From: Nannochloropsis oceanica
Taxonomy: Eukaryota; Sar; Eustigmatophyceae; Eustigmatales; Monodopsidaceae
Reading direction: 5' to 3'
Length of the DNA stretch: 64,000 nucleotides
Assembly: GCA_004519485.1 (NCBI GenBank)
Contig: CP038128.1
Span: 1,443,001 to 1,507,000 of the forward strand
Positions 1 through 64,000 of this stretch are shown here, one piece after another (within the stretch, counting starts at the first letter, position 1; every line of letters begins with the position of its first letter). The notes beneath the pieces are model-generated. The model did not search any database, was not told the DNA's origin, and worked only from the letters and a program-made list of their open reading frames with translations. The position numbers were made by a program, and so were the translations under genes.

Positions 1-508
1 CCGACACACTAGCGAAGTTTATTGCCCCGGAGCAAGCTTTGGGGGCTACGTAAGCTAATGATCGTGCCTGTCGACACCAATTTTACCGAAGAGGTCAATC
101 TGTGAAGGAATGGAAGGAAATGAGAGATATGAGGCATAGGAATTTCAATGTCTTCGCCTGCTTCCTCTCTGACCCATTTACCATCATGCTCAAAGGATCA
201 GCGTGATGCTTAATGTAAATCTATAGTCCCACGAAAGTTGCTGTTTCACGTATCCTCGGCGCTGAGCTTCGCCGATGCACGTTTTCCTTTTACGCTTTCC
301 TTGTGCATGTTTATCCCTCCTGAACTTAAGCCCTTCCCTTCTCAAATCACCACTCACTCCGTCTTGTTAATTACTCTCACATATTCGTACCAAGAGCAAT
401 ACCCCAATCGGGCCTAGCCAAGACGCAGATTCTTCATCCAACAAGCTCTCCTCTTCCCCTCTTTCAGTATACTTACCTTGGACATGCCAACTTCATGGAA
501 CGGAAAAA

Positions 509-2116
509 TTAATCAACGGATCCCTCAGATTGTTCGGAATTTGGACAAACCTGTACATCAATTAACCGCACAATGTACGCCCTCCCTCCCTCCTTCTTTC
601 CCTCTCCTTACATGCACATGATCATCCGGCTCCCAGCAAAGTGTCTTTTCATGGCCGATGCCATCCCACACGCCTACATCGAACTCAAGCTCCTCGTCTT
701 CCGCGTACTTTCTCACTAAGATAGACATCTTGAAACTATGCCTTGCCGCCCCTGTCCTTTTGGTTTTGGGCCCCAGGGTCCTAAAAAGAGAGAAAATTGG
801 AATGAATGATGGGGAAAGAGAGGAGGAACTAAGGACACGGGGAGAGCTTGTCCACTTTTTAGGTCTTGGGCACTGGTACAGAACTTCTCCAAGCGTATGA
901 ATAATTGGGAGGGAAGGATGACGGACCAAGGCGGGCAAGAGGGAGAAACCCGAGGGAGGGAAGGAGAAAAGGTACAGCGGCAGTCATCCCAAATCCTTGA
1001 AGGACATAATATTCGCTTCCTACCGAAAACAAGTAAGGTTGATCAAGGAAGATTCCGAAATATTCGCTGGGAAAGGGGAATGATGCAGGGAAGGAGGGAA
1101 GGGGAGAGGGAGGAAAGGATAAAAGCGCTTACCCGGGTCCTGGTAAAGAGGAGGCATACGACTTGGGGATGGTATAATAGACCATGTGTTCTTCATGCTC
1201 AAGCTGGGGCTTGTTAGAAATAGAATTTTTCCAGATGCGGGGCCTGATATTGCCACTGCGGAAGGCGGCCGGGCCTTCTTCGTGGCCATGTTCGTCCTCG
1301 TGCTGGTGTTCGTCCTCGTGCTGGTGTTCGTCCTCATGATCGTGACCTCCCATTGGAAGAATGACCTGCGTGGTGAACGAGGAGGCAGTAAATAAGAAAA
1401 ATACGAGTTTAGGGCAGGAGGAGTGATAGGTGGTGGAAAAAAGGGTTCGGGAAGAAAAAGGGAAAGGTAATGTGGGAGAATATGACCAGGAGGGTGGTCA
1501 GGACGTCTTCCACTGTCGGGCTCACATGCATATGTGCATCCCACCTCCTATCTGTATCCCTTAAGCATGTCTACCTGCCTCTTCCCAAAGCACTCCTGTC
1601 ACCCCCTCCCTTGCTACCATCTTCCCTCACACTTCACCTACCCCAGGGTATACAACGGTAGCATTGCCCCAATCCGTGATCTGGTCCATATGGATAGTGA
1701 TATGGAAGACTTTTCCTCGCCTTACTCGCGTCCTGCTAAGTGTGACCGTGGCCGTAATGGCGCCGTCGGGAGGGCAGTCAGCGTAGACCTACAAGTGGAA
1801 GGGAAGGAAGGAGGGAGGATGGGAGGGGATATTTACATGTTTGAGAGTTCTCATAATTTTCCCCATAGAATGACATGTGATGGATCCCTTGGAGGTCATA
1901 GACTCCAGATAAGGACTAAGGATAGAGGGATTTGCCGAAGGCGGCAACAATTGAAGACAGTGTATGGTTGTGTTTGGAATAAAAGACAAATACGACAAAA
2001 GAAGCCTGGTAATTACGTACCAGACAAGCCAAGGAGACCAGGACGAGAAGGTATTGCAGCAGTGCCATGGTGGTGATGAACTTCCCAGCCAGCTTGGAAG
2101 AGGACGAGGCAAGCAT
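509..2116 (-). CDS. Unrecognised histidine-rich protein, multi-exon
   Basis: I do not recognise this gene. The best reading starts at the ATG at 2114-2116 with a hydrophobic stretch (KFITTMALLQYLLVLVSL) that could be a signal anchor, ending at a GTACGT donor. A later exon (about 1133-1365) starts after CACGCAG and carries repeated HEDEHQHEDEH-like His/Asp/Glu runs, then the text FRSGNIRPRIWKN. It joins in phase to an exon at about 612-780 containing MSILVRKYAEDEEL and WDGIGHEKTLCWEP, and that joins a short last exon ending at TAA 509-511. One or more exons between 1450 and 1790 are not resolved; an open stretch with PYHYPYGPDHG lies near 1640-1740. The His-rich segment could bind metal or simply be a linker. 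The 3' end is also uncertain, because a second possible last exon (text IDLFGKIGVDRHDH) lies near 57-105. Confidence 0.4.
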
Positions 2117-2974
2117 GGCTGTGGTGGTGTGTGTGTGGGTTGGCGCGAGGGAAGTTAGACTATAAGCGGAGGAAGAGTAGCGGGGGTCTAGCTCGGGCTT
2201 GGGATAAACAAAAGCAGCGTGATTATAGGAGCGCGTCAAGGGACATGCAGAGGGGATGGGTGTGCTTCCATGTGCGGGCATGTGTGGAAAGCGCGGTGCG
2301 GGTGAAGAGTTGTCTTATCTAGTACACACTCGTATGGTAAAGCGGCAGCTGCAGGCAACGCCACGCGACCAACCACAATTCACTTTCATTCTCCTAAATT
2401 GCCATGGTGTGACTGTCGTGGTGGTTGTAAGACGAGTGGTGCGCGAAGGACAAGACGACAAGCACTGCTCCCACTAAGACTTTCCTAGGCCCATCGGGCT
2501 CGCGTGCCCGCTCGCCGTCGGAGTGCGTAAAGTGAGCGAGTTGTCTCCGGACAAACCCTCTCCGGATAAGTGGGGTCGCCTGGCCTTGGACGTCTATTAA
2601 ACTTTTGGTCCTGTTTTGTTTCTTTGATAGACTGTACTCTTGCGGAGGGCTTGTTGCGTCGCAGACTGAAGCAGGCCGACACTATACTGCGCAGAGCATG
2701 ACACCTCCCCCGGCGGATTGATTAAGTCTCATGAATTTGATCCCAGCGGTTGGGTTGGAAAGGGGAGGGGAGGCCGCCAAAAAAAATACCGCGGGTAAAC
2801 ATCATGCAAGAAAGGAAAAACAACTCTAGCTCTATCTTTTGGTTGTCATGACTCATTCCTGATTTTTCTATCCTGTTTGCCGCCATGATCATCGTTTTGC
2901 CCACGCATCACGAGTGCGCTGTCTTCGACTTCCACCAACCTCCCCCTGCTCTCCTTCCTATCTCCGCCACCGCT
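2117..2974. other. Spacer between the His-rich gene (5' end) and RPL5 (3' end)
   Basis: The stretch lies upstream of the His-rich gene and downstream of the RPL5 stop. It must hold the promoter of the former and the 3' end region of the latter. I see no convincing coding region, RNA gene or repeat in it; the short open frames have no recognisable content. Confidence 0.5.
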
Positions 2975-5423
2975 TTATTCGTCATCTTCCTCCATCTCGT
3001 CGGCCCCGGCAGCCGCCGCCAAGGCCGCCTTCTTCTCCGCCACGCGTGCCTTACGCTCCTCGTACGTGAGCTGTGGGAGTGGGTGGGCGGGAGGGGAGGA
3101 ACGAATAGAAAAGAAGAATGAATGGAAGAACCTCAGGGGAAACATAGAATGGAGGGGGAGGGTTGAAGCGTCAACGGGTGGAGAACTAATCGCTCACTCG
3201 CCCACAGCCTTGATACCATCTCCACACGCTTTTTGTCGTTCCTCCCTCCTGCCCTCTACCCTCCCTGCGCCTTCCTTCCTCTATCCTGCCTCCTACCTTG
3301 GCCTGTCGCTTGTACTTGGCACGGTCGCCACTCCATGCCTCTTTGGGGGCAGGTGTGGGGTCCTCGCGAATGGCAGCATGGACCTTCTCCAGCACCTCTT
3401 CGTAGTCGTCGCCAGACACCCCGTGCTTGAGGAGGGAGGGATGGGGAGGGAGGGAGGGAGGGAGGGAAGGAGGGGAGGAAGGTGTGAGGGTGTGGACAGA
3501 CGTCTCCTCTCCTCTTGTTTTGTTTCTCCCTTTCCTTCTGGAGATGCACGCTACTGCCCACTCATATCTATGCTTGACAGCAACAACCAATCGATACGCT
3601 TTAAATAAGCGTAGAGAGAAAGCGGGATAGGGAAAAAAAAGGCGAAGAAGCACCAAAAAGCAGCCCTTCTTCGCACCTTGATGTAGTTCGCAAACTGCCT
3701 CTCATACGCCTCGTGGTCTTCCTCCACCAAATAATTGATGTACTCGGCTACGTGCTCTCCCATGATGCGCTCCTTGTGGCTGTCCGCGTCGTAACGCTTC
3801 CCGTCACGGTCATAGCCTGGGAAGCGTTTCTCTGACTGCGGAATGTCCAGGCCGCCGTCCGAAGCGCCCTATAGGGAGGGAGGGAGGGATGGAGGGAGGA
3901 ATGGATGGAGGGCGGGAGAAGAGAGCGATCGCAGAGAAGAAAGCGAAACAAGCGGGAGGGAGGGATCGGGGGATATAGGGCGTGTCTGCAGAACATTCAA
4001 GAGCGGCGTGCGGTTGGGTGGTGATCCGTGAGGAAAATGGAATGGGAGGAAGGGAGGGGGGGAGGGAGGGAGGGGCAGGAAAAATGTACCTTGAGGACAC
4101 CAAAGACGCGGTTGCCGGTGGTGGTGGTCTGGATACCGACGTCCAAAATGCAACGGAAGGGCTTCTTCTCCTGGAAGGGAGGGAGGGAGAGAGGGAATAA
4201 GGGACGGGAAGGTGAGTGAGTGGAGCCAGGACGGGAAGGAGAGGAAAAAGGAGAGCATCCGTGGGGTAGGTAGTGAACGAGAAACATCCACAAGGAGATA
4301 CAGAGAGAGGTAGGGAAGAGGGAAGGGTGGAGACACGTACGTCGTTGAGCTCTGGCACGTAGTAGGTGCGGCCGTTATTTTCGTCCGTAGTCGTGGGAAT
4401 CTCACCATCGGGCTGAAAATCGAGGGAAGGTAGGAAGAAGAGAGGAAGGAGAGAGGGGATTAGCGGATGAGGCCAATCGGTGTGGAGCCTTCCAGTCCTT
4501 CCTCTTCACCCTCTCCTCCCTCCCTCCCCTCCTTTTCCTCCCTCCGTACCTCCTCCACGCCCTCGTACGCCTCGTCCAGGCCCAGCTTGTTGAGCAGACG
4601 GCGGGCGATCAGGAGGCCCGTGCAATAGGCAGCGGCGTAGTTCTTCAGGCCCACCTATGGAAAGGGGAAGAGAGAGTGGAGGGGGGGAGGATATGTGAGA
4701 CTGTAATAGGGAAAGATAAGACCACTTTAAGTTGGGGAAAGAGGTCACCAGTAGATAAGCGGGGAAAGAGGAAAGGAGGGAGGGGATGAGGAAAGGAGGG
4801 TATGCTATGTCCGTACTTTGAGGCCGTAACGGGCGAGCTCCTTGGAGTTGGCGGCGGCCAGAACCTTGTCGCCTTCAATGGTGGCGTACACGATCTGGGC
4901 TATGCAGTACCGGTTGGTAAAGCGGACCACCAGGCGGTACTTCGGCGTGTTGTACTTGTTCTTGTCTTGGGCGACCATGCGCTTGCGGGCACGGTAGTCC
5001 GTTTTGCCCTCTAAGAGGTCGGGAAAGGGAGGGAGGGACAAGGAGATGAGACGACACGAAGTGATGCTTCGGTGAGGCCACGCAAACAGGCTACAAACCA
5101 GCAAGGAGGATCACAAGAGGATGGTCTGACAACGTCTTAACTGTGCTGGCGCCGAGCTAACTCTCATGGTCCGTCCTCTCAATCCTCTCTCATCAAGCAC
5201 TTCGCTCTCCCTCCTCCCACCCCACTGCTTCCTCTATTCCTTCCATCCCACGTACCACGGCGACGACGGAACTTGGTCTGGTACCGCTTGAAGTACTGCT
5301 TGTTCTTGAGAACCTTGACGAAAGGCTGTGAGGATTCGGGAGAAGGTAGCGGGGAGAGTTGAGTGAGTGAGGGCCGTCGGTGATGATGCAGTGAATGAGA
5401 AATGAAGAGATGAGACTTACCAT
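2975..5423 (-). CDS. RPL5: 60S ribosomal protein L5 (uL18)
   Basis: Component of the large cytosolic ribosomal subunit; the family binds 5S rRNA together with L11 before assembly. Translated exons read in order: [119 protein letters not shown], and [20 protein letters not shown]. The last exon is [18 protein letters not shown] with an acidic end, stop TAA at 2975-2977. All match eukaryotic L5 from end to end. The first coding exon is only the start codon: ATG at 5421-5423 is followed at once by a GTAAGT donor, and exon 2 resumes with CCTTTC after TCACAG. A very small exon near 3205-3225, just before the C-terminal exon, is not fully resolved. Introns are short and rich in GGGA/TCCC runs. The gene is divergent from the DnaJ gene. 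Confidence 0.95.
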
Positions 5424-6048
5424 GGTTACGACGTGGGAGGACGAAACCTGACCATAAGTGGCAGAATTGAGTATGTGTGCAGGTTTGGTGTGTGTTCATT
5501 GTGAGCAAGGGATGTGTAAGAGTATATGTGCGGTGGAGGAAAGGCATGGAAAGAGGAGAGGGAGGAGGCTGAGACTGTCTGTTGCTTGCCTGCGCGCAGC
5601 CGTCCATTCACCGCCACCCCCCACATCCTCCAACACCTCCTCGCTCTCCCTTCGTTGCCACTCGAAGAATTACTTCGGCGAGACAGGCATGAGGCATGCA
5701 GATATAAGCCTCCTACCCGCAAAAAAGAAACGCAGGGAAGGAGCACACGAGAGCCATGGGTTGCGGCGAGGCGAAGCTGCACGGCGGCGCTGGGACAGCT
5801 TGCGTTCTCCGGAAGGAAAGGAAAGGAAATTGAGCACTGAGAACATGAGTGAGAAGGGGAGGAGGAGGAAGAATGGCATAGACTAGTCAAGGCATGTTTT
5901 AAAACTGGTTTTTGGATAAAATCAATGGCTGAGAAGAGATCTCCCTCTTAGGTTTCCCCTCTCCTTCCGCCTTTTGGTTCTTCTACGAGATACTCACATC
6001 CCGCACTACGCCACGTACCACACACACAGGGAGGGGACCAATACAAGA
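5424..6048. promoter_or_regulatory. Divergent spacer between RPL5 and the DnaJ gene
   Basis: About 620 bp separate the start codons of two divergent genes, so both promoters should lie here. The sequence is purine-rich near RPL5 and less biased toward DnaJ. I see no recognisable TATA box or other named site. Confidence 0.4.
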
Positions 6049-9000
6049 ATGCGGGCAGCAGTGGCAGCAGCACGAGAGGGTAGCAGAAAATGCAGTAGCA
6101 GGAGTCTGAGCACCGTCAGCAGCAGCAGCAGCAGCGGAGGTAGTGGGGTGTTTCTGTTGCTGGCACGGCGAGGAGATGGCAGAGGGGGAGGAGGGCTAAG
6201 ACGGAACCGGGGCGAGACGAGGAGGCGTACGTGCGGGAGCAGCATAAGTAGCAGAGGAGGAGGGATGTTGTTGAGAGGGGCCATAACGGCAGGATCTGAC
6301 GCGCAGCGACGACAGCAGCAGCGACTGAGAGGGTGAGTGGGGGGCGGGGCATATATATGTATATGTACATGAATATATAAGAGTGTGATACCTGTTTTGC
6401 ATTGAGCGCTCCTTGTGTACATCCACACTGTCCGCTCATCACTCTTCTCCTTCCGTCCCCCCTCCCTCCCTTTCTTGTTCCCTCCCTCGCAGTGCCCCTA
6501 CCCCCTGCTTCTTTCACGCCTCCCCCCGTCTAACCCTGGCCTCCAAGAAGGATTTCTACGACGTGCTGGGCATCTCCAAGGGCGCCAGCAAGGCAGACGT
6601 GAAAAAGAAGTACTTCGAGCTTGCCAAGAAATACCATCCGGTAAGGGAGGGAGGGAGGGAGGGATGGCGGGAGGGAGGGAGGGAGGGAGGGAGGAGACAC
6701 AGAGAGAAGGGGAGTGTTTTCCGGTCCTGCGGACTTTCTGTATTCTAGCGATCAACCTGTGCGTGGCACGTACACAACCCGTCCCTCATTAACGATCTCC
6801 CTCTATCCCACTCTCCCTCCCTCGCTCACTCCCTCTCTCCCTCTTTCGATATGTGCTCGCCGAGGCGCACGAATCCACTTCGACGTGTTCTGACAACCCC
6901 GCCTTCCCTCCCTCCCTCCCTCCCTCCCTCCCCCCTCCCTTCCAGGACACGAACAAGGATGACCCCACCGCGTCCAAGAAATTTATGGAGATTACAGAGG
7001 CGTATGAAGTGCTGGGCGACGACAAGAAGAGACAGGTAGGGGGGGAAGGGAGGGAGGGAGGGAAGAAGGGAGGGAGGGAGGGAGGGAGGGAAGGCGGTGG
7101 GCGATATAAAGGCTGGCGTCAACCCTCGTCTTCTGCAAATGTGACCTAACAGGCTCTAACCCTCCCTCCCCTCCCTCTTTCCCTCCCTCCCTCCTTCAGA
7201 CGTACGACACGTACGGTCATGCTGCTTTTTCCCAGGACGGAGGAGGAGGGGGAGGAGGGAACCCATTCGCAGGGGGAGGACCCTTTGGAGGAGCTGGAGG
7301 GCAGGGTTTTGAGTTTCGATGGGGCGGGCCGGGGGGAGCGGGGGGAGGAGCGACGCAGGTAGGGAGGGAGGTAGGGAGGTAGGGAGGGAGGGAGGGAGGG
7401 AGGGAGGGAGAGGGAGGGAGGGAGGGAGGGAGGGAGAGAGAGAGAGGGAAGGAGGCTCAGGTTGGGATTGTTTGTCCTGCTTTCCTCTTGTTGTGCTCAC
7501 CTCTCCATTTCCTCCCTCCCTCCCTCCCTCCCTCCCTCCCTCCCTCCCTCCCTCCCTTCCTCCCTCCCTCCCTCCCAGGTGGACCCTGAGGAGCTCTTCC
7601 GTCATTTCGAGGACTTCTTCAATCCCTTCGCAGGGGCCGGCGGAGGGCGGGGGGGAGGACGGGCACGGACGGCTGCTGGTGCTGACCTGCGCACGGGCCT
7701 TCGACTGTCTTTCATGGAGGCCGTCCATGGAGTCTCGAAAGACGTGGTAGTGACGTACCTGGTGCTCGGACCGGTAGGGAGGGAGGGAGGGAGGGAGGGA
7801 GGGAGGGAGGGAGGGAGGGAGGGAGGGGGTTGGAGCTAGCTACAACTATGATCCATCTCTGAATCCACTTCCCTCCCTCCCTCCCTCCCTCTATCCCTTC
7901 TTCAGGACGGGCGGCCGACACGCAAGACCAAGACGGTGACTGTGGACGTGCCGGCGGGCGTGGAGACAGGCGTGAATATTCGAATGGCGGGTCAAGGCGG
8001 GGAGGGAGCGAAGGGCGCGCCGGCAGGGAACCTCTACCTGAGCATAGAGGTGAGGGAGGAAGGGAGGAAGGGAGAGGGAGTGACGATGTGCGTGGTAATG
8101 AGGGAGGGAGGGAGAGAGGGAGAGACGGAGGGAGGGAGAGACGGAGGGACGGTGTGCGTGGTGGTACTATCTTGTTTCCGAGGCAGGGAGGCAGGCAGGC
8201 AGGGAGGGAGGGGGAGGGAGGGAGGGAGGAGGGAGAGTGAAGACACTGTAGTTTACGTGCGTCTCTTTCTACACCGGTTTCCTGCAGGTGGAGGAAGATC
8301 CGTACTTCAAGCGCGATGGCGAGGACATCCACGTCGAGGTTCCTGTCAATGTACGCACACCCTCCCTCTCTCCCTCCCTCCCTCCCTTCCCCCCCCCCTC
8401 TCTTTCTCTCTCTCGTTTCATCCGACACTGCAGGCCCCTCACCGAGTCCTTCTAGACGTCCTCACCGAGTCCTCCCTTGGACTCGAAGGCACAAGCAGCC
8501 AGTCCTCACCCCTCACCCCCTACCTCCCTTCGTGCCACCTCAGGTTGCCCAGGCCATGCTGGGTGCGACGATCGACGTCCTCACGCTGGACGGGATGGTG
8601 GAGCTGAAGGTCTCCCAGGGCATCCAGCACGACACCATGCTCCTCATGCGCGGGCGGGGGGTGCGTGAATTGCAGGTGAGCAGGGAGGGAGACAGCGAGG
8701 GAAGGAGGGAAACAGCGAGGGAAGGAGGGCGGGAGGGAGGGAGGGAGGGAGGGAGGGAGGGAGGGAGGGGGAGGAGGTTAAAGCGCTGCAGACTATCAAG
8801 TGCAGCGTCATGGCCATGATGTGTGGGAGGGGGAAGAGGTTAAACGTCATGGCCGTGATGTGTGAGAGGGTTGCGCAAATTGCAAATTGAACAATTGCGA
8901 AGTGGAAAGGGAAGGCAAAATGGAGGGAATGAGAGAGGGAGGGAAGGAGGGAGGGTGGGAGCAAGAGATGATGGCGAAGGAGAATTAATTTGAATCATTA

Positions 9001-9364
9001 TGTGCGCTGACCCACTATCCCTCCCTCCCTCCCTCTCCCTCAGGGCTCACGACGCGGTAATCAGATCGTGCATATTAAGATAGAGGTGCCCAAATCCTTG
9101 ACAGCAAAACAGAAGGAATTAATCCAAGCCTTCCAAGAAGAGGAGGAGGCCAAGATGAAGAAGAAGGAGGGGGGAGGGGGAGGGGGGGGGAGAGGGGGAG
9201 GTTTCTTCGCGGGTGGATTCCAGGAGAGAGTGAGGGATGCGTATACGCGTATCAAGGAATTTATGGGTAAGAAGGAGAAAGATAGGAAGGGGGGGAAGGA
9301 AGAGGGGAAGGAGGGAGGAAAGGAGGGAGGAAAGGAGAAGAAGACGAGTACTGCGGGTAGCTAA
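6049..9364 (+). CDS. DnaJ/Hsp40 co-chaperone without zinc finger, probably mitochondrial
   Basis: Co-chaperone that would stimulate an Hsp70 ATPase. Exon 1 (6049-6332) encodes an Arg/Ser/Ala-rich, acid-poor leader typical of a mitochondrial presequence, and joins in phase to [20 protein letters not shown]. The J domain reads [20 protein letters not shown], then the HPD signature, with H and P at the end of one exon and D at the start of the next. A Gly/Phe region follows ([13 protein letters not shown]). The first client-binding segment is [20 protein letters not shown], and then [20 protein letters not shown] leads into the C-terminal beta domains ([39 protein letters not shown]). The four CxxCxGxG repeats expected between these segments are absent, and the intron there (about 7774-7905) is only repeat. 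The tail is Lys/Glu/Gly-rich and ends at TAA 9362-9364. An in-frame ATG at 5974 is a less likely start. Confidence 0.9.
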
Positions 9365-9982
9365 TAAGATGGAGGAAAGGCGATGAAGAAGGAAGGAGAG
9401 AAGGAGGGAAAGAAAGCAATTTTGACTCAGCGGTGACATCTTTCTACACCAATATTATTCTTATTTACTTTGTGAAAATTTCTTTTTAAAATTCCTTCTA
9501 ATTTTATTATTTCACCTATTTATTCAAATACAGCCTTGTAAATATGCAACTGCCACCGTCGCGGCGGCGGTTGCTGCTCCTACTCCTACTGCGGTCGTTA
9601 CTGGAAAACGCTAACCTCCATGCCTCCATTTTCTTCTCCTTATTTCTTCTCGATCTCGTCTCACTCCCGAGAGTGCAGCACCTGACACGGCCAAAGGCCT
9701 ACGCACAAGCGACTTTTCTCAGTGCTCCCACTGCGGCTGCTGCTGCTGCTGCAACTGATGCTGCTGTTTTGTTTTAATCACACTCTTTCACACAAACACA
9801 TGTCTACAAACAATATGCTCAAACGCATCACACGATCAGAATTTTCCTCTCTCCCTCCCTTCCCTCCCTCCTCCCTCTCTCCCTCACCTTCCTCTTTCTA
9901 TTTACGCCCTCTTTCTCAATTCACTCCGACGGCTGCTGCCCAGCCATCTGCCCAATCAGCCCCCCCCTCCCTCTTACTCTTT
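9365..9982. other. Convergent spacer between DnaJ and the CLC gene
   Basis: 3' regions of two convergent genes. The first part is AT-rich (9430-9540), plausible for 3' untranslated sequence of DnaJ. The rest has CTG/CTCC-type low complexity. No gene was recognised. Confidence 0.5.
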
Positions 9983-11166
9983 TTATTTCTCATCCAGCTG
10001 CTGCTGCTGCTGCTGCTGCTGCTCTTCCTCCTGATCTTCCCGGGCGTTCTTGGCCTTCTTCCCCTCCTTCTTTCCCGCCCCAAACAAGCGATAGCGAACC
10101 CAGCTCTGCAGCCTCCCATTAGAGGAGGATCGGGCAGAGAAGGGGGAGGCGGAGGAAGAGGTCGAAGACGGGCCAGTAGGGAGGGAGGAGCCGGAGGTGG
10201 AGAGGCTGTTCTGCCTCGAGCGTTGGCGGAGGCTGGCGGTGGCACCGGAGCCTCGCCGTGAGCGTGCCCGGAAGGAAGAGGGGGGCGTGGGGAGGGAGGA
10301 GGTGGAGCGGCCCATGGCAAAAAGGAGGGAGGGATTGCCGGGGTTGGGCTCTTGGTTGAGGTGCGTGATGTTCGTGATCAGGATACGACGACTGATGACG
10401 CCCACCAGCACGCCTGCAAGTGGGAGAAGGGGAGGGAGGGAAGGAAGGAAGGAAGAAAGGAGGGAGGGTAGAAGGTTGGCCAGGAAGCGAGTTTAGTTGT
10501 TCCGTCGGGGTTTAAAATACGGCAGGGACGACCGACATGTGCCATGCCTGACGAAGGCCGTGAAGATGCGACAAACACCCAATGGCATCGAACTGAGTGA
10601 AATAGTATACGGCCAAATCGCTGAGGGGGTCTATGGACTCCGAGCTCCGATTGGTGGCAAAGAGGGAGGGAAGGGGGGCACGTACCATACGAAACGACAA
10701 ACACCCGATTGCAGCGAATCAAGTCAAAAAGCGCGTACACGTCACTGAGGGGGGTGAGCTCCGAGACCCGGAAGGCGGACGGGTCCACAGAAATGTCGGG
10801 CGCCTTCCTCAGGTCGACTGGGGAGGCAAGGAGGGCCTGCGGCAGGGGGGGAGGGAGGGAGGGAGGGAAGGGAGGAAGAGACGCATGGTGTGAGTGCACG
10901 CTTTTGGGGGAAAATCGAATGGTCTGATTGATGCATTTCCCCCCCCTCCCTCCCTCCCTCCCTCCCTCCCTCCTCTGTACCTCCAGGCGCTTGGCAGTTT
11001 CCTCCGGCGACAGGCCTGAGTTGTGCAGGGTCTTCATTCGCGCCTTTTCCCTCTCCTTCTCCTTCCTCCTGTTATAGCTGTTGCTGTTGCTGCTGCTGTG
11101 GCTGCCGAGAGGGAGCGTGGACAGGGAAGTGACATTGGTGGGGTGGTGAAGGGAAAGGTAGGGTTG
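9983..11166 (-). CDS. CLC-type chloride channel/transporter, C-terminal CBS part (5' truncated by gap)
   Basis: Only the cytosolic C-terminal region of a CLC family member is present. Reading 5' to 3' on the minus strand: a Ser/Asn/Lys-rich linker ending NSGLSPEETAKRLE, then an exon (about 10688-10838) with DLRKAPDISVDPSAFRVSEL and TPLSDVYALFDLIRCNRVFV. That is the start of a CBS2 domain as in eukaryotic CLCs. After a long intron it continues with LVGVISRRILITNITHLNQE, the end of CBS2. The tail is Ser/Arg-rich with a Gln run encoded by CAG repeats (9985-10020). The whole membrane domain should lie upstream, but the sequence enters a 100-N gap at 11167. Within about 280 bp beyond the gap a gene on the other strand begins, so the pore domain is missing from this assembly. 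The function as a channel versus a Cl-/H+ exchanger cannot be judged. Confidence 0.75.
10560..10660 (-). pseudogene. Decayed duplicate of the neighbouring CBS exon inside a CLC intron
   Basis: This intronic stretch resembles the CBS2 exon about 125 bp to its right. Both contain, on the minus strand, TCGGAGCTC, then CCCCCTCAG, then TTCG-TGC, then GGGTGTTTGTCG in the same order and at similar spacing. The reading frame of this copy is not the CBS frame, and indels are visible. It looks like an old tandem exon duplication that lost function. Splicing around it keeps the CBS domain intact in the predicted protein. Confidence 0.65.
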
Positions 11167-11266
11167 NNNNNNNNNNNNNNNNNNNNNNNNNNNNNNNNNN
11201 NNNNNNNNNNNNNNNNNNNNNNNNNNNNNNNNNNNNNNNNNNNNNNNNNNNNNNNNNNNNNNNNNN
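11167..11266. other. Assembly gap, 100 N
   Basis: Exactly 100 unknown bases, a usual scaffolding placeholder. The CLC gene on its left lacks its membrane domain and the gene on its right lacks its first exon, so the real missing sequence is probably larger or the join is wrong. Confidence 0.95.
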
Positions 11267-11447
11267 CCCATTAAGCCACCACGAAGTATGAATGTACAGT
11301 TCATTGCCTTTGTGAGTGGAAAATCGTAGGCCTGGTACTCTTGCCAAGCCACGGCTACACTCCGCATTTTTCACTTGTGCTTGGAGACTTCCTTACCTCC
11401 TCGCCTTCCCGGCTGCTGCCTCATCCCTTTCCCTCTCACTCTGCCAG

Positions 11448-12833
11448 CGCAAGTCCATCGCCACCGCCCCTGCCATTGCCCCCTCGGTCTCCTCTCCCTC
11501 GGCCTCGGTCGACAGTTTGATTGGCGATAACGAGGACCAGCAACAGCGCTTCGTGCTGACACCAATCTCCCTGGTACGTGGACTCCCTTTCGTCTCCCAG
11601 TCCCTCCCTCCCTTCCTCCCTCTCAATCTCCTTCCCTCTCTCTCAATCTCCCTCCCTCCCTCTCAAATTTCCCTCCTTCCCACATAACCTTTCCCCCCCT
11701 CCCCACTCCTCTCCTTCATCCCAACTCCCCCCTCCCCTCCTTCTTATTTCATCATCGTCACCATCCGTCCACCACAGGACACACGCGTCGAACCACGCAC
11801 CCAAAAGCCTGCCTGTCCTGTCGTCCTCCCACTTGACGGCGAGCTCCGTTTGACGAAGACGGACATTTCCAAGGTAGATATCTCTCCTTCCCTTTCTCCC
11901 TCCTTCCCTCTCTCCCTCTATTTCTCTCTTTCTTCTTTCCCATGCATCCTCACTTCCCTCCCTCCCTCATTTCTAATGCGCCTAGATGCCTTATCCTTGC
12001 ATTCCCATTCTTCCTCTGGGCTTCATCACACGACCATCGTCATTGCCAATCCCTCCCTCCCTCCCTCCCTCCCTCCCTCCCTCCACCAGGTGTTTGTCAT
12101 CGATAAGGACCGCTTGGAGTTCATCTCGCGGGAGCACCTTTGCTTCACCACCACAAGCGTCCTCCCTCCCTCCTTTCCTCCCTCCATCCCTCCCTCCCTC
12201 CCGCCCGCCCGGCCGGCCAAGAAGTTCAGGACCGCCTCGAGCAGCAACCCTTCCTCTCTCCCGCCCTCCCCTCGTGTGGAGAGGGAGAATGAGGGGGAGG
12301 AGGAAGGGAGCGAGGAAGGGACGGAGGTAGAGGAGGAGGGGATGCGGTCCACAGTCCGTGTCCTCGTCCGCAGCCTTGCCACCAACCAGGTCAGGGAGTG
12401 AGGGAGGGAGAGAGGGAGGGAGGGAGGGAGTGGGGCTGGGAAGATACAGAGCGTCGATTTAAATATCATTGGAAAACACTAAATAGTCGTTTGGGCATGT
12501 ACTCCCTCCTTCCCTCCCTTCTTCCCTCCCTCCTCCCGTCCCTCCCCCCCTCCCAGGTGTCCATCCGTCGTTCAGTGTACGCGGAATGGGCCTCAGGAGG
12601 TAGGGAGGAGGCTTACGGCCTAGTGCTGATGAAGAAGGGGGATGAGACGGAGCTCTTCCCAGGGGACCATCTGCAGGTAGGGACGGAGGGTGGGAGGGAG
12701 GGAGGGAGGGAGGGAGGGAGGAAGGATACGGACTGGTGCTGAATTGTTTTGGTGGAGTGTCTTGAAGAGACGCAAGCACACACACACAAACACACACACA
12801 CTCTCTCTCTCTCTTTGTCTCCCTCTCTCTCTT

Positions 12834-12887
<54 letters not shown>

Positions 12888-13542
12888 ACACACACAGCTC
12901 CTCAACCCTCCGTTTGACCGGCTCGGGTGCCACTCGCTCACCTTGCAGCTGGCCGCCGCCCCTCCCCCCTCACCCCCTTCCTCCCTCCCTTCCTCCCTCC
13001 CTTCCTCCCTCGGCTCCTCCCACAACAATTCCAACGCCCGCCGCGCCACCTTGACTGCAGCGGCTCCTGTTCCTGCTCCTGCTGTTGCAACCGCTGCTGC
13101 TGCTGTCCGTCCCTCCCTCCATTCCTCCCTGCTCTCCCCTCCCCCCCTCAGCCTCGAAGCGACTTTTGCATCGCCGGCTTGTGTCACGGGCGCAGCAAGG
13201 GAGGGAGGGACGATGGCCCTCCCGCACCTGGACAGGGGGAAAGGGAGTGGGGAGGAGGAGGAGGGAGGGAGAGAGGGAACGACGGGAAGGGGGGGGGGCA
13301 TTCGCAGGGTGCTCGGCGGATTATTTTCGCCGTGGTCCCTCTTGATGGCGGGAAGGAAGAAGGGAAAGGGCGGGCGGGAGGAAGGGAGGAAGGGAGAGGG
13401 GGGCATGGAGGGGGAGGGGGGGGAGGAAGATGAGGAGATTCAGGAAGGGGAGGAGGAGAAGGATGACGAAAAGGAGCTGAAGAGCGTGAGTTCGACAGGG
13501 TGGATGGAAGCAGTAGGCCTGGTGGCTGAGAAGCGGCAGTAG
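11448..13542 (+). CDS. Probable FHA-domain protein (5' end missing)
   Basis: Five exons can be joined in frame: 11448-11573, about 11779-11872, about 12090-12388, 12557-12674 and 12898-13542. The joined protein reads RFVLTPISLDTRVEPRTQK, PVVLPLDGELRLTKTDISK, VFVIDKDRLEFISREHLCF, a Ser/Pro/Glu-rich insert, VSIRRSVYAEWASGG, then LVLMKKGDETELFPGDHLQL and LLNPPFDRLGCHSLTLQL. The order (LPLDGE, then I-S-R-x-H, then an L-x-x-GD-x-L strand before the last strand) resembles the FHA phosphothreonine-binding fold, as in the N-terminus of PNKP and APLF. No kinase, phosphatase or nuclease domain follows; the rest is low complexity with acidic and basic runs, ending at TAG 13540-13542. There is no ATG in frame in the first exon, so the start lies upstream, possibly in the gap. 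The FHA call is inference from pattern. Confidence 0.5.
12771..12897. repeat. (CA)n and (CT)n microsatellites in an intron
   Basis: The intron before the last exon of the FHA-like gene consists of a CA run, a long CT run (about 12801-12884) and a short CA run that ends in the CAG acceptor. It is a pure polypyrimidine stretch in the coding sense. Confidence 0.9.
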
Positions 13543-14386
13543 AGAGGGAGGGAGGGAGGGAGGGTGGGAGGGAGGGGGGCAGGAAGGGGGAAAGGGATGA
13601 TTGCGTGCTAGATGCATGGAAGGCGCACGCCTGTGTAGGGTGATATATCGAGGGGTCCACCATGACATGTCCCGCGGTAGAGAAGGAAAAAATACGACAA
13701 CCCCGAAGACGAAAAGAAAAGAAAGAAGGAGAAGTAGGAGAAGAAGACACGAGGAGGAAGAAGAAACGAGGAAGAGGGAAAGGAGTAGGTGGAAGAAGAA
13801 AGATAAAAGAAAAAGGAGGTGCAACGGATAGGACACAATCGAAAGGAGCTGTGTAAACAGCCCGCCTGGACGAGCATAGCAGGAATAGCGGAATGAATAA
13901 ATGAAAACAGATAAGACAGAAGACAGACAGCCGGACAGACCACCCGAATGGACGACGGGGAATCGCCTCCCCCCCCCCTTAATGAAAAAAACACTGCAAG
14001 AAAGACACTGACAAACGCCGCAGGGCCACGAGGCATGAGCCAATCTTCTAGAAGTAAATGCCAGACGACACTTTCGTTCCCTTCCAGCCACTAGGTTCTC
14101 CTCCTTCTTGCCATTCTATCCTTTTTTTGTTTTGGACCGTGCTACATCAAGGCGATCTTTGTCGTGCTTTTATTCATTGTTTACATTTTGAGTGAACCAC
14201 CCTCTCCTTATTTATTCATCACTTGCATTTCACCATCACATGAACATTTGAAAAAACGCCCGCCCCCACCCTCCCTTTCTCCCTCCCTCCCTCTCTCCAT
14301 CACCCCATCCGAACAGTCTCATTCAAACATAAGAGTAATCCCTCCCTCCCTCCCTTCCTCCCTCCCTCCCTCCCTCCCTCCCTCCC
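13543..14386. other. Convergent spacer between the FHA-like gene and the K+ channel gene
   Basis: 3' regions of two convergent genes. It contains a purine-rich stretch (about 13680-13840, GAAGAA-like) and, near the channel stop, a CCCT run (about 14340-14386). No gene was recognised. Confidence 0.5.
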
Positions 14387-16752
14387 TCACGCCACCCTCT
14401 GGGTCTGGTGGAACTTGGCCACGTCAAGCACACACCCACCATCGTGGTGCCGCATCAACAAGCAGGGGGCGAAGGCAGAGCCGTAACAGACATCTTCCCA
14501 CTTGTAGGAAAACTTGGCCTGGAGGGAGTTGGAGGTCAGTGGATCCACGCCTAGAGGGAGGGAGGGAGGGAGGGAGGGAAGAAGGGTGGGTGAAGAAGAG
14601 TGGCCACGGCAAGGCTCCAGAGAGTGTTGGCTTTCCCGTCTGTGAGTGTGGAGGTGCTTGGCTTGGAAGTGCGCGGGTGCAGTGCCCTGGGAATCAGGGA
14701 GGAGGCAACGCAGACCAGCCACGTCGACCGCTTCTGTACACTCCCTTCCTTCCCTCCTTCCTTCCCTTTCTCCCTCCATCCCTCACCTTCAATCAACACC
14801 AGTACCTCCATCTCCACCTCTTTCCAGAACGCCGCCAGCTGCTCCTCGTTCCCTTCCTCCCACTGCGGCGGCACGAGAGGGGAGGACGGGAGGAGGGCCA
14901 CAGCAACAGTAGCGGGGAGGGTCATGAAAAGGAGGGAGGAAGGGTGGGAGGGGAGGAGGAGGGGGAGGGGGTAGGTTTGGAAAAAGAGGCGGGAAGTGGG
15001 TCTTGGGGAGGAGGAGGAGGAAGAGGAGGAGGAGGAGGAGGAGGAGGGCGGGAGGGAGAAAGGGGAGGAGGAGTGCCGAATGGCGTAGAGGCGGACGCGA
15101 GGGCTGATGAGCTCGTAGCGGGTCAGCTCGGCAACGCGGAGGGAGAAGATGTAGGGCGAGGGAGGGAGGGAGAGAGGGAGGGAGGGAGGGCTTGGAGCTG
15201 CGAGAACCAGGGCATGAGATTCCTCTGGGGACGCGGGGCGGATGACAGCCACCTTTGCGGTTGGAGAGGGGGGATGGGTGGTGAGGAGGGTGAGGTACGG
15301 ACGGCGGAGGCTCTCAGTTTGCCGTTGACTTGACTCGATGGACGTGGAGAGGTATTTCCGTCAGCGCTATCCCACCCACCCGCCCGTCCCCCCTCCCTCC
15401 TTCCCTCCTTCCCTCCCTCCCTCCCTCCTTACCCACCTCGGAAAATAAGAGCGCTTGGGCCCGTTTATGCGGCCGGGAGAAGCGAAGGAAAATGAGTCCG
15501 ATGAAGACTGCGTCGACGAATATGGAGACGAAGATCTGCAGCGTCACTATCATGGTCGGGGCCGTGCATTCCCCAAAATACATGTCTTTCGCGCCAAAAC
15601 CGACAGTGGCCTGGAGGGAGGGACGAAAGGAGGGAAGGGTGGTTAGTTCTCAGCGTGCGGATGACCTGTTCGTCAGTGTAGGGTTCCACTTTCCCTCCTT
15701 TCCTTCTTGCCTTCCTTGCTCCCTTGCTCACTTGCTCCCTCCCTCCCTCCCTCCCTTCCTCCTTCCTTCCCTCCCTCCTTCCCTTCCCATCCTCGCCTTA
15801 CCATTGTCTCGAGACTGAAGAGATACCCCTTCAGAAAGCTATCAATGTCCATGTTGCACTCCTCCTGCCTGCTCAGCACCACATAGACCCCTGCAAAAAG
15901 CATCACCAGGCTCAGGTACGCACAGGCGAGGAATGCCAGCGTATACCCGGTGGGCGCCATCAGCAGCGTGTTGAACGAGTCGTAAAGCAGACTCTCGAGG
16001 GAGTCCTGGATCCCGTCGCCCCACCCCACTCGAGTCATGTTCCACCGACTCCCCTTGACTTGTCCCGTCCGCGTGGCGTGTCTTTCTACGAGTCGGCTTC
16101 TACCGCTCCTCCTTCTGTTGCTGCCTCTGGCACTATTTTCTACTCCTACTTCTCTTCCTGAGGTGGAAGAACCATGTAAATGCGAAGGCAAGAGACGGGC
16201 CCGGAAGGAGGACGTGGTGGTAGGGATGAGATGTGGTGGAGACGACGCGGATCTGCCCCTTATAGGAGCTTGAGCACCATTAGCAGCTGCATCGGTGGCG
16301 GCAGTTGATGCGTGGATGCTGCATACCCCGCCTCTCTCCTCGTCTGTCTCCTCCATGCCGTCATTGTGGTGATGGGTATTGAGCGATTCATCTAGGAGAG
16401 GAGTCTGTCGGTCTACTTCCTCTTCCATTTGCGTCTTTTTTGGCATGCCCAGTCCTCCTCCACCATTGCGGGTGGCCATCTGAAGCCCGCCCGTTGGATG
16501 GGGAGAGTGGGGAGGAGAGGAAGGCCGTTCCTCGGTGTGGTGTCGAGAGGGACAAGGCACCCGGTTTTGTTCGCCTAGACTATTAATACTGCTACTGGTG
16601 GAGAACTGAGGCTGTCGTTTTGAGTGGGAGGAGGAGGCTTGGTGAGTGCTACGAGCATAAAAGAAGCAAGGATTGACATTGACAGGGATGGGGTCTGTAA
16701 TTGCTGATTGGATGAACACACTCACCTCTCGCAAAGGACGGTAGGCGCTCAT
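14387..16752 (-). CDS. Inward-rectifier potassium channel (Kir family)
   Basis: Two-helix potassium channel subunit, expected to tetramerise in a membrane. The long N-terminal region is Ser/Pro/His-rich, then a Kir slide-helix/M1 stretch reads SRWNMTRVGWGDGIQDSLES and PTGYTLAFLACAYLSLVML. The pore helix is split by an intron: GYLFSLETM joins ATVGFGAKD, giving the selectivity filter TVGFG. M2 reads PTMIVTLQIFVSIFVDAVFI, followed by the Kir-typical LRFSRPHKRAQALLFSE. The cytosolic beta domain shows FSLRVAELTRYELISPRVRL, LVLIEGVDPLTSNSLQAKFS and a final FAPCLL...LDVAKFHQTQRVA, matching the Kir cytosolic fold to its end. Stop TGA at 14387-14389; start ATG at 16750-16752. The first 30 codons include a GTGAGT that may be a donor, so the very N-terminus is uncertain. 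The cellular membrane it serves cannot be told. Confidence 0.88.
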
Positions 16753-17099
16753 GCCGGGCTGTTCTTGCTGCCCTCAGGATCTTGTGTTTTTTGTGCCAGT
16801 ATGTGTACAGCGTGAGTTGAGGAGTGATAAATGCAGGGCTGGGGGAAAGAAATTGGCAGGGCGGCACGCTACCCCGCTGCGCTGTCCCTCTCTCGCCAAT
16901 TAACTTCACTCCGCGAGTACCACGGAGTCAGTGCCTGTCCTCTGCCTCTCTGCCAGGCGTCTACAAGACGCGTCCATCCACTGACTCCATCCACGGACTC
17001 GACATGGCCTTGTTTACAACCTACTGACAGGCTGCCCGCGCCGCCCCTTCCTCTGCTGGTGGCTACGTTGCTAGCTATTAAAAAGCCTCACCAGTAGTG
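16753..17099. promoter_or_regulatory. Divergent spacer between the Kir and ABC1 genes
   Basis: About 350 bp between two divergent start codons, so both promoters should be here. No recognisable named element was seen. Confidence 0.4.
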
Positions 17100-20000
17100 A
17101 TGGGCATGCGTAGCCCCCTCCTGCCCCTCCTCCTCATCTTCCTACTCTCAGTGCTGCTGCTCCTCGCCGAGCCTACCTTAGCAAGCACCGCGCAGTTGCA
17201 TGGCCTACTTAATAGCCAGCGATATGCTGCCGCCGAGGACCCTAACCAGGAGGGGCAGCGAAGCCAATTTGCTGTCTTCTCCTCTCCCCTCCCTCTCCTC
17301 GTTCGACGCGGCGGTGGACTAGGGTTGGGCGGCAAGGGAATCCCAGGCGCGGGAGGGAGGATGCCGACCCCTTCCCCGTCATCTTCCAATTTTCTCCAGA
17401 GGCTGCAGCAGCAGGCGGGCGAGGGGTTGGACAGGCTGGACCTCCCAGGTCTCCAGGCGTCGGTGCAAGGGTGCGTAAATTAGAAAGGGAAGATTGAGGA
17501 GGGGAAGGAGAGCAGGGTTTGTATAATTCTCTTCGGCTGATCAGGGTCCTTCATAGAGAGGCCGTCTTTCAAACCGCATTTCGTTGCCTGCAGAACGTGA
17601 CCCATGTAGTGGGTACAAAAATCCTCTCCCTCCCTCCCTCCCTTCCTCCCTCCCTTCCTCCCTCCTTCCCTCCCCCACTCCATCCCTTCCTCCCTCCCTC
17701 CCTCCCCCCCTCCCTCCTTCCTTCAGCCGCGTGCAGGAGTGGGGCGGACACATGCAGAAGCACCCCAAGGACGCTTTGAAGGTCGCGTCTGTGGCCGTGG
17801 CAGCTGCGTTGACAACTTCGGTCGCGCGGACCCCGATGGTGAAGCGCCAGGTATGAAGGGTGGGAGGGATGGAGAGAGGGAGGGAGGGAGGGTGGGAGGG
17901 AGGGACGGAGGGAGGGACGGAGGGAGGGAGGGACGGAGGGAGGGAGGGAGGGAGGGAGGGTGGTGAAATCTAGTTTGAAGTGTTTGTAGAGAAAGCAAAA
18001 AGGAATAAAGGGGGGCAGGGAAGTAGCGAATGAGCCGGTGCTTGAACTGACATCACCTGCACCCTCATCCATACCCTCATCCGTACCCCCATCCGTACCC
18101 ATGGGTACCTTTCCCCAGTGCTTCTTCTGGTTTCGGGCCTTCCCCGTGTACGTGCACTACCGCCTGACGGAGGTCGTCATGAAGGCCAAGGGACTCAGCC
18201 AGGTGGGCGCGTGGGCAGGAAGGGAAAGGAGGGGAAAGAGGGAGAAGGGAGTTGGGAGGAGGGAGGAGTAGCGATGAGCAGAGGAAGGAGGAATGGAAAA
18301 GGGAAGGAAGGGGGGACGGAGGGGGAAAGAAAGCAGGAGAGAAGAGAAGGAGTGCTGGCCAGCGTCCCAGGTACATTGAACGGATAATGCCCGAGCTGCT
18401 GGTATCTATGTTCCCCGCTTATTCTTAATGACACCTTCCCACCCAACCACCCACCATTTATTCCCTGGCCGGCAGGAGGAGCAGGACGTGGTGTGGGACC
18501 GGCTGCACAACCAGCACGCCAATAAGATGCTCGCGATGGTCAAGCAGCTCAAAGGTACGCCCTCCCTCCCTCCCTCCCTCCCTCCCTCCCTCCCTCCCTC
18601 CCTTCCTTCCTTTCTCTCTCTATTCCTTTCCTGGCTCTCTCATTTCTCCTTCCTTCCTCTCTTCCTTTTTCCCCTTTCTCCCGCCATCTAGGGTACTACG
18701 TGAAGATTTGTCAATTTTCCTCCTCCCGACTCGGTAAGTAGACAGCCCTCATCTTTATCCTTATCCTAATCATTATCCTTATCCTTATCCTTATCCTCAT
18801 CCTCATCCTCATCCCAATCCTAATCCTACTCTTAATCCCAATCCTACTCCTACTCCTGATCCCAATCCCAATCCTAATCCTAATCCTCATCCTAATCCTA
18901 CTCCTTCTACGCCTACTAAGTCTACTACTCCTACTCCTACTTCTGGTCCTAATTATAATCCTAATCCCAATCCTAATCCAACTTCTAACTCTAATCCTAC
19001 ACCTGATCCTGATCCTGATCCTGATCCTAATCCCACTCGTACTCCTAATCCTCACACTAATCCTACTCCTAATCCTAATCCTATACTCCTCATCCTACTC
19101 CTAATCCTAATCTCAATTCTAGTCCCAGTCCTTATCCTTATCCGCTACTCTCTCTATCTGTCTTCCATCTCTCCATCAACCTCCCTTATTCCTCCCTCCT
19201 ACGTCCCTCCCTCTCTATCTTGCACTTTCTGAAGCACTCCGCCTCTCACATGAAGAAGAGGAGTCAGGGTATTCAATTCTCCTCCCTCCCTCCCTCCCTC
19301 CCTCCCTCCCTAGACATCCTCCCCCACATTTGGATCGAGCGCTTTTCCACCCTGCAGGACGACGTGCCTCCCAAGCCGGGCCATGAGATTATCAAGATAG
19401 TCGAAAAGTAGGGATGGAGGGACGGAGGGACGGAGGGACGTAGGGAGAGATTTAATGAGAACGGATGTCTCTTTGTTTGGTTGAAGCCCACCTATGATCT
19501 TCCTATTTAGAGCCCTCCCTCCCTCTCTCCCTCGCTAGCTCCTACGGCAAGCCCATCGGCGAGATATTTGAAATGTTTGACGCGGACCGGCCCCTGGGCT
19601 CGGCTTCAATAGGGCAATGCCACCTGGCCAAACTCAAGGTAGGTAGGTGGGGAGGGAGGGAGGGAGGGAGGGAGGGAGGAACGAATGTGTGTGCGTGTCT
19701 CATTGTGATGCTACCTCGTGTACTGTACGTCCTGTAACTCATTTATGGTGATTTATCCTTCCCTCCCTCCCTCCCCCAGGGCACCGGACAGGTGGTGGCA
19801 GTCAAGATACAATACCCGGAGGCCGAGCAATGCTTCAATAGTGACATGACCACCCTCCGACACTTCGCAGAGGTAGGGAGGGAAGGAGGGAGGGATGGAG
19901 GGATCATATTCACGTCATAAATATCCACCCTTACGCTCTTTCTCCCACTTGAATTGCAGATCGCCCAGCCGGCGTACGTGAAGATGCTCGACGAGGTGAG

Positions 20001-21966
20001 GAAGGAGGTCAGGGGAAGGACAGGGAAGAGGGGAGGAAGGAGGTCGGGGTGAAGGATAGGAGAAGAGGAGAGAGACTATTATCGAGGACATACTCACTCT
20101 CCTTCCCTCCCTCCCTCCCTCCCTCCCTCCCTCCCCCCGTAGGTGCGGCGGCAGTTCATGTCCGAGTTCGACTACCGGCGAGAGAGCATGCACCAGGACG
20201 CCATTCGCATCGGCTTGTCCGAGGTAGGGAGGGAGGGAGGGCGGGAAGGAGGGCGAGAGGGAATGGGAGTGTCACACGCGACATTGCCACGAGCCCAAAA
20301 TGGAATTTAGTCTTGCGTCGGATTCCCTCCCACCCTCCCTCCCTCCGTCCCTCCCTGCTACGCCTTAGGCCGGGTTCGACAAGGCGATCACCGTCCCCCG
20401 CCCCTACCCCGAGCTCTGCACGCGCGAAGTTCTAGTGATGGAATACATCCCGGGGGTGAAGCTCACCGATGTCGTTCGGAACAGGTGAGAAGGGAGGGAG
20501 GGAAGGGTGGAGGGAGGAAGGGAAAACTGGAAGTAGTCTTCAAAGGCTCACACGCATACAACCCATCGCTCCCTATACAATACTATAAATCTTAAACAGA
20601 CCTACCGGCACGCCCCCCGGGAGCTCGCTGCCGTCGTTGCAGGGGCAAGGCATCTGGGCCCGCACGTTTGGCGCCTACTTAAACAAGAGGTAAGAAAGTG
20701 GAGGGAATGCAGTGACGTCGACAATCTCTTTCCGCTCTTTTGCCATCTGGCAGGGGAATTAATCGTGGTCTGTCGCCCCCCCCCCGTCTACCCCCCTCCC
20801 TCCAGGTACGCCCGCAATCTCGTGGACTCGGTCGTGAGGGTGCATGGCCACCAAATCCTGAAAATGGGCGTCTTTAATGGCGACCCGCACCCGGTGAGGG
20901 AGTGAGGAAGGAAGGCAAGGGGGGCATGTCATGGTGCTGATTATGTTAAGATTTCTTTGACTGCTTCTGGTCCGACTCAAAGCGAGCTCTCTACCTACTT
21001 GCTGTCTCTTATTCTATCTCTTCTTCCATTCTCTCGAACTCCTCGCAGGGTAACATCCTCCTCATGCCCAACGGTAGGATCGGCCTGATCGACTACGGGC
21101 AAATCAAGAGCTTGAAGCAAGACCAGCGGAAGAGCATGGCCCGCATGATCATCGCACTGGCGGACGGGAAGAAGGAGGTGAGGAGAGGGAGTGGGAGGAG
21201 GAGAAAAGTACATCAGTGAAGCTTATACTTGTCATATATACATACGCCATATAAACTTATGCTCATATTTTGTCCTATCTCTTCCCGCGACTCATTCTTC
21301 CTCCGCTGCCTGCAGGACGTGATCGATTTGTTCGTCAAGATGGGTTTCCGGTCCAAGCGGATGGACGGCGATGTGATAAATGCAGTGGCCACCCTCTACT
21401 TCGACCGGGATGACAGCGAGATCATCGGCAAGGGCATTAACTTACAGGTAGTGCAGGCAGAGAGGGAGAGAGAGAAAGAAAAAAGGGGTTTGGAAAGAAT
21501 CTGATCGATACATCAACACGGCCTGCCTGCTTTCTTTGAGTGAGGGCTTGATTTCACGACTTATAATTCTATATACATCTCTGTAAATTGCCTTTTGGTC
21601 CTGTGAATAGTACTACTTTGAGAACCTGCAGAAGAAGGATCCTTTCCTGGCCATGCCCGAAGACTTTATCATGTGTGGTACGTTTACGGGGATGGGAGGG
21701 CGGAGAAAGGGCAAAAAAGAAGAGGCGGAGAGTCTCTCTGTCTTGAGCGAGAAATCGCTGCGCGACATTTATCATATCTGCGCTTGTTTGGCTCATATCG
21801 ACACAAACTTCCCTCGCCGCTCCCACATATCCCTATAGCCCGTGTCGCCGTGTTCATGCGCGGTCTCGGCACTTTTTTGGACTACCCCATTTCCATCGCT
21901 AAGGCTTGGCGGCCTCTTGCTGTGGAGGTTTTGAAGGAGAAAGATTTGGCGGGGGTGCATCCGTAG
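17100..21966 (+). CDS. ABC1/ADCK (UbiB/COQ8-like) atypical kinase
   Basis: Member of the ABC1 atypical kinase family; relatives act on isoprenoid quinones in mitochondria or plastids. About seventeen exons read in order. The N-terminus is hydrophobic (SPLLPLLLIFLLSVLLLL) and looks like a signal peptide or anchor. Next come LKGYYVKICQFSSSRLDILP, IERFSTLQDDVPPKPG, the Ala-rich nucleotide loop LGSASIGQCHLAKLK, and VAVKIQYPEAE with the ATP lysine. Then EFDYRRESMHQDA, VLVMEYIPGVKLTDVV, NGDPHPGNILL (the catalytic-loop equivalent) and GLIDYGQIKSLKQDQRK (DFG equivalent). The C-terminus reads VAVFMRGLGTFLDYPISIA. The family KxGQ motif is here KICQ, with Cys in place of Gly. The start is ATG 17100-17102, with a second Met three codons later; stop TAG 21964-21966. 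The leader suggests entry to the secretory pathway or plastid, not proven. Confidence 0.9.
18737..19150 (+). repeat. Degenerate ATCCTN hexanucleotide repeat in an ABC1 intron
   Basis: About 400 bp of imperfect hexamers of the ATCCTA, ATCCTC, ATCCTT and ATCCCA types fill the intron after the KICQ exon. It differs from the GGGA/TCCC pattern of other introns. It resembles but is not the telomeric CCCTAA unit. Splice sites on both sides (GTAAGT and CCTAG) join the exons in phase. Confidence 0.9.
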
Positions 21967-22905
21967 ACAATAGTGAAGGAGGAAGGGAAAGTGGGAGGGA
22001 GATTAAGATTAAAGCGCTGTTCATATAAGCATGTGTGTCTGGCACGGTAATACTTGTGATGTCTATGTGGAGTAAAACAAGAGGACCAATGAAATGGAGG
22101 AAATGGAAGTAGGAGATATTCTTGAGCTATGCAGACTGCAAGGAAGCTTAAAAAGTAAATGCACCACAGTCAGATATGTGAGTACCACAAGAATACAAGT
22201 AACGGCTTACTTTGAATGTGCATGTTCTTATGAGCAAATCCACTCGTGCAGCCATAGACAGATTTTAATTTGCTCAGGCGGACCGGAATGCTTTCTCCGA
22301 TGCTGTAGAGCCCCCAAAATTGTTCTGAAACCATTTCGACGACAAAGGACGCGCAACATATCACAATGATACCTTAGTGTTGGTACGATTTCATAATACT
22401 ACCTCGGCGGGATCGTATTCCTAAAATGAGTGCTCACACGTTTCTTTCAAGTCCATCTTGACCATTTGAACCGCTGTTCCAAATCCTGTGCGAGCATTTG
22501 CATATTTGCATACGCAGGATGAGATACTTTAATTACAAATGCACATATATCGAAAGACAACTGAGATCGTCTCCCAAATGATTGATCAGATGAATGTGCA
22601 GTGAGGGTGGGGACATAAACTATTGATAACTGAAAAGTTCTGAGTGTAGCGTCGCGAACTCGCGTCATTGCATGATTATTGTGCTCATTATTCTTTGAAG
22701 TATTTTTTTAACTTCGACGCATTCCCATGCAGGCTCTGTGATCTCCTCATCCCCTTATTTGGTTTCATGAACATCATGCTCAGAAACACACACAAGCCCT
22801 GTTTCTCAGACCCTGCCGAAACCTTTCCTCATAATCTGGCCATTTTTTCCATGGTCGCATACCCTATTATAATAATTCTTGTCGACGTCGCGAAGGTCCG
22901 CTTTT
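21967..22905. other. Convergent spacer between ABC1 and POLA2
   Basis: About 940 bp, noticeably more AT-rich than the flanking genes. Short open frames exist but show no recognisable domain, codon pattern or splice structure. It should hold the 3' ends of both genes; nothing else was seen. Confidence 0.5.
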
Positions 22906-25900
22906 CTAAATACGCACGATCTCCACGCTCGTCCGCCTTGCCACCTCATGTGGTACCTTTATCAAAGAGGGAAGTAACATACGCGAAAGTCAGTACATTT
23001 GCGCTCCAAAATGCAACAGCATATCTACCGTAATGCACTGTGCAGCATTCTTCCTACTGCCCTTTCTTTCTTACCTCAGTCCCGGGTGCCATTTTCTCCA
23101 AACGGTCAAAAGGCAAGGGATGGATGTTAAGCATCGCGTACGTGCCTCCGCCTCCGCCCTTTGTGAGGGTGCCGGGATTGATGCAAAGCGCGCCACCTAC
23201 GTCTTTGGCGAATGGGGTGAGCTTGGAGGGGAGGAGGAGGACTATTTGGAGAAAATAAGGGGTGGGATAGGAGGAGGTGAATGAGTAAGTTGAAGAGTTG
23301 AACAAAATAGAGGACCGGACACAGCCAAAAGTACTTACGATCGGGAGTGACAGGCATGCGCCAATGCTCGGAGTGACGGAGGTCCAGCTGTTGTAAAAGG
23401 ATGTGAAGGAGAGGAGTGATGAGAATCGTGCTACATTTTAGCCGGGGCGGGAAGAAAGAGAAAAATCAAGGAATGCATACCTGGGCCTGTCCATCGGCGG
23501 GTGGGGGAAAGAGGGGGTAGAAACTCTGTTGTTGCAAAAGGTGGGCGGCCAGGCGTGCGAGGCGGTTCCCGGTGTTGAAGGAAACCTGAATGAGCCCATG
23601 AGAAAGCAAGATAGCAAAATCAGAGACGTGTCAGCGACGTGGAGGGCGCGAGGGATCGAGAGTACGCACCTCATCTCCCGACAAGTGGCAGAGGATGTCG
23701 TTGGTGGTGATGCCGACGGCGACTTCGTTGATGGTAAAGAATGACGGGTTGCTCAAGCAATAGAGCCGCCTGTCCGCCCCGTCGTTTTCTGAGGATAGGG
23801 TAGGAAGATTGGAAGGGAGAATCATTTTTGTGAGAACATATCATATGGCAAGCCAGTTGCTTTCTATATTGCTCCACTCCGCCCCTCCTTCCCCTGTACG
23901 TACCACTTGCGAATGGTAGACCGAGGTCGCCCAGTCGCTCCTCTTCGAACCAAGGGGAAGGTACGCCGCCGGGAATACGGTCGGCCAGGGGAGGCTGGAG
24001 GAAAGGAGGGATCAGGGAGCATCAAAAGAACGTAGAATTAGCGAGGAAGAGCATGAGAGAGAATACAACTGGAGGGAGGAAGAGGGAAGAGCACAGTACC
24101 TGCGGATAGACATGATCATGGAAGACGTCATTGAGGGAGGGCACGAGGACGATGCGCGTAGCCAGAGTGGGGTTGGTCTCGTACAGCCCCTCCAGGAAGA
24201 GTGAGACTCGCATCTTGAAAAGCGATTCGAAGTCCACGCTCTCCTTCTCTTCGCCCGCGCCCGCGATCTCGGTCTCGCCTGCCGCCACCTGCGTTGGGCA
24301 AGGAAAGGAGGCAGGAAGAAAGGGAGGAAATAATGGGTGTGAGTGAGTGTTTGTGTGCCGTTAACGCGATCTCCTTCTGGTGCTCCTCCCTTTCCTCCTG
24401 GCACCTTCCTTCTCTGTACTTTTACCTTGGGGTGGTTGGAGTCGACGAACGGCCCACACAACACCGCCACATCCGGTTGCCGCGCTGCGATCACCTTGAC
24501 AGGGAGGAAGGGAGGGAGAAAAGCAAGCGGGGGCAAAATACGATAGGAGGGAAAGAGTTGAAGGGGTCATGAATGCACGGAGGAAGGAAGGGAGGGAAGG
24601 AGGGAGAGATGGACGATCGGCAACAGCTCGTCCGTACCTTCAAGAGATCTTCCAGAGGCTCGTACTCGAGCGAGTCCGTGGTGGTGTAGGGGCCCGCGGC
24701 CACCAGCACCGTCACGGCGCCCCCCCCTTGGTAGAGGCCGTCGTGGTGAAACTCCTTCAGTTTGTCAACGGGCGAGGTCAGGAGGGGTCGAGGGACGCCC
24801 TCGATGATGCGCCGGACCACCATCTTGAAGCCTATTTGGGGGGAAGGGAGGGAGAGAGAGGAGAGAGGGAGAAGGGAGGGCAGGGAAGGAGAGGACTTTG
24901 ATAGATGCTGCGCACTCCAATAGCTATAATATTACACGAAGCAAGAAAGAAAGCACGAACTTGCTTTTGAACCCACAAAAAAAAACATAAAATGAGAAAA
25001 GTAAAAATGAAAAGGAAGGTGAGAGGGAGGGAGGGCTCGAGGGAGGGAGGGCTCGAGGCGCACCACTGCTGTTGACACCCTCCACGGCCACCACCTGGCC
25101 GGGAAAGAGGGCGAAAGCGGGTAATTCACCTAGATCCAGCTTCACGCGGAACCCGCCCGAGTCACGCCGGGAACCTTGAGGAGGAAGAGAGGGAGGAAGG
25201 GGAGGAGAGGAAAAGGGATGTATGTGGGTGGATGAAGAAGTTCATGTTTCATTCAGGTTTGCTCGGGCTCCCGAGAGAATGGAAGATGAGAAAGAGACCT
25301 GAAATTGTAAGGGAATCCACGTTTCCCTACCTTCCAAGACGACACTAGCCTTGTTGATCCTCCCCTCCGCAGCCTCGCAGCACACCCGGCCCACCACCAT
25401 TACCGTCTCCTGCTTCGGAACCCCCACCGGCGTCAACTCCATCCCTCCTTCCCCCAGCGCTCGCTCCACCAGATCGCTCTGCAAGCGCAGCATGGCCTTC
25501 TCCTGGGCTCGAGCCCGTTCCTCCAGCGTCGTGTACATGTACCGGTACCGAGTGGGCAGGTTGATGTTCAGGGTGCCAGGTAGAGTGCCTGAGGAAAGGA
25601 GACGGGGGGAGGGAGGGAGGGAGGAGGGCAGGGTGAGAGGAAGTGAAGGGAACGAGGGGTCATAGAAAGATAGCAAAAGAGGCACATACCTAGATCGCAG
25701 CGTGCACCGCCGAATCGTTTGGAGGGCTGGAACTTGCCTCGTACACCCAGCGCGGGGTTATGCTCACCGGCGCCTGGGGCGAAGGCGGAGAGGGAAGGAG
25801 CGATTAGACATGCGATGGGAAGACAAGGATCATGGCATGATTCTCCCTTCCTCCTTTATCTTCTCTCTCTCTTTCTTTCTTTCCTCCCACACACACGCGT

Positions 25901-26955
25901 ACACACCTGCTTTCTGCCCTGCGTTGGTCCGATTCAAGTAGGCCACTGCCCCGCCAGCCGATTGTGGCGTAGACTGCCCTGGCGAGTCGGTAGAAATGCC
26001 CCCGGGTGTGAAGCCGGCAGCCGCCGACAAGGTCCCGGTGATGGATGGGAGGGAGGCCGAACTAGGAGGCGACATGAAGCCGGCGCCGCTGGACGAGGCT
26101 CGTCGTTTGTTGGCTGGGACAGAAGGAGTGGGGGACATCAGCCCCGGTACTCCTCCTGCCCCGCCTTTCCCAGCCAAGGGGGGGTCCTCGGACATACTCA
26201 AACGCTTGCGCATGGCCACCTCAGACGAAGGCAGATTAGAGGGATCGAACAGAGGGCGGCGACTGCTGCTGCTGCTGCTGCCGCTGCGAACAGAGGAGCC
26301 AGGCGTGGCGGTCGTTCCCGCAGACCCAACGACCTTCTTGCTGAGCGTCGCTTCCAGGGCGCCGAGCGAGGACAGGTTGAGCAAGGCTTGGCTGCTGTCG
26401 TCAGAGCCGCGGTTTAGGGAGTGGGCTTCCCACTCGTTCGCCAGATCCCGCGCAGAGAGGCCGAGATGGTTCAGGATGGAGAGACCTGGATTGGTGGGGA
26501 AAGGAGGGGAGAGGGAGGCGCAAAGAGGGGCGTCGATTGGACATATAGGACAGCGGGGGCATAAATATATAGACCGCGTTGCAGTCGGTCATACAAATTA
26601 TCGCGGAGTATCACAGATATGTCCCTTTCCGTGTCTTTCTTTCCCCGCCCTCTTCTCAAACTGGGAAGGCCGAAGGGCGGGAAGGAGGAAGTGAAAGACA
26701 GGCTTGGAGCCACTCATGGAATCTGTGGCAGGCGGAAGCGCACATGTCATATCTGATAGTGTCGCCCCAGTGCATATGCTCTGTTTCTTCGCCTCCTCCT
26801 TACCCTACTTTCCCTCCCCTTTCCCTCCCTCCCCTCTCACCCCGCCGACACTCACATTTCTCCACCACTTCGGTCTTGCCCTGCAAGTCCTCGTTGATCT
26901 CTTGGAAGGCACTCAAGACCTCAGCCTCTTTAATGGCGCTGCCGATACCAGCCAT
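22906..26955 (-). CDS. POLA2: DNA polymerase alpha subunit B
   Basis: Non-catalytic B subunit of the DNA polymerase alpha-primase complex, which starts DNA strands in the nucleus. The start is ATG 26953-26955 (MAGIGSAIKEAEVLSAFQEI). A following exon has LSARDLANEWEAHSLNRG, then a long Ser/Pro-rich linker. The family core then reads GVRGKFQPSKRFGGA, LNINLPTRYRYMYTTLEERA, VVGRVCCEAAEGRINKASVV, FRVKLDLGELPAFALFPGQV, VAVEGVNSSG, VLVAAGPYTTTDSLEYEPLE, RQPDVAVLCGPFVDSNHP, RIVLVPSLNDVFHDHVYPQ, LSNPSFFTINEVAVGITTND, QQSFYPLFPPP, HWRMPVTPD and FAKDVGGALCINPGTLTKGG. Each aligns with a known block of POLA2 in the right order, covering the OB fold and the inactive phosphodiesterase-like domain. The last coding exon is only about 17 codons (VPHEVARRTSVEIVRI), joined in phase after a GTAAGA donor, with stop TAG at 22906-22908. 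The gene is single and complete. Confidence 0.95.
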
Positions 26956-27442
26956 GGTGCTGGTATGACCGCGAGTGTCTGTTTTGTGTGTTATATAATT
27001 TGTTGTGCTGTGCGTGGGGAGGATGGAATGTACCTTTTGGCGAAGGTGCTTGAGGCGGGTGTGGAGGAGGCTACAAGCCAAGGCAGTTGCTTGGCATCCA
27101 CGCACCCTCAGTATGTAAAAACTTGCAATTATCGTACACTACATGCCCACGCTTGAGCCAGGAATAGTTGTAGGGCTGGAAGGCTAGCCAATCGAGCGCC
27201 TTTCTGCACTCGCTTGATTTTGCTCCCCGGAGTACGCGCCAAAAATAGAAAAGAGCACACACGTCGAGCACACATACCACACCACATCCGCAGTCTCCTT
27301 CCCGTCCCTATCTCCACCATCCACTAGGACAGATGTATTCATTTCTCCCTGTAATCTCGACAGCCGGCGCTCATCGCCCACCATTCCCCTGCCCCCTCCC
27401 TCACGGCCATCATCTCAACAGACGCACACGACCCGAATCATC
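26956..27442. promoter_or_regulatory. Divergent spacer between POLA2 and the leucine-motif protein
   Basis: About 490 bp between two divergent start codons. No named element was recognised. Confidence 0.4.
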
Positions 27443-28594
27443 ATGGGCAACAAAGGCAGTACGCCGGCCGAAGGAGACGAGGCTGAGATCCCCACAGTGC
27501 CGGCTGCTACCACCACGCCGCCTTCCACAGATGCCGTGCCACCGCCGCCGCTGCCAGCGGAAAAAAAAGCGGGACTGGCCAAGTTGCTGACCCCAGCGGA
27601 CCTCCTGAAGCGAGGAGGGGAGGGCGATCGCCCTGTGCAGCCTACTTCTCGGAGCAGCGGCGCCGAGGAAGGTAGCACCAAAGCAAATAAGGGAGAGAAG
27701 AAGGGGAAGAAACAAATGGAGGAAGGAAAGGAGAAGGAGGCTGCTCGAGAGACACTGCTGAGCATGCTCGGGAGGGCGAGTGCTGCGGCAAGTGAGGCCC
27801 AACCCCCTCCACGTCCTACTCCATCTCAGCAAGCCCCACCTCCCCCTGCGTCGAAGCCTGTCGCTCCTGCTGCATCGAAAGGCATCAAGGCCATCTCGAT
27901 CAGTGAGCTGGAGGCGCGCGTGGGAGGTGGGCGACCAGTAGAGGGGGGAAAGGGCATAGGGCGGGGGGAAGTAGGAGCAGGAGGAGGAAACGAGGAACGA
28001 GGCAAGGCGCTCATTTCGATGTTGTCGCAAGCAAATAAAACGGGGAGTAATAAAGCTACGGTCGCGCAGCCATCTACTCCTCCGTCGGCGGGGGTGGTAC
28101 GGAGGGATCATTCCAAGGAAGCGGCCTTGAAGGGGATGCTTTTTGGGGGCGGAGGAGGAGGGGGAGGTGGGGGGGGGGAAGTTGAGCAGGCAATTGGTGG
28201 TGTTGTAAGAACAGGAGGGGGAGAAGGGGGAAATGGTAACAACAGCAAGAGTTCACGTCGACGGAAGGGGGGTAAGGACCACGGGAATAGACAAGGAGGA
28301 GGAGGGGGTGGAGGAGGAGGGAAGAATAGCGGAGTGGCACCACCGCCGCCGCAAGCAGCGACCGCAGCAGCAGTAGCAGCCGCCCCTCCGAGCACGTTCG
28401 CCTGGTCATCGTTCCAGCGCTCTCCTGACCCCAAGACCATTCCCATGCCGCCCGCCGTCTTTAAGGGGCCGGGTTTGGCGCTGGGGGAGGAGGGGGAGGA
28501 GGAGGGGAGAGAGGGTGGAGGGGCAGGAATTCGGACGGTAGTGGAAGTGCAGGACGCAACGAAAGATCTGAAGAATTTGCTGAAGCTTGGATGA
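27443..28594 (+). CDS. Low-complexity protein with repeated short leucine-rich motifs
   Basis: Single-exon gene, 383 codons, ATG at 27443, stop TGA at 28592-28594. It has no globular domain that I recognise. It starts MGNKGS, which fits an N-myristoylation signal (Gly2, Ser6), though this is unproven. Short amphipathic leucine motifs sit in an otherwise Gly/Pro/Ala/Ser-rich chain: LAKLLTPADLLKRG (about 45-58), RETLLSMLGRA (102-112), GKALISMLSQA (187-197), EAALKGMLFGG (226-236) and KDLKNLLKLG at the extreme C-terminus. A separate motif, IKAISISELEARV, lies at about 148-160. Spaced leucine motifs in a disordered chain are known from mRNA-decapping partners such as the Dcp2 C-terminus, and ELEAR-like motifs occur in P-body proteins. 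A decapping or P-body role is therefore possible, but it is inference only. Confidence 0.6.
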   Translation: MGNKGSTPAEGDEAEIPTVPAATTTPPSTDAVPPPPLPAEKKAGLAKLLTPADLLKRGGEGDRPVQPTSRSSGAEEGSTKANKGEKKGKKQMEEGKEKEAARETLLSMLGRASAAASEAQPPPRPTPSQQAPPPPASKPVAPAASKGIKAISISELEARVGGGRPVEGGKGIGRGEVGAGGGNEERGKALISMLSQANKTGSNKATVAQPSTPPSAGVVRRDHSKEAALKGMLFGGGGGGGGGGGEVEQAIGGVVRTGGGEGGNGNNSKSSRRRKGGKDHGNRQGGGGGGGGGKNSGVAPPPPQAATAAAVAAAPPSTFAWSSFQRSPDPKTIPMPPAVFKGPGLALGEEGEEEGREGGGAGIRTVVEVQDATKDLKNLLKLG

Positions 28595-28990
28595 GGGATT
28601 GATGGAGGGAGGGAGGGAGGAAGTGAGGGAGGGGCGGCAGCAGGGTTCCTGGGTCAGTGTGTATGTGACAAATACGACAGCGACGAGGCGATAAAAGGAA
28701 AACGATGAACGAGGATAACGACAATTATAACAGAAGATGAGAAACAACAACAAAACAAAGAGAGAAGAAGAAAAAAGGAACAAGGAAAAAACGAGGAAGA
28801 CGAAGGTGGTGGCTTTTTCGAGCCCACAGTGGGCTATGACGTCACCCGCCTTCCGCTTTCTCGCTCACACTTTTCCTTTCCTCTCCCTCTTTAGGGTCTC
28901 GGTTTATCGGTAACATGAATTCGCTGAAAAATAATTTTGGACGCGGACACAGGCATAAACCTCCCTCCCTCCCTCCTTCCCTCCCACCAC
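28595..28990. other. Convergent spacer between the leucine-motif gene and the SLC33 gene
   Basis: About 400 bp of 3' flanks: purine-rich near the first gene, mixed afterwards. No feature was recognised. Confidence 0.5.
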
Positions 28991-31900
28991 TCAATGCGAC
29001 TTGATCGCCCCGCCCACGATCTTCTCTTCATCATCCGTGCTCTCCCTCGGCCTCCTACTTGCCCCTTCCCTCCCTCCATACCTCCTCCCCACCTCCTCCC
29101 CGCTCCCCGTCACGCCCCTCCCTCCCTCCCTCCCTCCTTCCAAGCACCATTCGCCCTGCCGAAGCGCCTGCAATTGCAGCAACACTGGTTTGAAGACCAA
29201 CAGCCAGCCCACGCCCACCACCGTGCACGCCAGCAGCTGCACTATATATCCGTCCAACACCACCACACACCCCTCCTTCCCTCCCTCCTTCCCCCCCGCC
29301 CACCACCGAAACCACCGCATCCCACCCTCTCCCCCTTCCTCGTCCTGGCTGCAGTTGCGGAGAGTGGCCACGTCGAGGGCGGCCAGGGAGGCCGTGCGCA
29401 CCCACGACGAGCCAAGGTTGCTGTGGGAGGGGGGATGAGCAGACGGTAGACTGAGGGAGTGGGGACGGTTGTAACGGCTGGCAAGATCTTGACGGGGACG
29501 AGAGAGAGGGGGGGAGGGACTGACGGAGCGAAAGAGAGGTGAAAGGAGCAAAGGAGGAGGAAGAGGAGGAGGAGGAGGAGGATAAAGCGGCCTTCCGTCC
29601 CTTTGTCATCATTCCACTGCCTGAGCGTGTGAAGAGTGTATCGTTGTATACACCACCAACAGCGGGGCCAGAGGCAAGGGTTACAAAAGCCTCCTGATTG
29701 ATGCACGTGGTGTCGGCCGACACCACTCTCAGGCCGGCAAGTGAGGGAGGGAGGGAGGGAGGGAGGGAGGGAGGAAAGGAGGAGGGGAGGGAAGAAGGAA
29801 AGGAGAAAGGGAGGAAGCGAGGGAGGGAGGGCAAGTGCACGCACCTGACTGTGTTAAGCAGCGTCATGTATGTACCGCCAATGGTGGGGTCGGAGACGCG
29901 GGCGAAGAAGGCCATCTGACTTATGAACATGCTGTTTGCCGCCACCTCCCTCAAGCCCACCGTGGTCAGAAAGAGGAGGCGGAATAGGGAGGGAGGTAGG
30001 GAGGGAGGGAGGGAGGATGAGTGGCCGTAGGCGTGATGGGCGAGGGGGAGTAGGCCGGCGTAGAGGAGTCCAACGACGAGGCGGGGAGAGAAGGCCGACA
30101 GGAAGACGGAGAGGGGCCGAGGGCCGGAGGTGGCCTTGCTCAGGAGGACGGGCACCAGGATGCCTGAAGGGGGCGGGAGGGAGGCAACGGGAGAGGGGGA
30201 GCGTAGAGAGGAAGGTGAAGGAAGCGTCGGAAGGCGCGTGAGAGTGGGCAGGGGGAAGGTTTGAACAGGCGTGAGGCGACACAGAGGAGGGTAGCAAAGG
30301 TTCCGCACTCATCGTAAAATTACACTCAATCAAGGAATCAAGGTATCAAGAAATCAAGGGATCAAGAAATCAGTCAGTCAATTGATCATTCAATCCGTCC
30401 AACAACCTATCAACCAATCAATTTATCGATGATTCATGCAATGAACCAATCACAAACCCACCTGTAAGAATGAGCAAGGGCGACATGAGGGCAATCTCCT
30501 CCTTGGGCATCCCGTACTCGATCAGTTTGAGATTCGTGGCTGCGTCGGTCACTGCGAAGCCAGCCTTGACCGTCAGCAGCACCAAGCACATAGACCGTAC
30601 GGGACCCAGCTGTTGGAGGGGGAGCGAGGAGGGCGCGGGGAAAGGCAGAGGGCAGCACGTGAGCGAGGGGCGGGAGAGAAAAGCAAGGGAAGAAGGGTGG
30701 AAAGGCATAAGGGTGTTTTACGTACCTGGAGTATGCGCCAGAGCTGCCTGTAAGTCTCCTTGACAGTGGGGGTGGAGATGGTGGTCGTGTCGTCGTCCCG
30801 CTTGCGCTCCTCGGCCTTGAGGGCGACTAGCAGTGTGGTGCTCAGGAAGATCCAACCCCAGAAGAGGAGGAACCCGCCCAGGCTGACCATGCCTAGGGGA
30901 GGGAGGGGGGGAAGGAGAGGGGGAGGGAGGTGAAATGACCGAAAAAGGAGGGAAGAGGAGGGGAGGGAGGGAGGGAGAGAGGGGAAGGATATATGTCGAG
31001 ATACCTTCCTCGAGCGGCTCCCGTCTTAAAAAGCGGTTGCAGGTTTCGGCCGAGTTGAGGGCCAGGAAGCCCACGTGAGCGAGGAAGTAACCTAAGGGAA
31101 GAAGGGCGAGAGGGCGAAGGCGAGAGAGGGGTGAGGATGGGGTTGGATGTTCATCCGGGACCCAAATCCTGCAGATGATGTTTCACGTACCCAAGGTCTG
31201 TCCGATGGTGTTGCAGGTGGAGGCTGTGGGAGGGGAGGGATCGAGATGATGCGGTTGAGAGGGAAGGGAGGGAGGGAGGGAGGGAGGGAGGGCGTGCGTG
31301 GCAGGGCACGTACCAAGGCCGACGTTTTCGCGGCTGAGCATTGTCAGAGCCCACCCGTCCACGGCGATGTCCTGGGTCGCCATCAGCGCGTACAGCACAA
31401 AGAAGTAGGCCGTCAGGAGCTGTGGAAAGGGAAGGAAGAGGGGGAAAAAGGTGGGCTAGTGACCTTCGGTGCTACGCGAAACATTTTGATCCTTCCTGGC
31501 TTCCTTTTCCTCCTCCCCGCTCTCCGCTCCCCCTTCCCCTTCCCCCTTCCGCACCGGCACGTCGGGCGTCTCCTGGGGTCCTCCCTCCCCCACCCAGCGC
31601 CCCACCAGCGGGCTGGCCAAAAGCATCAGCATTCCGCACAGAAACTGCACGGGGAGCAGCCAGGCCTTTCTTCTCCCCAGTCCCCAGAAGGAGGTGGAGT
31701 CCACGACGGGCGCCCACAGGAGCTTGAAGGAGAAGGGCAAGGAGGCAAGGGAGAAGAGTGCTTGTTGCTTGTACGAGACGCGCTCCTGGAGAGAAAGAAG
31801 AGGAGGGTGGGAAAGAGGGAGGCAGGGAGGACGAACGTCAAAGAGAGCAGATAGATGATGAGTTGTTCTCGCATTTTCCTTTAGCGTCGGCAATACTATT

Positions 31901-32635
31901 CTTCCCTCCCTCCCTCCCTCCCTCCCTTCCTCCGTCCCATCCTTCATGCCTTCTTCCCCCAACTCCTCCTATCTGGCTTACCGTGAGCAAGAAGGGCACC
32001 GAGGCAGACAAGCCCATGGGAATACCCTGCAAGGTATAGAGAACCAACAGGAGAGCTATGCTACCCGGGTCACCGGGGGCCAGATGAAGGCCGCATGTTG
32101 CCTTGGACCCTCGCCGTGCACGTGCTTGTGCTTGTACTGGCATAGAGGCTTTGACGCTGCTGCCACTTGGACGCTTCAGGGAGGGGGAGGAAGATGTGAA
32201 GGAGGGAGTTACAGCCCGAGTACGCTCAAAGACGCCGGCGCCGGAGCGCATGGATCCCCGAAGAATGTCCGAGTCCGAGGGCAAGACCCCTCCTCCTTCT
32301 CCTTCCTCTTCTCTTCCTTTTCCTCCTCCTCCTCCACCTCCGCTTGCCCTGATGCTGCGGTACACCGACACTGTGTCCTGCTCGCTGCTACTACCTATGG
32401 CATACAAATGGGCGGTGGGCGGCCCCGTCGTCCCTGACCGATAGGCAAATACATGGTCCCCGCCCGGCGCCACGAGCATCTGGGGTGCATAACCCGTGGT
32501 TGTTGGGCTGCTGCTTCTCGGTTCTCTTTGAGCATATCCGTCGGGATCGTCGTCGGTGGAGTAGGGGGGAGGGAATATCCTTCCCCCTCCTCCTTCCTCT
32601 TCCCCGTGCCCACTGCGACGGACGCGCACTTCCAT
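28991..32635 (-). CDS. Acetyl-CoA transporter, SLC33A1/AT-1 family
   Basis: Multi-pass membrane protein of the major facilitator type. SLC33A1 imports acetyl-CoA into the ER lumen for protein acetylation. Exons in order: a Ser/Gly-rich N-terminal region, then GSIALLLVLYTLQGIPMGLS, YKQQALFSLASLPFSFKLLW, APVVDSTSFWGLGRRKAWLL, MATQDIAVDGWALTMLSREN, STCNTIGQTLG, ETCNRFLRREPLEEG, LGGFLLFWGWIFLSTTLLVA, LLTVKAGFAVTDAATNLKLI, YGMPKEEIALMSPLLIL, LRLLFLTTVGLREVAANSM, MAFFARVSDPTIGGTYMTLL and SNLGSSWVRTA. It ends with LDGYIVQLLACTVVGVGWLL. These cover the whole family, including the hallmark DIAVDGWALTMLSREN and SDPTIGGTYMTLLNT. The tail runs on through a repeat-encoded segment to TGA at 28991-28993. 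The start ATG at 32633-32635 is the first Met of a long exon; an upstream exon is possible. Confidence 0.93.
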
Positions 32636-33659
32636 GCCAGTGAGGGGGTTTGTGCTGCTGCTGCCGGCCTCCAGGTCTCTGATTTGCGGAAGAAGTGAGC
32701 GGGAGGGGGGAAGAAAGGGAGTGACAAAGGGAAGAAGGATAAAGGATCACGAAGGGCTAGATTGTTTTGAGCCAAAGGAGGCTCAATCTGCCACAGCCAC
32801 AGCCAAGAGAGAGGAGGGATCCCTGCCCTTACCGGTCAATGAGAAGGAGCTCGCGGTCACTGCCGTTCGAGTTGCTGTCCCTAACAGGAGGGAAGGGCCG
32901 TTGTATATTCCCTATCGCTCCAGGCGGACACGAGGCGGAAGCAGCCGCGTGTAGGGGATGGAACTGTGTGGGGTGTGCGAGGGAGGGAAAGGAAGTCAGG
33001 GTCAGCATAACAACGCCAGCTCTCATTCGAAAATCGAGCAAGGGAGGCACAAAGAAAGCCTTCAGCACATGTAGCCGACAAGATGATCGCTACATTGGTA
33101 CCTTGTCCTTATATATGCCCGGCTGCCAGGTTGCGTTGCTTTAGTTCCTGCGTATATGGTTGCACCACGACGCTGAGCGATGCGAGTCTTTGGATGGGCC
33201 CTCCTGTCTTGGCGACAGGCACGAAGCAAAACGCTCACCGAAAGGCGAGCGGGACGGACACGCTACGAAGCAGACAGTGCAGTATAACAGGTACAGGGTA
33301 CTGTTTGTGTGTAGGGTGGGTGTGTTGGGTGGGTGGATGCATCTATCAAAGGTGAAAAAACAAGGAGGCGCTGATGCATCATCATCATCGTCACTCACCT
33401 GCATGCGTCTGCGTGGCTTGTCTCCTCAACGCTTTCCTGGAGCAGATATTTGTCTCATCCCCTCTCCTTTCCACCATCCCTTGCATTCAAGAGCTTGCGT
33501 GGACACCTGGGATGGCCTGGCGCTGTACGATGGCAGCTTTAAATTGAGTTCGCATGCCTCCTTGCCTCCTCCCTCGTCCGTCACCACTCTGCGTACAACA
33601 CTTACCCACACACACCTCCTTTGCACTCCTAACCCTACAAAACAGCACACACACATCAC
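32636..33659. promoter_or_regulatory. Divergent spacer between the SLC33 and SLC25 genes
   Basis: About 1 kb between divergent start codons, with room for two promoters and 5' untranslated exons. No coding region with recognisable content was seen. Confidence 0.4.
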
Positions 33660-34859
33660 ATGCGGCTACCACAACTCCTGCTGGTGGTGGCAACACTGGT
33701 GTGCGATGGTGCGGCCATGTTATCTTCAAAGCAATCCAAACCCTTAATGATGACCCTGCCTTCCTCCGCCTCTGTCTCCGCCTCCTCCCCTCCTTGTTGG
33801 ACTCGCCGTCTCTCCGCCGCCATTGCCACCACTACAACCAGTCACAATAAGAGAAGAGGAAATGACAACGATGATGCTCTTCTACTCGCTGCGAACCAGA
33901 GAAGAATAGAGGAACAGCAACACGCCTTGTCCTCCCTCCGCACAACTCGAGGTGGTGGCGGTGGGTCGGCGGCTGCGGGAGCAGTGGATGCGGGGTGGGC
34001 CACAATCATCGAAGGCCTGAAGAATGGCTGCGCCAGTGGCCTGGCCGCTGCGTGTGCCAAACTTCTCCTCCAACCCTTTGACACGGTCAAGACCCTTCAG
34101 CAGGCCAACAAGGGCTCGCTAGGCATGTTTGAGGCAGCTCGAGACCTGGCGGCGCGGCGGGGCGTCCGCTCCCTCTACACGGGCCTCGGGGTGACCCTCG
34201 TCGGCTCCATCCCCGCCGTCTCCATCTACTTTGGCGTCTACCAGGCCGTCAAGAAGGCCTTGCTGCAAGCCCTCCCTCCCACCCTGGGTTGGACCCTGCT
34301 AGGCGTGGCGGCTTCGGCCGGAGTGGGCAACACTGTCGCCTCCGTCTTTCGGGTACCGTACGAGGTGGTGAAACAGCGGCTGCAGGCGGGCATGTACAGC
34401 AGCACAGGGGAGGCTTTGCGCACCATGTACCGGACGGAGGGTGGGCTGGGCGCTTTCTTTGGGAGCAGCGGCGTAGCTTCGCAGATCATGCGGGATGTGC
34501 CCTATGCCATCGTCACCCTGCTCACTTACGAATCCCTCCGACGGGCTCGAGCAGCGGCCCGGCGAAAAGCCGGAGGGGGAAAGCTGTCCACGCCCTTGGA
34601 GGACTCGATGATGGGAGCCTTTGCTGGGGGGGTGGGCTCCCTCGTGTCGAATCCCATGGACGTGGTCAAGACGCGCGTTATGACCCAACCTGGCCTCTAC
34701 CCCACCGTATGGTCGGCCGTGCGGGGGCTATGGGCGGACGAGGGGGCGGCCGCGTTCCTCAAGGGCACAGTGCCGCGGCTACTGCACAAGGTGCCGGCCA
34801 ATGCCATCTTTTTTGCCACGTACGAGATCTTTCGGGGGCTGTTGCGCGTGCAGGGTTAG
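33660..34859 (+). CDS. Mitochondrial carrier family (SLC25) protein, SAM-carrier-like
   Basis: Intronless gene, 399 codons, ATG 33660-33662, stop TAG. The C-terminal 280 residues are a complete carrier with three repeats, each with the Px[D/E]xx[K/R] signature: QPFDTVKT, RVPYEVVKQRLQ and NPMDVVKTRVM. Matching matrix-side Gly motifs are RSLYTGLGVTLVGSIPAVS, FFGSSGVASQIMRDVPYA and AFLKGTVPRLLHKVPANA. The second repeat (RVPYEVVKQRLQAGMYSS, then RDVPYAIVTLLTYESLR) most resembles S-adenosylmethionine carriers, so methyl-donor import into mitochondria or plastids is the best guess. The extra N-terminus of about 115 residues begins with a hydrophobic leader (MRLPQLLLVVATLVCDGAAM), followed by Ser/Arg-rich and Gln/Glu-rich stretches. 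That leader may mean plastid rather than mitochondrial delivery. The lack of introns is unlike most of its neighbours. Confidence 0.88.
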   Translation: MRLPQLLLVVATLVCDGAAMLSSKQSKPLMMTLPSSASVSASSPPCWTRRLSAAIATTTTSHNKRRGNDNDDALLLAANQRRIEEQQHALSSLRTTRGGGGGSAAAGAVDAGWATIIEGLKNGCASGLAAACAKLLLQPFDTVKTLQQANKGSLGMFEAARDLAARRGVRSLYTGLGVTLVGSIPAVSIYFGVYQAVKKALLQALPPTLGWTLLGVAASAGVGNTVASVFRVPYEVVKQRLQAGMYSSTGEALRTMYRTEGGLGAFFGSSGVASQIMRDVPYAIVTLLTYESLRRARAAARRKAGGGKLSTPLEDSMMGAFAGGVGSLVSNPMDVVKTRVMTQPGLYPTVWSAVRGLWADEGAAAFLKGTVPRLLHKVPANAIFFATYEIFRGLLRVQG

Positions 34860-35044
34860 AGAGGGAGAGGGGGAGGGAGGGAAGGAAGAGAGGATTAAGG
34901 ACGAGACACACAGACTCACCAGTCTTGACAAAGCAAAAAGATATACGGAAAGTTTGCATCTACGAGAAGGGATCGAGGGGGAAAGAAGGAGGAGACCATG
35001 TGTCTCTTCCCTCTCTCTCTTTCTCTGGCTGTTTTGCGAGTCAA

Positions 35045-35071
35045 ACACACACACACACACACACACACACA
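35045..35071. repeat. (AC)n microsatellite in the convergent spacer 34860-35106
   Basis: A pure AC dinucleotide run between the 3' ends of the carrier and NEK genes. The rest of this 250-bp spacer shows nothing recognisable. Confidence 0.9.
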
Positions 35072-35106
35072 AATCTACTCTTTCATTCTGTCGGTTGAAT
35101 ATTTCC

Positions 35107-37320
35107 TTATTTTTTATCAGTGAGACATCCGTCTAGCCCCTCTCTTTCCTCCCCCTTTATAAGCCCCTCATTTCCTCCTCCCTCCTCCCCCTCTCCTCCT
35201 TCAACCTTTCCCCCCTCCCTCCTGACCATCAGCTGCTGCTCAAAGGGAGGGCTGGCGGGACAGGGCGACAAGAGAGGGAGGGGGAAAGAATTCGGCGTAG
35301 GTAAGGCCTCCCATTGCACTTGCCCTTCGCTGTTAAGCTTTTCCCTCGAATTTCCCTCCCCGCCTTCCTCCCTTTCCTCGCAGACATTGTCTGGAGTCTG
35401 ATCGAGGGAGAGGCTATGCAGGAGGGAGGCACTGCTCTCCAAGGCGGAGGAGGCGGGCGCGGTTGTCATACTGGCGGTAGACAAGGAGTCGGGCCGTTTC
35501 TTCCTCGGGCGCTTGCCCCCATGTCTGGGCTTGCCTGCGACTGCTGTCGCTGCTGCCCCGTCGGTGGTGGTGGTCATCGTCGCTGCTGCGGAGGGCGGTG
35601 ACATGACTGATGCTCCCGGGGACGACGAGGAGCAGGGAGCAGAGGCCACGGGAGAAGATAAAGAGTGCACGAGTGTCTGTCCTTCCTCCCTGCAGTGTCG
35701 CTGGTGAGTCGTGACCACATCTCCTCCTCCCTCCCCCACCGGCGGCTTTGTCTCAATAGTAGTCCTGCTGGTGGTGCCGGAGGAGGAGGTGGCGAAGGGC
35801 GAGCGGAGCAAGGCCGTCAGCGAGTCTTCCCGCGTCACCTCAGGCCTGGAAAGGGAAAGGGAGGGCGGAAGAGGAGAAGGGAGGAATGTCGCATTGCTTG
35901 GAGTGTCAATGCTGTTATTGCTCCTGCTGTTGCTTCTGTTGACGTTCGGTGTGGCAGAGGGAGAAGGAGGAGAAGGAGGAGGAGAAAGAGTAGGGTAAGA
36001 GGGCCCCGGTAGGAGGTGGGGTAGGAGGAAAGGCAGTTCTTCCAGCGTCAGCGACAGACTGTTCACGGTGGTGTCGTTGTCGTTGTTGTTGTTGTTACTG
36101 CTGCTGGTGTAGTTGGTGCTAGTGGCGGTGACAATGATCCTCCTGCTGCTTGGTGTTTCTGCGCCTGTATCCACACCTTCTTCCTCTTTGCTATTGCTGC
36201 TACCGCTGCTGCTGCTATTACCGCCATTGCTGTTCAAATGATGTATCAGCAAGGCAGCAGGGGTGAGGGGGAGGGAGGCGGGCAAGTCCTTGGGGAGCTT
36301 GTGCCGCACCAAGTCCAACCGAGAGGCTACCTCGGGCACCCGCATGAGGCTGTCGGCGGTGAGACGCTGGGCAGGATCAGGATGTAGGAGGCGGAGGAGG
36401 ATCAGGTCTCGCAATTCCTGAGAGTAGAAGTCATCCGTGTCCAGCCGTGCCTGAAACTGGCGCTTGAGCACGGCCCGCCTTAGGTAAAGAGGGTTGGGCC
36501 CATCGAAGGGCTGTACGAGGGTCGTGAGCTCGAAGAGCGTGCAACCGAGGGAGTATAGATCGGCGGCGAATCCGTATGGCTTGCCCTCCCAGATCTCAGG
36601 GGCCATGTAGGGCAGCGTACCCATGACCGATTGCACCTCGCCTGTCTCGTCGTCCAGGGACTTGGACACGTTCATGTCCCCCAGCTTGGCATTCCCCTCC
36701 TCGTCCAGCAGAATGTTCGCGGGCTTGATGTCACGATGGAGTACACGCAAGGCATGCAATGCTGACAGGGCCTCCAAGCACTGCACCAAGTATACCCACA
36801 CCACGCGTTCGTCCACTCGCTCCCCCCTCGTCCGGTACCGCTGAATCTTGCGGGCCAGGTCCTGGAAGCCGCAGTACTCCATAACAATGCACAGGTGTGT
36901 AGGTCCGTCCATGAAAGTCTCGTAGCAGCGGATGATGCGCGGGTGGCGAAAGGAGGCGAGTAGCCGAATTTCATTCAAAGCCATTGCCAGATCACGTTGA
37001 TCCAGACCATCAAGATTGACGCGCTTCATAGCGTATGTGTGGTGGTCGGCCTTGCGCACAACTTGGTACACGCTTCCATAAGCACCCAGACCGAGTTTGG
37101 CCAAGACGTGGAAGTCTTGAATGGTCGTGAAAGAGGAAGAAGGGGGGTAGGAGGGGAAGGAAGGCAAGGAGGAGAAGGAGGAGGGGGCAGATGTCGAGTC
37201 TCCCATACGACTGAGCTTGAGGCCCTCCTTGGGGGCGGAGGAGCTTGGGTGGATTACACACGTCAAGATTACTGTGGTAAGCGGTAAAGTGGTATGATGA
37301 TTTCGTTGTAAGGGCTGCAT
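35107..37320 (-). CDS. NIMA-related (NEK) protein kinase with altered DFG motif
   Basis: Ser/Thr kinase, 737 codons, without visible introns. The kinase domain is about residues 69-330. It has the glycine loop LGLGAYGSVYQ, the ATP lysine in YAMKRV (K99), helix-C Glu in LNEIRL (E117), and the catalytic loop VLHRDIKPANILL (D197 in HRD). The DFG position reads LGDMNVSK (215-217 DMN). The activation and APE regions read MGTLPYMAPEIW, then DLYSLGCTLFELTTL. NEK kinases from flagellates, such as the FA2 type, carry GD[LM]NVSK, so this variant points to that subgroup, linked to centrioles and flagella. The C-terminal 400 residues are low complexity, with Ser, Asn, Thr and Pro runs and no coiled coil I can assert. 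The start is ATG 37318-37320; Met39 (MGDSTS) is an alternative. Stop TAA 35107-35109. Confidence 0.9.
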   Translation of the reverse strand: MQPLQRNHHTTLPLTTVILTCVIHPSSSAPKEGLKLSRMGDSTSAPSSFSSLPSFPSYPPSSSFTTIQDFHVLAKLGLGAYGSVYQVVRKADHHTYAMKRVNLDGLDQRDLAMALNEIRLLASFRHPRIIRCYETFMDGPTHLCIVMEYCGFQDLARKIQRYRTRGERVDERVVWVYLVQCLEALSALHALRVLHRDIKPANILLDEEGNAKLGDMNVSKSLDDETGEVQSVMGTLPYMAPEIWEGKPYGFAADLYSLGCTLFELTTLVQPFDGPNPLYLRRAVLKRQFQARLDTDDFYSQELRDLILLRLLHPDPAQRLTADSLMRVPEVASRLDLVRHKLPKDLPASLPLTPAALLIHHLNSNGGNSSSSGSSNSKEEEGVDTGAETPSSRRIIVTATSTNYTSSSNNNNNDNDTTVNSLSLTLEELPFLLPHLLPGPSYPTLSPPPSPPSPSATPNVNRSNSRSNNSIDTPSNATFLPSPLPPSLSLSRPEVTREDSLTALLRSPFATSSSGTTSRTTIETKPPVGEGGGDVVTTHQRHCREEGQTLVHSLSSPVASAPCSSSSPGASVMSPPSAAATMTTTTDGAAATAVAGKPRHGGKRPRKKRPDSLSTASMTTAPASSALESSASLLHSLSLDQTPDNVCEEREEGGEGNSREKLNSEGQVQWEALPTPNSFPLPLLSPCPASPPFEQQLMVRREGGKVEGGEGEEGGGNEGLIKGEEREGLDGCLTDKK

Positions 37321-37585
37321 AATGACCAGCTATCAGCACGGTAGAAGGCGTTTAGGAATAGCCAACGGACAGATTTCGCGCGATGACGTCTCCATCATGC
37401 CACAAGTGAAGCAAGCAACGCCACCGCAGACATGCTGTGTGTGGCTGAACTCGTGGTTGTCCAGCACTTCTCATTAAGTGGGTATGCTGGACTTGCCTTT
37501 TCTCAACTACGCAACTTTTCCAACAATCACAACACAGCCAGACAATTGATCCACGGGCCCCGACACCCTCCGAAAGCAAAGCAAA
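37321..37585. promoter_or_regulatory. Divergent spacer between the NEK and lumenal-protein genes
   Basis: About 265 bp must carry both promoters. No recognisable element was seen. Confidence 0.35.
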
Positions 37586-38266
37586 ATGAAGACCCCCAGC
37601 GTCTTGACTATCGTGTTAGTACTGCCCATGCTCGCCGCGGCATTCCTCGTCCGCCCTGTCCGACAGCAACGTATGCGCCTCTCCATGTCTTCTTTCCCTT
37701 CCTCTTCATGTGCCCTTGCCTCCCGTCGCGCCGCCCTCTCTGGCAAGGTCACGGCCGCCGCCGCTTCCTTCTTCCTCCTGTCCAATCCCACCCCTGCGTT
37801 GGCAGGCGTCAAACCCTCGACAGCGGAAGAGTCAATCAAAGCAGCCCGGGAAATCAAAGCTGGCTTGAAGAGCCTGGCCGAGATGCAAGTCGCCGCCAGC
37901 AAGGCGGACTGGGAGACTGTCAAAACGCTCCTGAGTAGGCCGGAGTTCAAGAACTTTGATAGCACGGCCACCACCTTGGTGCGCTCGGATCTGTTGACGG
38001 CCGAGGATAAGACGAGCCTGGGAACTATCCGTCGCTTCGGATTGACAGCTGACTACATCATCATGATTGGTGGCCTCGAGACGGAGTTACGAGTCGGGGG
38101 CGTCCTTCCCCCGTTGAAGGACGCGATAGAGGATTTGGAGGACGAGGAGGGAAACGGAAAAAGTGTAAACAGGGGAGAGGCGGTAAAGTTTGTCAAGCTA
38201 GCAAGGGGATCTTTGCAAGAAATCGACCGTATCTCCAGCTCGGTACTGCCCGAGGGAGAGCAATGA
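37586..38266 (+). CDS. Thylakoid-lumen protein, small helical (PsbQ-like?)
   Basis: Intronless gene, 226 codons, ATG 37586-37588, stop TGA 38264-38266. The N-terminus has three targeting parts in order: a signal peptide ending LAAAF (A-x-A/F, the secondary-plastid entry motif), a basic Ser-rich transit stretch (LVRPVRQQRMRLSMS), and then a twin-arginine plus hydrophobic segment SRRAALSGKVTAAAASFFLL ending PTPALAG. The last part fits a lumenal signal with AxA cleavage. The mature part (about 150 residues) is predicted mainly helical, with AREIKAGLKSLAEMQV, LTAEDKTSLGTIRRFG and AVKFVKLARGSLQEIDRISS. Its length and helical pattern resemble PsbQ/Psb31-like extrinsic photosystem II proteins, but I cannot confirm this. 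Its 3' end is duplicated at 42.8 and 54.6 kb. Confidence 0.75.
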   Translation: MKTPSVLTIVLVLPMLAAAFLVRPVRQQRMRLSMSSFPSSSCALASRRAALSGKVTAAAASFFLLSNPTPALAGVKPSTAEESIKAAREIKAGLKSLAEMQVAASKADWETVKTLLSRPEFKNFDSTATTLVRSDLLTAEDKTSLGTIRRFGLTADYIIMIGGLETELRVGGVLPPLKDAIEDLEDEEGNGKSVNRGEAVKFVKLARGSLQEIDRISSSVLPEGEQ

Positions 38267-38812
38267 GGAGATAAAAAGTGTGAAAAAGATGAAAAACATA
38301 CAAGCAAGAAGATTGACTGGTAGTAAAAGCAATGGCGTCTTTCTTTTCAGTGATGGAGTCTTCTTGTTGTCCTTTCTCTGCCGTCATTCTACTCCACTAT
38401 ACCAAGATGAGCCAATGTAGATGTTACACGTTTCAGTCACAGAAATCTAATAAACGGGCTAGCTGCAAGTAGTCCGAAGAGAGTCCCTTTTCTACCTCAA
38501 TGCCTTGGACTTTATTTTCTCGTCCCGGCACTTTACAATCCAGGTAATGACAACAGAAACCATCGTCAAGTTCTCTTCATGCTACGGTGCTCAGGAAAAG
38601 CCCAAGTCAACAAGAAAAAGACTGCAGATCACGGCCACAAAGCATGCGGATTGGAAGTGGAGGTTCATGACGCTGCCCGCATGCGCCTGATAGGCTTTGC
38701 AGTGGTCGACCGTCTTAGCCGCGTACTCGTACGAGAGGACGACGAGGTAGCCAGTCTTCGCCCTCTTTTACAGGGCGAAGACGGCGACTAGAAGGGTCAC
38801 AAACACGTCCGA
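38144..38812 (+). repeat. Direct repeat F1: 3' end of lumenal gene plus 3' end of ENT gene
   Basis: This 0.67-kb segment recurs at 42819-43483 (F2) and 54628-55292 (F3). In F1 the lumenal-protein coding end is intact. F1 and F2 differ by scattered substitutions and small indels, for example a longer spacer after the ATCTAATAAACGGG stretch. F2 and F3 look identical by eye. F1 ends at 38812, where the secreted-protein repeat unit begins. Confidence 0.85.
38584..38812 (-). pseudogene. Broken 3' fragment of an ENT nucleoside transporter gene
   Basis: On the minus strand this matches the last 70 or so codons of the complete ENT gene at 43274-44894, including the AAKTVDHCKAYQAHAGS region and the stop. 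It is cut at 38812, where unrelated repeat-unit sequence begins. A short indel near 38755-38770 breaks the frame. It is a leftover of the duplicated segment F1, not a functional gene. Confidence 0.8.
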
Positions 38813-40538
38813 GCAGCTTCTCGACATACTCTTTAGCGGTCCTTAATATTTCGATAGGAGGGGAACCACACTTTGTAGGGGGGGGGGCACTCTGGAAAAG
38901 GTAATACCGTTCAAGAACCGAAACCATACGGAGTGTGTATGTTGGGTCTTGTGACAAGGAATCTCAGGACGAGAAATGAATTTGGAACACGATTCGGAGA
39001 GCAAACCACGTCCCAAAACATAACCGAAAACCGAACGGGATAAGCCCGAAACCACAAAACCGAAATAATAAACCAGAAACCACAAAACCAAAAGAATAAA
39101 CCCAAAACCAATCCTCGTCTTCGATCGTCCATTAGTTTTGTGTGTGATTTTTTCCCCCTCCCATTCCTCTTGTGTTTGTTTGTTTGTCAAGGTCTTTGGT
39201 TGTCCTCTCATGGGCCATGGCACCCCGCCTTGCAGGCCCGACCTCTCCGGTGCGGGATGCGATGCGTGTCATGCGTTCGTTTTTATGGCGACGCGCCCCT
39301 TTTCCTCGCATTTCTGACACGGAAGGGTGAGATTCCTCCCTCTCCCTCTGTTGTCATTACCACCCACATAGTTTGGGCCCTGCGATTTATGTCACTCTAT
39401 CTTACTGAAATTGCTTGGGGGGGATGGCAATGTAAGGCGTCGTTGAGGGCCCATGTGGCGGCCATACGCATATGTCGGAGGGAGCCAGAGTCTACCATCT
39501 GTTTGCATCCCTCCGCACCCATATATTGTACCGGGCTCTCAATTTCTCTGGTGGCTTGGATCTCAGTGCACTCTGCACGCACACACGTGCCCTGTGCGTC
39601 AGGAAGTGAGCCTTGGCTGCCCCTCAAAAAGCCTTCCGCGACCACCAGGCTGTGTATATATATAACGTTTTGCGCCCCCCTCTGCTCTTGTCTCGACACA
39701 ATGCACCCATACGCTCATTCTCCAAGCAAACACCAGATAATATACAACAATTCACTCACAGCACTCTTCCCCAACCGAACGATCCACTTTCCTGCTGACA
39801 ATGTCTTCGATGCGTCAGCGCTGGTCTCCCCTTCTTGGAGCGCTTGGGTAAACCTAAGCGCAGGGCCTGAGTGAGATGGCGACAAGGAGATTCAACCGAC
39901 AATCAACAGACTGTTGGAAGAGGCCCCTTTGGGCATGCTGGTTTGCGTCGCATCCCTCACCAACACACCCCCTTCCCCTCCTTCACCCTCCTCCCCTCCT
40001 CCCCCTTGCACCGCACCTCCTCACACCCTTCCCTTTCCCCTTTTGTCCTGTTTTAAACCCCTTCCCTTGGTATGGGCTTTTTCATACTTTTCCAAGTCTC
40101 CTTCTCCTCGTGGCTGTCATCGCCTCTTCTTCCCTCCTCACTTCTCCCCTTCCCCTTCTTCACTACCCCGCCTCCTTCCTCTTCCGTCCTCTTCCAATCC
40201 CCTTTTCCCTCCGCTCGCTTCCTCCTGCCATTCCCCTTCTCTCTTCCCTTCCATATTTATTCCTCCTCCCCTTCGCCTCCTCTTCCCCTCCCTGCCCCCC
40301 TACTCTTTCTCGGCCCTACCCGCATTCCCATCCATACCTTGCGCAAGGTGCTTCACGAACAGATTAAGACGATTTGTTTTTATCGTCCCTGTTTTTCACA
40401 TCTGCTTGGCCGCAGATATTTCTAACACCGAAGATACCGCATGCTTTTGCCACCCTCCATCAAAGCACTCATCTATTTATACTCTACTGTACACCTCACC
40501 ATTACATTACAGCACAAAAGCTTCCCCCGTAAAACACC
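38813..40538. other. Upstream region of secreted-protein gene A
   Basis: No gene was recognised. It contains A-rich repeats of the AACCACAAAACC type (39000-39110). It also has a stretch (39190-39900) shared with copy B at 51350-52200, and a 380-bp almost pure pyrimidine tract (about 39955-40330) that copy B lacks. The last 30 bp before the secreted-gene start are conserved between copies, so the core promoter is probably nearby. Confidence 0.5.
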
Positions 40539-41117
40539 ATGCATCGCGCCCTTTCTCTGCTTGCCCTCGGCATCACCCTCGCCCTGACGGCGGCTCAGCC
40601 GATGTTGACCCTCACCTCCATTAAGGCAGTCGACTCGACTAGCGACAACAAGGATCAATGGAGCATGAAGGGCTTCCTCAACGATCCTGATGCCGATTTC
40701 GTCTCTACCATCGCCGATGAGGGCTTGTTTGTAGACTTGTACAACGATGAGTTTGACATCAATGATGACGACAGTGACGTGAGTGTGGTGGAATTTGCCG
40801 CGGCTGATTGTAGAGACCTCAGCAACGGCAGGGGAGTCCTTTGCAAGGATGCGGGCGCCCGTATCTCGTTCAAGAAGACGAAGAGGGTACCGCATGAGGC
40901 CAAGGTGAAGGCGATGAAGAACCACAACAAGACGGACAGCGCTTCTTCCTACTACAGTGTGTCGGGTGTTTTCCGCCGTCAGCAATTCGAGAACACTATC
41001 TCTAACTCAGCGAATCTGACAGCTGCTACTTCTACTACCCAGCTAGGTGCTGAAGACACACTCTCTAACTGCAGGGAGAAGGGGGGTGCCAGGACCACCA
41101 AGCTCTTCTGCCAGTAA
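40539..41117 (+). CDS. Small secreted protein with four C-terminal-half cysteines, copy A
   Basis: 192 codons, ATG 40539-40541, stop TAA. I do not recognise the family. A clear signal peptide (MHRALSLLALGITLALTA, cleavage likely after AQ) is followed by an acidic, variable region and then a conserved region. That region has two Cys pairs with similar surroundings: C-RDLSNGRGVL-C-KDAGAR and C-REKGGARTTKLF-C near the end. Between them lies a basic stretch with KTKRVPHEAKVKAMKNHNK and YYSVSGVFRRQQFENTISNS. There are no membrane segments besides the leader, so secretion or delivery to a vacuole or plastid is likely. The paralogue at 52363-52926 has identical ends and a different acidic segment and penultimate region. 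No intron is needed. Confidence 0.7.
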   Translation: MHRALSLLALGITLALTAAQPMLTLTSIKAVDSTSDNKDQWSMKGFLNDPDADFVSTIADEGLFVDLYNDEFDINDDDSDVSVVEFAAADCRDLSNGRGVLCKDAGARISFKKTKRVPHEAKVKAMKNHNKTDSASSYYSVSGVFRRQQFENTISNSANLTAATSTTQLGAEDTLSNCREKGGARTTKLFCQ

Positions 41118-41645
41118 ATGCCATCGCATTGAGGTCGGGCCTGCACTCGGCGCTCGACTCACCGGCAAGAGACCCTCCACGTCCTGCCTCTTGTATATCT
41201 ATGTGTGACTGTGTCTTGTATGCCCGCTCAGGTTGGAAGCCCTCCAGTTTCCGTTCCTGACGCGTCGGTTTGTCCATGTGCGTAAACAGTGTTCTTGTTT
41301 GATGTGTTGTGCATGTGTTGTGCTGTGTATGTGTCCCATCTCCTCTCTCGAGCCCTTCTCGTGTTGTATGCTTGTATTCCCCGGACGGCCCCAGAGAGCC
41401 AAGTCTCGGAGTTTGATCTTTGGTGCCTGAAGTTCAACTCTGTCAATATTCCAAAAGAAGGACAGGCCTTTCGCAGGCGATTATTTGCGAAATAAAATCT
41501 GCTTATAAAATGACAATACTCCATTTCTTTTGGTCGCCGTACGTAAGTTTGAATTTTCTATAGGTAGACTTTGCCCTCTGGGCATTCGATGGGGTAGGTG
41601 AAGACTAGCCCATCGAAAGGCTTCTAGCACCAGCATCGTCGTCAA

Positions 41646-42818
41646 GCATGAGGAGCACGGGGAGCAGGAGGAGCAGGAGGAGAAAGTGCAAGAGGAGAAA
41701 AAAACGCAGAAGGAGGATAAGAGGAGAAATAGATTCAAGAGGGACGACGAGGACGAGGAGACGGAGACAGACTGTAAGCAGCAGCATTAGCAGCAAGGAA
41801 AAGAAACGCAGGAGGAGGAGCAGGAGGACGAGGAAGAGGTCAAGGAGAAAGACGAAGAGGAGGAAGAGGAGTTGGTGGTGGAAAAGGAAGAAGAGAAGGG
41901 GTACGAGGATGAAGTCGCGGTGAAGGAGAGGAGGTGCTCGAAGAGGTGCAGGAGGAGGAGCAGCGTTAGTAAAGAATACCAGGAGAAATAGTAGTAGGAG
42001 GAGGAGGAGCACAAGGAGAAGCAAGAAGATGAAACGGACGAAGAAGATGAGGAAGAGCAGGAGGAGAAGGAGTAATCCGAGGAGGAAGAGGGCGAGGAGG
42101 AGGAGGGGGAGGAGTAGGAGGAGGAGGAGGAGGGGAGGAAGATCAGAATGAGTGCCGATTTTATACTTGACGCCATTCCTACTTCATTTACACGATTGTT
42201 ACCATCAAGAGGTGGAGGAAGAGGGAGAGGAATTGAAAAAGGAAGAAGAAGAAGGAAAACAAGAAGGAGAAGAGGAAGAACAAGAAGAAGAGGAAGAAGA
42301 AGGAGAAGAAGAAGAAGAAGAAGGGGAAGATGATGAAGAAGAAGAAAAAGAAGAAGAAAATGAAGAGAAAGAAGAAAAAGAAGAAGAAGCAGAAGAATGA
42401 GGAGGAGAAGGAGGAGGAAGAAGGGGGGGGAGGAGGAGGAGGAGAAGGAGGAGGAGGGAGAGGAGGAGGAAGAGATGAAGAGGTGGTGATGGAAGAGATG
42501 GAGGCAGTTGAAGAGGATGTGGCGCTTTAAGAAGAGGAGCAGGAGCAGGAGCAGCAAAAGCAGGAAGAGCAGGAGAAGAAATATAAAGAAAAGGAAGCGG
42601 GGGAAGAGAAGGAGCAGGAAGAGCAGGCCTAGGAGAGTAGGAGGATCAGTAGGCGAAAGACCAGGAGGAGGAGCAAAAGCTAGAAAATGAGTGGAGGAGA
42701 AGAGGAGGAAGAGGAGACGTTGGAGGAGGAGAAGGAAAAGATGGAAGAGGAGGCACAGAAGGAGGAAGATGAGGAGGAGTGCGGGTGGAAGAGGAGAATG
42801 TCGTCGAAGAGGATGAAG
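41646..42818 (+). repeat. Long purine-rich (G/A) tract, copy A
   Basis: About 1.2 kb is nearly all A and G on the plus strand, built from AGGAGG, GAAGAA and AGCAGG units. A short normal stretch interrupts it at about 42150-42215. Both strands have long open frames (Glu/Lys/Arg-rich or Ser/Leu-rich) only because stops are rare in such sequence. It ends where the duplicated GAG-rich end of the lumenal-protein gene begins (42819). Confidence 0.9.
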
Positions 42819-42931
42819 GAGGAGGGAAACGGAAAACAGGAGAGAGGCGGTAAAGTTTGTCAAGCTAGTAGGGAGATCTTTGCAAGAAATCGACCGTATC
42901 TCCTGCACGGTGCTGCCCGAGGGGGAGCCAT
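42819..42931 (+). pseudogene. 3' fragment of the lumenal-protein gene
   Basis: It matches about the last 37 codons of the gene at 37586-38266, including the GGCGGTAAAGTTTGTC region and the final LPEGE-like codons. Substitutions and small indels break the frame and the upstream part is missing. It is a remnant of segment duplication. Confidence 0.75.
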
Positions 42932-43483
42932 GAGGTGATAAAAAGTGTGAAGAAGAAGAAGAAGAAGAAAAAGAAGAAAAAGAAGACGACGAATAATATA
43001 CAAGCAAGAAGATTGACCGGTAGTAAAAGCAATGGCGTCTTTCTTTTCAGTGATGGAGTCTTCTTGTTGTCTTTCTCTGCCGTCATTCTACTCCATTATA
43101 CCAAGATGAGCCAATGTAGATGTTACACGTTTCAGTCACAGAAATCTACAAGTAGTCCGAAGAGAGTCCCTTTTCTACCTCAATGCCTTGGACTTTATTT
43201 TCTCGTCCCGGCACTTTACAATCCAGGTAATGACAACAGAAACCATCGTCAAGTTCTCTTCATGCTACGGTGCTCAGGAAAAGCCCAAGTCAACAAGAAA
43301 AAGACTGCAGATCACGGCCACAAAGCATGCGGATTGGAAGTGGAGGTTCATGACGCTGCCCGCATGCGCCTGATAGGCTTTGCAGTGGTCGACCGTCTTA
43401 GCCGCGTACTCGTACGAGAGGACGACGAGGTAGCCAGACAAAAGGGCGAAGACGGCGACCAGAAGGGTCACAAACACGTCCGA
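42819..43483 (+). repeat. Direct repeat F2 (partner of F1 and F3)
   Basis: Here the lumenal-gene part is broken and the ENT part is intact, the reverse of F1. F1 and F2 thus bracket the secreted-gene cassette (38813-42818) as direct repeats. A GAA-triplet expansion near 42950-42985 is specific to F2/F3. Confidence 0.85.
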
Positions 43484-44894
43484 TTGCGGGACGTGTGCGG
43501 GGAAGAAGATGTAGACCAGAAATAGAAGCAAGAGGGACATGCGGGCCAGCGTAGCAGATACAAGTTGTGACGATTGCGATATAGGGAGATAGTGGGGGAG
43601 AAGGCAAGCGAGAGGACGCCCAAGAAAGTCGGCGAAGAGACGCACAAAATAGAGCAGCTCGCAGACACAGTAATTGGACTGCGGGCGGCTGCTCTGTACA
43701 TAGGCCAGGAGTGACGATTGGAAGATGGACGAGGCAATGGTAATGGATAGTACCCAGCAATAGGGCGCTATTGTTGCTTCCACAAAGTCCCGTTCCGCCT
43801 CTGACAGGGCCTGGATGACGGCATTGGATGATAAATGAGTGGTGCGGCTGCACGCTCGGCTGTTGCTACTGATATTTAAGGTGGTAGTTTTGCTTGTAGA
43901 TGGGGTGCTGCTGTGACGTCCGACTTGGTTGTCAATGGCGGACGCATGTAAAAGGGAAGCGTCCTCCTCCTGAACCTTTTCTCCGCATTTCTCCTCAATC
44001 CGCCCCGCGACTGGAAGAAAGCTGACCTGTCCTCCTCGGTCCTTCAAATGCAGTAGCGCTTGTGTCGCAGGGTGGGACATGAGATAGACCCATATTCCCG
44101 CTCCGCTAAACACCAGTGCTGCCGTGAAATGGAAGAGAAGGCGCAAGTCGCTGTTTTTTGGGTGAGCATTTATTTGGAGAAAGGAGACCATACCTTTGAG
44201 GAAAATGGGAAGCGTCAAGGAGGGGATGAAATGATTTTTTGTTCTATTTTCCGCCCAGTTCGTCCCCACGCTTACCAAGTGTATATATTTCTGGCATCCG
44301 AAAACCTGATTGTAACCATACCAGGGCTGCAGGGGGAAATATGCTCACCACTGTGGAAGCTGTGCCATGCGCCAACCAGGAGAAGGCACCCATAATGCTA
44401 GTGAGCCCAAGTAGAGTTGGCGCGTCGGAGGCCGGGACCGAGGGGAGGCAAAGCAGGGTAAGCGTCAAAATGAGGGTGGCTGAAATGATACGGGTAAGAT
44501 AGGCGGCGTGGGAGCCAAGGCGTGAGTCGAAGGTCGAGTCGTAGTGTTGTTGAAGGAGGGCGAGTGGGAGGCCAGGGAGGTAATACGCACAATTGAGTCT
44601 AACAAAAAATGCGGGGCCGTGATGCTCTTTGAAATAAGAAACAAGAGAGCCCATAACAGTCCATGGCGACATGTAGGTGAAGGCAAGCAGGAGAAAGCAG
44701 GGACCCAAGGTCGGAGTTGGGGTAAGGGATGGATTGTGTGTAGACAAAGGAGTGCTTGGGGAGTAGGGGGAAGAAGACGTTATAAATGAAGAGCGGGTAC
44801 AGCTATCTATGCCATTTATTGCCATGAACCTGCTCGTATCACTCTGTTCAACTTTATCGTTATGGTTTCCGCGTGTGGTACTGGGTGTGGTCAT
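43274..44894 (-). CDS. Equilibrative nucleoside transporter (ENT/SLC29), copy A
   Basis: Multi-pass transporter of nucleosides or nucleobases. The first exon has FTYMSPWTVMGSLVSYFKEH, FVRLNCAYYLPGLPLALLQQ, SATLILTLTLLCLPSV, and MGAFSWLAHGTASTVVSIFP followed by LQSGFRMPEI. A 75-bp intron (GTAAGC to CAAAG near 44195-44268) joins in phase to the second exon. That exon has LLFHFTAALVFSGAGIWVYL, a hydrophilic loop, APYCWVLSITIASSIFQSSL, and the ENT hallmark ELLYFVRLFADFLGRPLACL. It continues with ARMSLLLLFLVYIFFPAHVP, VFALLSGYLVVLSYEYAAKT and a last helix ending LVDLGFS, stop TGA 43274-43276. The ATG at 44892-44894 gives a short Ser/Thr-rich N-terminus. A longer frame extends upstream but only to a GTG. 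Family topology (about 11 helices, C-terminus outside) fits. Copy B at 55083-56703 appears identical. Confidence 0.82.
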
Positions 44895-45580
44895 GCACTT
44901 GGACAGCGACGAGGGGCAAGTCTGGGCTCCTTGGCGAAGAGGAAAGGATGACTGCAGAATGGCTGGGAGGACAGGCGACCCAATGGCAGATTTCACTCCT
45001 GTTGATGCGGTATTTGATGCAGATCTTTGACCTGCGTTAAGTTTTTTCACTGGCGTATAAGTAGCGTGAGGCTCTGAAATTTGCCTCCCTCCTCCCTCGT
45101 CTTCTGTCCAGACAAACCGAAAATTGCTGAGAGAAAGGCTTGTAGCTTTTTGCCAGCTCCAAAAAATTCTTTGACGTATGTTGCTTGAGTATATTTAAGA
45201 TGGAAAGCTCTTTAAGAGTGCTGCTGTCAGCGCTCACTCTTGTTGTTCGGGCATTGGTGTGAGGTGTTGAAACGGCTCGAAAGCAATGTTGCCAAGAGCG
45301 AGGCTCCGCATCGAGGCACCGTGTGACAGGCTCTTCACCTTCATTCGGCCGAGGCAAAAAGGCAGTAGGGTCGTTGACTTGTATGAAAGGGCTTTGCCCA
45401 TGTGACTAGCAGCAATACTGTTCCTGGTCTATGCATAAAGCTGCGCACCACCGGCACCATTTGTTTACAAATCTCTCACTTTTACGCAAACATTTCCGAC
45501 AGGGAAAACGAGCGAGATCACCAGCCAACTCCGTCATATCACGCCCCGAAGCCCAGCCCCACCCCTCCTCACCATCGATC
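44895..45580. promoter_or_regulatory. Divergent spacer between ENT and the plastid-protein gene
   Basis: About 690 bp between divergent starts, copied unchanged at 56704-57389. It contains no recognisable gene. An open frame on the minus strand (45037-45357) has no ATG start and no known content. Confidence 0.4.
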
Positions 45581-48466
45581 ATGCAACGCCTCGGCGGCCA
45601 TTGGCTCACGATGTTCCTAATCTCCGTCCACGCAGCGACTGCCTTCCTTATCCCGTCTTGTCCTTACACGTGCCTCGCGGGGCCCACCAGGGTTACCAGG
45701 ACGGCCGGCCGCCAAGGCGACCATTATCACCACTCCTTGTTAGATAGAAGACGGAAGCCCTACTCTTGGTCCTCCCTCGCCGCCACCACCTCCTCCTCCT
45801 CCTCCTCGGCACGCACGACAGTCGAGGGCCAGACGCCTGTCCTTCTTCGTGCCGACATATCAGGGTTGTCGCGTGAGCAAGCCGTCGCGTGGGTCCATGC
45901 TTGGTGCTCGCGATCCCTTCCTACTCCCCCGCCTTCCTCTCCTGCCTCCTCCTCCTCCTCTCCCTCACCTACCTCTGCCACTACCCGCCCCTTCGGCGGA
46001 CAAAGCAGCAGTACTACAGCATATGCCGCGGGCTTGCAGGCCCAGCCTGGGTTGCCCGTGGGTGGAACAAGTCTACCAATCTCCCCCTCCCTCACAGCCC
46101 AGGGGGCCCGCGTCGTGTGTCAAGGCCTGGGGCCCGCATTTTTGGACATCGAGGTACTTGGTGGCGGCGGAGGGGGGGGAGGAGGGACGGTGACGATGAT
46201 AGTGCTGCAGTGCATGAGCCAAGCACAGATGCAGCGGCATTCCACATCCATTCGCGGGCTTGCACGGGATACGGAGAAGGCGGTCCTGGAGAAGTTTAAG
46301 GTAGACTTGTCCCGGACTTTGGAAGGAGGAAGGGAGCGAGGAGTGAGTGTCTCGCTTTATACAGAGGAAGAAGCGGAGGCCATGGGTGCGGTGGGGGGGG
46401 CGGCAGCCGGACCGGTGCCCGCCGTGATGGACGTGGACGACGGGTACTTGTTGCTGGAAGACAAGGGCCTGAAGGAAAAGGACCAGGATGAACAGAAGGA
46501 GGAGAGCAGTGGCAACAGTCACGACAAGGCTGCGGAGGACGCGCGCCTGCGGGAACTGGTGGAAAGCCTGGGGTTGGCCGAGGCCCTGAACCTGGACGAC
46601 CTTGAAGGGAGAGGAGGGTACGCGGACCCGACCTCGCCATTTGCCCAGAAGGCGGTGGCGGCCTACGAGGCATTTGTGCAGGCTCAGAAGAAAGGCGAGG
46701 CGGAGGGAGGGGGCGACGTGGCCTCGGCGGTGGCTGGGATGGGGGAAGTGGTGCTCGACGACCTCGACGGGAGCGGGAAGGAAGGAGGGGTGACGCCGGA
46801 GGACGTGCGAGCTATGTTCGAAGGAGGGGTGCGGAGTGCCATGCAAGAGGCGAACCGAGTGGCAGCCAAGGGGCAGCGGCGGAAGCGAGTGCTGGCGGCC
46901 GTCAAGGAGGTGGCTCAGAGCAAAGAGAAGGAAGAGGAGGGAGGCGGAGGAGTGAAGGAGGGGTTGGTGACGCTGCAGATGATGTTTGAGGGCACGGGGC
47001 TGAAGGGTGGCCTGGACGTGCTGGCAGGACCACTGGGGGAGACGAGTGAGGACTTAGCGTCGTGGGAGAGGGACAGGGAGGGAGCGGGTGAGAAGGAAGG
47101 CGCGGTGCTCCAGAGCTTGGAGGAGGAGGAGGAGGAGGAAGACGATGAAGACGAGTGGGACGAGTCGCTGGGGGTCACGGGCGAGGCAGACCCTTTCGGT
47201 GACGTGGGGTGGGACGTGGCGGCGCGGTTTGACCTGCTGGTGCGGGAGCTGGAGGCGACAGTGGACTCGCCCGACCTACTGCCGGGCATAGCTAGCCAGT
47301 ACCACAACGTCTTCCTAAGCCGTCACTTCCTTGGGCTGATGAGAGCCAGGCTGGAGGCGTGCGAAGCGGCAGCAGGAGGCGAGGAGGAGGAGGAGGAGGG
47401 AGGCAGGTGGGGTGTTGGTCGGAGCGAGGTGACGGCGGCGACGCCTGTGGTGCTGGCGCGCATGGTGAGTTTCGCGGAGCAGTTGGTAGTGCAGGTGCAG
47501 GAGATGGGCCAGCTGTACGAGCTGCAGCAGCTGGACAAGATCAAGGCCATCTGTGCCGTGGCGGAGGAGGACATGAGCAAGCTCTCGGAGTACGTCTCGA
47601 GCCGCAAGGACGAGCTCGACGAGGACTTCGTGCGGTACCTGCAGTACCTGCTCGAGGCGGAAAAGGTGCGGCTGAAGGGGGCGGGTGTGGCGCGGCCGGA
47701 GCGGGAGCCGTCCAACTGGCTGATGATCCTGGAGATTGTCAAGAAGGGCGTCTACCACGAGATGGGCAAGGCGGTGCGCGACGACGTGAGCATGGTCCAC
47801 TTCATCACGCGCTTCGAGGAGGCCGACGAGCGCGAGCATCTGGCGCGTGCCCATATTGCACGCCTGGCGCCCTCCCAGGTCATCCCTTTCAAGCGGGTGG
47901 TGACGCAGATGGTCGACCACTTCGAGAGCCGCGTGAACGACCTGACCGAGGCCGAGCTGGCGCTGGCGGGTAAGGTGCTCGAGGTGGAGGATATCTTGGA
48001 GGAAGTGCACCCGGACTCGTCGCTTCTAGCACTTCTGCAGACCAAGGAGGGCGGGTTGGGGCTGGAGGCCTACAAAATGGGTGCTGAGACGCTGTTGCAC
48101 GACCCCCGCGAGTGGGACGACAGCGCGTTGGCTGGCCGGGAGGACGAGCTCTTTTCGCCTGAGTACTTGGCTGCCAAGTACGACCGCATCCTCAAACACT
48201 ACGGATTTACCGCTTCCGGTCAGGAAGGCCGGGGCATGGGGAACGTCGGGGAGGATGAAGAGAAGGAAGGGAAGGAGGATATCGAGCAGGAAAGGATACT
48301 TGGCGAGGGATCGGCAGGAGCAATTGGCCGGGGATCTGCCGGGACGTTGCCCGCTAATCTTGCCAAAACTGTAGCTGGGAAGGGCGGGGAGAAGGAAGAG
48401 GAGGTGGAGGAGACGGGGGGTTCCGGGAGCATTCTTGAGGCGCTTCAAGAAGAAGGTGTGCTGTAA
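45581..48466 (+). CDS. Large plastid-targeted protein of unknown function
   Basis: Intronless, about 961 codons, ATG 45581-45583, stop TAA. I do not recognise a domain. The N-terminus is a signal peptide ending AATAF (A-x-A/F), followed by a basic Ser/Thr-rich transit stretch (RTAGRQGDHYHH, LDRRRKPYSWSSLAATT), so import into a secondary plastid is likely. The first third has a compact segment (TPVLLRADISGLSREQAVAW and ARVVCQGLGPAFLDIEVLGG) with a poly-Gly run. The middle is acidic and repetitive (Glu/Gly-rich). The last third (about 560-860) is strongly helical and looks conserved: YELQQLDKIKAICAVAEEDM, NWLMILEIVKKGVYHEMGKA, MVHFITRFEEADEREHLARA and ELALAGKVLEVEDILEEVHP. The GC-rich third-codon use fits a real gene. 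A truncated copy of its first 59 codons sits at the telomere (57390). Confidence 0.8.
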   Translation: MQRLGGHWLTMFLISVHAATAFLIPSCPYTCLAGPTRVTRTAGRQGDHYHHSLLDRRRKPYSWSSLAATTSSSSSSARTTVEGQTPVLLRADISGLSREQAVAWVHAWCSRSLPTPPPSSPASSSSSPSPTSATTRPFGGQSSSTTAYAAGLQAQPGLPVGGTSLPISPSLTAQGARVVCQGLGPAFLDIEVLGGGGGGGGGTVTMIVLQCMSQAQMQRHSTSIRGLARDTEKAVLEKFKVDLSRTLEGGRERGVSVSLYTEEEAEAMGAVGGAAAGPVPAVMDVDDGYLLLEDKGLKEKDQDEQKEESSGNSHDKAAEDARLRELVESLGLAEALNLDDLEGRGGYADPTSPFAQKAVAAYEAFVQAQKKGEAEGGGDVASAVAGMGEVVLDDLDGSGKEGGVTPEDVRAMFEGGVRSAMQEANRVAAKGQRRKRVLAAVKEVAQSKEKEEEGGGGVKEGLVTLQMMFEGTGLKGGLDVLAGPLGETSEDLASWERDREGAGEKEGAVLQSLEEEEEEEDDEDEWDESLGVTGEADPFGDVGWDVAARFDLLVRELEATVDSPDLLPGIASQYHNVFLSRHFLGLMRARLEACEAAAGGEEEEEEGGRWGVGRSEVTAATPVVLARMVSFAEQLVVQVQEMGQLYELQQLDKIKAICAVAEEDMSKLSEYVSSRKDELDEDFVRYLQYLLEAEKVRLKGAGVARPEREPSNWLMILEIVKKGVYHEMGKAVRDDVSMVHFITRFEEADEREHLARAHIARLAPSQVIPFKRVVTQMVDHFESRVNDLTEAELALAGKVLEVEDILEEVHPDSSLLALLQTKEGGLGLEAYKMGAETLLHDPREWDDSALAGREDELFSPEYLAAKYDRILKHYGFTASGQEGRGMGNVGEDEEKEGKEDIEQERILGEGSAGAIGRGSAGTLPANLAKTVAGKGGEKEEEVEETGGSGSILEALQEEGVL

Positions 48467-49001
48467 ATAAAATCTATCAAAGTAAACAAGTGACGAATTC
48501 GCGGATGGGCTTCATTTATTGCATGTTTTCTTCCTATTTGAGGGAATTCACTGTCTCAGGGGTAGAGGAAAGGATAAGATTTAAGGGGGAAGGAAACGTG
48601 TCTTTAAAGCTCTTTTCCTCTGTCTTTTTTTCCAGTCCCTGCCTTTTAAAGCAACCATGTGCTCACCCACATGAGAGAGGAAAGTTGGGGGGTATGCTCT
48701 CCAATGGAGTTCGAATTCAATTTATTTTCCAAAGACTCCGTAATAACTTCGGTCTTCTAGACTATCAAGTACGCATTTGCCTAGGAGGTGGACTTCCTAC
48801 GGTGAAAGGCATGACGTTTGATCAAGTCAGTGTGTTGTCAAGCTCGTAAGCCCCTCGTTTTCACGTTCCCATCTCTCGTCCCCTTCAACAAATTGATGTG
48901 AGATGATCCATTAATTCATCATGTCCTACCCTGGCAACTCACCAGCTTACTCTACCACTATGCATGCCCCATGCGGCCAGTAGACAACGCTATCCCACAA
49001 C
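48467..49001. other. Spacer before the PX-domain gene
   Basis: About 535 bp, AT-richer, holding the 3' end of the plastid-protein gene and the promoter of the PX gene. Nothing else was seen. Confidence 0.45.
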
Positions 49002-50480
49002 ATGGGCGTTGGATTGGAGTCATCGACTTCATCCCGCCGACCAGATGAGAAAGCAAACGCTCCACATCAAGATTCAGCAGACGCTGCGGACGTCTGCCAC
49101 GACCACCTCCGCAGCCAGAGCGTTCACAGCTCGGGCAGCTCTGGCAGTTGCGATGGCAGTAGTCCTCCACGTCGGAGCAGCCTAGGCTCGACGTCGTCGA
49201 AACAGGAGGCGAGGGAGAGAGAAGGCAAGGAAAAAGGGCGGGGCCAAGCAAATAGTCTCCTCGGCGTACAAGGCCGCTTGACTGGCGAGCTCATCAAGCC
49301 TCCCGACGCGCACCGCGAATCTCTCTTCGCGCCCTTTTACGCTTCGGATGCAGCAGGCCCACCTGCCAAGAAGCCGCCCTCCTATTTGGCCTCTGCCGAC
49401 GGTGGGGCGAAGGAGGAAACGTGGTGGATGAAGGATGGAGGAGGGAGCGGAGGGGATGAGGAAGGAAACATGGACGAGAGTTTGACAGCACGCTTGCGGC
49501 GGCACACGCGGGAAGTGGCGAATTTAAAGACTAAAGAGGAGAGGAAGGTGCCGCAGAGGGAAAGCAATGGCGGAGATGGAGTGGACAGAGGGAGAAGAGG
49601 GGGAGTCGACGAGATCCAGGACGAAGGGCGGGAGAAGGGAGGAAGAGGAGAACAGAACGACAAGGGGGAAAGGGATACCGGATTGAGAAGAGCTGAACAG
49701 GGAGCGGCAATGCCCTTGCTGGTGCAACACCGTCAGCAAGAGCCTGTGACCCATTCCCACCCTGAACCCTCCCCCTCTACCCTCTCTTTAGCTCCCTCCC
49801 TCTCCATCCCCTCGTCGAATCTCCCAAAGTATACCATCACAGTGGTCCCTTGGCAAAGGGCTTCATCGATCTCTTATCCCTCATCGACTCGTCATGCCTC
49901 ATCTGGCTGCCTGGGGCTCTTCCGCTGCACGAGCACTTGGAGCCATGCCTTCCCCTCGACCTCCTTCCCTCCCTCTTCCTTCATAACCTATAAAATCACA
50001 CTTACCCTCGGTGACTCTTTCTCTTTTCCGCTGACATCCTGCTTTTCGTCTTCCCCCTCATTCGTTACCCCTCCCTCGTCCTCCCCGACCTTCGTCCAGC
50101 CCTCCAGCGCCATCCCGGTTCCCCGCACTCACACTACTATAAAGCGCTACTCGGAGCTCCTGCGTTACCACCGTCTTTGGTGCGAGCAGAGACTTGTGCC
50201 ACGATCCCTCAAGGCCAAATTTCCGCCCAAAACTCTGCTGCCGCCGACGATGACGATGGGCACAGTCAGGACGGTGGGGCCCGTTGGGCGAATGGACGGA
50301 GATGGTGAGGCAGGTGAGGCATCCAGCAGCACCCTGAAGAGGGCCTACAAGCTGCAGCTCTATTTTCAAGCCTTGCTAGACTTGAAAGAGGAAGGGACAG
50401 AGGAAGGAAGGATGCAGGGAGGCAATTTGGTGGAATCGCCTTTGTTCTGGGCTATGTTTGCTGCCAGCGGGCCAGAATAG
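49002..50480 (+). CDS. PX-domain (phosphoinositide-binding) protein
   Basis: Intronless, 492 codons, ATG 49002-49004, stop TAG 50478-50480. The first 270 residues are Ser/Gly/Glu/Arg-rich and disordered. From about residue 270 a PX domain can be read: KYTITVVPWQRASS, SFITYKITLTLGDSF, a Ser/Pro-rich loop, TIKRYSELLRYHRLWCEQRL (the R-Y-S-E/F core with the phosphoinositide-binding Arg), LKAKFPPKTLLP (the PPK loop), then RAYKLQLYFQALLDL and SPLFWAMFA at the end. PX proteins sort to endosomal or vacuolar membranes. There is no BAR or other domain after it. The inserts make the domain longer than usual. It is the single-copy gene that separates the two copies of the repeat unit. Confidence 0.75.
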   Translation: MGVGLESSTSSRRPDEKANAPHQDSADAADVCHDHLRSQSVHSSGSSGSCDGSSPPRRSSLGSTSSKQEAREREGKEKGRGQANSLLGVQGRLTGELIKPPDAHRESLFAPFYASDAAGPPAKKPPSYLASADGGAKEETWWMKDGGGSGGDEEGNMDESLTARLRRHTREVANLKTKEERKVPQRESNGGDGVDRGRRGGVDEIQDEGREKGGRGEQNDKGERDTGLRRAEQGAAMPLLVQHRQQEPVTHSHPEPSPSTLSLAPSLSIPSSNLPKYTITVVPWQRASSISYPSSTRHASSGCLGLFRCTSTWSHAFPSTSFPPSSFITYKITLTLGDSFSFPLTSCFSSSPSFVTPPSSSPTFVQPSSAIPVPRTHTTIKRYSELLRYHRLWCEQRLVPRSLKAKFPPKTLLPPTMTMGTVRTVGPVGRMDGDGEAGEASSSTLKRAYKLQLYFQALLDLKEEGTEEGRMQGGNLVESPLFWAMFAASGPE

Positions 50481-51052
50481 TTGGGGATATGATGATTTGC
50501 GGGGCAGATCACCAGGAAAAAGAGAAAGGGAATGTAGCATAACAAAGTGATGGAGATCATATTTATTTGTGCCACACCTGGACGCAGCAGAGGTAAATGA
50601 AATGATTCAATCGCGCGACCTCAAAGAATATCTACCCAGAAGCAGACAGTCAAGGGGCATATGGAGGCTTCTGCCGAGGAGGTGAATAGTAGGGAAAAAG
50701 GAGCAAAATTTGAGAAAGACCAAAATAATATCTTGAGGATGGAATGGAAGGTCGGGAGCGGTGCGCTCTTACACTCCCTCCCGCTTGCCTTTACCTGCAC
50801 ACTTCCCCTTTCCTCTCATTCCCTTCCTATTTATTGAACACTACACTGCCTTATGCGCGGAAGTGGGAAAGATGTATCGCTACGCCTGGCCACATCCACC
50901 ACTCATTTCCATGTCACAATGTGCTGATGCCATTGAGCACTAATGCCACCATCACCAGTGGTAGAACATCACCACCACCGGCTGCAGCAACGGCTGCTGC
51001 TGCAGCAGCAGCAGCAGCTGCAGTGGCGGCGGCGGCGGCAGAAGCAGCGGCA
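50481..51052. other. Spacer with GCA/GCG triplet repeats
   Basis: No gene was recognised. The right end (about 50985-51060) is a run of GCA, GCT and GCG triplets, at whose edge homology with copy A begins. Confidence 0.5.
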
Positions 51053-51060
51053 GCAGCTTC
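50985..51060 (+). repeat. GCA/GCG triplet repeat at the left edge of repeat unit B
   Basis: Imperfect GCN triplets such as TGCAGCAGCAGCAGC and GGCGGCGGCGG. The run touches the left boundary of copy B (AGCAGCTTCT), so it may have taken part in the recombination that made the copy. Confidence 0.8.
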
Positions 51061-51287
51061 TGGACATACTCTATAGCGGATCTTGACTTTGTTTTGTCCT
51101 GGTTTCGATTTGAGAAGAACTATATTTTGTAGAGGAGCCCGTTAAAAAATACGAACCGAAGAACCAGACCCGACAGATCAACCGGAAACCACAAAACCAA
51201 AATAATAAACCAGACACCACAAAACCAAAAGAATAAACCAAAAAGCAATCCTCGTGCTCGATTATCCATTATTTGTGTGAGAGAGAG

Positions 51288-51290
<3 letters not shown>

Positions 51291-51324
<34 letters not shown>
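51291..51324 (+). repeat. (GT)n microsatellite
   Basis: Seventeen GT units preceded by a short GA run. Copy A has no such expansion at the matching place (about 39135-39150), so it arose after the copies separated. Confidence 0.9.
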
Positions 51325-51328
<4 letters not shown>

Positions 51329-51493
51329 CTCCCATTCCTCTTGTGTCTGTTTGTTTGTCAAGGTCTTTGGTTGTCCTCTCATGGGCCATGGCACCCCGCC
51401 TTGCAGGCCCGACCTCTCCGGTGCCGGATAAGTCTCTTGCGTTCGTTTCTGTGGCGGCGCGCACCGTGTTTCTCCTCGACTCGCATTTCTGCA

Positions 51494-51726
51494 GCGGAAT
51501 GTCCCTCTCGCTCATCCTCTTGTCATTACCACGCACATCTTTAAGGCTCTGCGACAATTTAATCTACTCTCCTTGTCTTACTGAAATTTGCTTGGGGGGG
51601 AAATTTCGAAGCGGAATGTCCCTCTCGCTCATCCTCTTGTCATTACCACCCACATCTTCAAGACCCTGCGACAACTTAATGTCAACTTTACTATCATATA
51701 GTCTTACTGAAATTTGCTTGGGGGGG
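51494..51726 (+). repeat. Local tandem duplication of about 110 bp, copy B only
   Basis: Two units each run from GCGGAATGTCCCTCTCG to CTTGGGGGGG (51494-51600 and 51611-51726), with several differences. The matching place in copy A (around 39350-39425) has one diverged unit. Confidence 0.85.
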
Positions 51727-52362
51727 ATGAATGGCAATGCAGGGCGTCGTTGAGGGCCCATGTGGCGGCCATACGCATCCGTCGAAGTCCCTAGTCCGCC
51801 AGAGTCTACCATCTGTTTGCATCTCTCCGCACCCATGTATTGTACTGGCCTCTCAATTTCTCTGGGGGCTTGGATCTCAGTGCTCTCTGCATGCAGACAC
51901 GTGCCCTGTCCGTGAGGAAGGGAGCCTTGGCTGCCCCTCAAAAAGCCTTCCGCGACCACCAGGCCAATGCGATGGCATCTAGCGTCTGCGCCCCTCTCCG
52001 CTCTTGTCTCGACATAATGCACCCATGCGCTCATTCTCCAAGCAGACACCAGATCATATACGACAATTCACCCGCAGCACTCTTTCCCAACCCAACGATC
52101 CACTTTCCTGCGATGTCTTCGATGCGTCTGAACTCGTCTCTCCACCTTGGCCCACTTAAATAAGCCTAAGCATGGGGCCTCTTGAGTGGGACGGCGACTA
52201 GCAGCATAAACCTACATCTAGTAGGCTGTTGCAAGAGACTCCTTTCGGCATGCTGGTTTGCGTCAAACCCCCTCGAGCACACACACCTCATCCCCCTTCT
52301 TCCTTCCTCTCCCCCACCCTCCTCCCACCATTACAGCCAACTAGCTTCCCCCGTAAAACACC

Positions 52363-52926
52363 ATGCATCGCGCCCTTTCTCTGCTTGCCCTCGGCATCAC
52401 CCTCGCCCTGACAGCGGCTCAGCCGATGTTGACCCTCACCTCCATTAAGGCAGTCGACTCGACAAGCAACAATCAGGACAAATGGAGCATGAAGGGCTTC
52501 CTCAACGATCCTGATGCCGATTTAATCTCGACCATCGCCGATGAGGGCTTGAGCGCGGACCTTGTAAACAGTGACGATCTTCTTGTGAGTGATGTGACAT
52601 TTGCCGCGGCTGCTTGTAGAGACCTCAGCAACGGCAGGGGAGTCCTTTGCAAGGATGCGGGCGCCCGTATCTCGTTCAAGAGGACGAAGAGGGTACCGCA
52701 TGAGGCCAAGGTGAAGGCGATGAAGAACCACAACAAGACGGACAGCGCTTCTTCCTACTACAGTGTGTCGGGTGTTTTCCGCCGTCAGCAATTCGAGAAC
52801 ACTATCTCTAACTCAGCGAATCTATCAGGAAGTCTTGGCAACAACCAGGCATTTACTGACGAGCCCACACTCTCTAACTGCAGGAAGAAGGGGGGTGCCA
52901 GGACCACCAAGCTCTTCTGCCAGTAA
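52363..52926 (+). CDS. Small secreted protein with four C-terminal-half cysteines, copy B
   Basis: 187 codons, ATG 52363-52365, stop TAA. Paralogue of 40539-41117, with the same signal peptide, the same first Cys pair (CRDLSNGRGVL-C) and the same C-terminal pair. The central region is almost unchanged except K/R at FKRTKR. It differs in two short places: the acidic segment after DEGL (SADLVNSDDLLVSDVTF here, longer and more Asp-rich in A) and the segment before the last Cys pair (SGSLGNNQAFTDEP here, AATSTTQLGAED in A). The 15-bp length difference keeps the frame, which argues that both genes are under selection for a working protein. The family and function are unknown. Confidence 0.7.
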   Translation: MHRALSLLALGITLALTAAQPMLTLTSIKAVDSTSNNQDKWSMKGFLNDPDADLISTIADEGLSADLVNSDDLLVSDVTFAAAACRDLSNGRGVLCKDAGARISFKRTKRVPHEAKVKAMKNHNKTDSASSYYSVSGVFRRQQFENTISNSANLSGSLGNNQAFTDEPTLSNCRKKGGARTTKLFCQ

Positions 52927-53454
52927 ATGCCATCGCATTGAGGTCGGGCCTGCACTCGGCGCTCGACTCACCGGCAAGAGACCCTCCACGTCCTGCCTCT
53001 TGTATATCTATGTGTGACTGTGTCTTGTATGCCCGCTCAGGTTGGAAGCCCTCCAGTTTCCGTTCCTGACGCGTCGGTTTGTCCATGTGCGTAAACAGTG
53101 TTCTTGTTTGATGTGTTGTGCATGTGTTGTGCTGTGTATGTGTCCCATCTCCTCTCTCGAGCCCTTCTCGTGTTGTATGCTTGTATTCCCCGGACGGCCC
53201 CAGAGAGCCAAGTCTCGGAGTTTGATCTTTGGTGCCTGAAGTTCAACTCTGTCAATATTCCAAAAGAAGGACAGGCCTTTCGCAGGCGATTATTTGCGAA
53301 ATAAAATCTGCTTATAAAATGACAATACTCCATTTCTTTTGGTCGCCGTACGTAAGTTTGAATTTTCTATAGGTAGACTTTGCCCTCTGGGCATTCGATG
53401 GGGTAGGTGAAGACTAGCCCATCGAAAGGCTTCTAGCACCAGCATCGTCGTCAA

Positions 53455-54627
53455 GCATGAGGAGCACGGGGAGCAGGAGGAGCAGGAGGAGAAAGTGCAA
53501 GAGGAGAAAAAAACGCAGAAGGAGGATAAGAGGAGAAATAGATTCAAGAGGGACGACGAGGACGAGGAGACGGAGACAGACTGTAAGCAGCAGCATTAGC
53601 AGCAAGGAAAAGAAACGCAGGAGGAGGAGCAGGAGGACGAGGAAGAGGTCAAGGAGAAAGACGAAGAGGAGGAAGAGGAGTTGGTGGTGGAAAAGGAAGA
53701 AGAGAAGGGGTACGAGGATGAAGTCGCGGTGAAGGAGAGGAGGTGCTCGAAGAGGTGCAGGAGGAGGAGCAGCGTTAGTAAAGAATACCAGGAGAAATAG
53801 TAGTAGGAGGAGGAGGAGCACAAGGAGAAGCAAGAAGATGAAACGGACGAAGAAGATGAGGAAGAGCAGGAGGAGAAGGAGTAATCCGAGGAGGAAGAGG
53901 GCGAGGAGGAGGAGGGGGAGGAGTAGGAGGAGGAGGAGGAGGGGAGGAAGATCAGAATGAGTGCCGATTTTATACTTGACGCCATTCCTACTTCATTTAC
54001 ACGATTGTTACCATCAAGAGGTGGAGGAAGAGGGAGAGGAATTGAAAAAGGAAGAAGAAGAAGGAAAACAAGAAGGAGAAGAGGAAGAACAAGAAGAAGA
54101 GGAAGAAGAAGGAGAAGAAGAAGAAGAAGAAGGGGAAGATGATGAAGAAGAAGAAAAAGAAGAAGAAAAAGAAGAGAAAGAAGAAAAAGAAGAAGAAGCA
54201 GAAGAATGAGGAGGAGAAGGAGGAGGAAGAAGGGGGGGGAGGAGGAGGAGGAGAAGGAGGAGGAGGGAGAGGAGGAGGAAGAGATGAAGAGGTGGTGATG
54301 GAAGAGATGGAGGCAGTTGAAGAGGATGTGGCGCTTTAAGAAGAGGAGCAGGAGCAGGAGCAGCAAAAGCAGGAAGAGCAGGAGAAGAAATATAAAGAAA
54401 AGGAAGCGGGGGAAGAGAAGGAGCAGGAAGAGCAGGCCTAGGAGAGTAGGAGGATCAGTAGGCGAAAGACCAGGAGGAGGAGCAAAAGCTAGAAAATGAG
54501 TGGAGGAGAAGAGGAGGAAGAGGAGACGTTGGAGGAGGAGAAGGAAAAGATGGAAGAGGAGGCACAGAAGGAGGAAGATGAGGAGGAGTGCGGGTGGAAG
54601 AGGAGAATGTCGTCGAAGAGGATGAAG
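53455..54627 (+). repeat. Long purine-rich (G/A) tract, copy B
   Basis: Counterpart of 41646-42818. I noticed one difference (AAAAAG at 54169 versus AAAATG in A). Keeping such a slippage-prone tract this similar argues for very recent duplication or gene conversion. Confidence 0.9.
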
Positions 54628-55292
54628 GAGGAGGGAAACGGAAAACAGGAGAGAGGCGGTAAAGTTTGTCAAGCTAGTAGGGAGATCTTTGCAAGAAATC
54701 GACCGTATCTCCTGCACGGTGCTGCCCGAGGGGGAGCCATGAGGTGATAAAAAGTGTGAAGAAGAAGAAGAAGAAGAAAAAGAAGAAAAAGAAGACGACG
54801 AATAATATACAAGCAAGAAGATTGACCGGTAGTAAAAGCAATGGCGTCTTTCTTTTCAGTGATGGAGTCTTCTTGTTGTCTTTCTCTGCCGTCATTCTAC
54901 TCCATTATACCAAGATGAGCCAATGTAGATGTTACACGTTTCAGTCACAGAAATCTACAAGTAGTCCGAAGAGAGTCCCTTTTCTACCTCAATGCCTTGG
55001 ACTTTATTTTCTCGTCCCGGCACTTTACAATCCAGGTAATGACAACAGAAACCATCGTCAAGTTCTCTTCATGCTACGGTGCTCAGGAAAAGCCCAAGTC
55101 AACAAGAAAAAGACTGCAGATCACGGCCACAAAGCATGCGGATTGGAAGTGGAGGTTCATGACGCTGCCCGCATGCGCCTGATAGGCTTTGCAGTGGTCG
55201 ACCGTCTTAGCCGCGTACTCGTACGAGAGGACGACGAGGTAGCCAGACAAAAGGGCGAAGACGGCGACCAGAAGGGTCACAAACACGTCCGA
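54628..55292 (+). repeat. Direct repeat F3 (copy of F2)
   Basis: Same structure as F2: broken lumenal-gene 3' fragment (54628-54740) followed by the intact ENT 3' end. It was carried along in the duplication of the unit. Confidence 0.85.
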
Positions 55293-56703
55293 TTGCGGGA
55301 CGTGTGCGGGGAAGAAGATGTAGACCAGAAATAGAAGCAAGAGGGACATGCGGGCCAGCGTAGCAGATACAAGTTGTGACGATTGCGATATAGGGAGATA
55401 GTGGGGGAGAAGGCAAGCGAGAGGACGCCCAAGAAAGTCGGCGAAGAGACGCACAAAATAGAGCAGCTCGCAGACACAGTAATTGGACTGCGGGCGGCTG
55501 CTCTGTACATAGGCCAGGAGTGACGATTGGAAGATGGACGAGGCAATGGTAATGGATAGTACCCAGCAATAGGGCGCTATTGTTGCTTCCACAAAGTCCC
55601 GTTCCGCCTCTGACAGGGCCTGGATGACGGCATTGGATGATAAATGAGTGGTGCGGCTGCACGCTCGGCTGTTGCTACTGATATTTAAGGTGGTAGTTTT
55701 GCTTGTAGATGGGGTGCTGCTGTGACGTCCGACTTGGTTGTCAATGGCGGACGCATGTAAAAGGGAAGCGTCCTCCTCCTGAACCTTTTCTCCGCATTTC
55801 TCCTCAATCCGCCCCGCGACTGGAAGAAAGCTGACCTGTCCTCCTCGGTCCTTCAAATGCAGTAGCGCTTGTGTCGCAGGGTGGGACATGAGATAGACCC
55901 ATATTCCCGCTCCGCTAAACACCAGTGCTGCCGTGAAATGGAAGAGAAGGCGCAAGTCGCTGTTTTTTGGGTGAGCATTTATTTGGAGAAAGGAGACCAT
56001 ACCTTTGAGGAAAATGGGAAGCGTCAAGGAGGGGATGAAATGATTTTTTGTTCTATTTTCCGCCCAGTTCGTCCCCACGCTTACCAAGTGTATATATTTC
56101 TGGCATCCGAAAACCTGATTGTAACCATACCAGGGCTGCAGGGGGAAATATGCTCACCACTGTGGAAGCTGTGCCATGCGCCAACCAGGAGAAGGCACCC
56201 ATAATGCTAGTGAGCCCAAGTAGAGTTGGCGCGTCGGAGGCCGGGACCGAGGGGAGGCAAAGCAGGGTAAGCGTCAAAATGAGGGTGGCTGAAATGATAC
56301 GGGTAAGATAGGCGGCGTGGGAGCCAAGGCGTGAGTCGAAGGTCGAGTCGTAGTGTTGTTGAAGGAGGGCGAGTGGGAGGCCAGGGAGGTAATACGCACA
56401 ATTGAGTCTAACAAAAAATGCGGGGCCGTGATGCTCTTTGAAATAAGAAACAAGAGAGCCCATAACAGTCCATGGCGACATGTAGGTGAAGGCAAGCAGG
56501 AGAAAGCAGGGACCCAAGGTCGGAGTTGGGGTAAGGGATGGATTGTGTGTAGACAAAGGAGTGCTTGGGGAGTAGGGGGAAGAAGACGTTATAAATGAAG
56601 AGCGGGTACAGCTATCTATGCCATTTATTGCCATGAACCTGCTCGTATCACTCTGTTCAACTTTATCGTTATGGTTTCCGCGTGTGGTACTGGGTGTGGT
56701 CAT
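55083..56703 (-). CDS. Equilibrative nucleoside transporter (ENT/SLC29), copy B
   Basis: Second copy of the ENT gene at 43274-44894, offset by 11,809 bp. Every stretch I compared is identical, including the intron (near 56004-56077), the ADFLGRP hallmark and the stop at 55083-55085. Its whole upstream spacer is also copied, so it should be expressed like copy A unless silenced by its position, about 0.9 kb from the telomere repeats. The start is taken at ATG 56701-56703, as for copy A. Confidence 0.8.
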
Positions 56704-57389
56704 GCACTTGGACAGCGACGAGGGGCAAGTCTGGGCTCCTTGGCGAAGAGGAAAGGATGACTGCAGAATGGCTGGGAGGACAGGCGACCCAATGGCAGAT
56801 TTCACTCCTGTTGATGCGGTATTTGATGCAGATCTTTGACCTGCGTTAAGTTTTTTCACTGGCGTATAAGTAGCGTGAGGCTCTGAAATTTGCCTCCCTC
56901 CTCCCTCGTCTTCTGTCCAGACAAACCGAAAATTGCTGAGAGAAAGGCTTGTAGCTTTTTGCCAGCTCCAAAAAATTCTTTGACGTATGTTGCTTGAGTA
57001 TATTTAAGATGGAAAGCTCTTTAAGAGTGCTGCTGTCAGCGCTCACTCTTGTTGTTCGGGCATTGGTGTGAGGTGTTGAAACGGCTCGAAAGCAATGTTG
57101 CCAAGAGCGAGGCTCCGCATCGAGGCACCGTGTGACAGGCTCTTCACCTTCATTCGGCCGAGGCAAAAAGGCAGTAGGGTCGTTGACTTGTATGAAAGGG
57201 CTTTGCCCATGTGACTAGCAGCAATACTGTTCCTGGTCTATGCATAAAGCTGCGCACCACCGGCACCATTTGTTTACAAATCTCTCACTTTTACGCAAAC
57301 ATTTCCGACAGGGAAAACGAGCGAGATCACCAGCCAACTCCGTCATATCACGCCCCGAAGCCCAGCCCCACCCCTCCTCACCATCGATC

Positions 57390-57566
57390 ATGCAACGCCT
57401 CGGCGGCCATTGGCTCACGATGTTCCTAATCTCCGTCCACGCAGCGACTGCCTTCCTTATCCCGTCTTGTCCTTACACGTGCCTCGCGGGGCCCACCAGG
57501 GTTACCAGGACGGCCGGCCGCCAAGGCGACCATTATCACCACTCCTTGTTAGATAGAAGACGGAAG
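57390..57566 (+). pseudogene. Plastid-protein gene truncated by telomere repeats
   Basis: This is the first 59 codons of the gene at 45581-48466, identical through the signal peptide and ending in LLDRRRK. After base 57566 the sequence changes abruptly to GGTTAGGG repeats. The promoter region is intact, so a short transcript into telomere sequence is conceivable, but no functional protein can result. Confidence 0.92.
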
Positions 57567-57837
57567 GGTTAGGGTTAGGGTTAGGGTTAGGGTTAGGGTT
57601 AGGGTTAGGGTTAGGGTTAGGGTTAGGGTTAGGGTTAGGGTTAGGGTTAGGGTTAGGGTTAGGGTTAGGGTTAGGGTTAGGGTTAGGGTTAGGGTTAGGG
57701 TTAGGGTTAGGGTTAGGGTTAGGGTTAGGGTTAGGGTTAGGGTTAGGGTTAGGGTTAGGGTTAGGGTTAGGGTTAGGGTTAGGGTTAGGGTTAGGGTTAG
57801 GGTTAGGGTTAGGGTTAGGGTTAGGGTTAGGGTTAGG
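57567..57837 (+). repeat. Telomere array (TTAGGG)n, right end of a chromosome
   Basis: 271 bp of perfect TTAGGG units, about 45 copies, with the G-rich strand running 5' to 3' to the right. This is the orientation of a right chromosome end. It abuts coding sequence directly, with no subtelomeric transition. Confidence 0.97.
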
Positions 57838-57937
57838 NNNNNNNNNNNNNNNNNNNNNNNNNNNNNNNNNNNNNNNNNNNNNNNNNNNNNNNNNNNNNNN
57901 NNNNNNNNNNNNNNNNNNNNNNNNNNNNNNNNNNNNN
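57838..57937. other. Assembly gap, 100 N, between two telomeres
   Basis: Exactly 100 unknown bases between a right-end telomere and a left-end telomere, most likely a scaffolding join of two chromosome ends. Confidence 0.95.
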
Positions 57938-58236
57938 TAACCCAACCCTACTAACCCTAACCCTAAACCCTAACCTACCCTAACGCCTCACCTAACCTAC
58001 CCCCCTCACCCTCACCCCTCCCCCTACCCTACCTCCTACACCTCCCCCTACACGCTGCATACCCTCCCCTCACACCCTCCCCCTACCCCTCGGCCCGCTC
58101 CCTCCGTACCCTCCCCTCACCCTCCCTCTCCCCCCCCCCTCACCCCCCACACCAACAAACCCCCCTAATGCCCCTTCAACTCTCACCCTACCCCTACCCC
58201 TACCCTAAACCCTAACCCTAACCCTAACCCTAACCG
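57938..58236 (+). repeat. Degenerate telomere repeats (CCCTAA and variants), left end of a chromosome
   Basis: The stretch begins with CCCTAA-like units, passes through C-rich variants (CCCTCACC, CCCCCTACC) and returns to clean CCCTAA units at about 58203-58236, just before unique sequence. C-rich on the plus strand is the orientation of a left chromosome end. Confidence 0.92.
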
Positions 58237-59008
58237 AGTGTTGACTGCTGTCATGGGGACAGAGGCTGTGTTGGGTAGGCGACGAAGGAGGGCATAAGCG
58301 AGAGCGGGTTTATTGTGATGAGAATGCTGGGAAGATCAGGTCAGACATTCAAAACAAAAAAGGCTAGCCAAAGCTAGCGGCATAGAGAAGAGGCGTAAAC
58401 ACAGAAGAAACAAGGGAGGTAAGCAAGGGAGTTAGGTATGTTGCTAGCATCGCGGATTTAAAAGCCTTCCAGGCGGCAATCGGGCGTCCCCCATAAAGAA
58501 CCTTCGCGCTAAATCGGCCAAACACTATCCATAGGACTCTACCAAACTTCTTTACACACGCACCATCCAGAGCAGTCTTGGAGGAAGAAACCGAACGAGC
58601 AGGCACGACATTAGCGGTACAAATAATGTGCTCGTGGAAGAGATAAAGCTTTTACCGAAGTTGCTTCGTCGGCGAGTCTCAGATGTTCTTTCGTATGCGC
58701 GCTGTGTTGTGCGTGCATAACGACAGCCCAGAATATTTTGGTATCAGTAAAGCATGAACTCAGCTACACTTATGCTTTTAAGCAGCTTTTAAGCAGATAA
58801 AACAATCAATTCGTGCGCATGAAGATGCAACAGCACTTTTGGGGCCGACACTGCCCTTCACAAAGTAGGACACGCTCGCCCCCCTCACCCATGCGAGCGA
58901 ATACTATACAGACAGCTCACCCCCCTCACCCATTCGAGCGAATACTATACAGACAGCAGCTAGGAGCCCGTTGTCCGTTCTTCAAACCCGTAATCCTGCG
59001 GTCACATC
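58237..59008. other. Short subtelomere and upstream region of IFT46
   Basis: It contains an open frame on the minus strand (58364-58606, 80 codons, hydrophobic end) without an ATG. That could be a last exon of an unseen gene or chance; I cannot identify it. The promoter of IFT46 should be in the right part. Confidence 0.4.
58879..58956 (+). repeat. Two tandem copies of a 41-bp unit upstream of IFT46
   Basis: CCCCCCTCACCCATGCGAGC followed by GAATACTATACAGACAG occurs at 58879 and again at 58920 with one difference (ATGCGAG versus ATTCGAG). It lies about 55 to 130 bp before the start codon, so it may be a duplicated promoter element. Confidence 0.85.
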
Positions 59009-61509
59009 ATGGTAAGCAGTTTATCCTCTCGACTTCCTTGTCGCCCCCATCCTCCTCCTCCTCCTTCTCTTCCTCCTTTTCAATCACCCCATCCTCTTCC
59101 TCTTCATCCTCTTCCTCATTCTGCTCTCCTTTTCTTCTTCATTCTCCTCTCTCCCCCCTATACGCTCGACTCCTCATTCCCTCCTCCCAAACTAATGCCC
59201 ATTCCTTTGTTCCATGACAGGAGGTTGCTGGGAGCATCAGCCAAAAGAAGGGCACCCATGCACGCCCCACTGCTGCCTCCATCACTTCCTTCTCTTCCTC
59301 TAGCAACCGCCGGGTCTCCTCCTCGTCGGGCGAGTCCACCGACCCGTTGGAACTTAGCACGGAGTTTTCCGTCGAGGGAGGAAGAGAGGGGGCGAGGGGA
59401 AAGGAGAGTTGGGAAGCGGAGAGACGAAGACCTGTGGTGTTAACCCCTCCGCCCCGGGCTCGCTATGATGACCCAGTAGAGGAGGAGGAAGGAGAGGGAG
59501 GAGCGGCGCCAGGATTAATTGCACGGGGACTGGACGAGGAAGGTGGAGAAGTGCCCCCCCTCCCTCCTCCTTCTTCACTCCAGCAAGTGCAACGACAGCA
59601 GCATCCGCTCTCTTCCTCTTCCTCCTTTGGGTTCATATCCAGGTCGCAGGGTGCTGCCACCACCACCAACAACACTGACCATCATCGTCATCACCAGCAG
59701 GAGCCGAAAGAATATACAGACGGGGATCACGAGGCAGGGGATGGGGGAGGAGGAGGACGAGACTATTTCTTCCCGCCCTCTCCCCCTCCTCCTCCTTCCC
59801 CTCCTATTCCTCGTCCTCTTCTGGGTTCGTCCCTGTCGCTGACGCCTGAAAGGAAGGACGGCCGATCGAGTGCCCGCTTGAATACGAAAGCAGCAGGACC
59901 GGCATTAGCATCAGCATCTCCTCCTCCTCCTCCTTGTGCGCTGTATGGGGAGCAGGAGGGGAGGGCTGGAGGACGGGCGGGAGGGATGTGCGATGGTGGA
60001 GGGGGCGGAGGAGAAGGCAGAAGTGGAGGAGGGGAAGGAGGAAAGAGGGGATCGGACATCTTATACGGAAGAGGAAAGGGGCTGATGGAGGCAGAGCCAT
60101 CGATGGAGGGAAGGGGGGAGGAGGAGGAGGAGGAGGAGGAGGAGGAGGAGGAGAGGGCGGAGGATGGAAGGATGGAGGGAATGAGGGAAGAAGAGGACCT
60201 TTACAGAGCTGGAGAGGTGGTCGAGATAGATGGAGAGAGGGAAGGCCTGCGAAAGGCCGGAGGGGAAGGTATCGGGGAAAGGGGGGAGGAGCTGTCTACT
60301 CTCCTCCAGCAGCAGCAGCAGCAGCAGCAGCAGGAGGAGGAGGAGGAGGAGGAGAAGCAGCAGCAGAAGCTGCAGCCGCATCCAGCCTCCGGCATCGGGG
60401 AGAGGGCTCCGACCAGCACGGGGGCGGGAGGGCATGTGGAAGGGTGCGAGCAGGAGGGAGGGAGGGAAGGAAGGGGGGAGGGGATGGGCAGGCTGGGATA
60501 GGACCCACTTGAGGGACGGTGGAGACATTAGGCTGCTGCCGTGTGTGGAAACACCCGGCTCCTGCCCGGCCTGGGGCTCATTTCATCATGGCATCAATCT
60601 CACCCCTCCCTCCCTCCTTGTCTCGCTCCCTCCCTCCGTCAGGGCCTACGACCCAGAGGAATACGCCTACATGCTCCCCTCTCTGCCCCTGGACGTCCGG
60701 GAGGTGCTCGCCTTTGTGACTCGGTGAAGGAGGGAGGGAGGGAGGGAGGGAGGAGTGAGGGAGGGAGGGAGAGAGGGAGGAAGGGGATGAGGCGAGAAAA
60801 AAAACTCTCGCGTCTTACACCATTTTCGAAAACCCTTCGTCTCCTTCCCCCCCTGCCCCCCTTCCTCCCCCTCCTCGCTTCCTAGCTACCGCCCTCACGA
60901 CTGCGAGCTCGAGACGCCCCTTAAATGCTTCATCCCCGACTTCCAGCCGGCTGTGGGCGACATCGACCCCTTCCTCAAGGCGAGTGAGAGGGAGGGCGGG
61001 AGGGCGGGGGGGCTGGTGCAGGTGTCATCACACCAACATTTCCCTTTGCATTTTCTTGTGACAGATGCCGCGGCCGGACGGGGTGGCCGACGAGCTCGGA
61101 CGAAAGGTAAGCGCAACCCAATCCAATGCAGAGCCTCCGTGCCTCCCTCCCTGCCTTCTCCCTCACCTGCTCTCTCCCTCTCTCCTTCCCTCCCTCCTTC
61201 CCCCCCTCCTCTTCCAGGTGGTCGACGAGCCAGCGCCGCGGCAGAGCGATCCCACCATCCTCGGTACGGCCCCTCTCTCCCTCCTTCCTCTCCTCTTTCC
61301 CTTCCGTCCTTTCTCCCTCCCTCTCTCCCACCTCCCACACCCGTCCTTTTCTGCTTGCTTACCTCCGCTCGTCGCCCCCCCCTCCTACTCCCCCTCCGCC
61401 AGAACTCCAGCTGGTGGCCTTGTCCAAGATCAGGGGCCGCAAGGCAGAGGAGCTCGTGCAGGTAAGGAGGGCAGGCGCGAGGGAGGACGGGCGGGAGGGA
61501 GTGGGTGCA

Positions 61510-61552
<43 letters not shown>

Positions 61553-62572
61553 AGGCAGGGACAAGCAGGACGGAGCGACCTTGACCACCCCCCTCAGGAT
61601 CCCTCCATCCCTCTCTCCTTTCCTCCCTCCTACCCCCCCTCCCTCCTTCTCGCTCTTTCGCCCATTTCCTTCAGGTCCGCGGCATTGATGATGCGGCCAA
61701 GCGCCCCCGGGAGGTGGACCGTTGGATCGAGAGCGTCTCGAGCCTGCACAGGAGTCTGCCCCCGACGCTGGTAGGAAGGGAGGGAGGGAGTGACGGGAGG
61801 AAGGAAGGAGAGAGGGGGGAGGAAAGAAGGGAGGGGGGAGAGTCATCGGGTCTGGGAGCTTGTCACGTCTGCTCATTCGCCATGCCCCCCTCCCTCCCTC
61901 CCTCCCTCCCCTCCTCCAGGCCACCTACTCCAAGCCCATGCCCGACGTGGACCGGCTGATGCAGGCGTGGCCCGCGCCCGTCCACGCCGCCGTGGCGGGG
62001 GCCAAGGAGAAGGTGGGGACGGAGGGACGGAGGGACGGAGGGACGGAGGGAGGGAGGTAGGGGGGGTCCGAACGAACACTCACAGGCTCATCTCTCATGC
62101 GCAGTCGAGCGTCGCTGGTGCCGACACCTTCCTCCCTCAGCTCCTCCCTCCCTCCCTGGACCTCTCCCTCCACGAGTACGCCAAGACAGCCTGCGCTCTC
62201 TTCGGCATCCCCGTATACGAGAACGAGAACGGGTAGGTCACCTCCCTCCCTCTCTCCTTCCCTCCCTCCCTCCCTCCCTCGGTCCCTCCCTCCCATTCTC
62301 GTACCTCCCCCTGGGAAGGCATTTTTCACTTTTACAACTGTCGGTGCAACGTTTGTTCCCTCGTTGCCTGCCTCCTCCGTCTTCGTCAGCCGGCTCGTCT
62401 TAGACCGATTTATGTCTCCCCCTCCCTCGCTCCCTTCCTCCTCCCTCGCTTCCTCCCTCTCAGCCTGCTCGAGTCCCTCCACGCCCTCTTCACCCTCTTC
62501 CTGGCCTTGAAGGAGAGGGAGCAGCCGCCTGCATTTCCAGAGAGGGAAAGGAGGGAGGGAGGGAGGGAGTGA
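59009..62572 (+). CDS. IFT46: Intraflagellar transport protein 46
   Basis: Core subunit of the IFT-B complex that carries cargo along the flagellar axoneme. Exon 1 is only ATG (59009-59011) followed by GTAAGC. Exon 2 resumes at 59221 (EVAGSISQKKG) and encodes about 400 residues of low complexity (Glu, Gly, Ser, Pro, Gln runs). The conserved part is split over many short exons: AYDPEEYAYMLPSLPLDVRE, YRPHDCELETPLKCFIPDF, PAVGDIDPFLK, MPRPDGVADELGRK, VVDEPAPRQSDPTIL, ELQLVALSKIRGRKAEELVQ, VRGIDDAAKRPREVDRWIES, ATYSKPMPDVDRLMQAWPAP, LDLSLHEYAKTACALFGIPV and LLESLHALFTLFLALKE. All match IFT46 in order to its end. The stop is TGA 62570-62572, after a short tail read through GGGA repeats. Human IFT46 is about 300 residues, so the N-terminal extension is extra. 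The gene starts about 770 bp from telomere repeats. Confidence 0.95.
60302..60370 (+). repeat. CAG/GAG triplet run in IFT46 exon 2
   Basis: CAG and GAG triplets encode Gln and Glu runs in the disordered N-terminal extension. A similar GGA/GAG run lies at 60118-60155. Confidence 0.85.
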
Positions 62573-62996
62573 GAGAAAGAGGGAGGACATGAGGGAAGCG
62601 CGAAAGACTGTTAAGTAAGTGGGCGCGGGCCGAGGAGCGGAATAGAGGGTGGCAAAGAGAGGGAGGGAGGGAGGAAGGAAGGGAGGGAAGGAGGGAGGAC
62701 AGGTGGATATCTTCTGTACACATTAATAAGGAGAATGGAGTAAAAGCAAAGGCGCTGCTGAATCTGCTGCTGCTGCCACGGTGGCCTTGGAAACCGACGA
62801 GAAGACGAGGATAAATACAGGCAGCAGCATGTCAATAAACAACTACTCAAAAAAACGTTATGGCTTATTTGCTTTGCTCCATTCGGCCCACTCGTGGCCA
62901 TGCCTTGCTGGCCTCTCTCCTTTAAACCTTCAAACCCCACGCACACCTCGACTGCTGTTGTTCCTCCTCAAAATTGCCTCCTCCCTCGCTCCCCCA
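62573..62996. other. Convergent spacer between IFT46 and the ankyrin gene
   Basis: 3' flanks of two convergent genes with some GGGA repeat at 62645-62700. No feature was recognised. Confidence 0.5.
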
Positions 62997-64000
62997 TCAC
63001 TGGCTCTCCCCCCTCCTCCCCCCCCGCCCCCTCTCCCTAGCCCACTTTCCATTTTCCCCGTCGAAGAGCTCCTCCATAGCAGCGTCCACGGCTCGCTGCT
63101 TCTTCTGCATCAGGGTCAGGTACTTCCCTACTTTCTTCATCGACGTCGCCTCCCTCCCTCCCTCCCGCCCTCCCTCCCTCCCTCGCCCCGGCCGTCCCGG
63201 GCTGTTCTCGGCGCTGCTGCACCCACCAGCGACCTCCCGCTGGAAGAGCCCGCTGCCCAAAAAGAGGTCCAGCGGGGTTCGACCAAGGGCGTCACGAAGC
63301 GTCATGTCCGCCTTCCCTTCCTCCACTAGCCACCGAATGATCTTGAGGGCTTTCCCCTCCCGCTCCTCCCTCCCACCTCCTTTTGCGCGAGTGGACGTGC
63401 GGGTCGGGGTGGAGGGGGAGGTGGTGGAGAGAGGGGAGGAGAAGGAGAAGGAAGCAAGGAGGGAGGGAGAGCGCGCCGGAAGGGCAGAGGGCGACAGCAT
63501 CGAGCTGCAAGACATGGAAGGGGCAAGCGGGGATTGGAATAACGCGGCCGCCCGCCCCCCAGCCCCGCCTCCGGCCCCTCCTCCTCCTCCTTCCTGGCTC
63601 GCGCGCTCGAGCCTGAGGGTCAGAAACGCGTGGATGGCACAGTGGAGGGGAGTCCATTTGCGATTGCCGTCCTCGTAGGCTCCCCCCTTCGTCAGTACGT
63701 TGACGCCCGCTACCTTTTGCACCAGCCACTTGATCATTCGGTAGTGATTGCCTGGAGGACGGGAGGCATGGAGGGACGGAGGGAGGGTGAGTGGGGATGG
63801 CACTTGCTCTCTTTTCGGTGAGTCATTCGACGATCTTGTTCCGATTCCGCAGGGAGAGGGAGGGAGGGAAGGGGAGGAAAGAATGACACCAAGAGTGTGA
63901 AAACGTAATCCCCGACTGACTCGCGCAAGAGTTCGATAATGGAGAGAGTGAAATGGGGGGGGGATGATGGAGGGAGGGAGGAAAGAAGAGAGGACACTTA
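62997..64000 (-). CDS. Ankyrin-repeat protein, 3' part
   Basis: The gene runs off the right edge. Its last exon (to TGA 62997-62999, starting after CTCCAG near 63751) encodes two ankyrin-type segments. The first is HYRMIKWLVQKVAGVNVLTK followed by RKWTPLHCAIHAFLTLRLER. A long Gly/Ser/Ala-rich insert then leads to ALKIIRWLVEEGKADMTLRD and ALGRTPLDLFLGSGLF. The tail has KKVGKYLTLMQKKQRAVDAA and a repeat-encoded stretch. TPLH and TPLD with the preceding I-x-x-LV helices are the ankyrin signature. Further exons lie upstream, for example near 63890-63950 with LSIIELLRESVGDYVF. The function and binding partner are unknown, since ankyrin repeats only indicate protein binding. Confidence 0.75.
   Translation of the reverse strand, partial: SVLSSFLPPSIIPPPFHSLHYRTLARVSRGLRFHTLGVILSSPSLPPSPCGIGTRSSNDSPKREQVPSPLTLPPSLHASRPPGNHYRMIKWLVQKVAGVNVLTKGGAYEDGNRKWTPLHCAIHAFLTLRLERASQEGGGGGAGGGAGGRAAALFQSPLAPSMSCSSMLSPSALPARSPSLLASFSFSSPLSTTSPSTPTRTSTRAKGGGREEREGKALKIIRWLVEEGKADMTLRDALGRTPLDLFLGSGLFQREVAGGCSSAENSPGRPGRGREGGREGGREATSMKKVGKYLTLMQKKQRAVDAAMEELFDGENGKWARERGRGGRRGESQ

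What the first reader, a model, noticed from the sequence alone, without database searches (positions are those of the whole stretch)
57567..58236. Two chromosome ends joined head to head across a 100-N gap
The left contig ends in perfect TTAGGG repeats running toward a right end, and the right contig starts with CCCTAA-type repeats as at a left end. Exactly 100 N lie between them. The simplest reading is that scaffolding joined two separate chromosomes. A true end-to-end fusion would also place the arrays in this order, but would not explain the standard-size gap. Gene order across this point should not be trusted.
Basis: seen in the sequence. Interest (0 to 1): 0.8.

Follow-up and report, generated by a model that had tools for sequence, protein, structure and literature searches.

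The report
Chromosome ends wrongly joined during assembly
Two chromosome ends sit face to face here most likely only because the assembly software ordered its pieces wrongly, and since the same mistake recurs across this published alga genome, gene order there needs correcting.

Summary
In detail: a perfect TTAGGG array (45.5 copies) at 57565-57837, exactly 100 N, then a left-end, degenerate CCCTAA block at 57938-58235. It is an assembly artefact, but probably not the one proposed. The genome matches the published Nannochloropsis oceanica assembly of PMC6610115 (PacBio contigs ordered by Hi-C/LACHESIS, group number preset to 30). A telomere map shows the same join in 10 of 30 nuclear scaffolds; 5 more have one telomere against an internal 100-N gap. 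No scaffold carries more than two telomeres (two in 12, one in 17, none in 1; random placement P=0.00025). In the 10 joined scaffolds 0 of 20 outer ends are telomeric, against 16 of 40 in the other 20 (p=5e-4). The simplest reading is one chromosome per scaffold, rotated: its own two telomeres in the middle, its broken contig ends outside. Scaffold C8 fits: a Prp18 gene appears split over its outer ends. For C3 itself the split-gene test was inconclusive, and in four other scaffolds the outer ends carry different cut genes. A real fusion is very unlikely.

The parts
57565..57837 (+). Right-end telomere array, 45.5 perfect copies (44 exact TTAGGG units)
57838..57937 (.). Scaffolding gap, exactly 100 N
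   Evidence: the same size in 10 of 10 such joins
57938..58235 (-). Left-end telomere block of the second contig, strongly degenerate (10 exact units, 20% of bases)
57240..57564 (+). Truncated copy of the ORF at 45431-48466, cut by the telomere after GACGGAAG
52329..57566 (.). Second copy of a subtelomeric block, 98.7% identical to 40505-45757, capped by the telomere
40505..45757 (.). First copy of that block
55083..56859 (-). Two ORFs of the nucleoside-transporter copy nearest the left contig's end; PF01733 matches the ORF 55086-56087 only, the other has no Pfam match
60887..61767 (+). Two IFT46 exon matches (PF12317; the second below the curated cut-off), right contig
11167..11266 (.). Another 100-N gap in the window, not telomeric

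Best explanation
The join is an ordering error of Hi-C scaffolding. Contigs of one chromosome were grouped correctly, but the linear order was opened at the wrong place: the two telomere-bearing contig ends were put side by side with a standard 100-N spacer, and the two broken contig ends that should be neighbours became the outer ends of scaffold C3. Swapping the two parts at the gap would give telomere - 78 kb - (missing sequence) - 1.50 Mb - telomere. Shown: the map of telomere arrays, gap sizes, outer ends, counts per scaffold. Inferred: that both parts of C3 are the same chromosome, and that telomere-telomere contacts in the nucleus misled the ordering step.
For: Same join, 100 N each, in 10 of 30 nuclear scaffolds; five more scaffolds with one array against an internal 100-N gap. 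The arrays found account for 588 of 588 reverse and 800 of 801 forward (TTAGGG)4 words (counts added up). 41 arrays in 30 scaffolds, never more than two per scaffold; in 20,000 random placements P(max<=2) is 0.00025 (equal weights) or 0.00005 (by length). Of 12 scaffolds with two arrays, 2 have both outside, 10 have both at one gap, 0 are mixed. Outer telomeres: 0 of 20 in joined scaffolds versus 16 of 40 in the other 20 (p=5.0e-4), or versus 16 of 30 in the 15 with no internal telomere gap (p=3.3e-5); left outer end alone 0 of 10: p=0.020 and p=0.0026. The last detected chorismate synthase exon at C3's right end reaches profile position 188 of 327, so that end looks like a broken contig. In C8 the only Prp18 domain match found in the genome (positions 112-142 of 143) lies at the left outer end, and a Prp18-like N-terminus runs off the right outer end (score 43 versus 21.7 +/- 4.0; 1 of 2000 shuffles reached it; probe recalled from memory). 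The paper reports LACHESIS, CLUSTER_N=30 and 129 contigs.
Against: No reads or Hi-C contacts were available here. The missing half of chorismate synthase was not found, so nothing directly ties C3's two outer ends. In five of ten joined scaffolds (C2, C3, C6, C10, C17) the two outer ends carry different cut genes, so sequence must be missing between them if they are neighbours; in four (C7, C12, C14, C19) nothing was recognised. The Prp18 N-terminus got no Pfam hit and only TPR hits by chance in the PDB; the C-terminal peptide got none there; none of the 25 tblastn rows aligned the probe's N-terminus to C8's right end. No sequence overlap of 60 bases or more joins outer ends. The displaced part is always the short right one (33-263 kb, 15 of 15), which rotation alone does not predict. 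C3's right array is degenerate, unlike the other 19. The comparison groups were chosen after seeing the data.
Confidence: 0.72

Rival explanations
1. Two different chromosomes (or a 78-kb terminal piece of another chromosome) were put into one Hi-C group because the group number was preset to 30. The join is still an artefact.
For: CLUSTER_N was set to 30 from N. gaditana rather than measured; section 18 of the paper says the tool yielded 29 nuclear groups, the results section says 30. Five of ten outer-end pairs carry different cut genes.
Against: It predicts some scaffolds with three or four telomeres and some telomeres on outer ends of joined scaffolds: 0 of 30 and 0 of 20 were seen.
Confidence: 0.22
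2. A real head-to-head chromosome fusion.
For: Array order fits; a short gap-free head-to-head telomere remnant does exist elsewhere (C7 near 1,060,990).
Against: 100 N in place of sequence, the same join in 10 scaffolds, 44 exact units on the left, and no telomere at either outer end of C3. The gap-free case has only 3 and 4 exact units and no N.
Confidence: 0.02
3. The right block is not a chromosome end but a degenerate telomere-like stretch or a poorly polished contig end, so only the left side is an end.
For: 20% of bases in exact units versus 87-100% in the other 19 arrays at joins. Five scaffolds do show an array against a non-telomeric contig.
Against: Next to unique sequence it has five CCCTAA units (one followed by an extra A), it ends at the gap in near-regular repeats, and it has the right polarity.
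Confidence: 0.04

Closest known systems
Order and orientation errors of Hi-C scaffolders (e.g. the misjoins reported in PMC9861903; passages read)
   Same: Contigs joined wrongly at Hi-C junctions in a chromosome-scale assembly.
   Different: Here both sides are telomeres, the error has one form in a third of the scaffolds, and it looks like rotation of single chromosomes. PMC9861903 says its errors were not restricted to telomeres or centromeres.
Head-to-head telomere fusion site (human 2q13, recalled)
   Same: TTAGGG array facing CCCTAA array.
   Different: A fusion is continuous sequence with short decayed arrays (recalled); this has 100 N, one perfect array and no telomeres at the outer ends.
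Reference-guided scaffolds of N. oceanica BR2 and KB1 (PMC6883114, whole text read)
   Same: Scaffolded by RaGOO on N. oceanica LAMB2011 (GCA_004519485, 32 sequences), which I take to be this assembly, so they may inherit the joins.
   Different: Not examined here; PMC6610115 does not name the strain, so the identity with LAMB2011 is inferred.

Membership tests
Hi-C scaffolding misjoin | Standard-size N gap between contig ends | tested here: met
   100 N in 10 of 10 joins and 5 of 5 single cases
Hi-C scaffolding misjoin | Assembly made by Hi-C ordering of contigs | tested here: met
   Length of C1 (1,670,642) equals the longest pseudochromosome in PMC6610115; LACHESIS used. The total held here is 38,485 bases less than the paper's
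Hi-C scaffolding misjoin | No reads or proper contacts support the adjacency | not testable with these tools
   no reads or contact maps on hand
Rotation of one chromosome | At most two telomeres per scaffold, and outer ends of joined scaffolds non-telomeric | tested here: met
   at most two in 30 of 30; 0 of 20 outer ends
Rotation of one chromosome | The two outer ends adjoin in the real chromosome | tested here: inconclusive
   C8 supports; C2, C3, C6, C10, C17 carry different cut genes; C7, C12, C14, C19 not recognised
Two chromosomes joined | Some scaffolds with three or four telomeres, or outer telomeres in joined scaffolds | tested here: not met
   0 of 30 and 0 of 20; this counts against the class, not strictly against C3 alone
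End-to-end chromosome fusion | Continuous sequence across the join | tested here: not met
   100 N

The most novel reading that the evidence does not exclude
The error pattern is a footprint of nuclear architecture: in N. oceanica the two ends of each chromosome, or all telomeres, touch so strongly that Hi-C sees nearly circular chromosomes, and the scaffolder opened the circle at an internal contig break instead of at the telomeres. If so, public Hi-C (GSE223130, SRR8420587, strain IMET1) should show strong telomere-telomere contacts.
Probability: 0.3. Interest if true: 0.5.

Novelty: not a real feature. Interest (0 to 1): 0.4.

Why it matters
Half (15 of 30) of the nuclear pseudochromosomes of this published assembly have a telomere at an internal gap. 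Gene order and synteny read across those points would be wrong, and chromatin analyses mapped to this assembly would be affected there. Two further public assemblies (BR2, KB1) were scaffolded on what appears to be this one. The error has one form and can be tested with existing Hi-C and long reads, and the telomere count fits about 30 chromosomes better than 40. The authors wrote that heatmap errors may come from repeats rather than from order and orientation (PMC6610115); the telomere map speaks against that.

Tried and rejected
Overlap test: blastn of the 60 nuclear scaffold ends (3 kb each; 1.2 kb for C29 and C30 right), with two organelle starts, low-complexity filter on, hits of 60 bases or more: the only pair was C18 right with C20 right, so no overlap joins outer ends of one scaffold. 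Split-gene test for C3: the C-terminal half of chorismate synthase was sought by Pfam profile, by motifs in the fetched ends and window, by a degenerate DNA pattern and by a bacterial homologue, without result; one search had no positive control and these searches miss short exons. Motif scan for the other halves of cut genes, in fetched ends and six internal fetches only: nothing that pairs. Purine or pyrimidine character of the broken ends, read by eye, gave no signal. Literature: the listings showed no title or abstract start that reports these joins; one search showed 15 of 164 papers, 5 of 7 and 15 of 57; most subscription papers are not held, and the NanDeSyn paper (Gong 2020) was not read.

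Gap size caveat: one further N run, at the start of the fetched right end of C12, is at least 152 long and is cut by the fetch boundary, so not every N run here is 100; it may be a withheld stretch.

Full report
Observation. Searches show a perfect AGGGTT array (45.5 copies; 44 exact TTAGGG units) at 57565-57837, 100 N at 57838-57937, and a C-rich telomere-like block at 57938-58235, followed by unique sequence. The polarity is that of two chromosome ends facing each other. The right block is degenerate: 20% of its bases lie in exact units, against 87-100% for the other 19 arrays at such joins.

Where it comes from. The window is C3:1443001-1507000 of a 29,264,788-base genome in 32 contigs. C31 and C32 are 38,068 and 117,556 bases, sizes that I recall as those of the organelles of this genus. 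C1 is 1,670,642 bases, exactly the longest pseudochromosome reported for Nannochloropsis oceanica in PMC6610115 (passages; sections 18 and 6). The paper's total, 29,303,273 bases, is 38,485 more than is held here. PMC6883114 (whole text) used N. oceanica LAMB2011, GCA_004519485, with 32 sequences; I take this to be the same assembly, but PMC6610115 names no strain. The assembly was made from 129 PacBio/Canu contigs ordered with LACHESIS, with the number of groups preset to 30 from N. gaditana; section 18 says 29 nuclear groups were obtained, the results section says 30. A search of the main text for 'telomer' found 0 occurrences.

Telomere map. One pattern search found the same telomere - gap - telomere join in 10 of 30 nuclear scaffolds: C2, C3, C6, C7, C8, C10, C12, C14, C17, C19; all ten gaps are exactly 100 N. 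Fetched scaffold ends show 16 terminal arrays. Word counts showed that more arrays existed (631 of 801 and 531 of 588 explained), and boundary patterns located them: single arrays abutting a 100-N gap with ordinary sequence on the other side in C16 and C18, C25 and C5 and C13. With short interstitial arrays the sum explains 588 of 588 reverse and 800 of 801 forward words; one forward word is unplaced. In all, 41 arrays: 16 terminal, 20 in joins, 5 single internal. Two further ends may be hidden: C20 starts with a TTACCC repeat, and C4's right end matches a subtelomere up to the array edge by eye; counting them would still leave no scaffold above two.

What the map says. Per scaffold there are two arrays in 12, one in 17, none in one (C22), never more. 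In 20,000 random placements of 41 arrays a maximum of two had P=0.00025 (equal weights) or 0.00005 (by length). In the ten joined scaffolds 0 of 20 outer ends are telomeric. The other 20 scaffolds have 16 of 40 (Fisher p=5.0e-4); the 15 of these with no internal telomere gap have 16 of 30 (p=3.3e-5). Counting only the left outer end, 0 of 10, the values are p=0.020 and p=0.0026. If separate chromosomes had been joined, some scaffolds should carry three or four arrays or an outer array. Each Hi-C group behaves like one chromosome with at most two ends; the fault is in the order. Exchanging the two parts at the gap would put each of the 20 joined arrays at a chromosome end.

Direct test of the outer ends. 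If rotation is right, the broken outer ends adjoin. Ten pairs were examined (the output was cut, and C2, C7, C8, C10, C12, C14, C19 were listed again). This N-terminal call is moderate: Pfam, the PDB searches and the 25 listed tblastn rows did not show it. C2 (PreP_C / Aminotran_5, both below Pfam's cut-off), C3 (chorismate synthase / PPR), C6 (unidentified ORF / ACC_central), C10 (RSE1-type propeller, below cut-off / SET-like by eye only, no Pfam hit) and C17 (Carboxyl_trans / adh_short, the latter below cut-off) have different cut genes at the two ends. C7, C12, C14 and C19 gave nothing recognisable. In C3 the last detected chorismate synthase exon reaches position 188 of 327 and ends 268 bases before the scaffold end; the rest was not found. 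The paper reports 255 of 303 BUSCO genes intact, so missing sequence between contigs is plausible, and the test is inconclusive for C3.

Mechanism. Inferred: contacts between telomeres in the nucleus exceeded contacts across a repeat-rich contig break, so the ordering step linked the two telomeric contig ends and opened the chain at the break. The displaced part is always the short one on the right (33-263 kb, 15 of 15, from the lengths and the gap positions); I read this as a convention of the software, but did not test it.

Real internal telomere sequence for comparison. A gap-free head-to-head remnant exists in C7 near 1,060,990, with three exact TTAGGG and four exact CCCTAA units and no N. 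Short one-way interstitial arrays lie in C6 (two copies of one duplicated segment), C5 at 1,227 kb and C3 at 492 kb. They look unlike the join in the window.

The left end itself. The block 40505-45757 recurs at 52329-57566 with 98.7% identity. Over the last stretch aligned the second copy is identical to the first up to GACGGAAG and then turns into telomere, so the telomere caps a gene copy cut inside its reading frame. This looks like a healed or truncated end and supports the left side being a real chromosome end.

Consequences. BR2 and KB1 were scaffolded by RaGOO on LAMB2011 (PMC6883114), so they may carry the joins; I did not examine them. Chromatin work on IMET1 (PMC10436460, abstract and passages) also counts 30 chromosomes but points to the NanDeSyn assembly, which I could not check; a passage of PMC10943562 says that IMET1v2 was also scaffolded with Hi-C.

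Noticed in passing
boundaries of 41 telomere arrays, e.g. left arrays of the C2, C6, C10, C12, C17, C19 joins; L085, L086: In 15 of 41 arrays the five bases just before TTAGGG are CTCTG (frequency 0.0009 per site taken from the window, binomial p about 1e-35; motif picked after looking). The 15 flanks of 200 bases show no blastn match to each other at E 1e-3. The same motif borders interstitial arrays in C6 and C7. It may be a preferred site of telomere addition, or a copy of sequence flanking the telomerase RNA template (inference).
   Followed up: partly
L089 (C7 near 1,060,990): Gap-free head-to-head telomere remnant, three TTAGGG - short spacer - four CCCTAA, then CAGAG: a likely real old fusion or insertion scar.
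   Followed up: partly
L087 and L088 (C6 1,169,333 and 1,182,678): Two copies, 13.3 kb apart, of a segment with CTCTG plus seven TTAGGG units inside continuous sequence.
   Followed up: no
57240-57566: Telomere joined directly to a duplicated gene copy, with two bases (AG) that fit both sides at the junction.
   Followed up: partly
57938-58235: The right array is mostly degenerate (20% of bases in exact units), unlike the 19 other arrays at joins; real variant repeats or poor polishing.
   Followed up: partly
60887-61767: IFT46 matches (PF12317 at 3.1e-11 and, below cut-off, 3.2e-4; a third peptide had none) in a species described as having lost its flagella; PMC6610115 counts 7 IFT-B genes.
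   Followed up: partly
L028 (C20 left end): The scaffold starts with a TTACCC repeat rather than CCCTAA.
   Followed up: no
L044 (C4 right end): By eye the end matches the subtelomere of C2's left array up to the array edge, so C4 seems to stop just short of its telomere.
   Followed up: no
18757-19143: A 64-copy ATCCTA-type repeat, 74% matches, inside the window.
   Followed up: no
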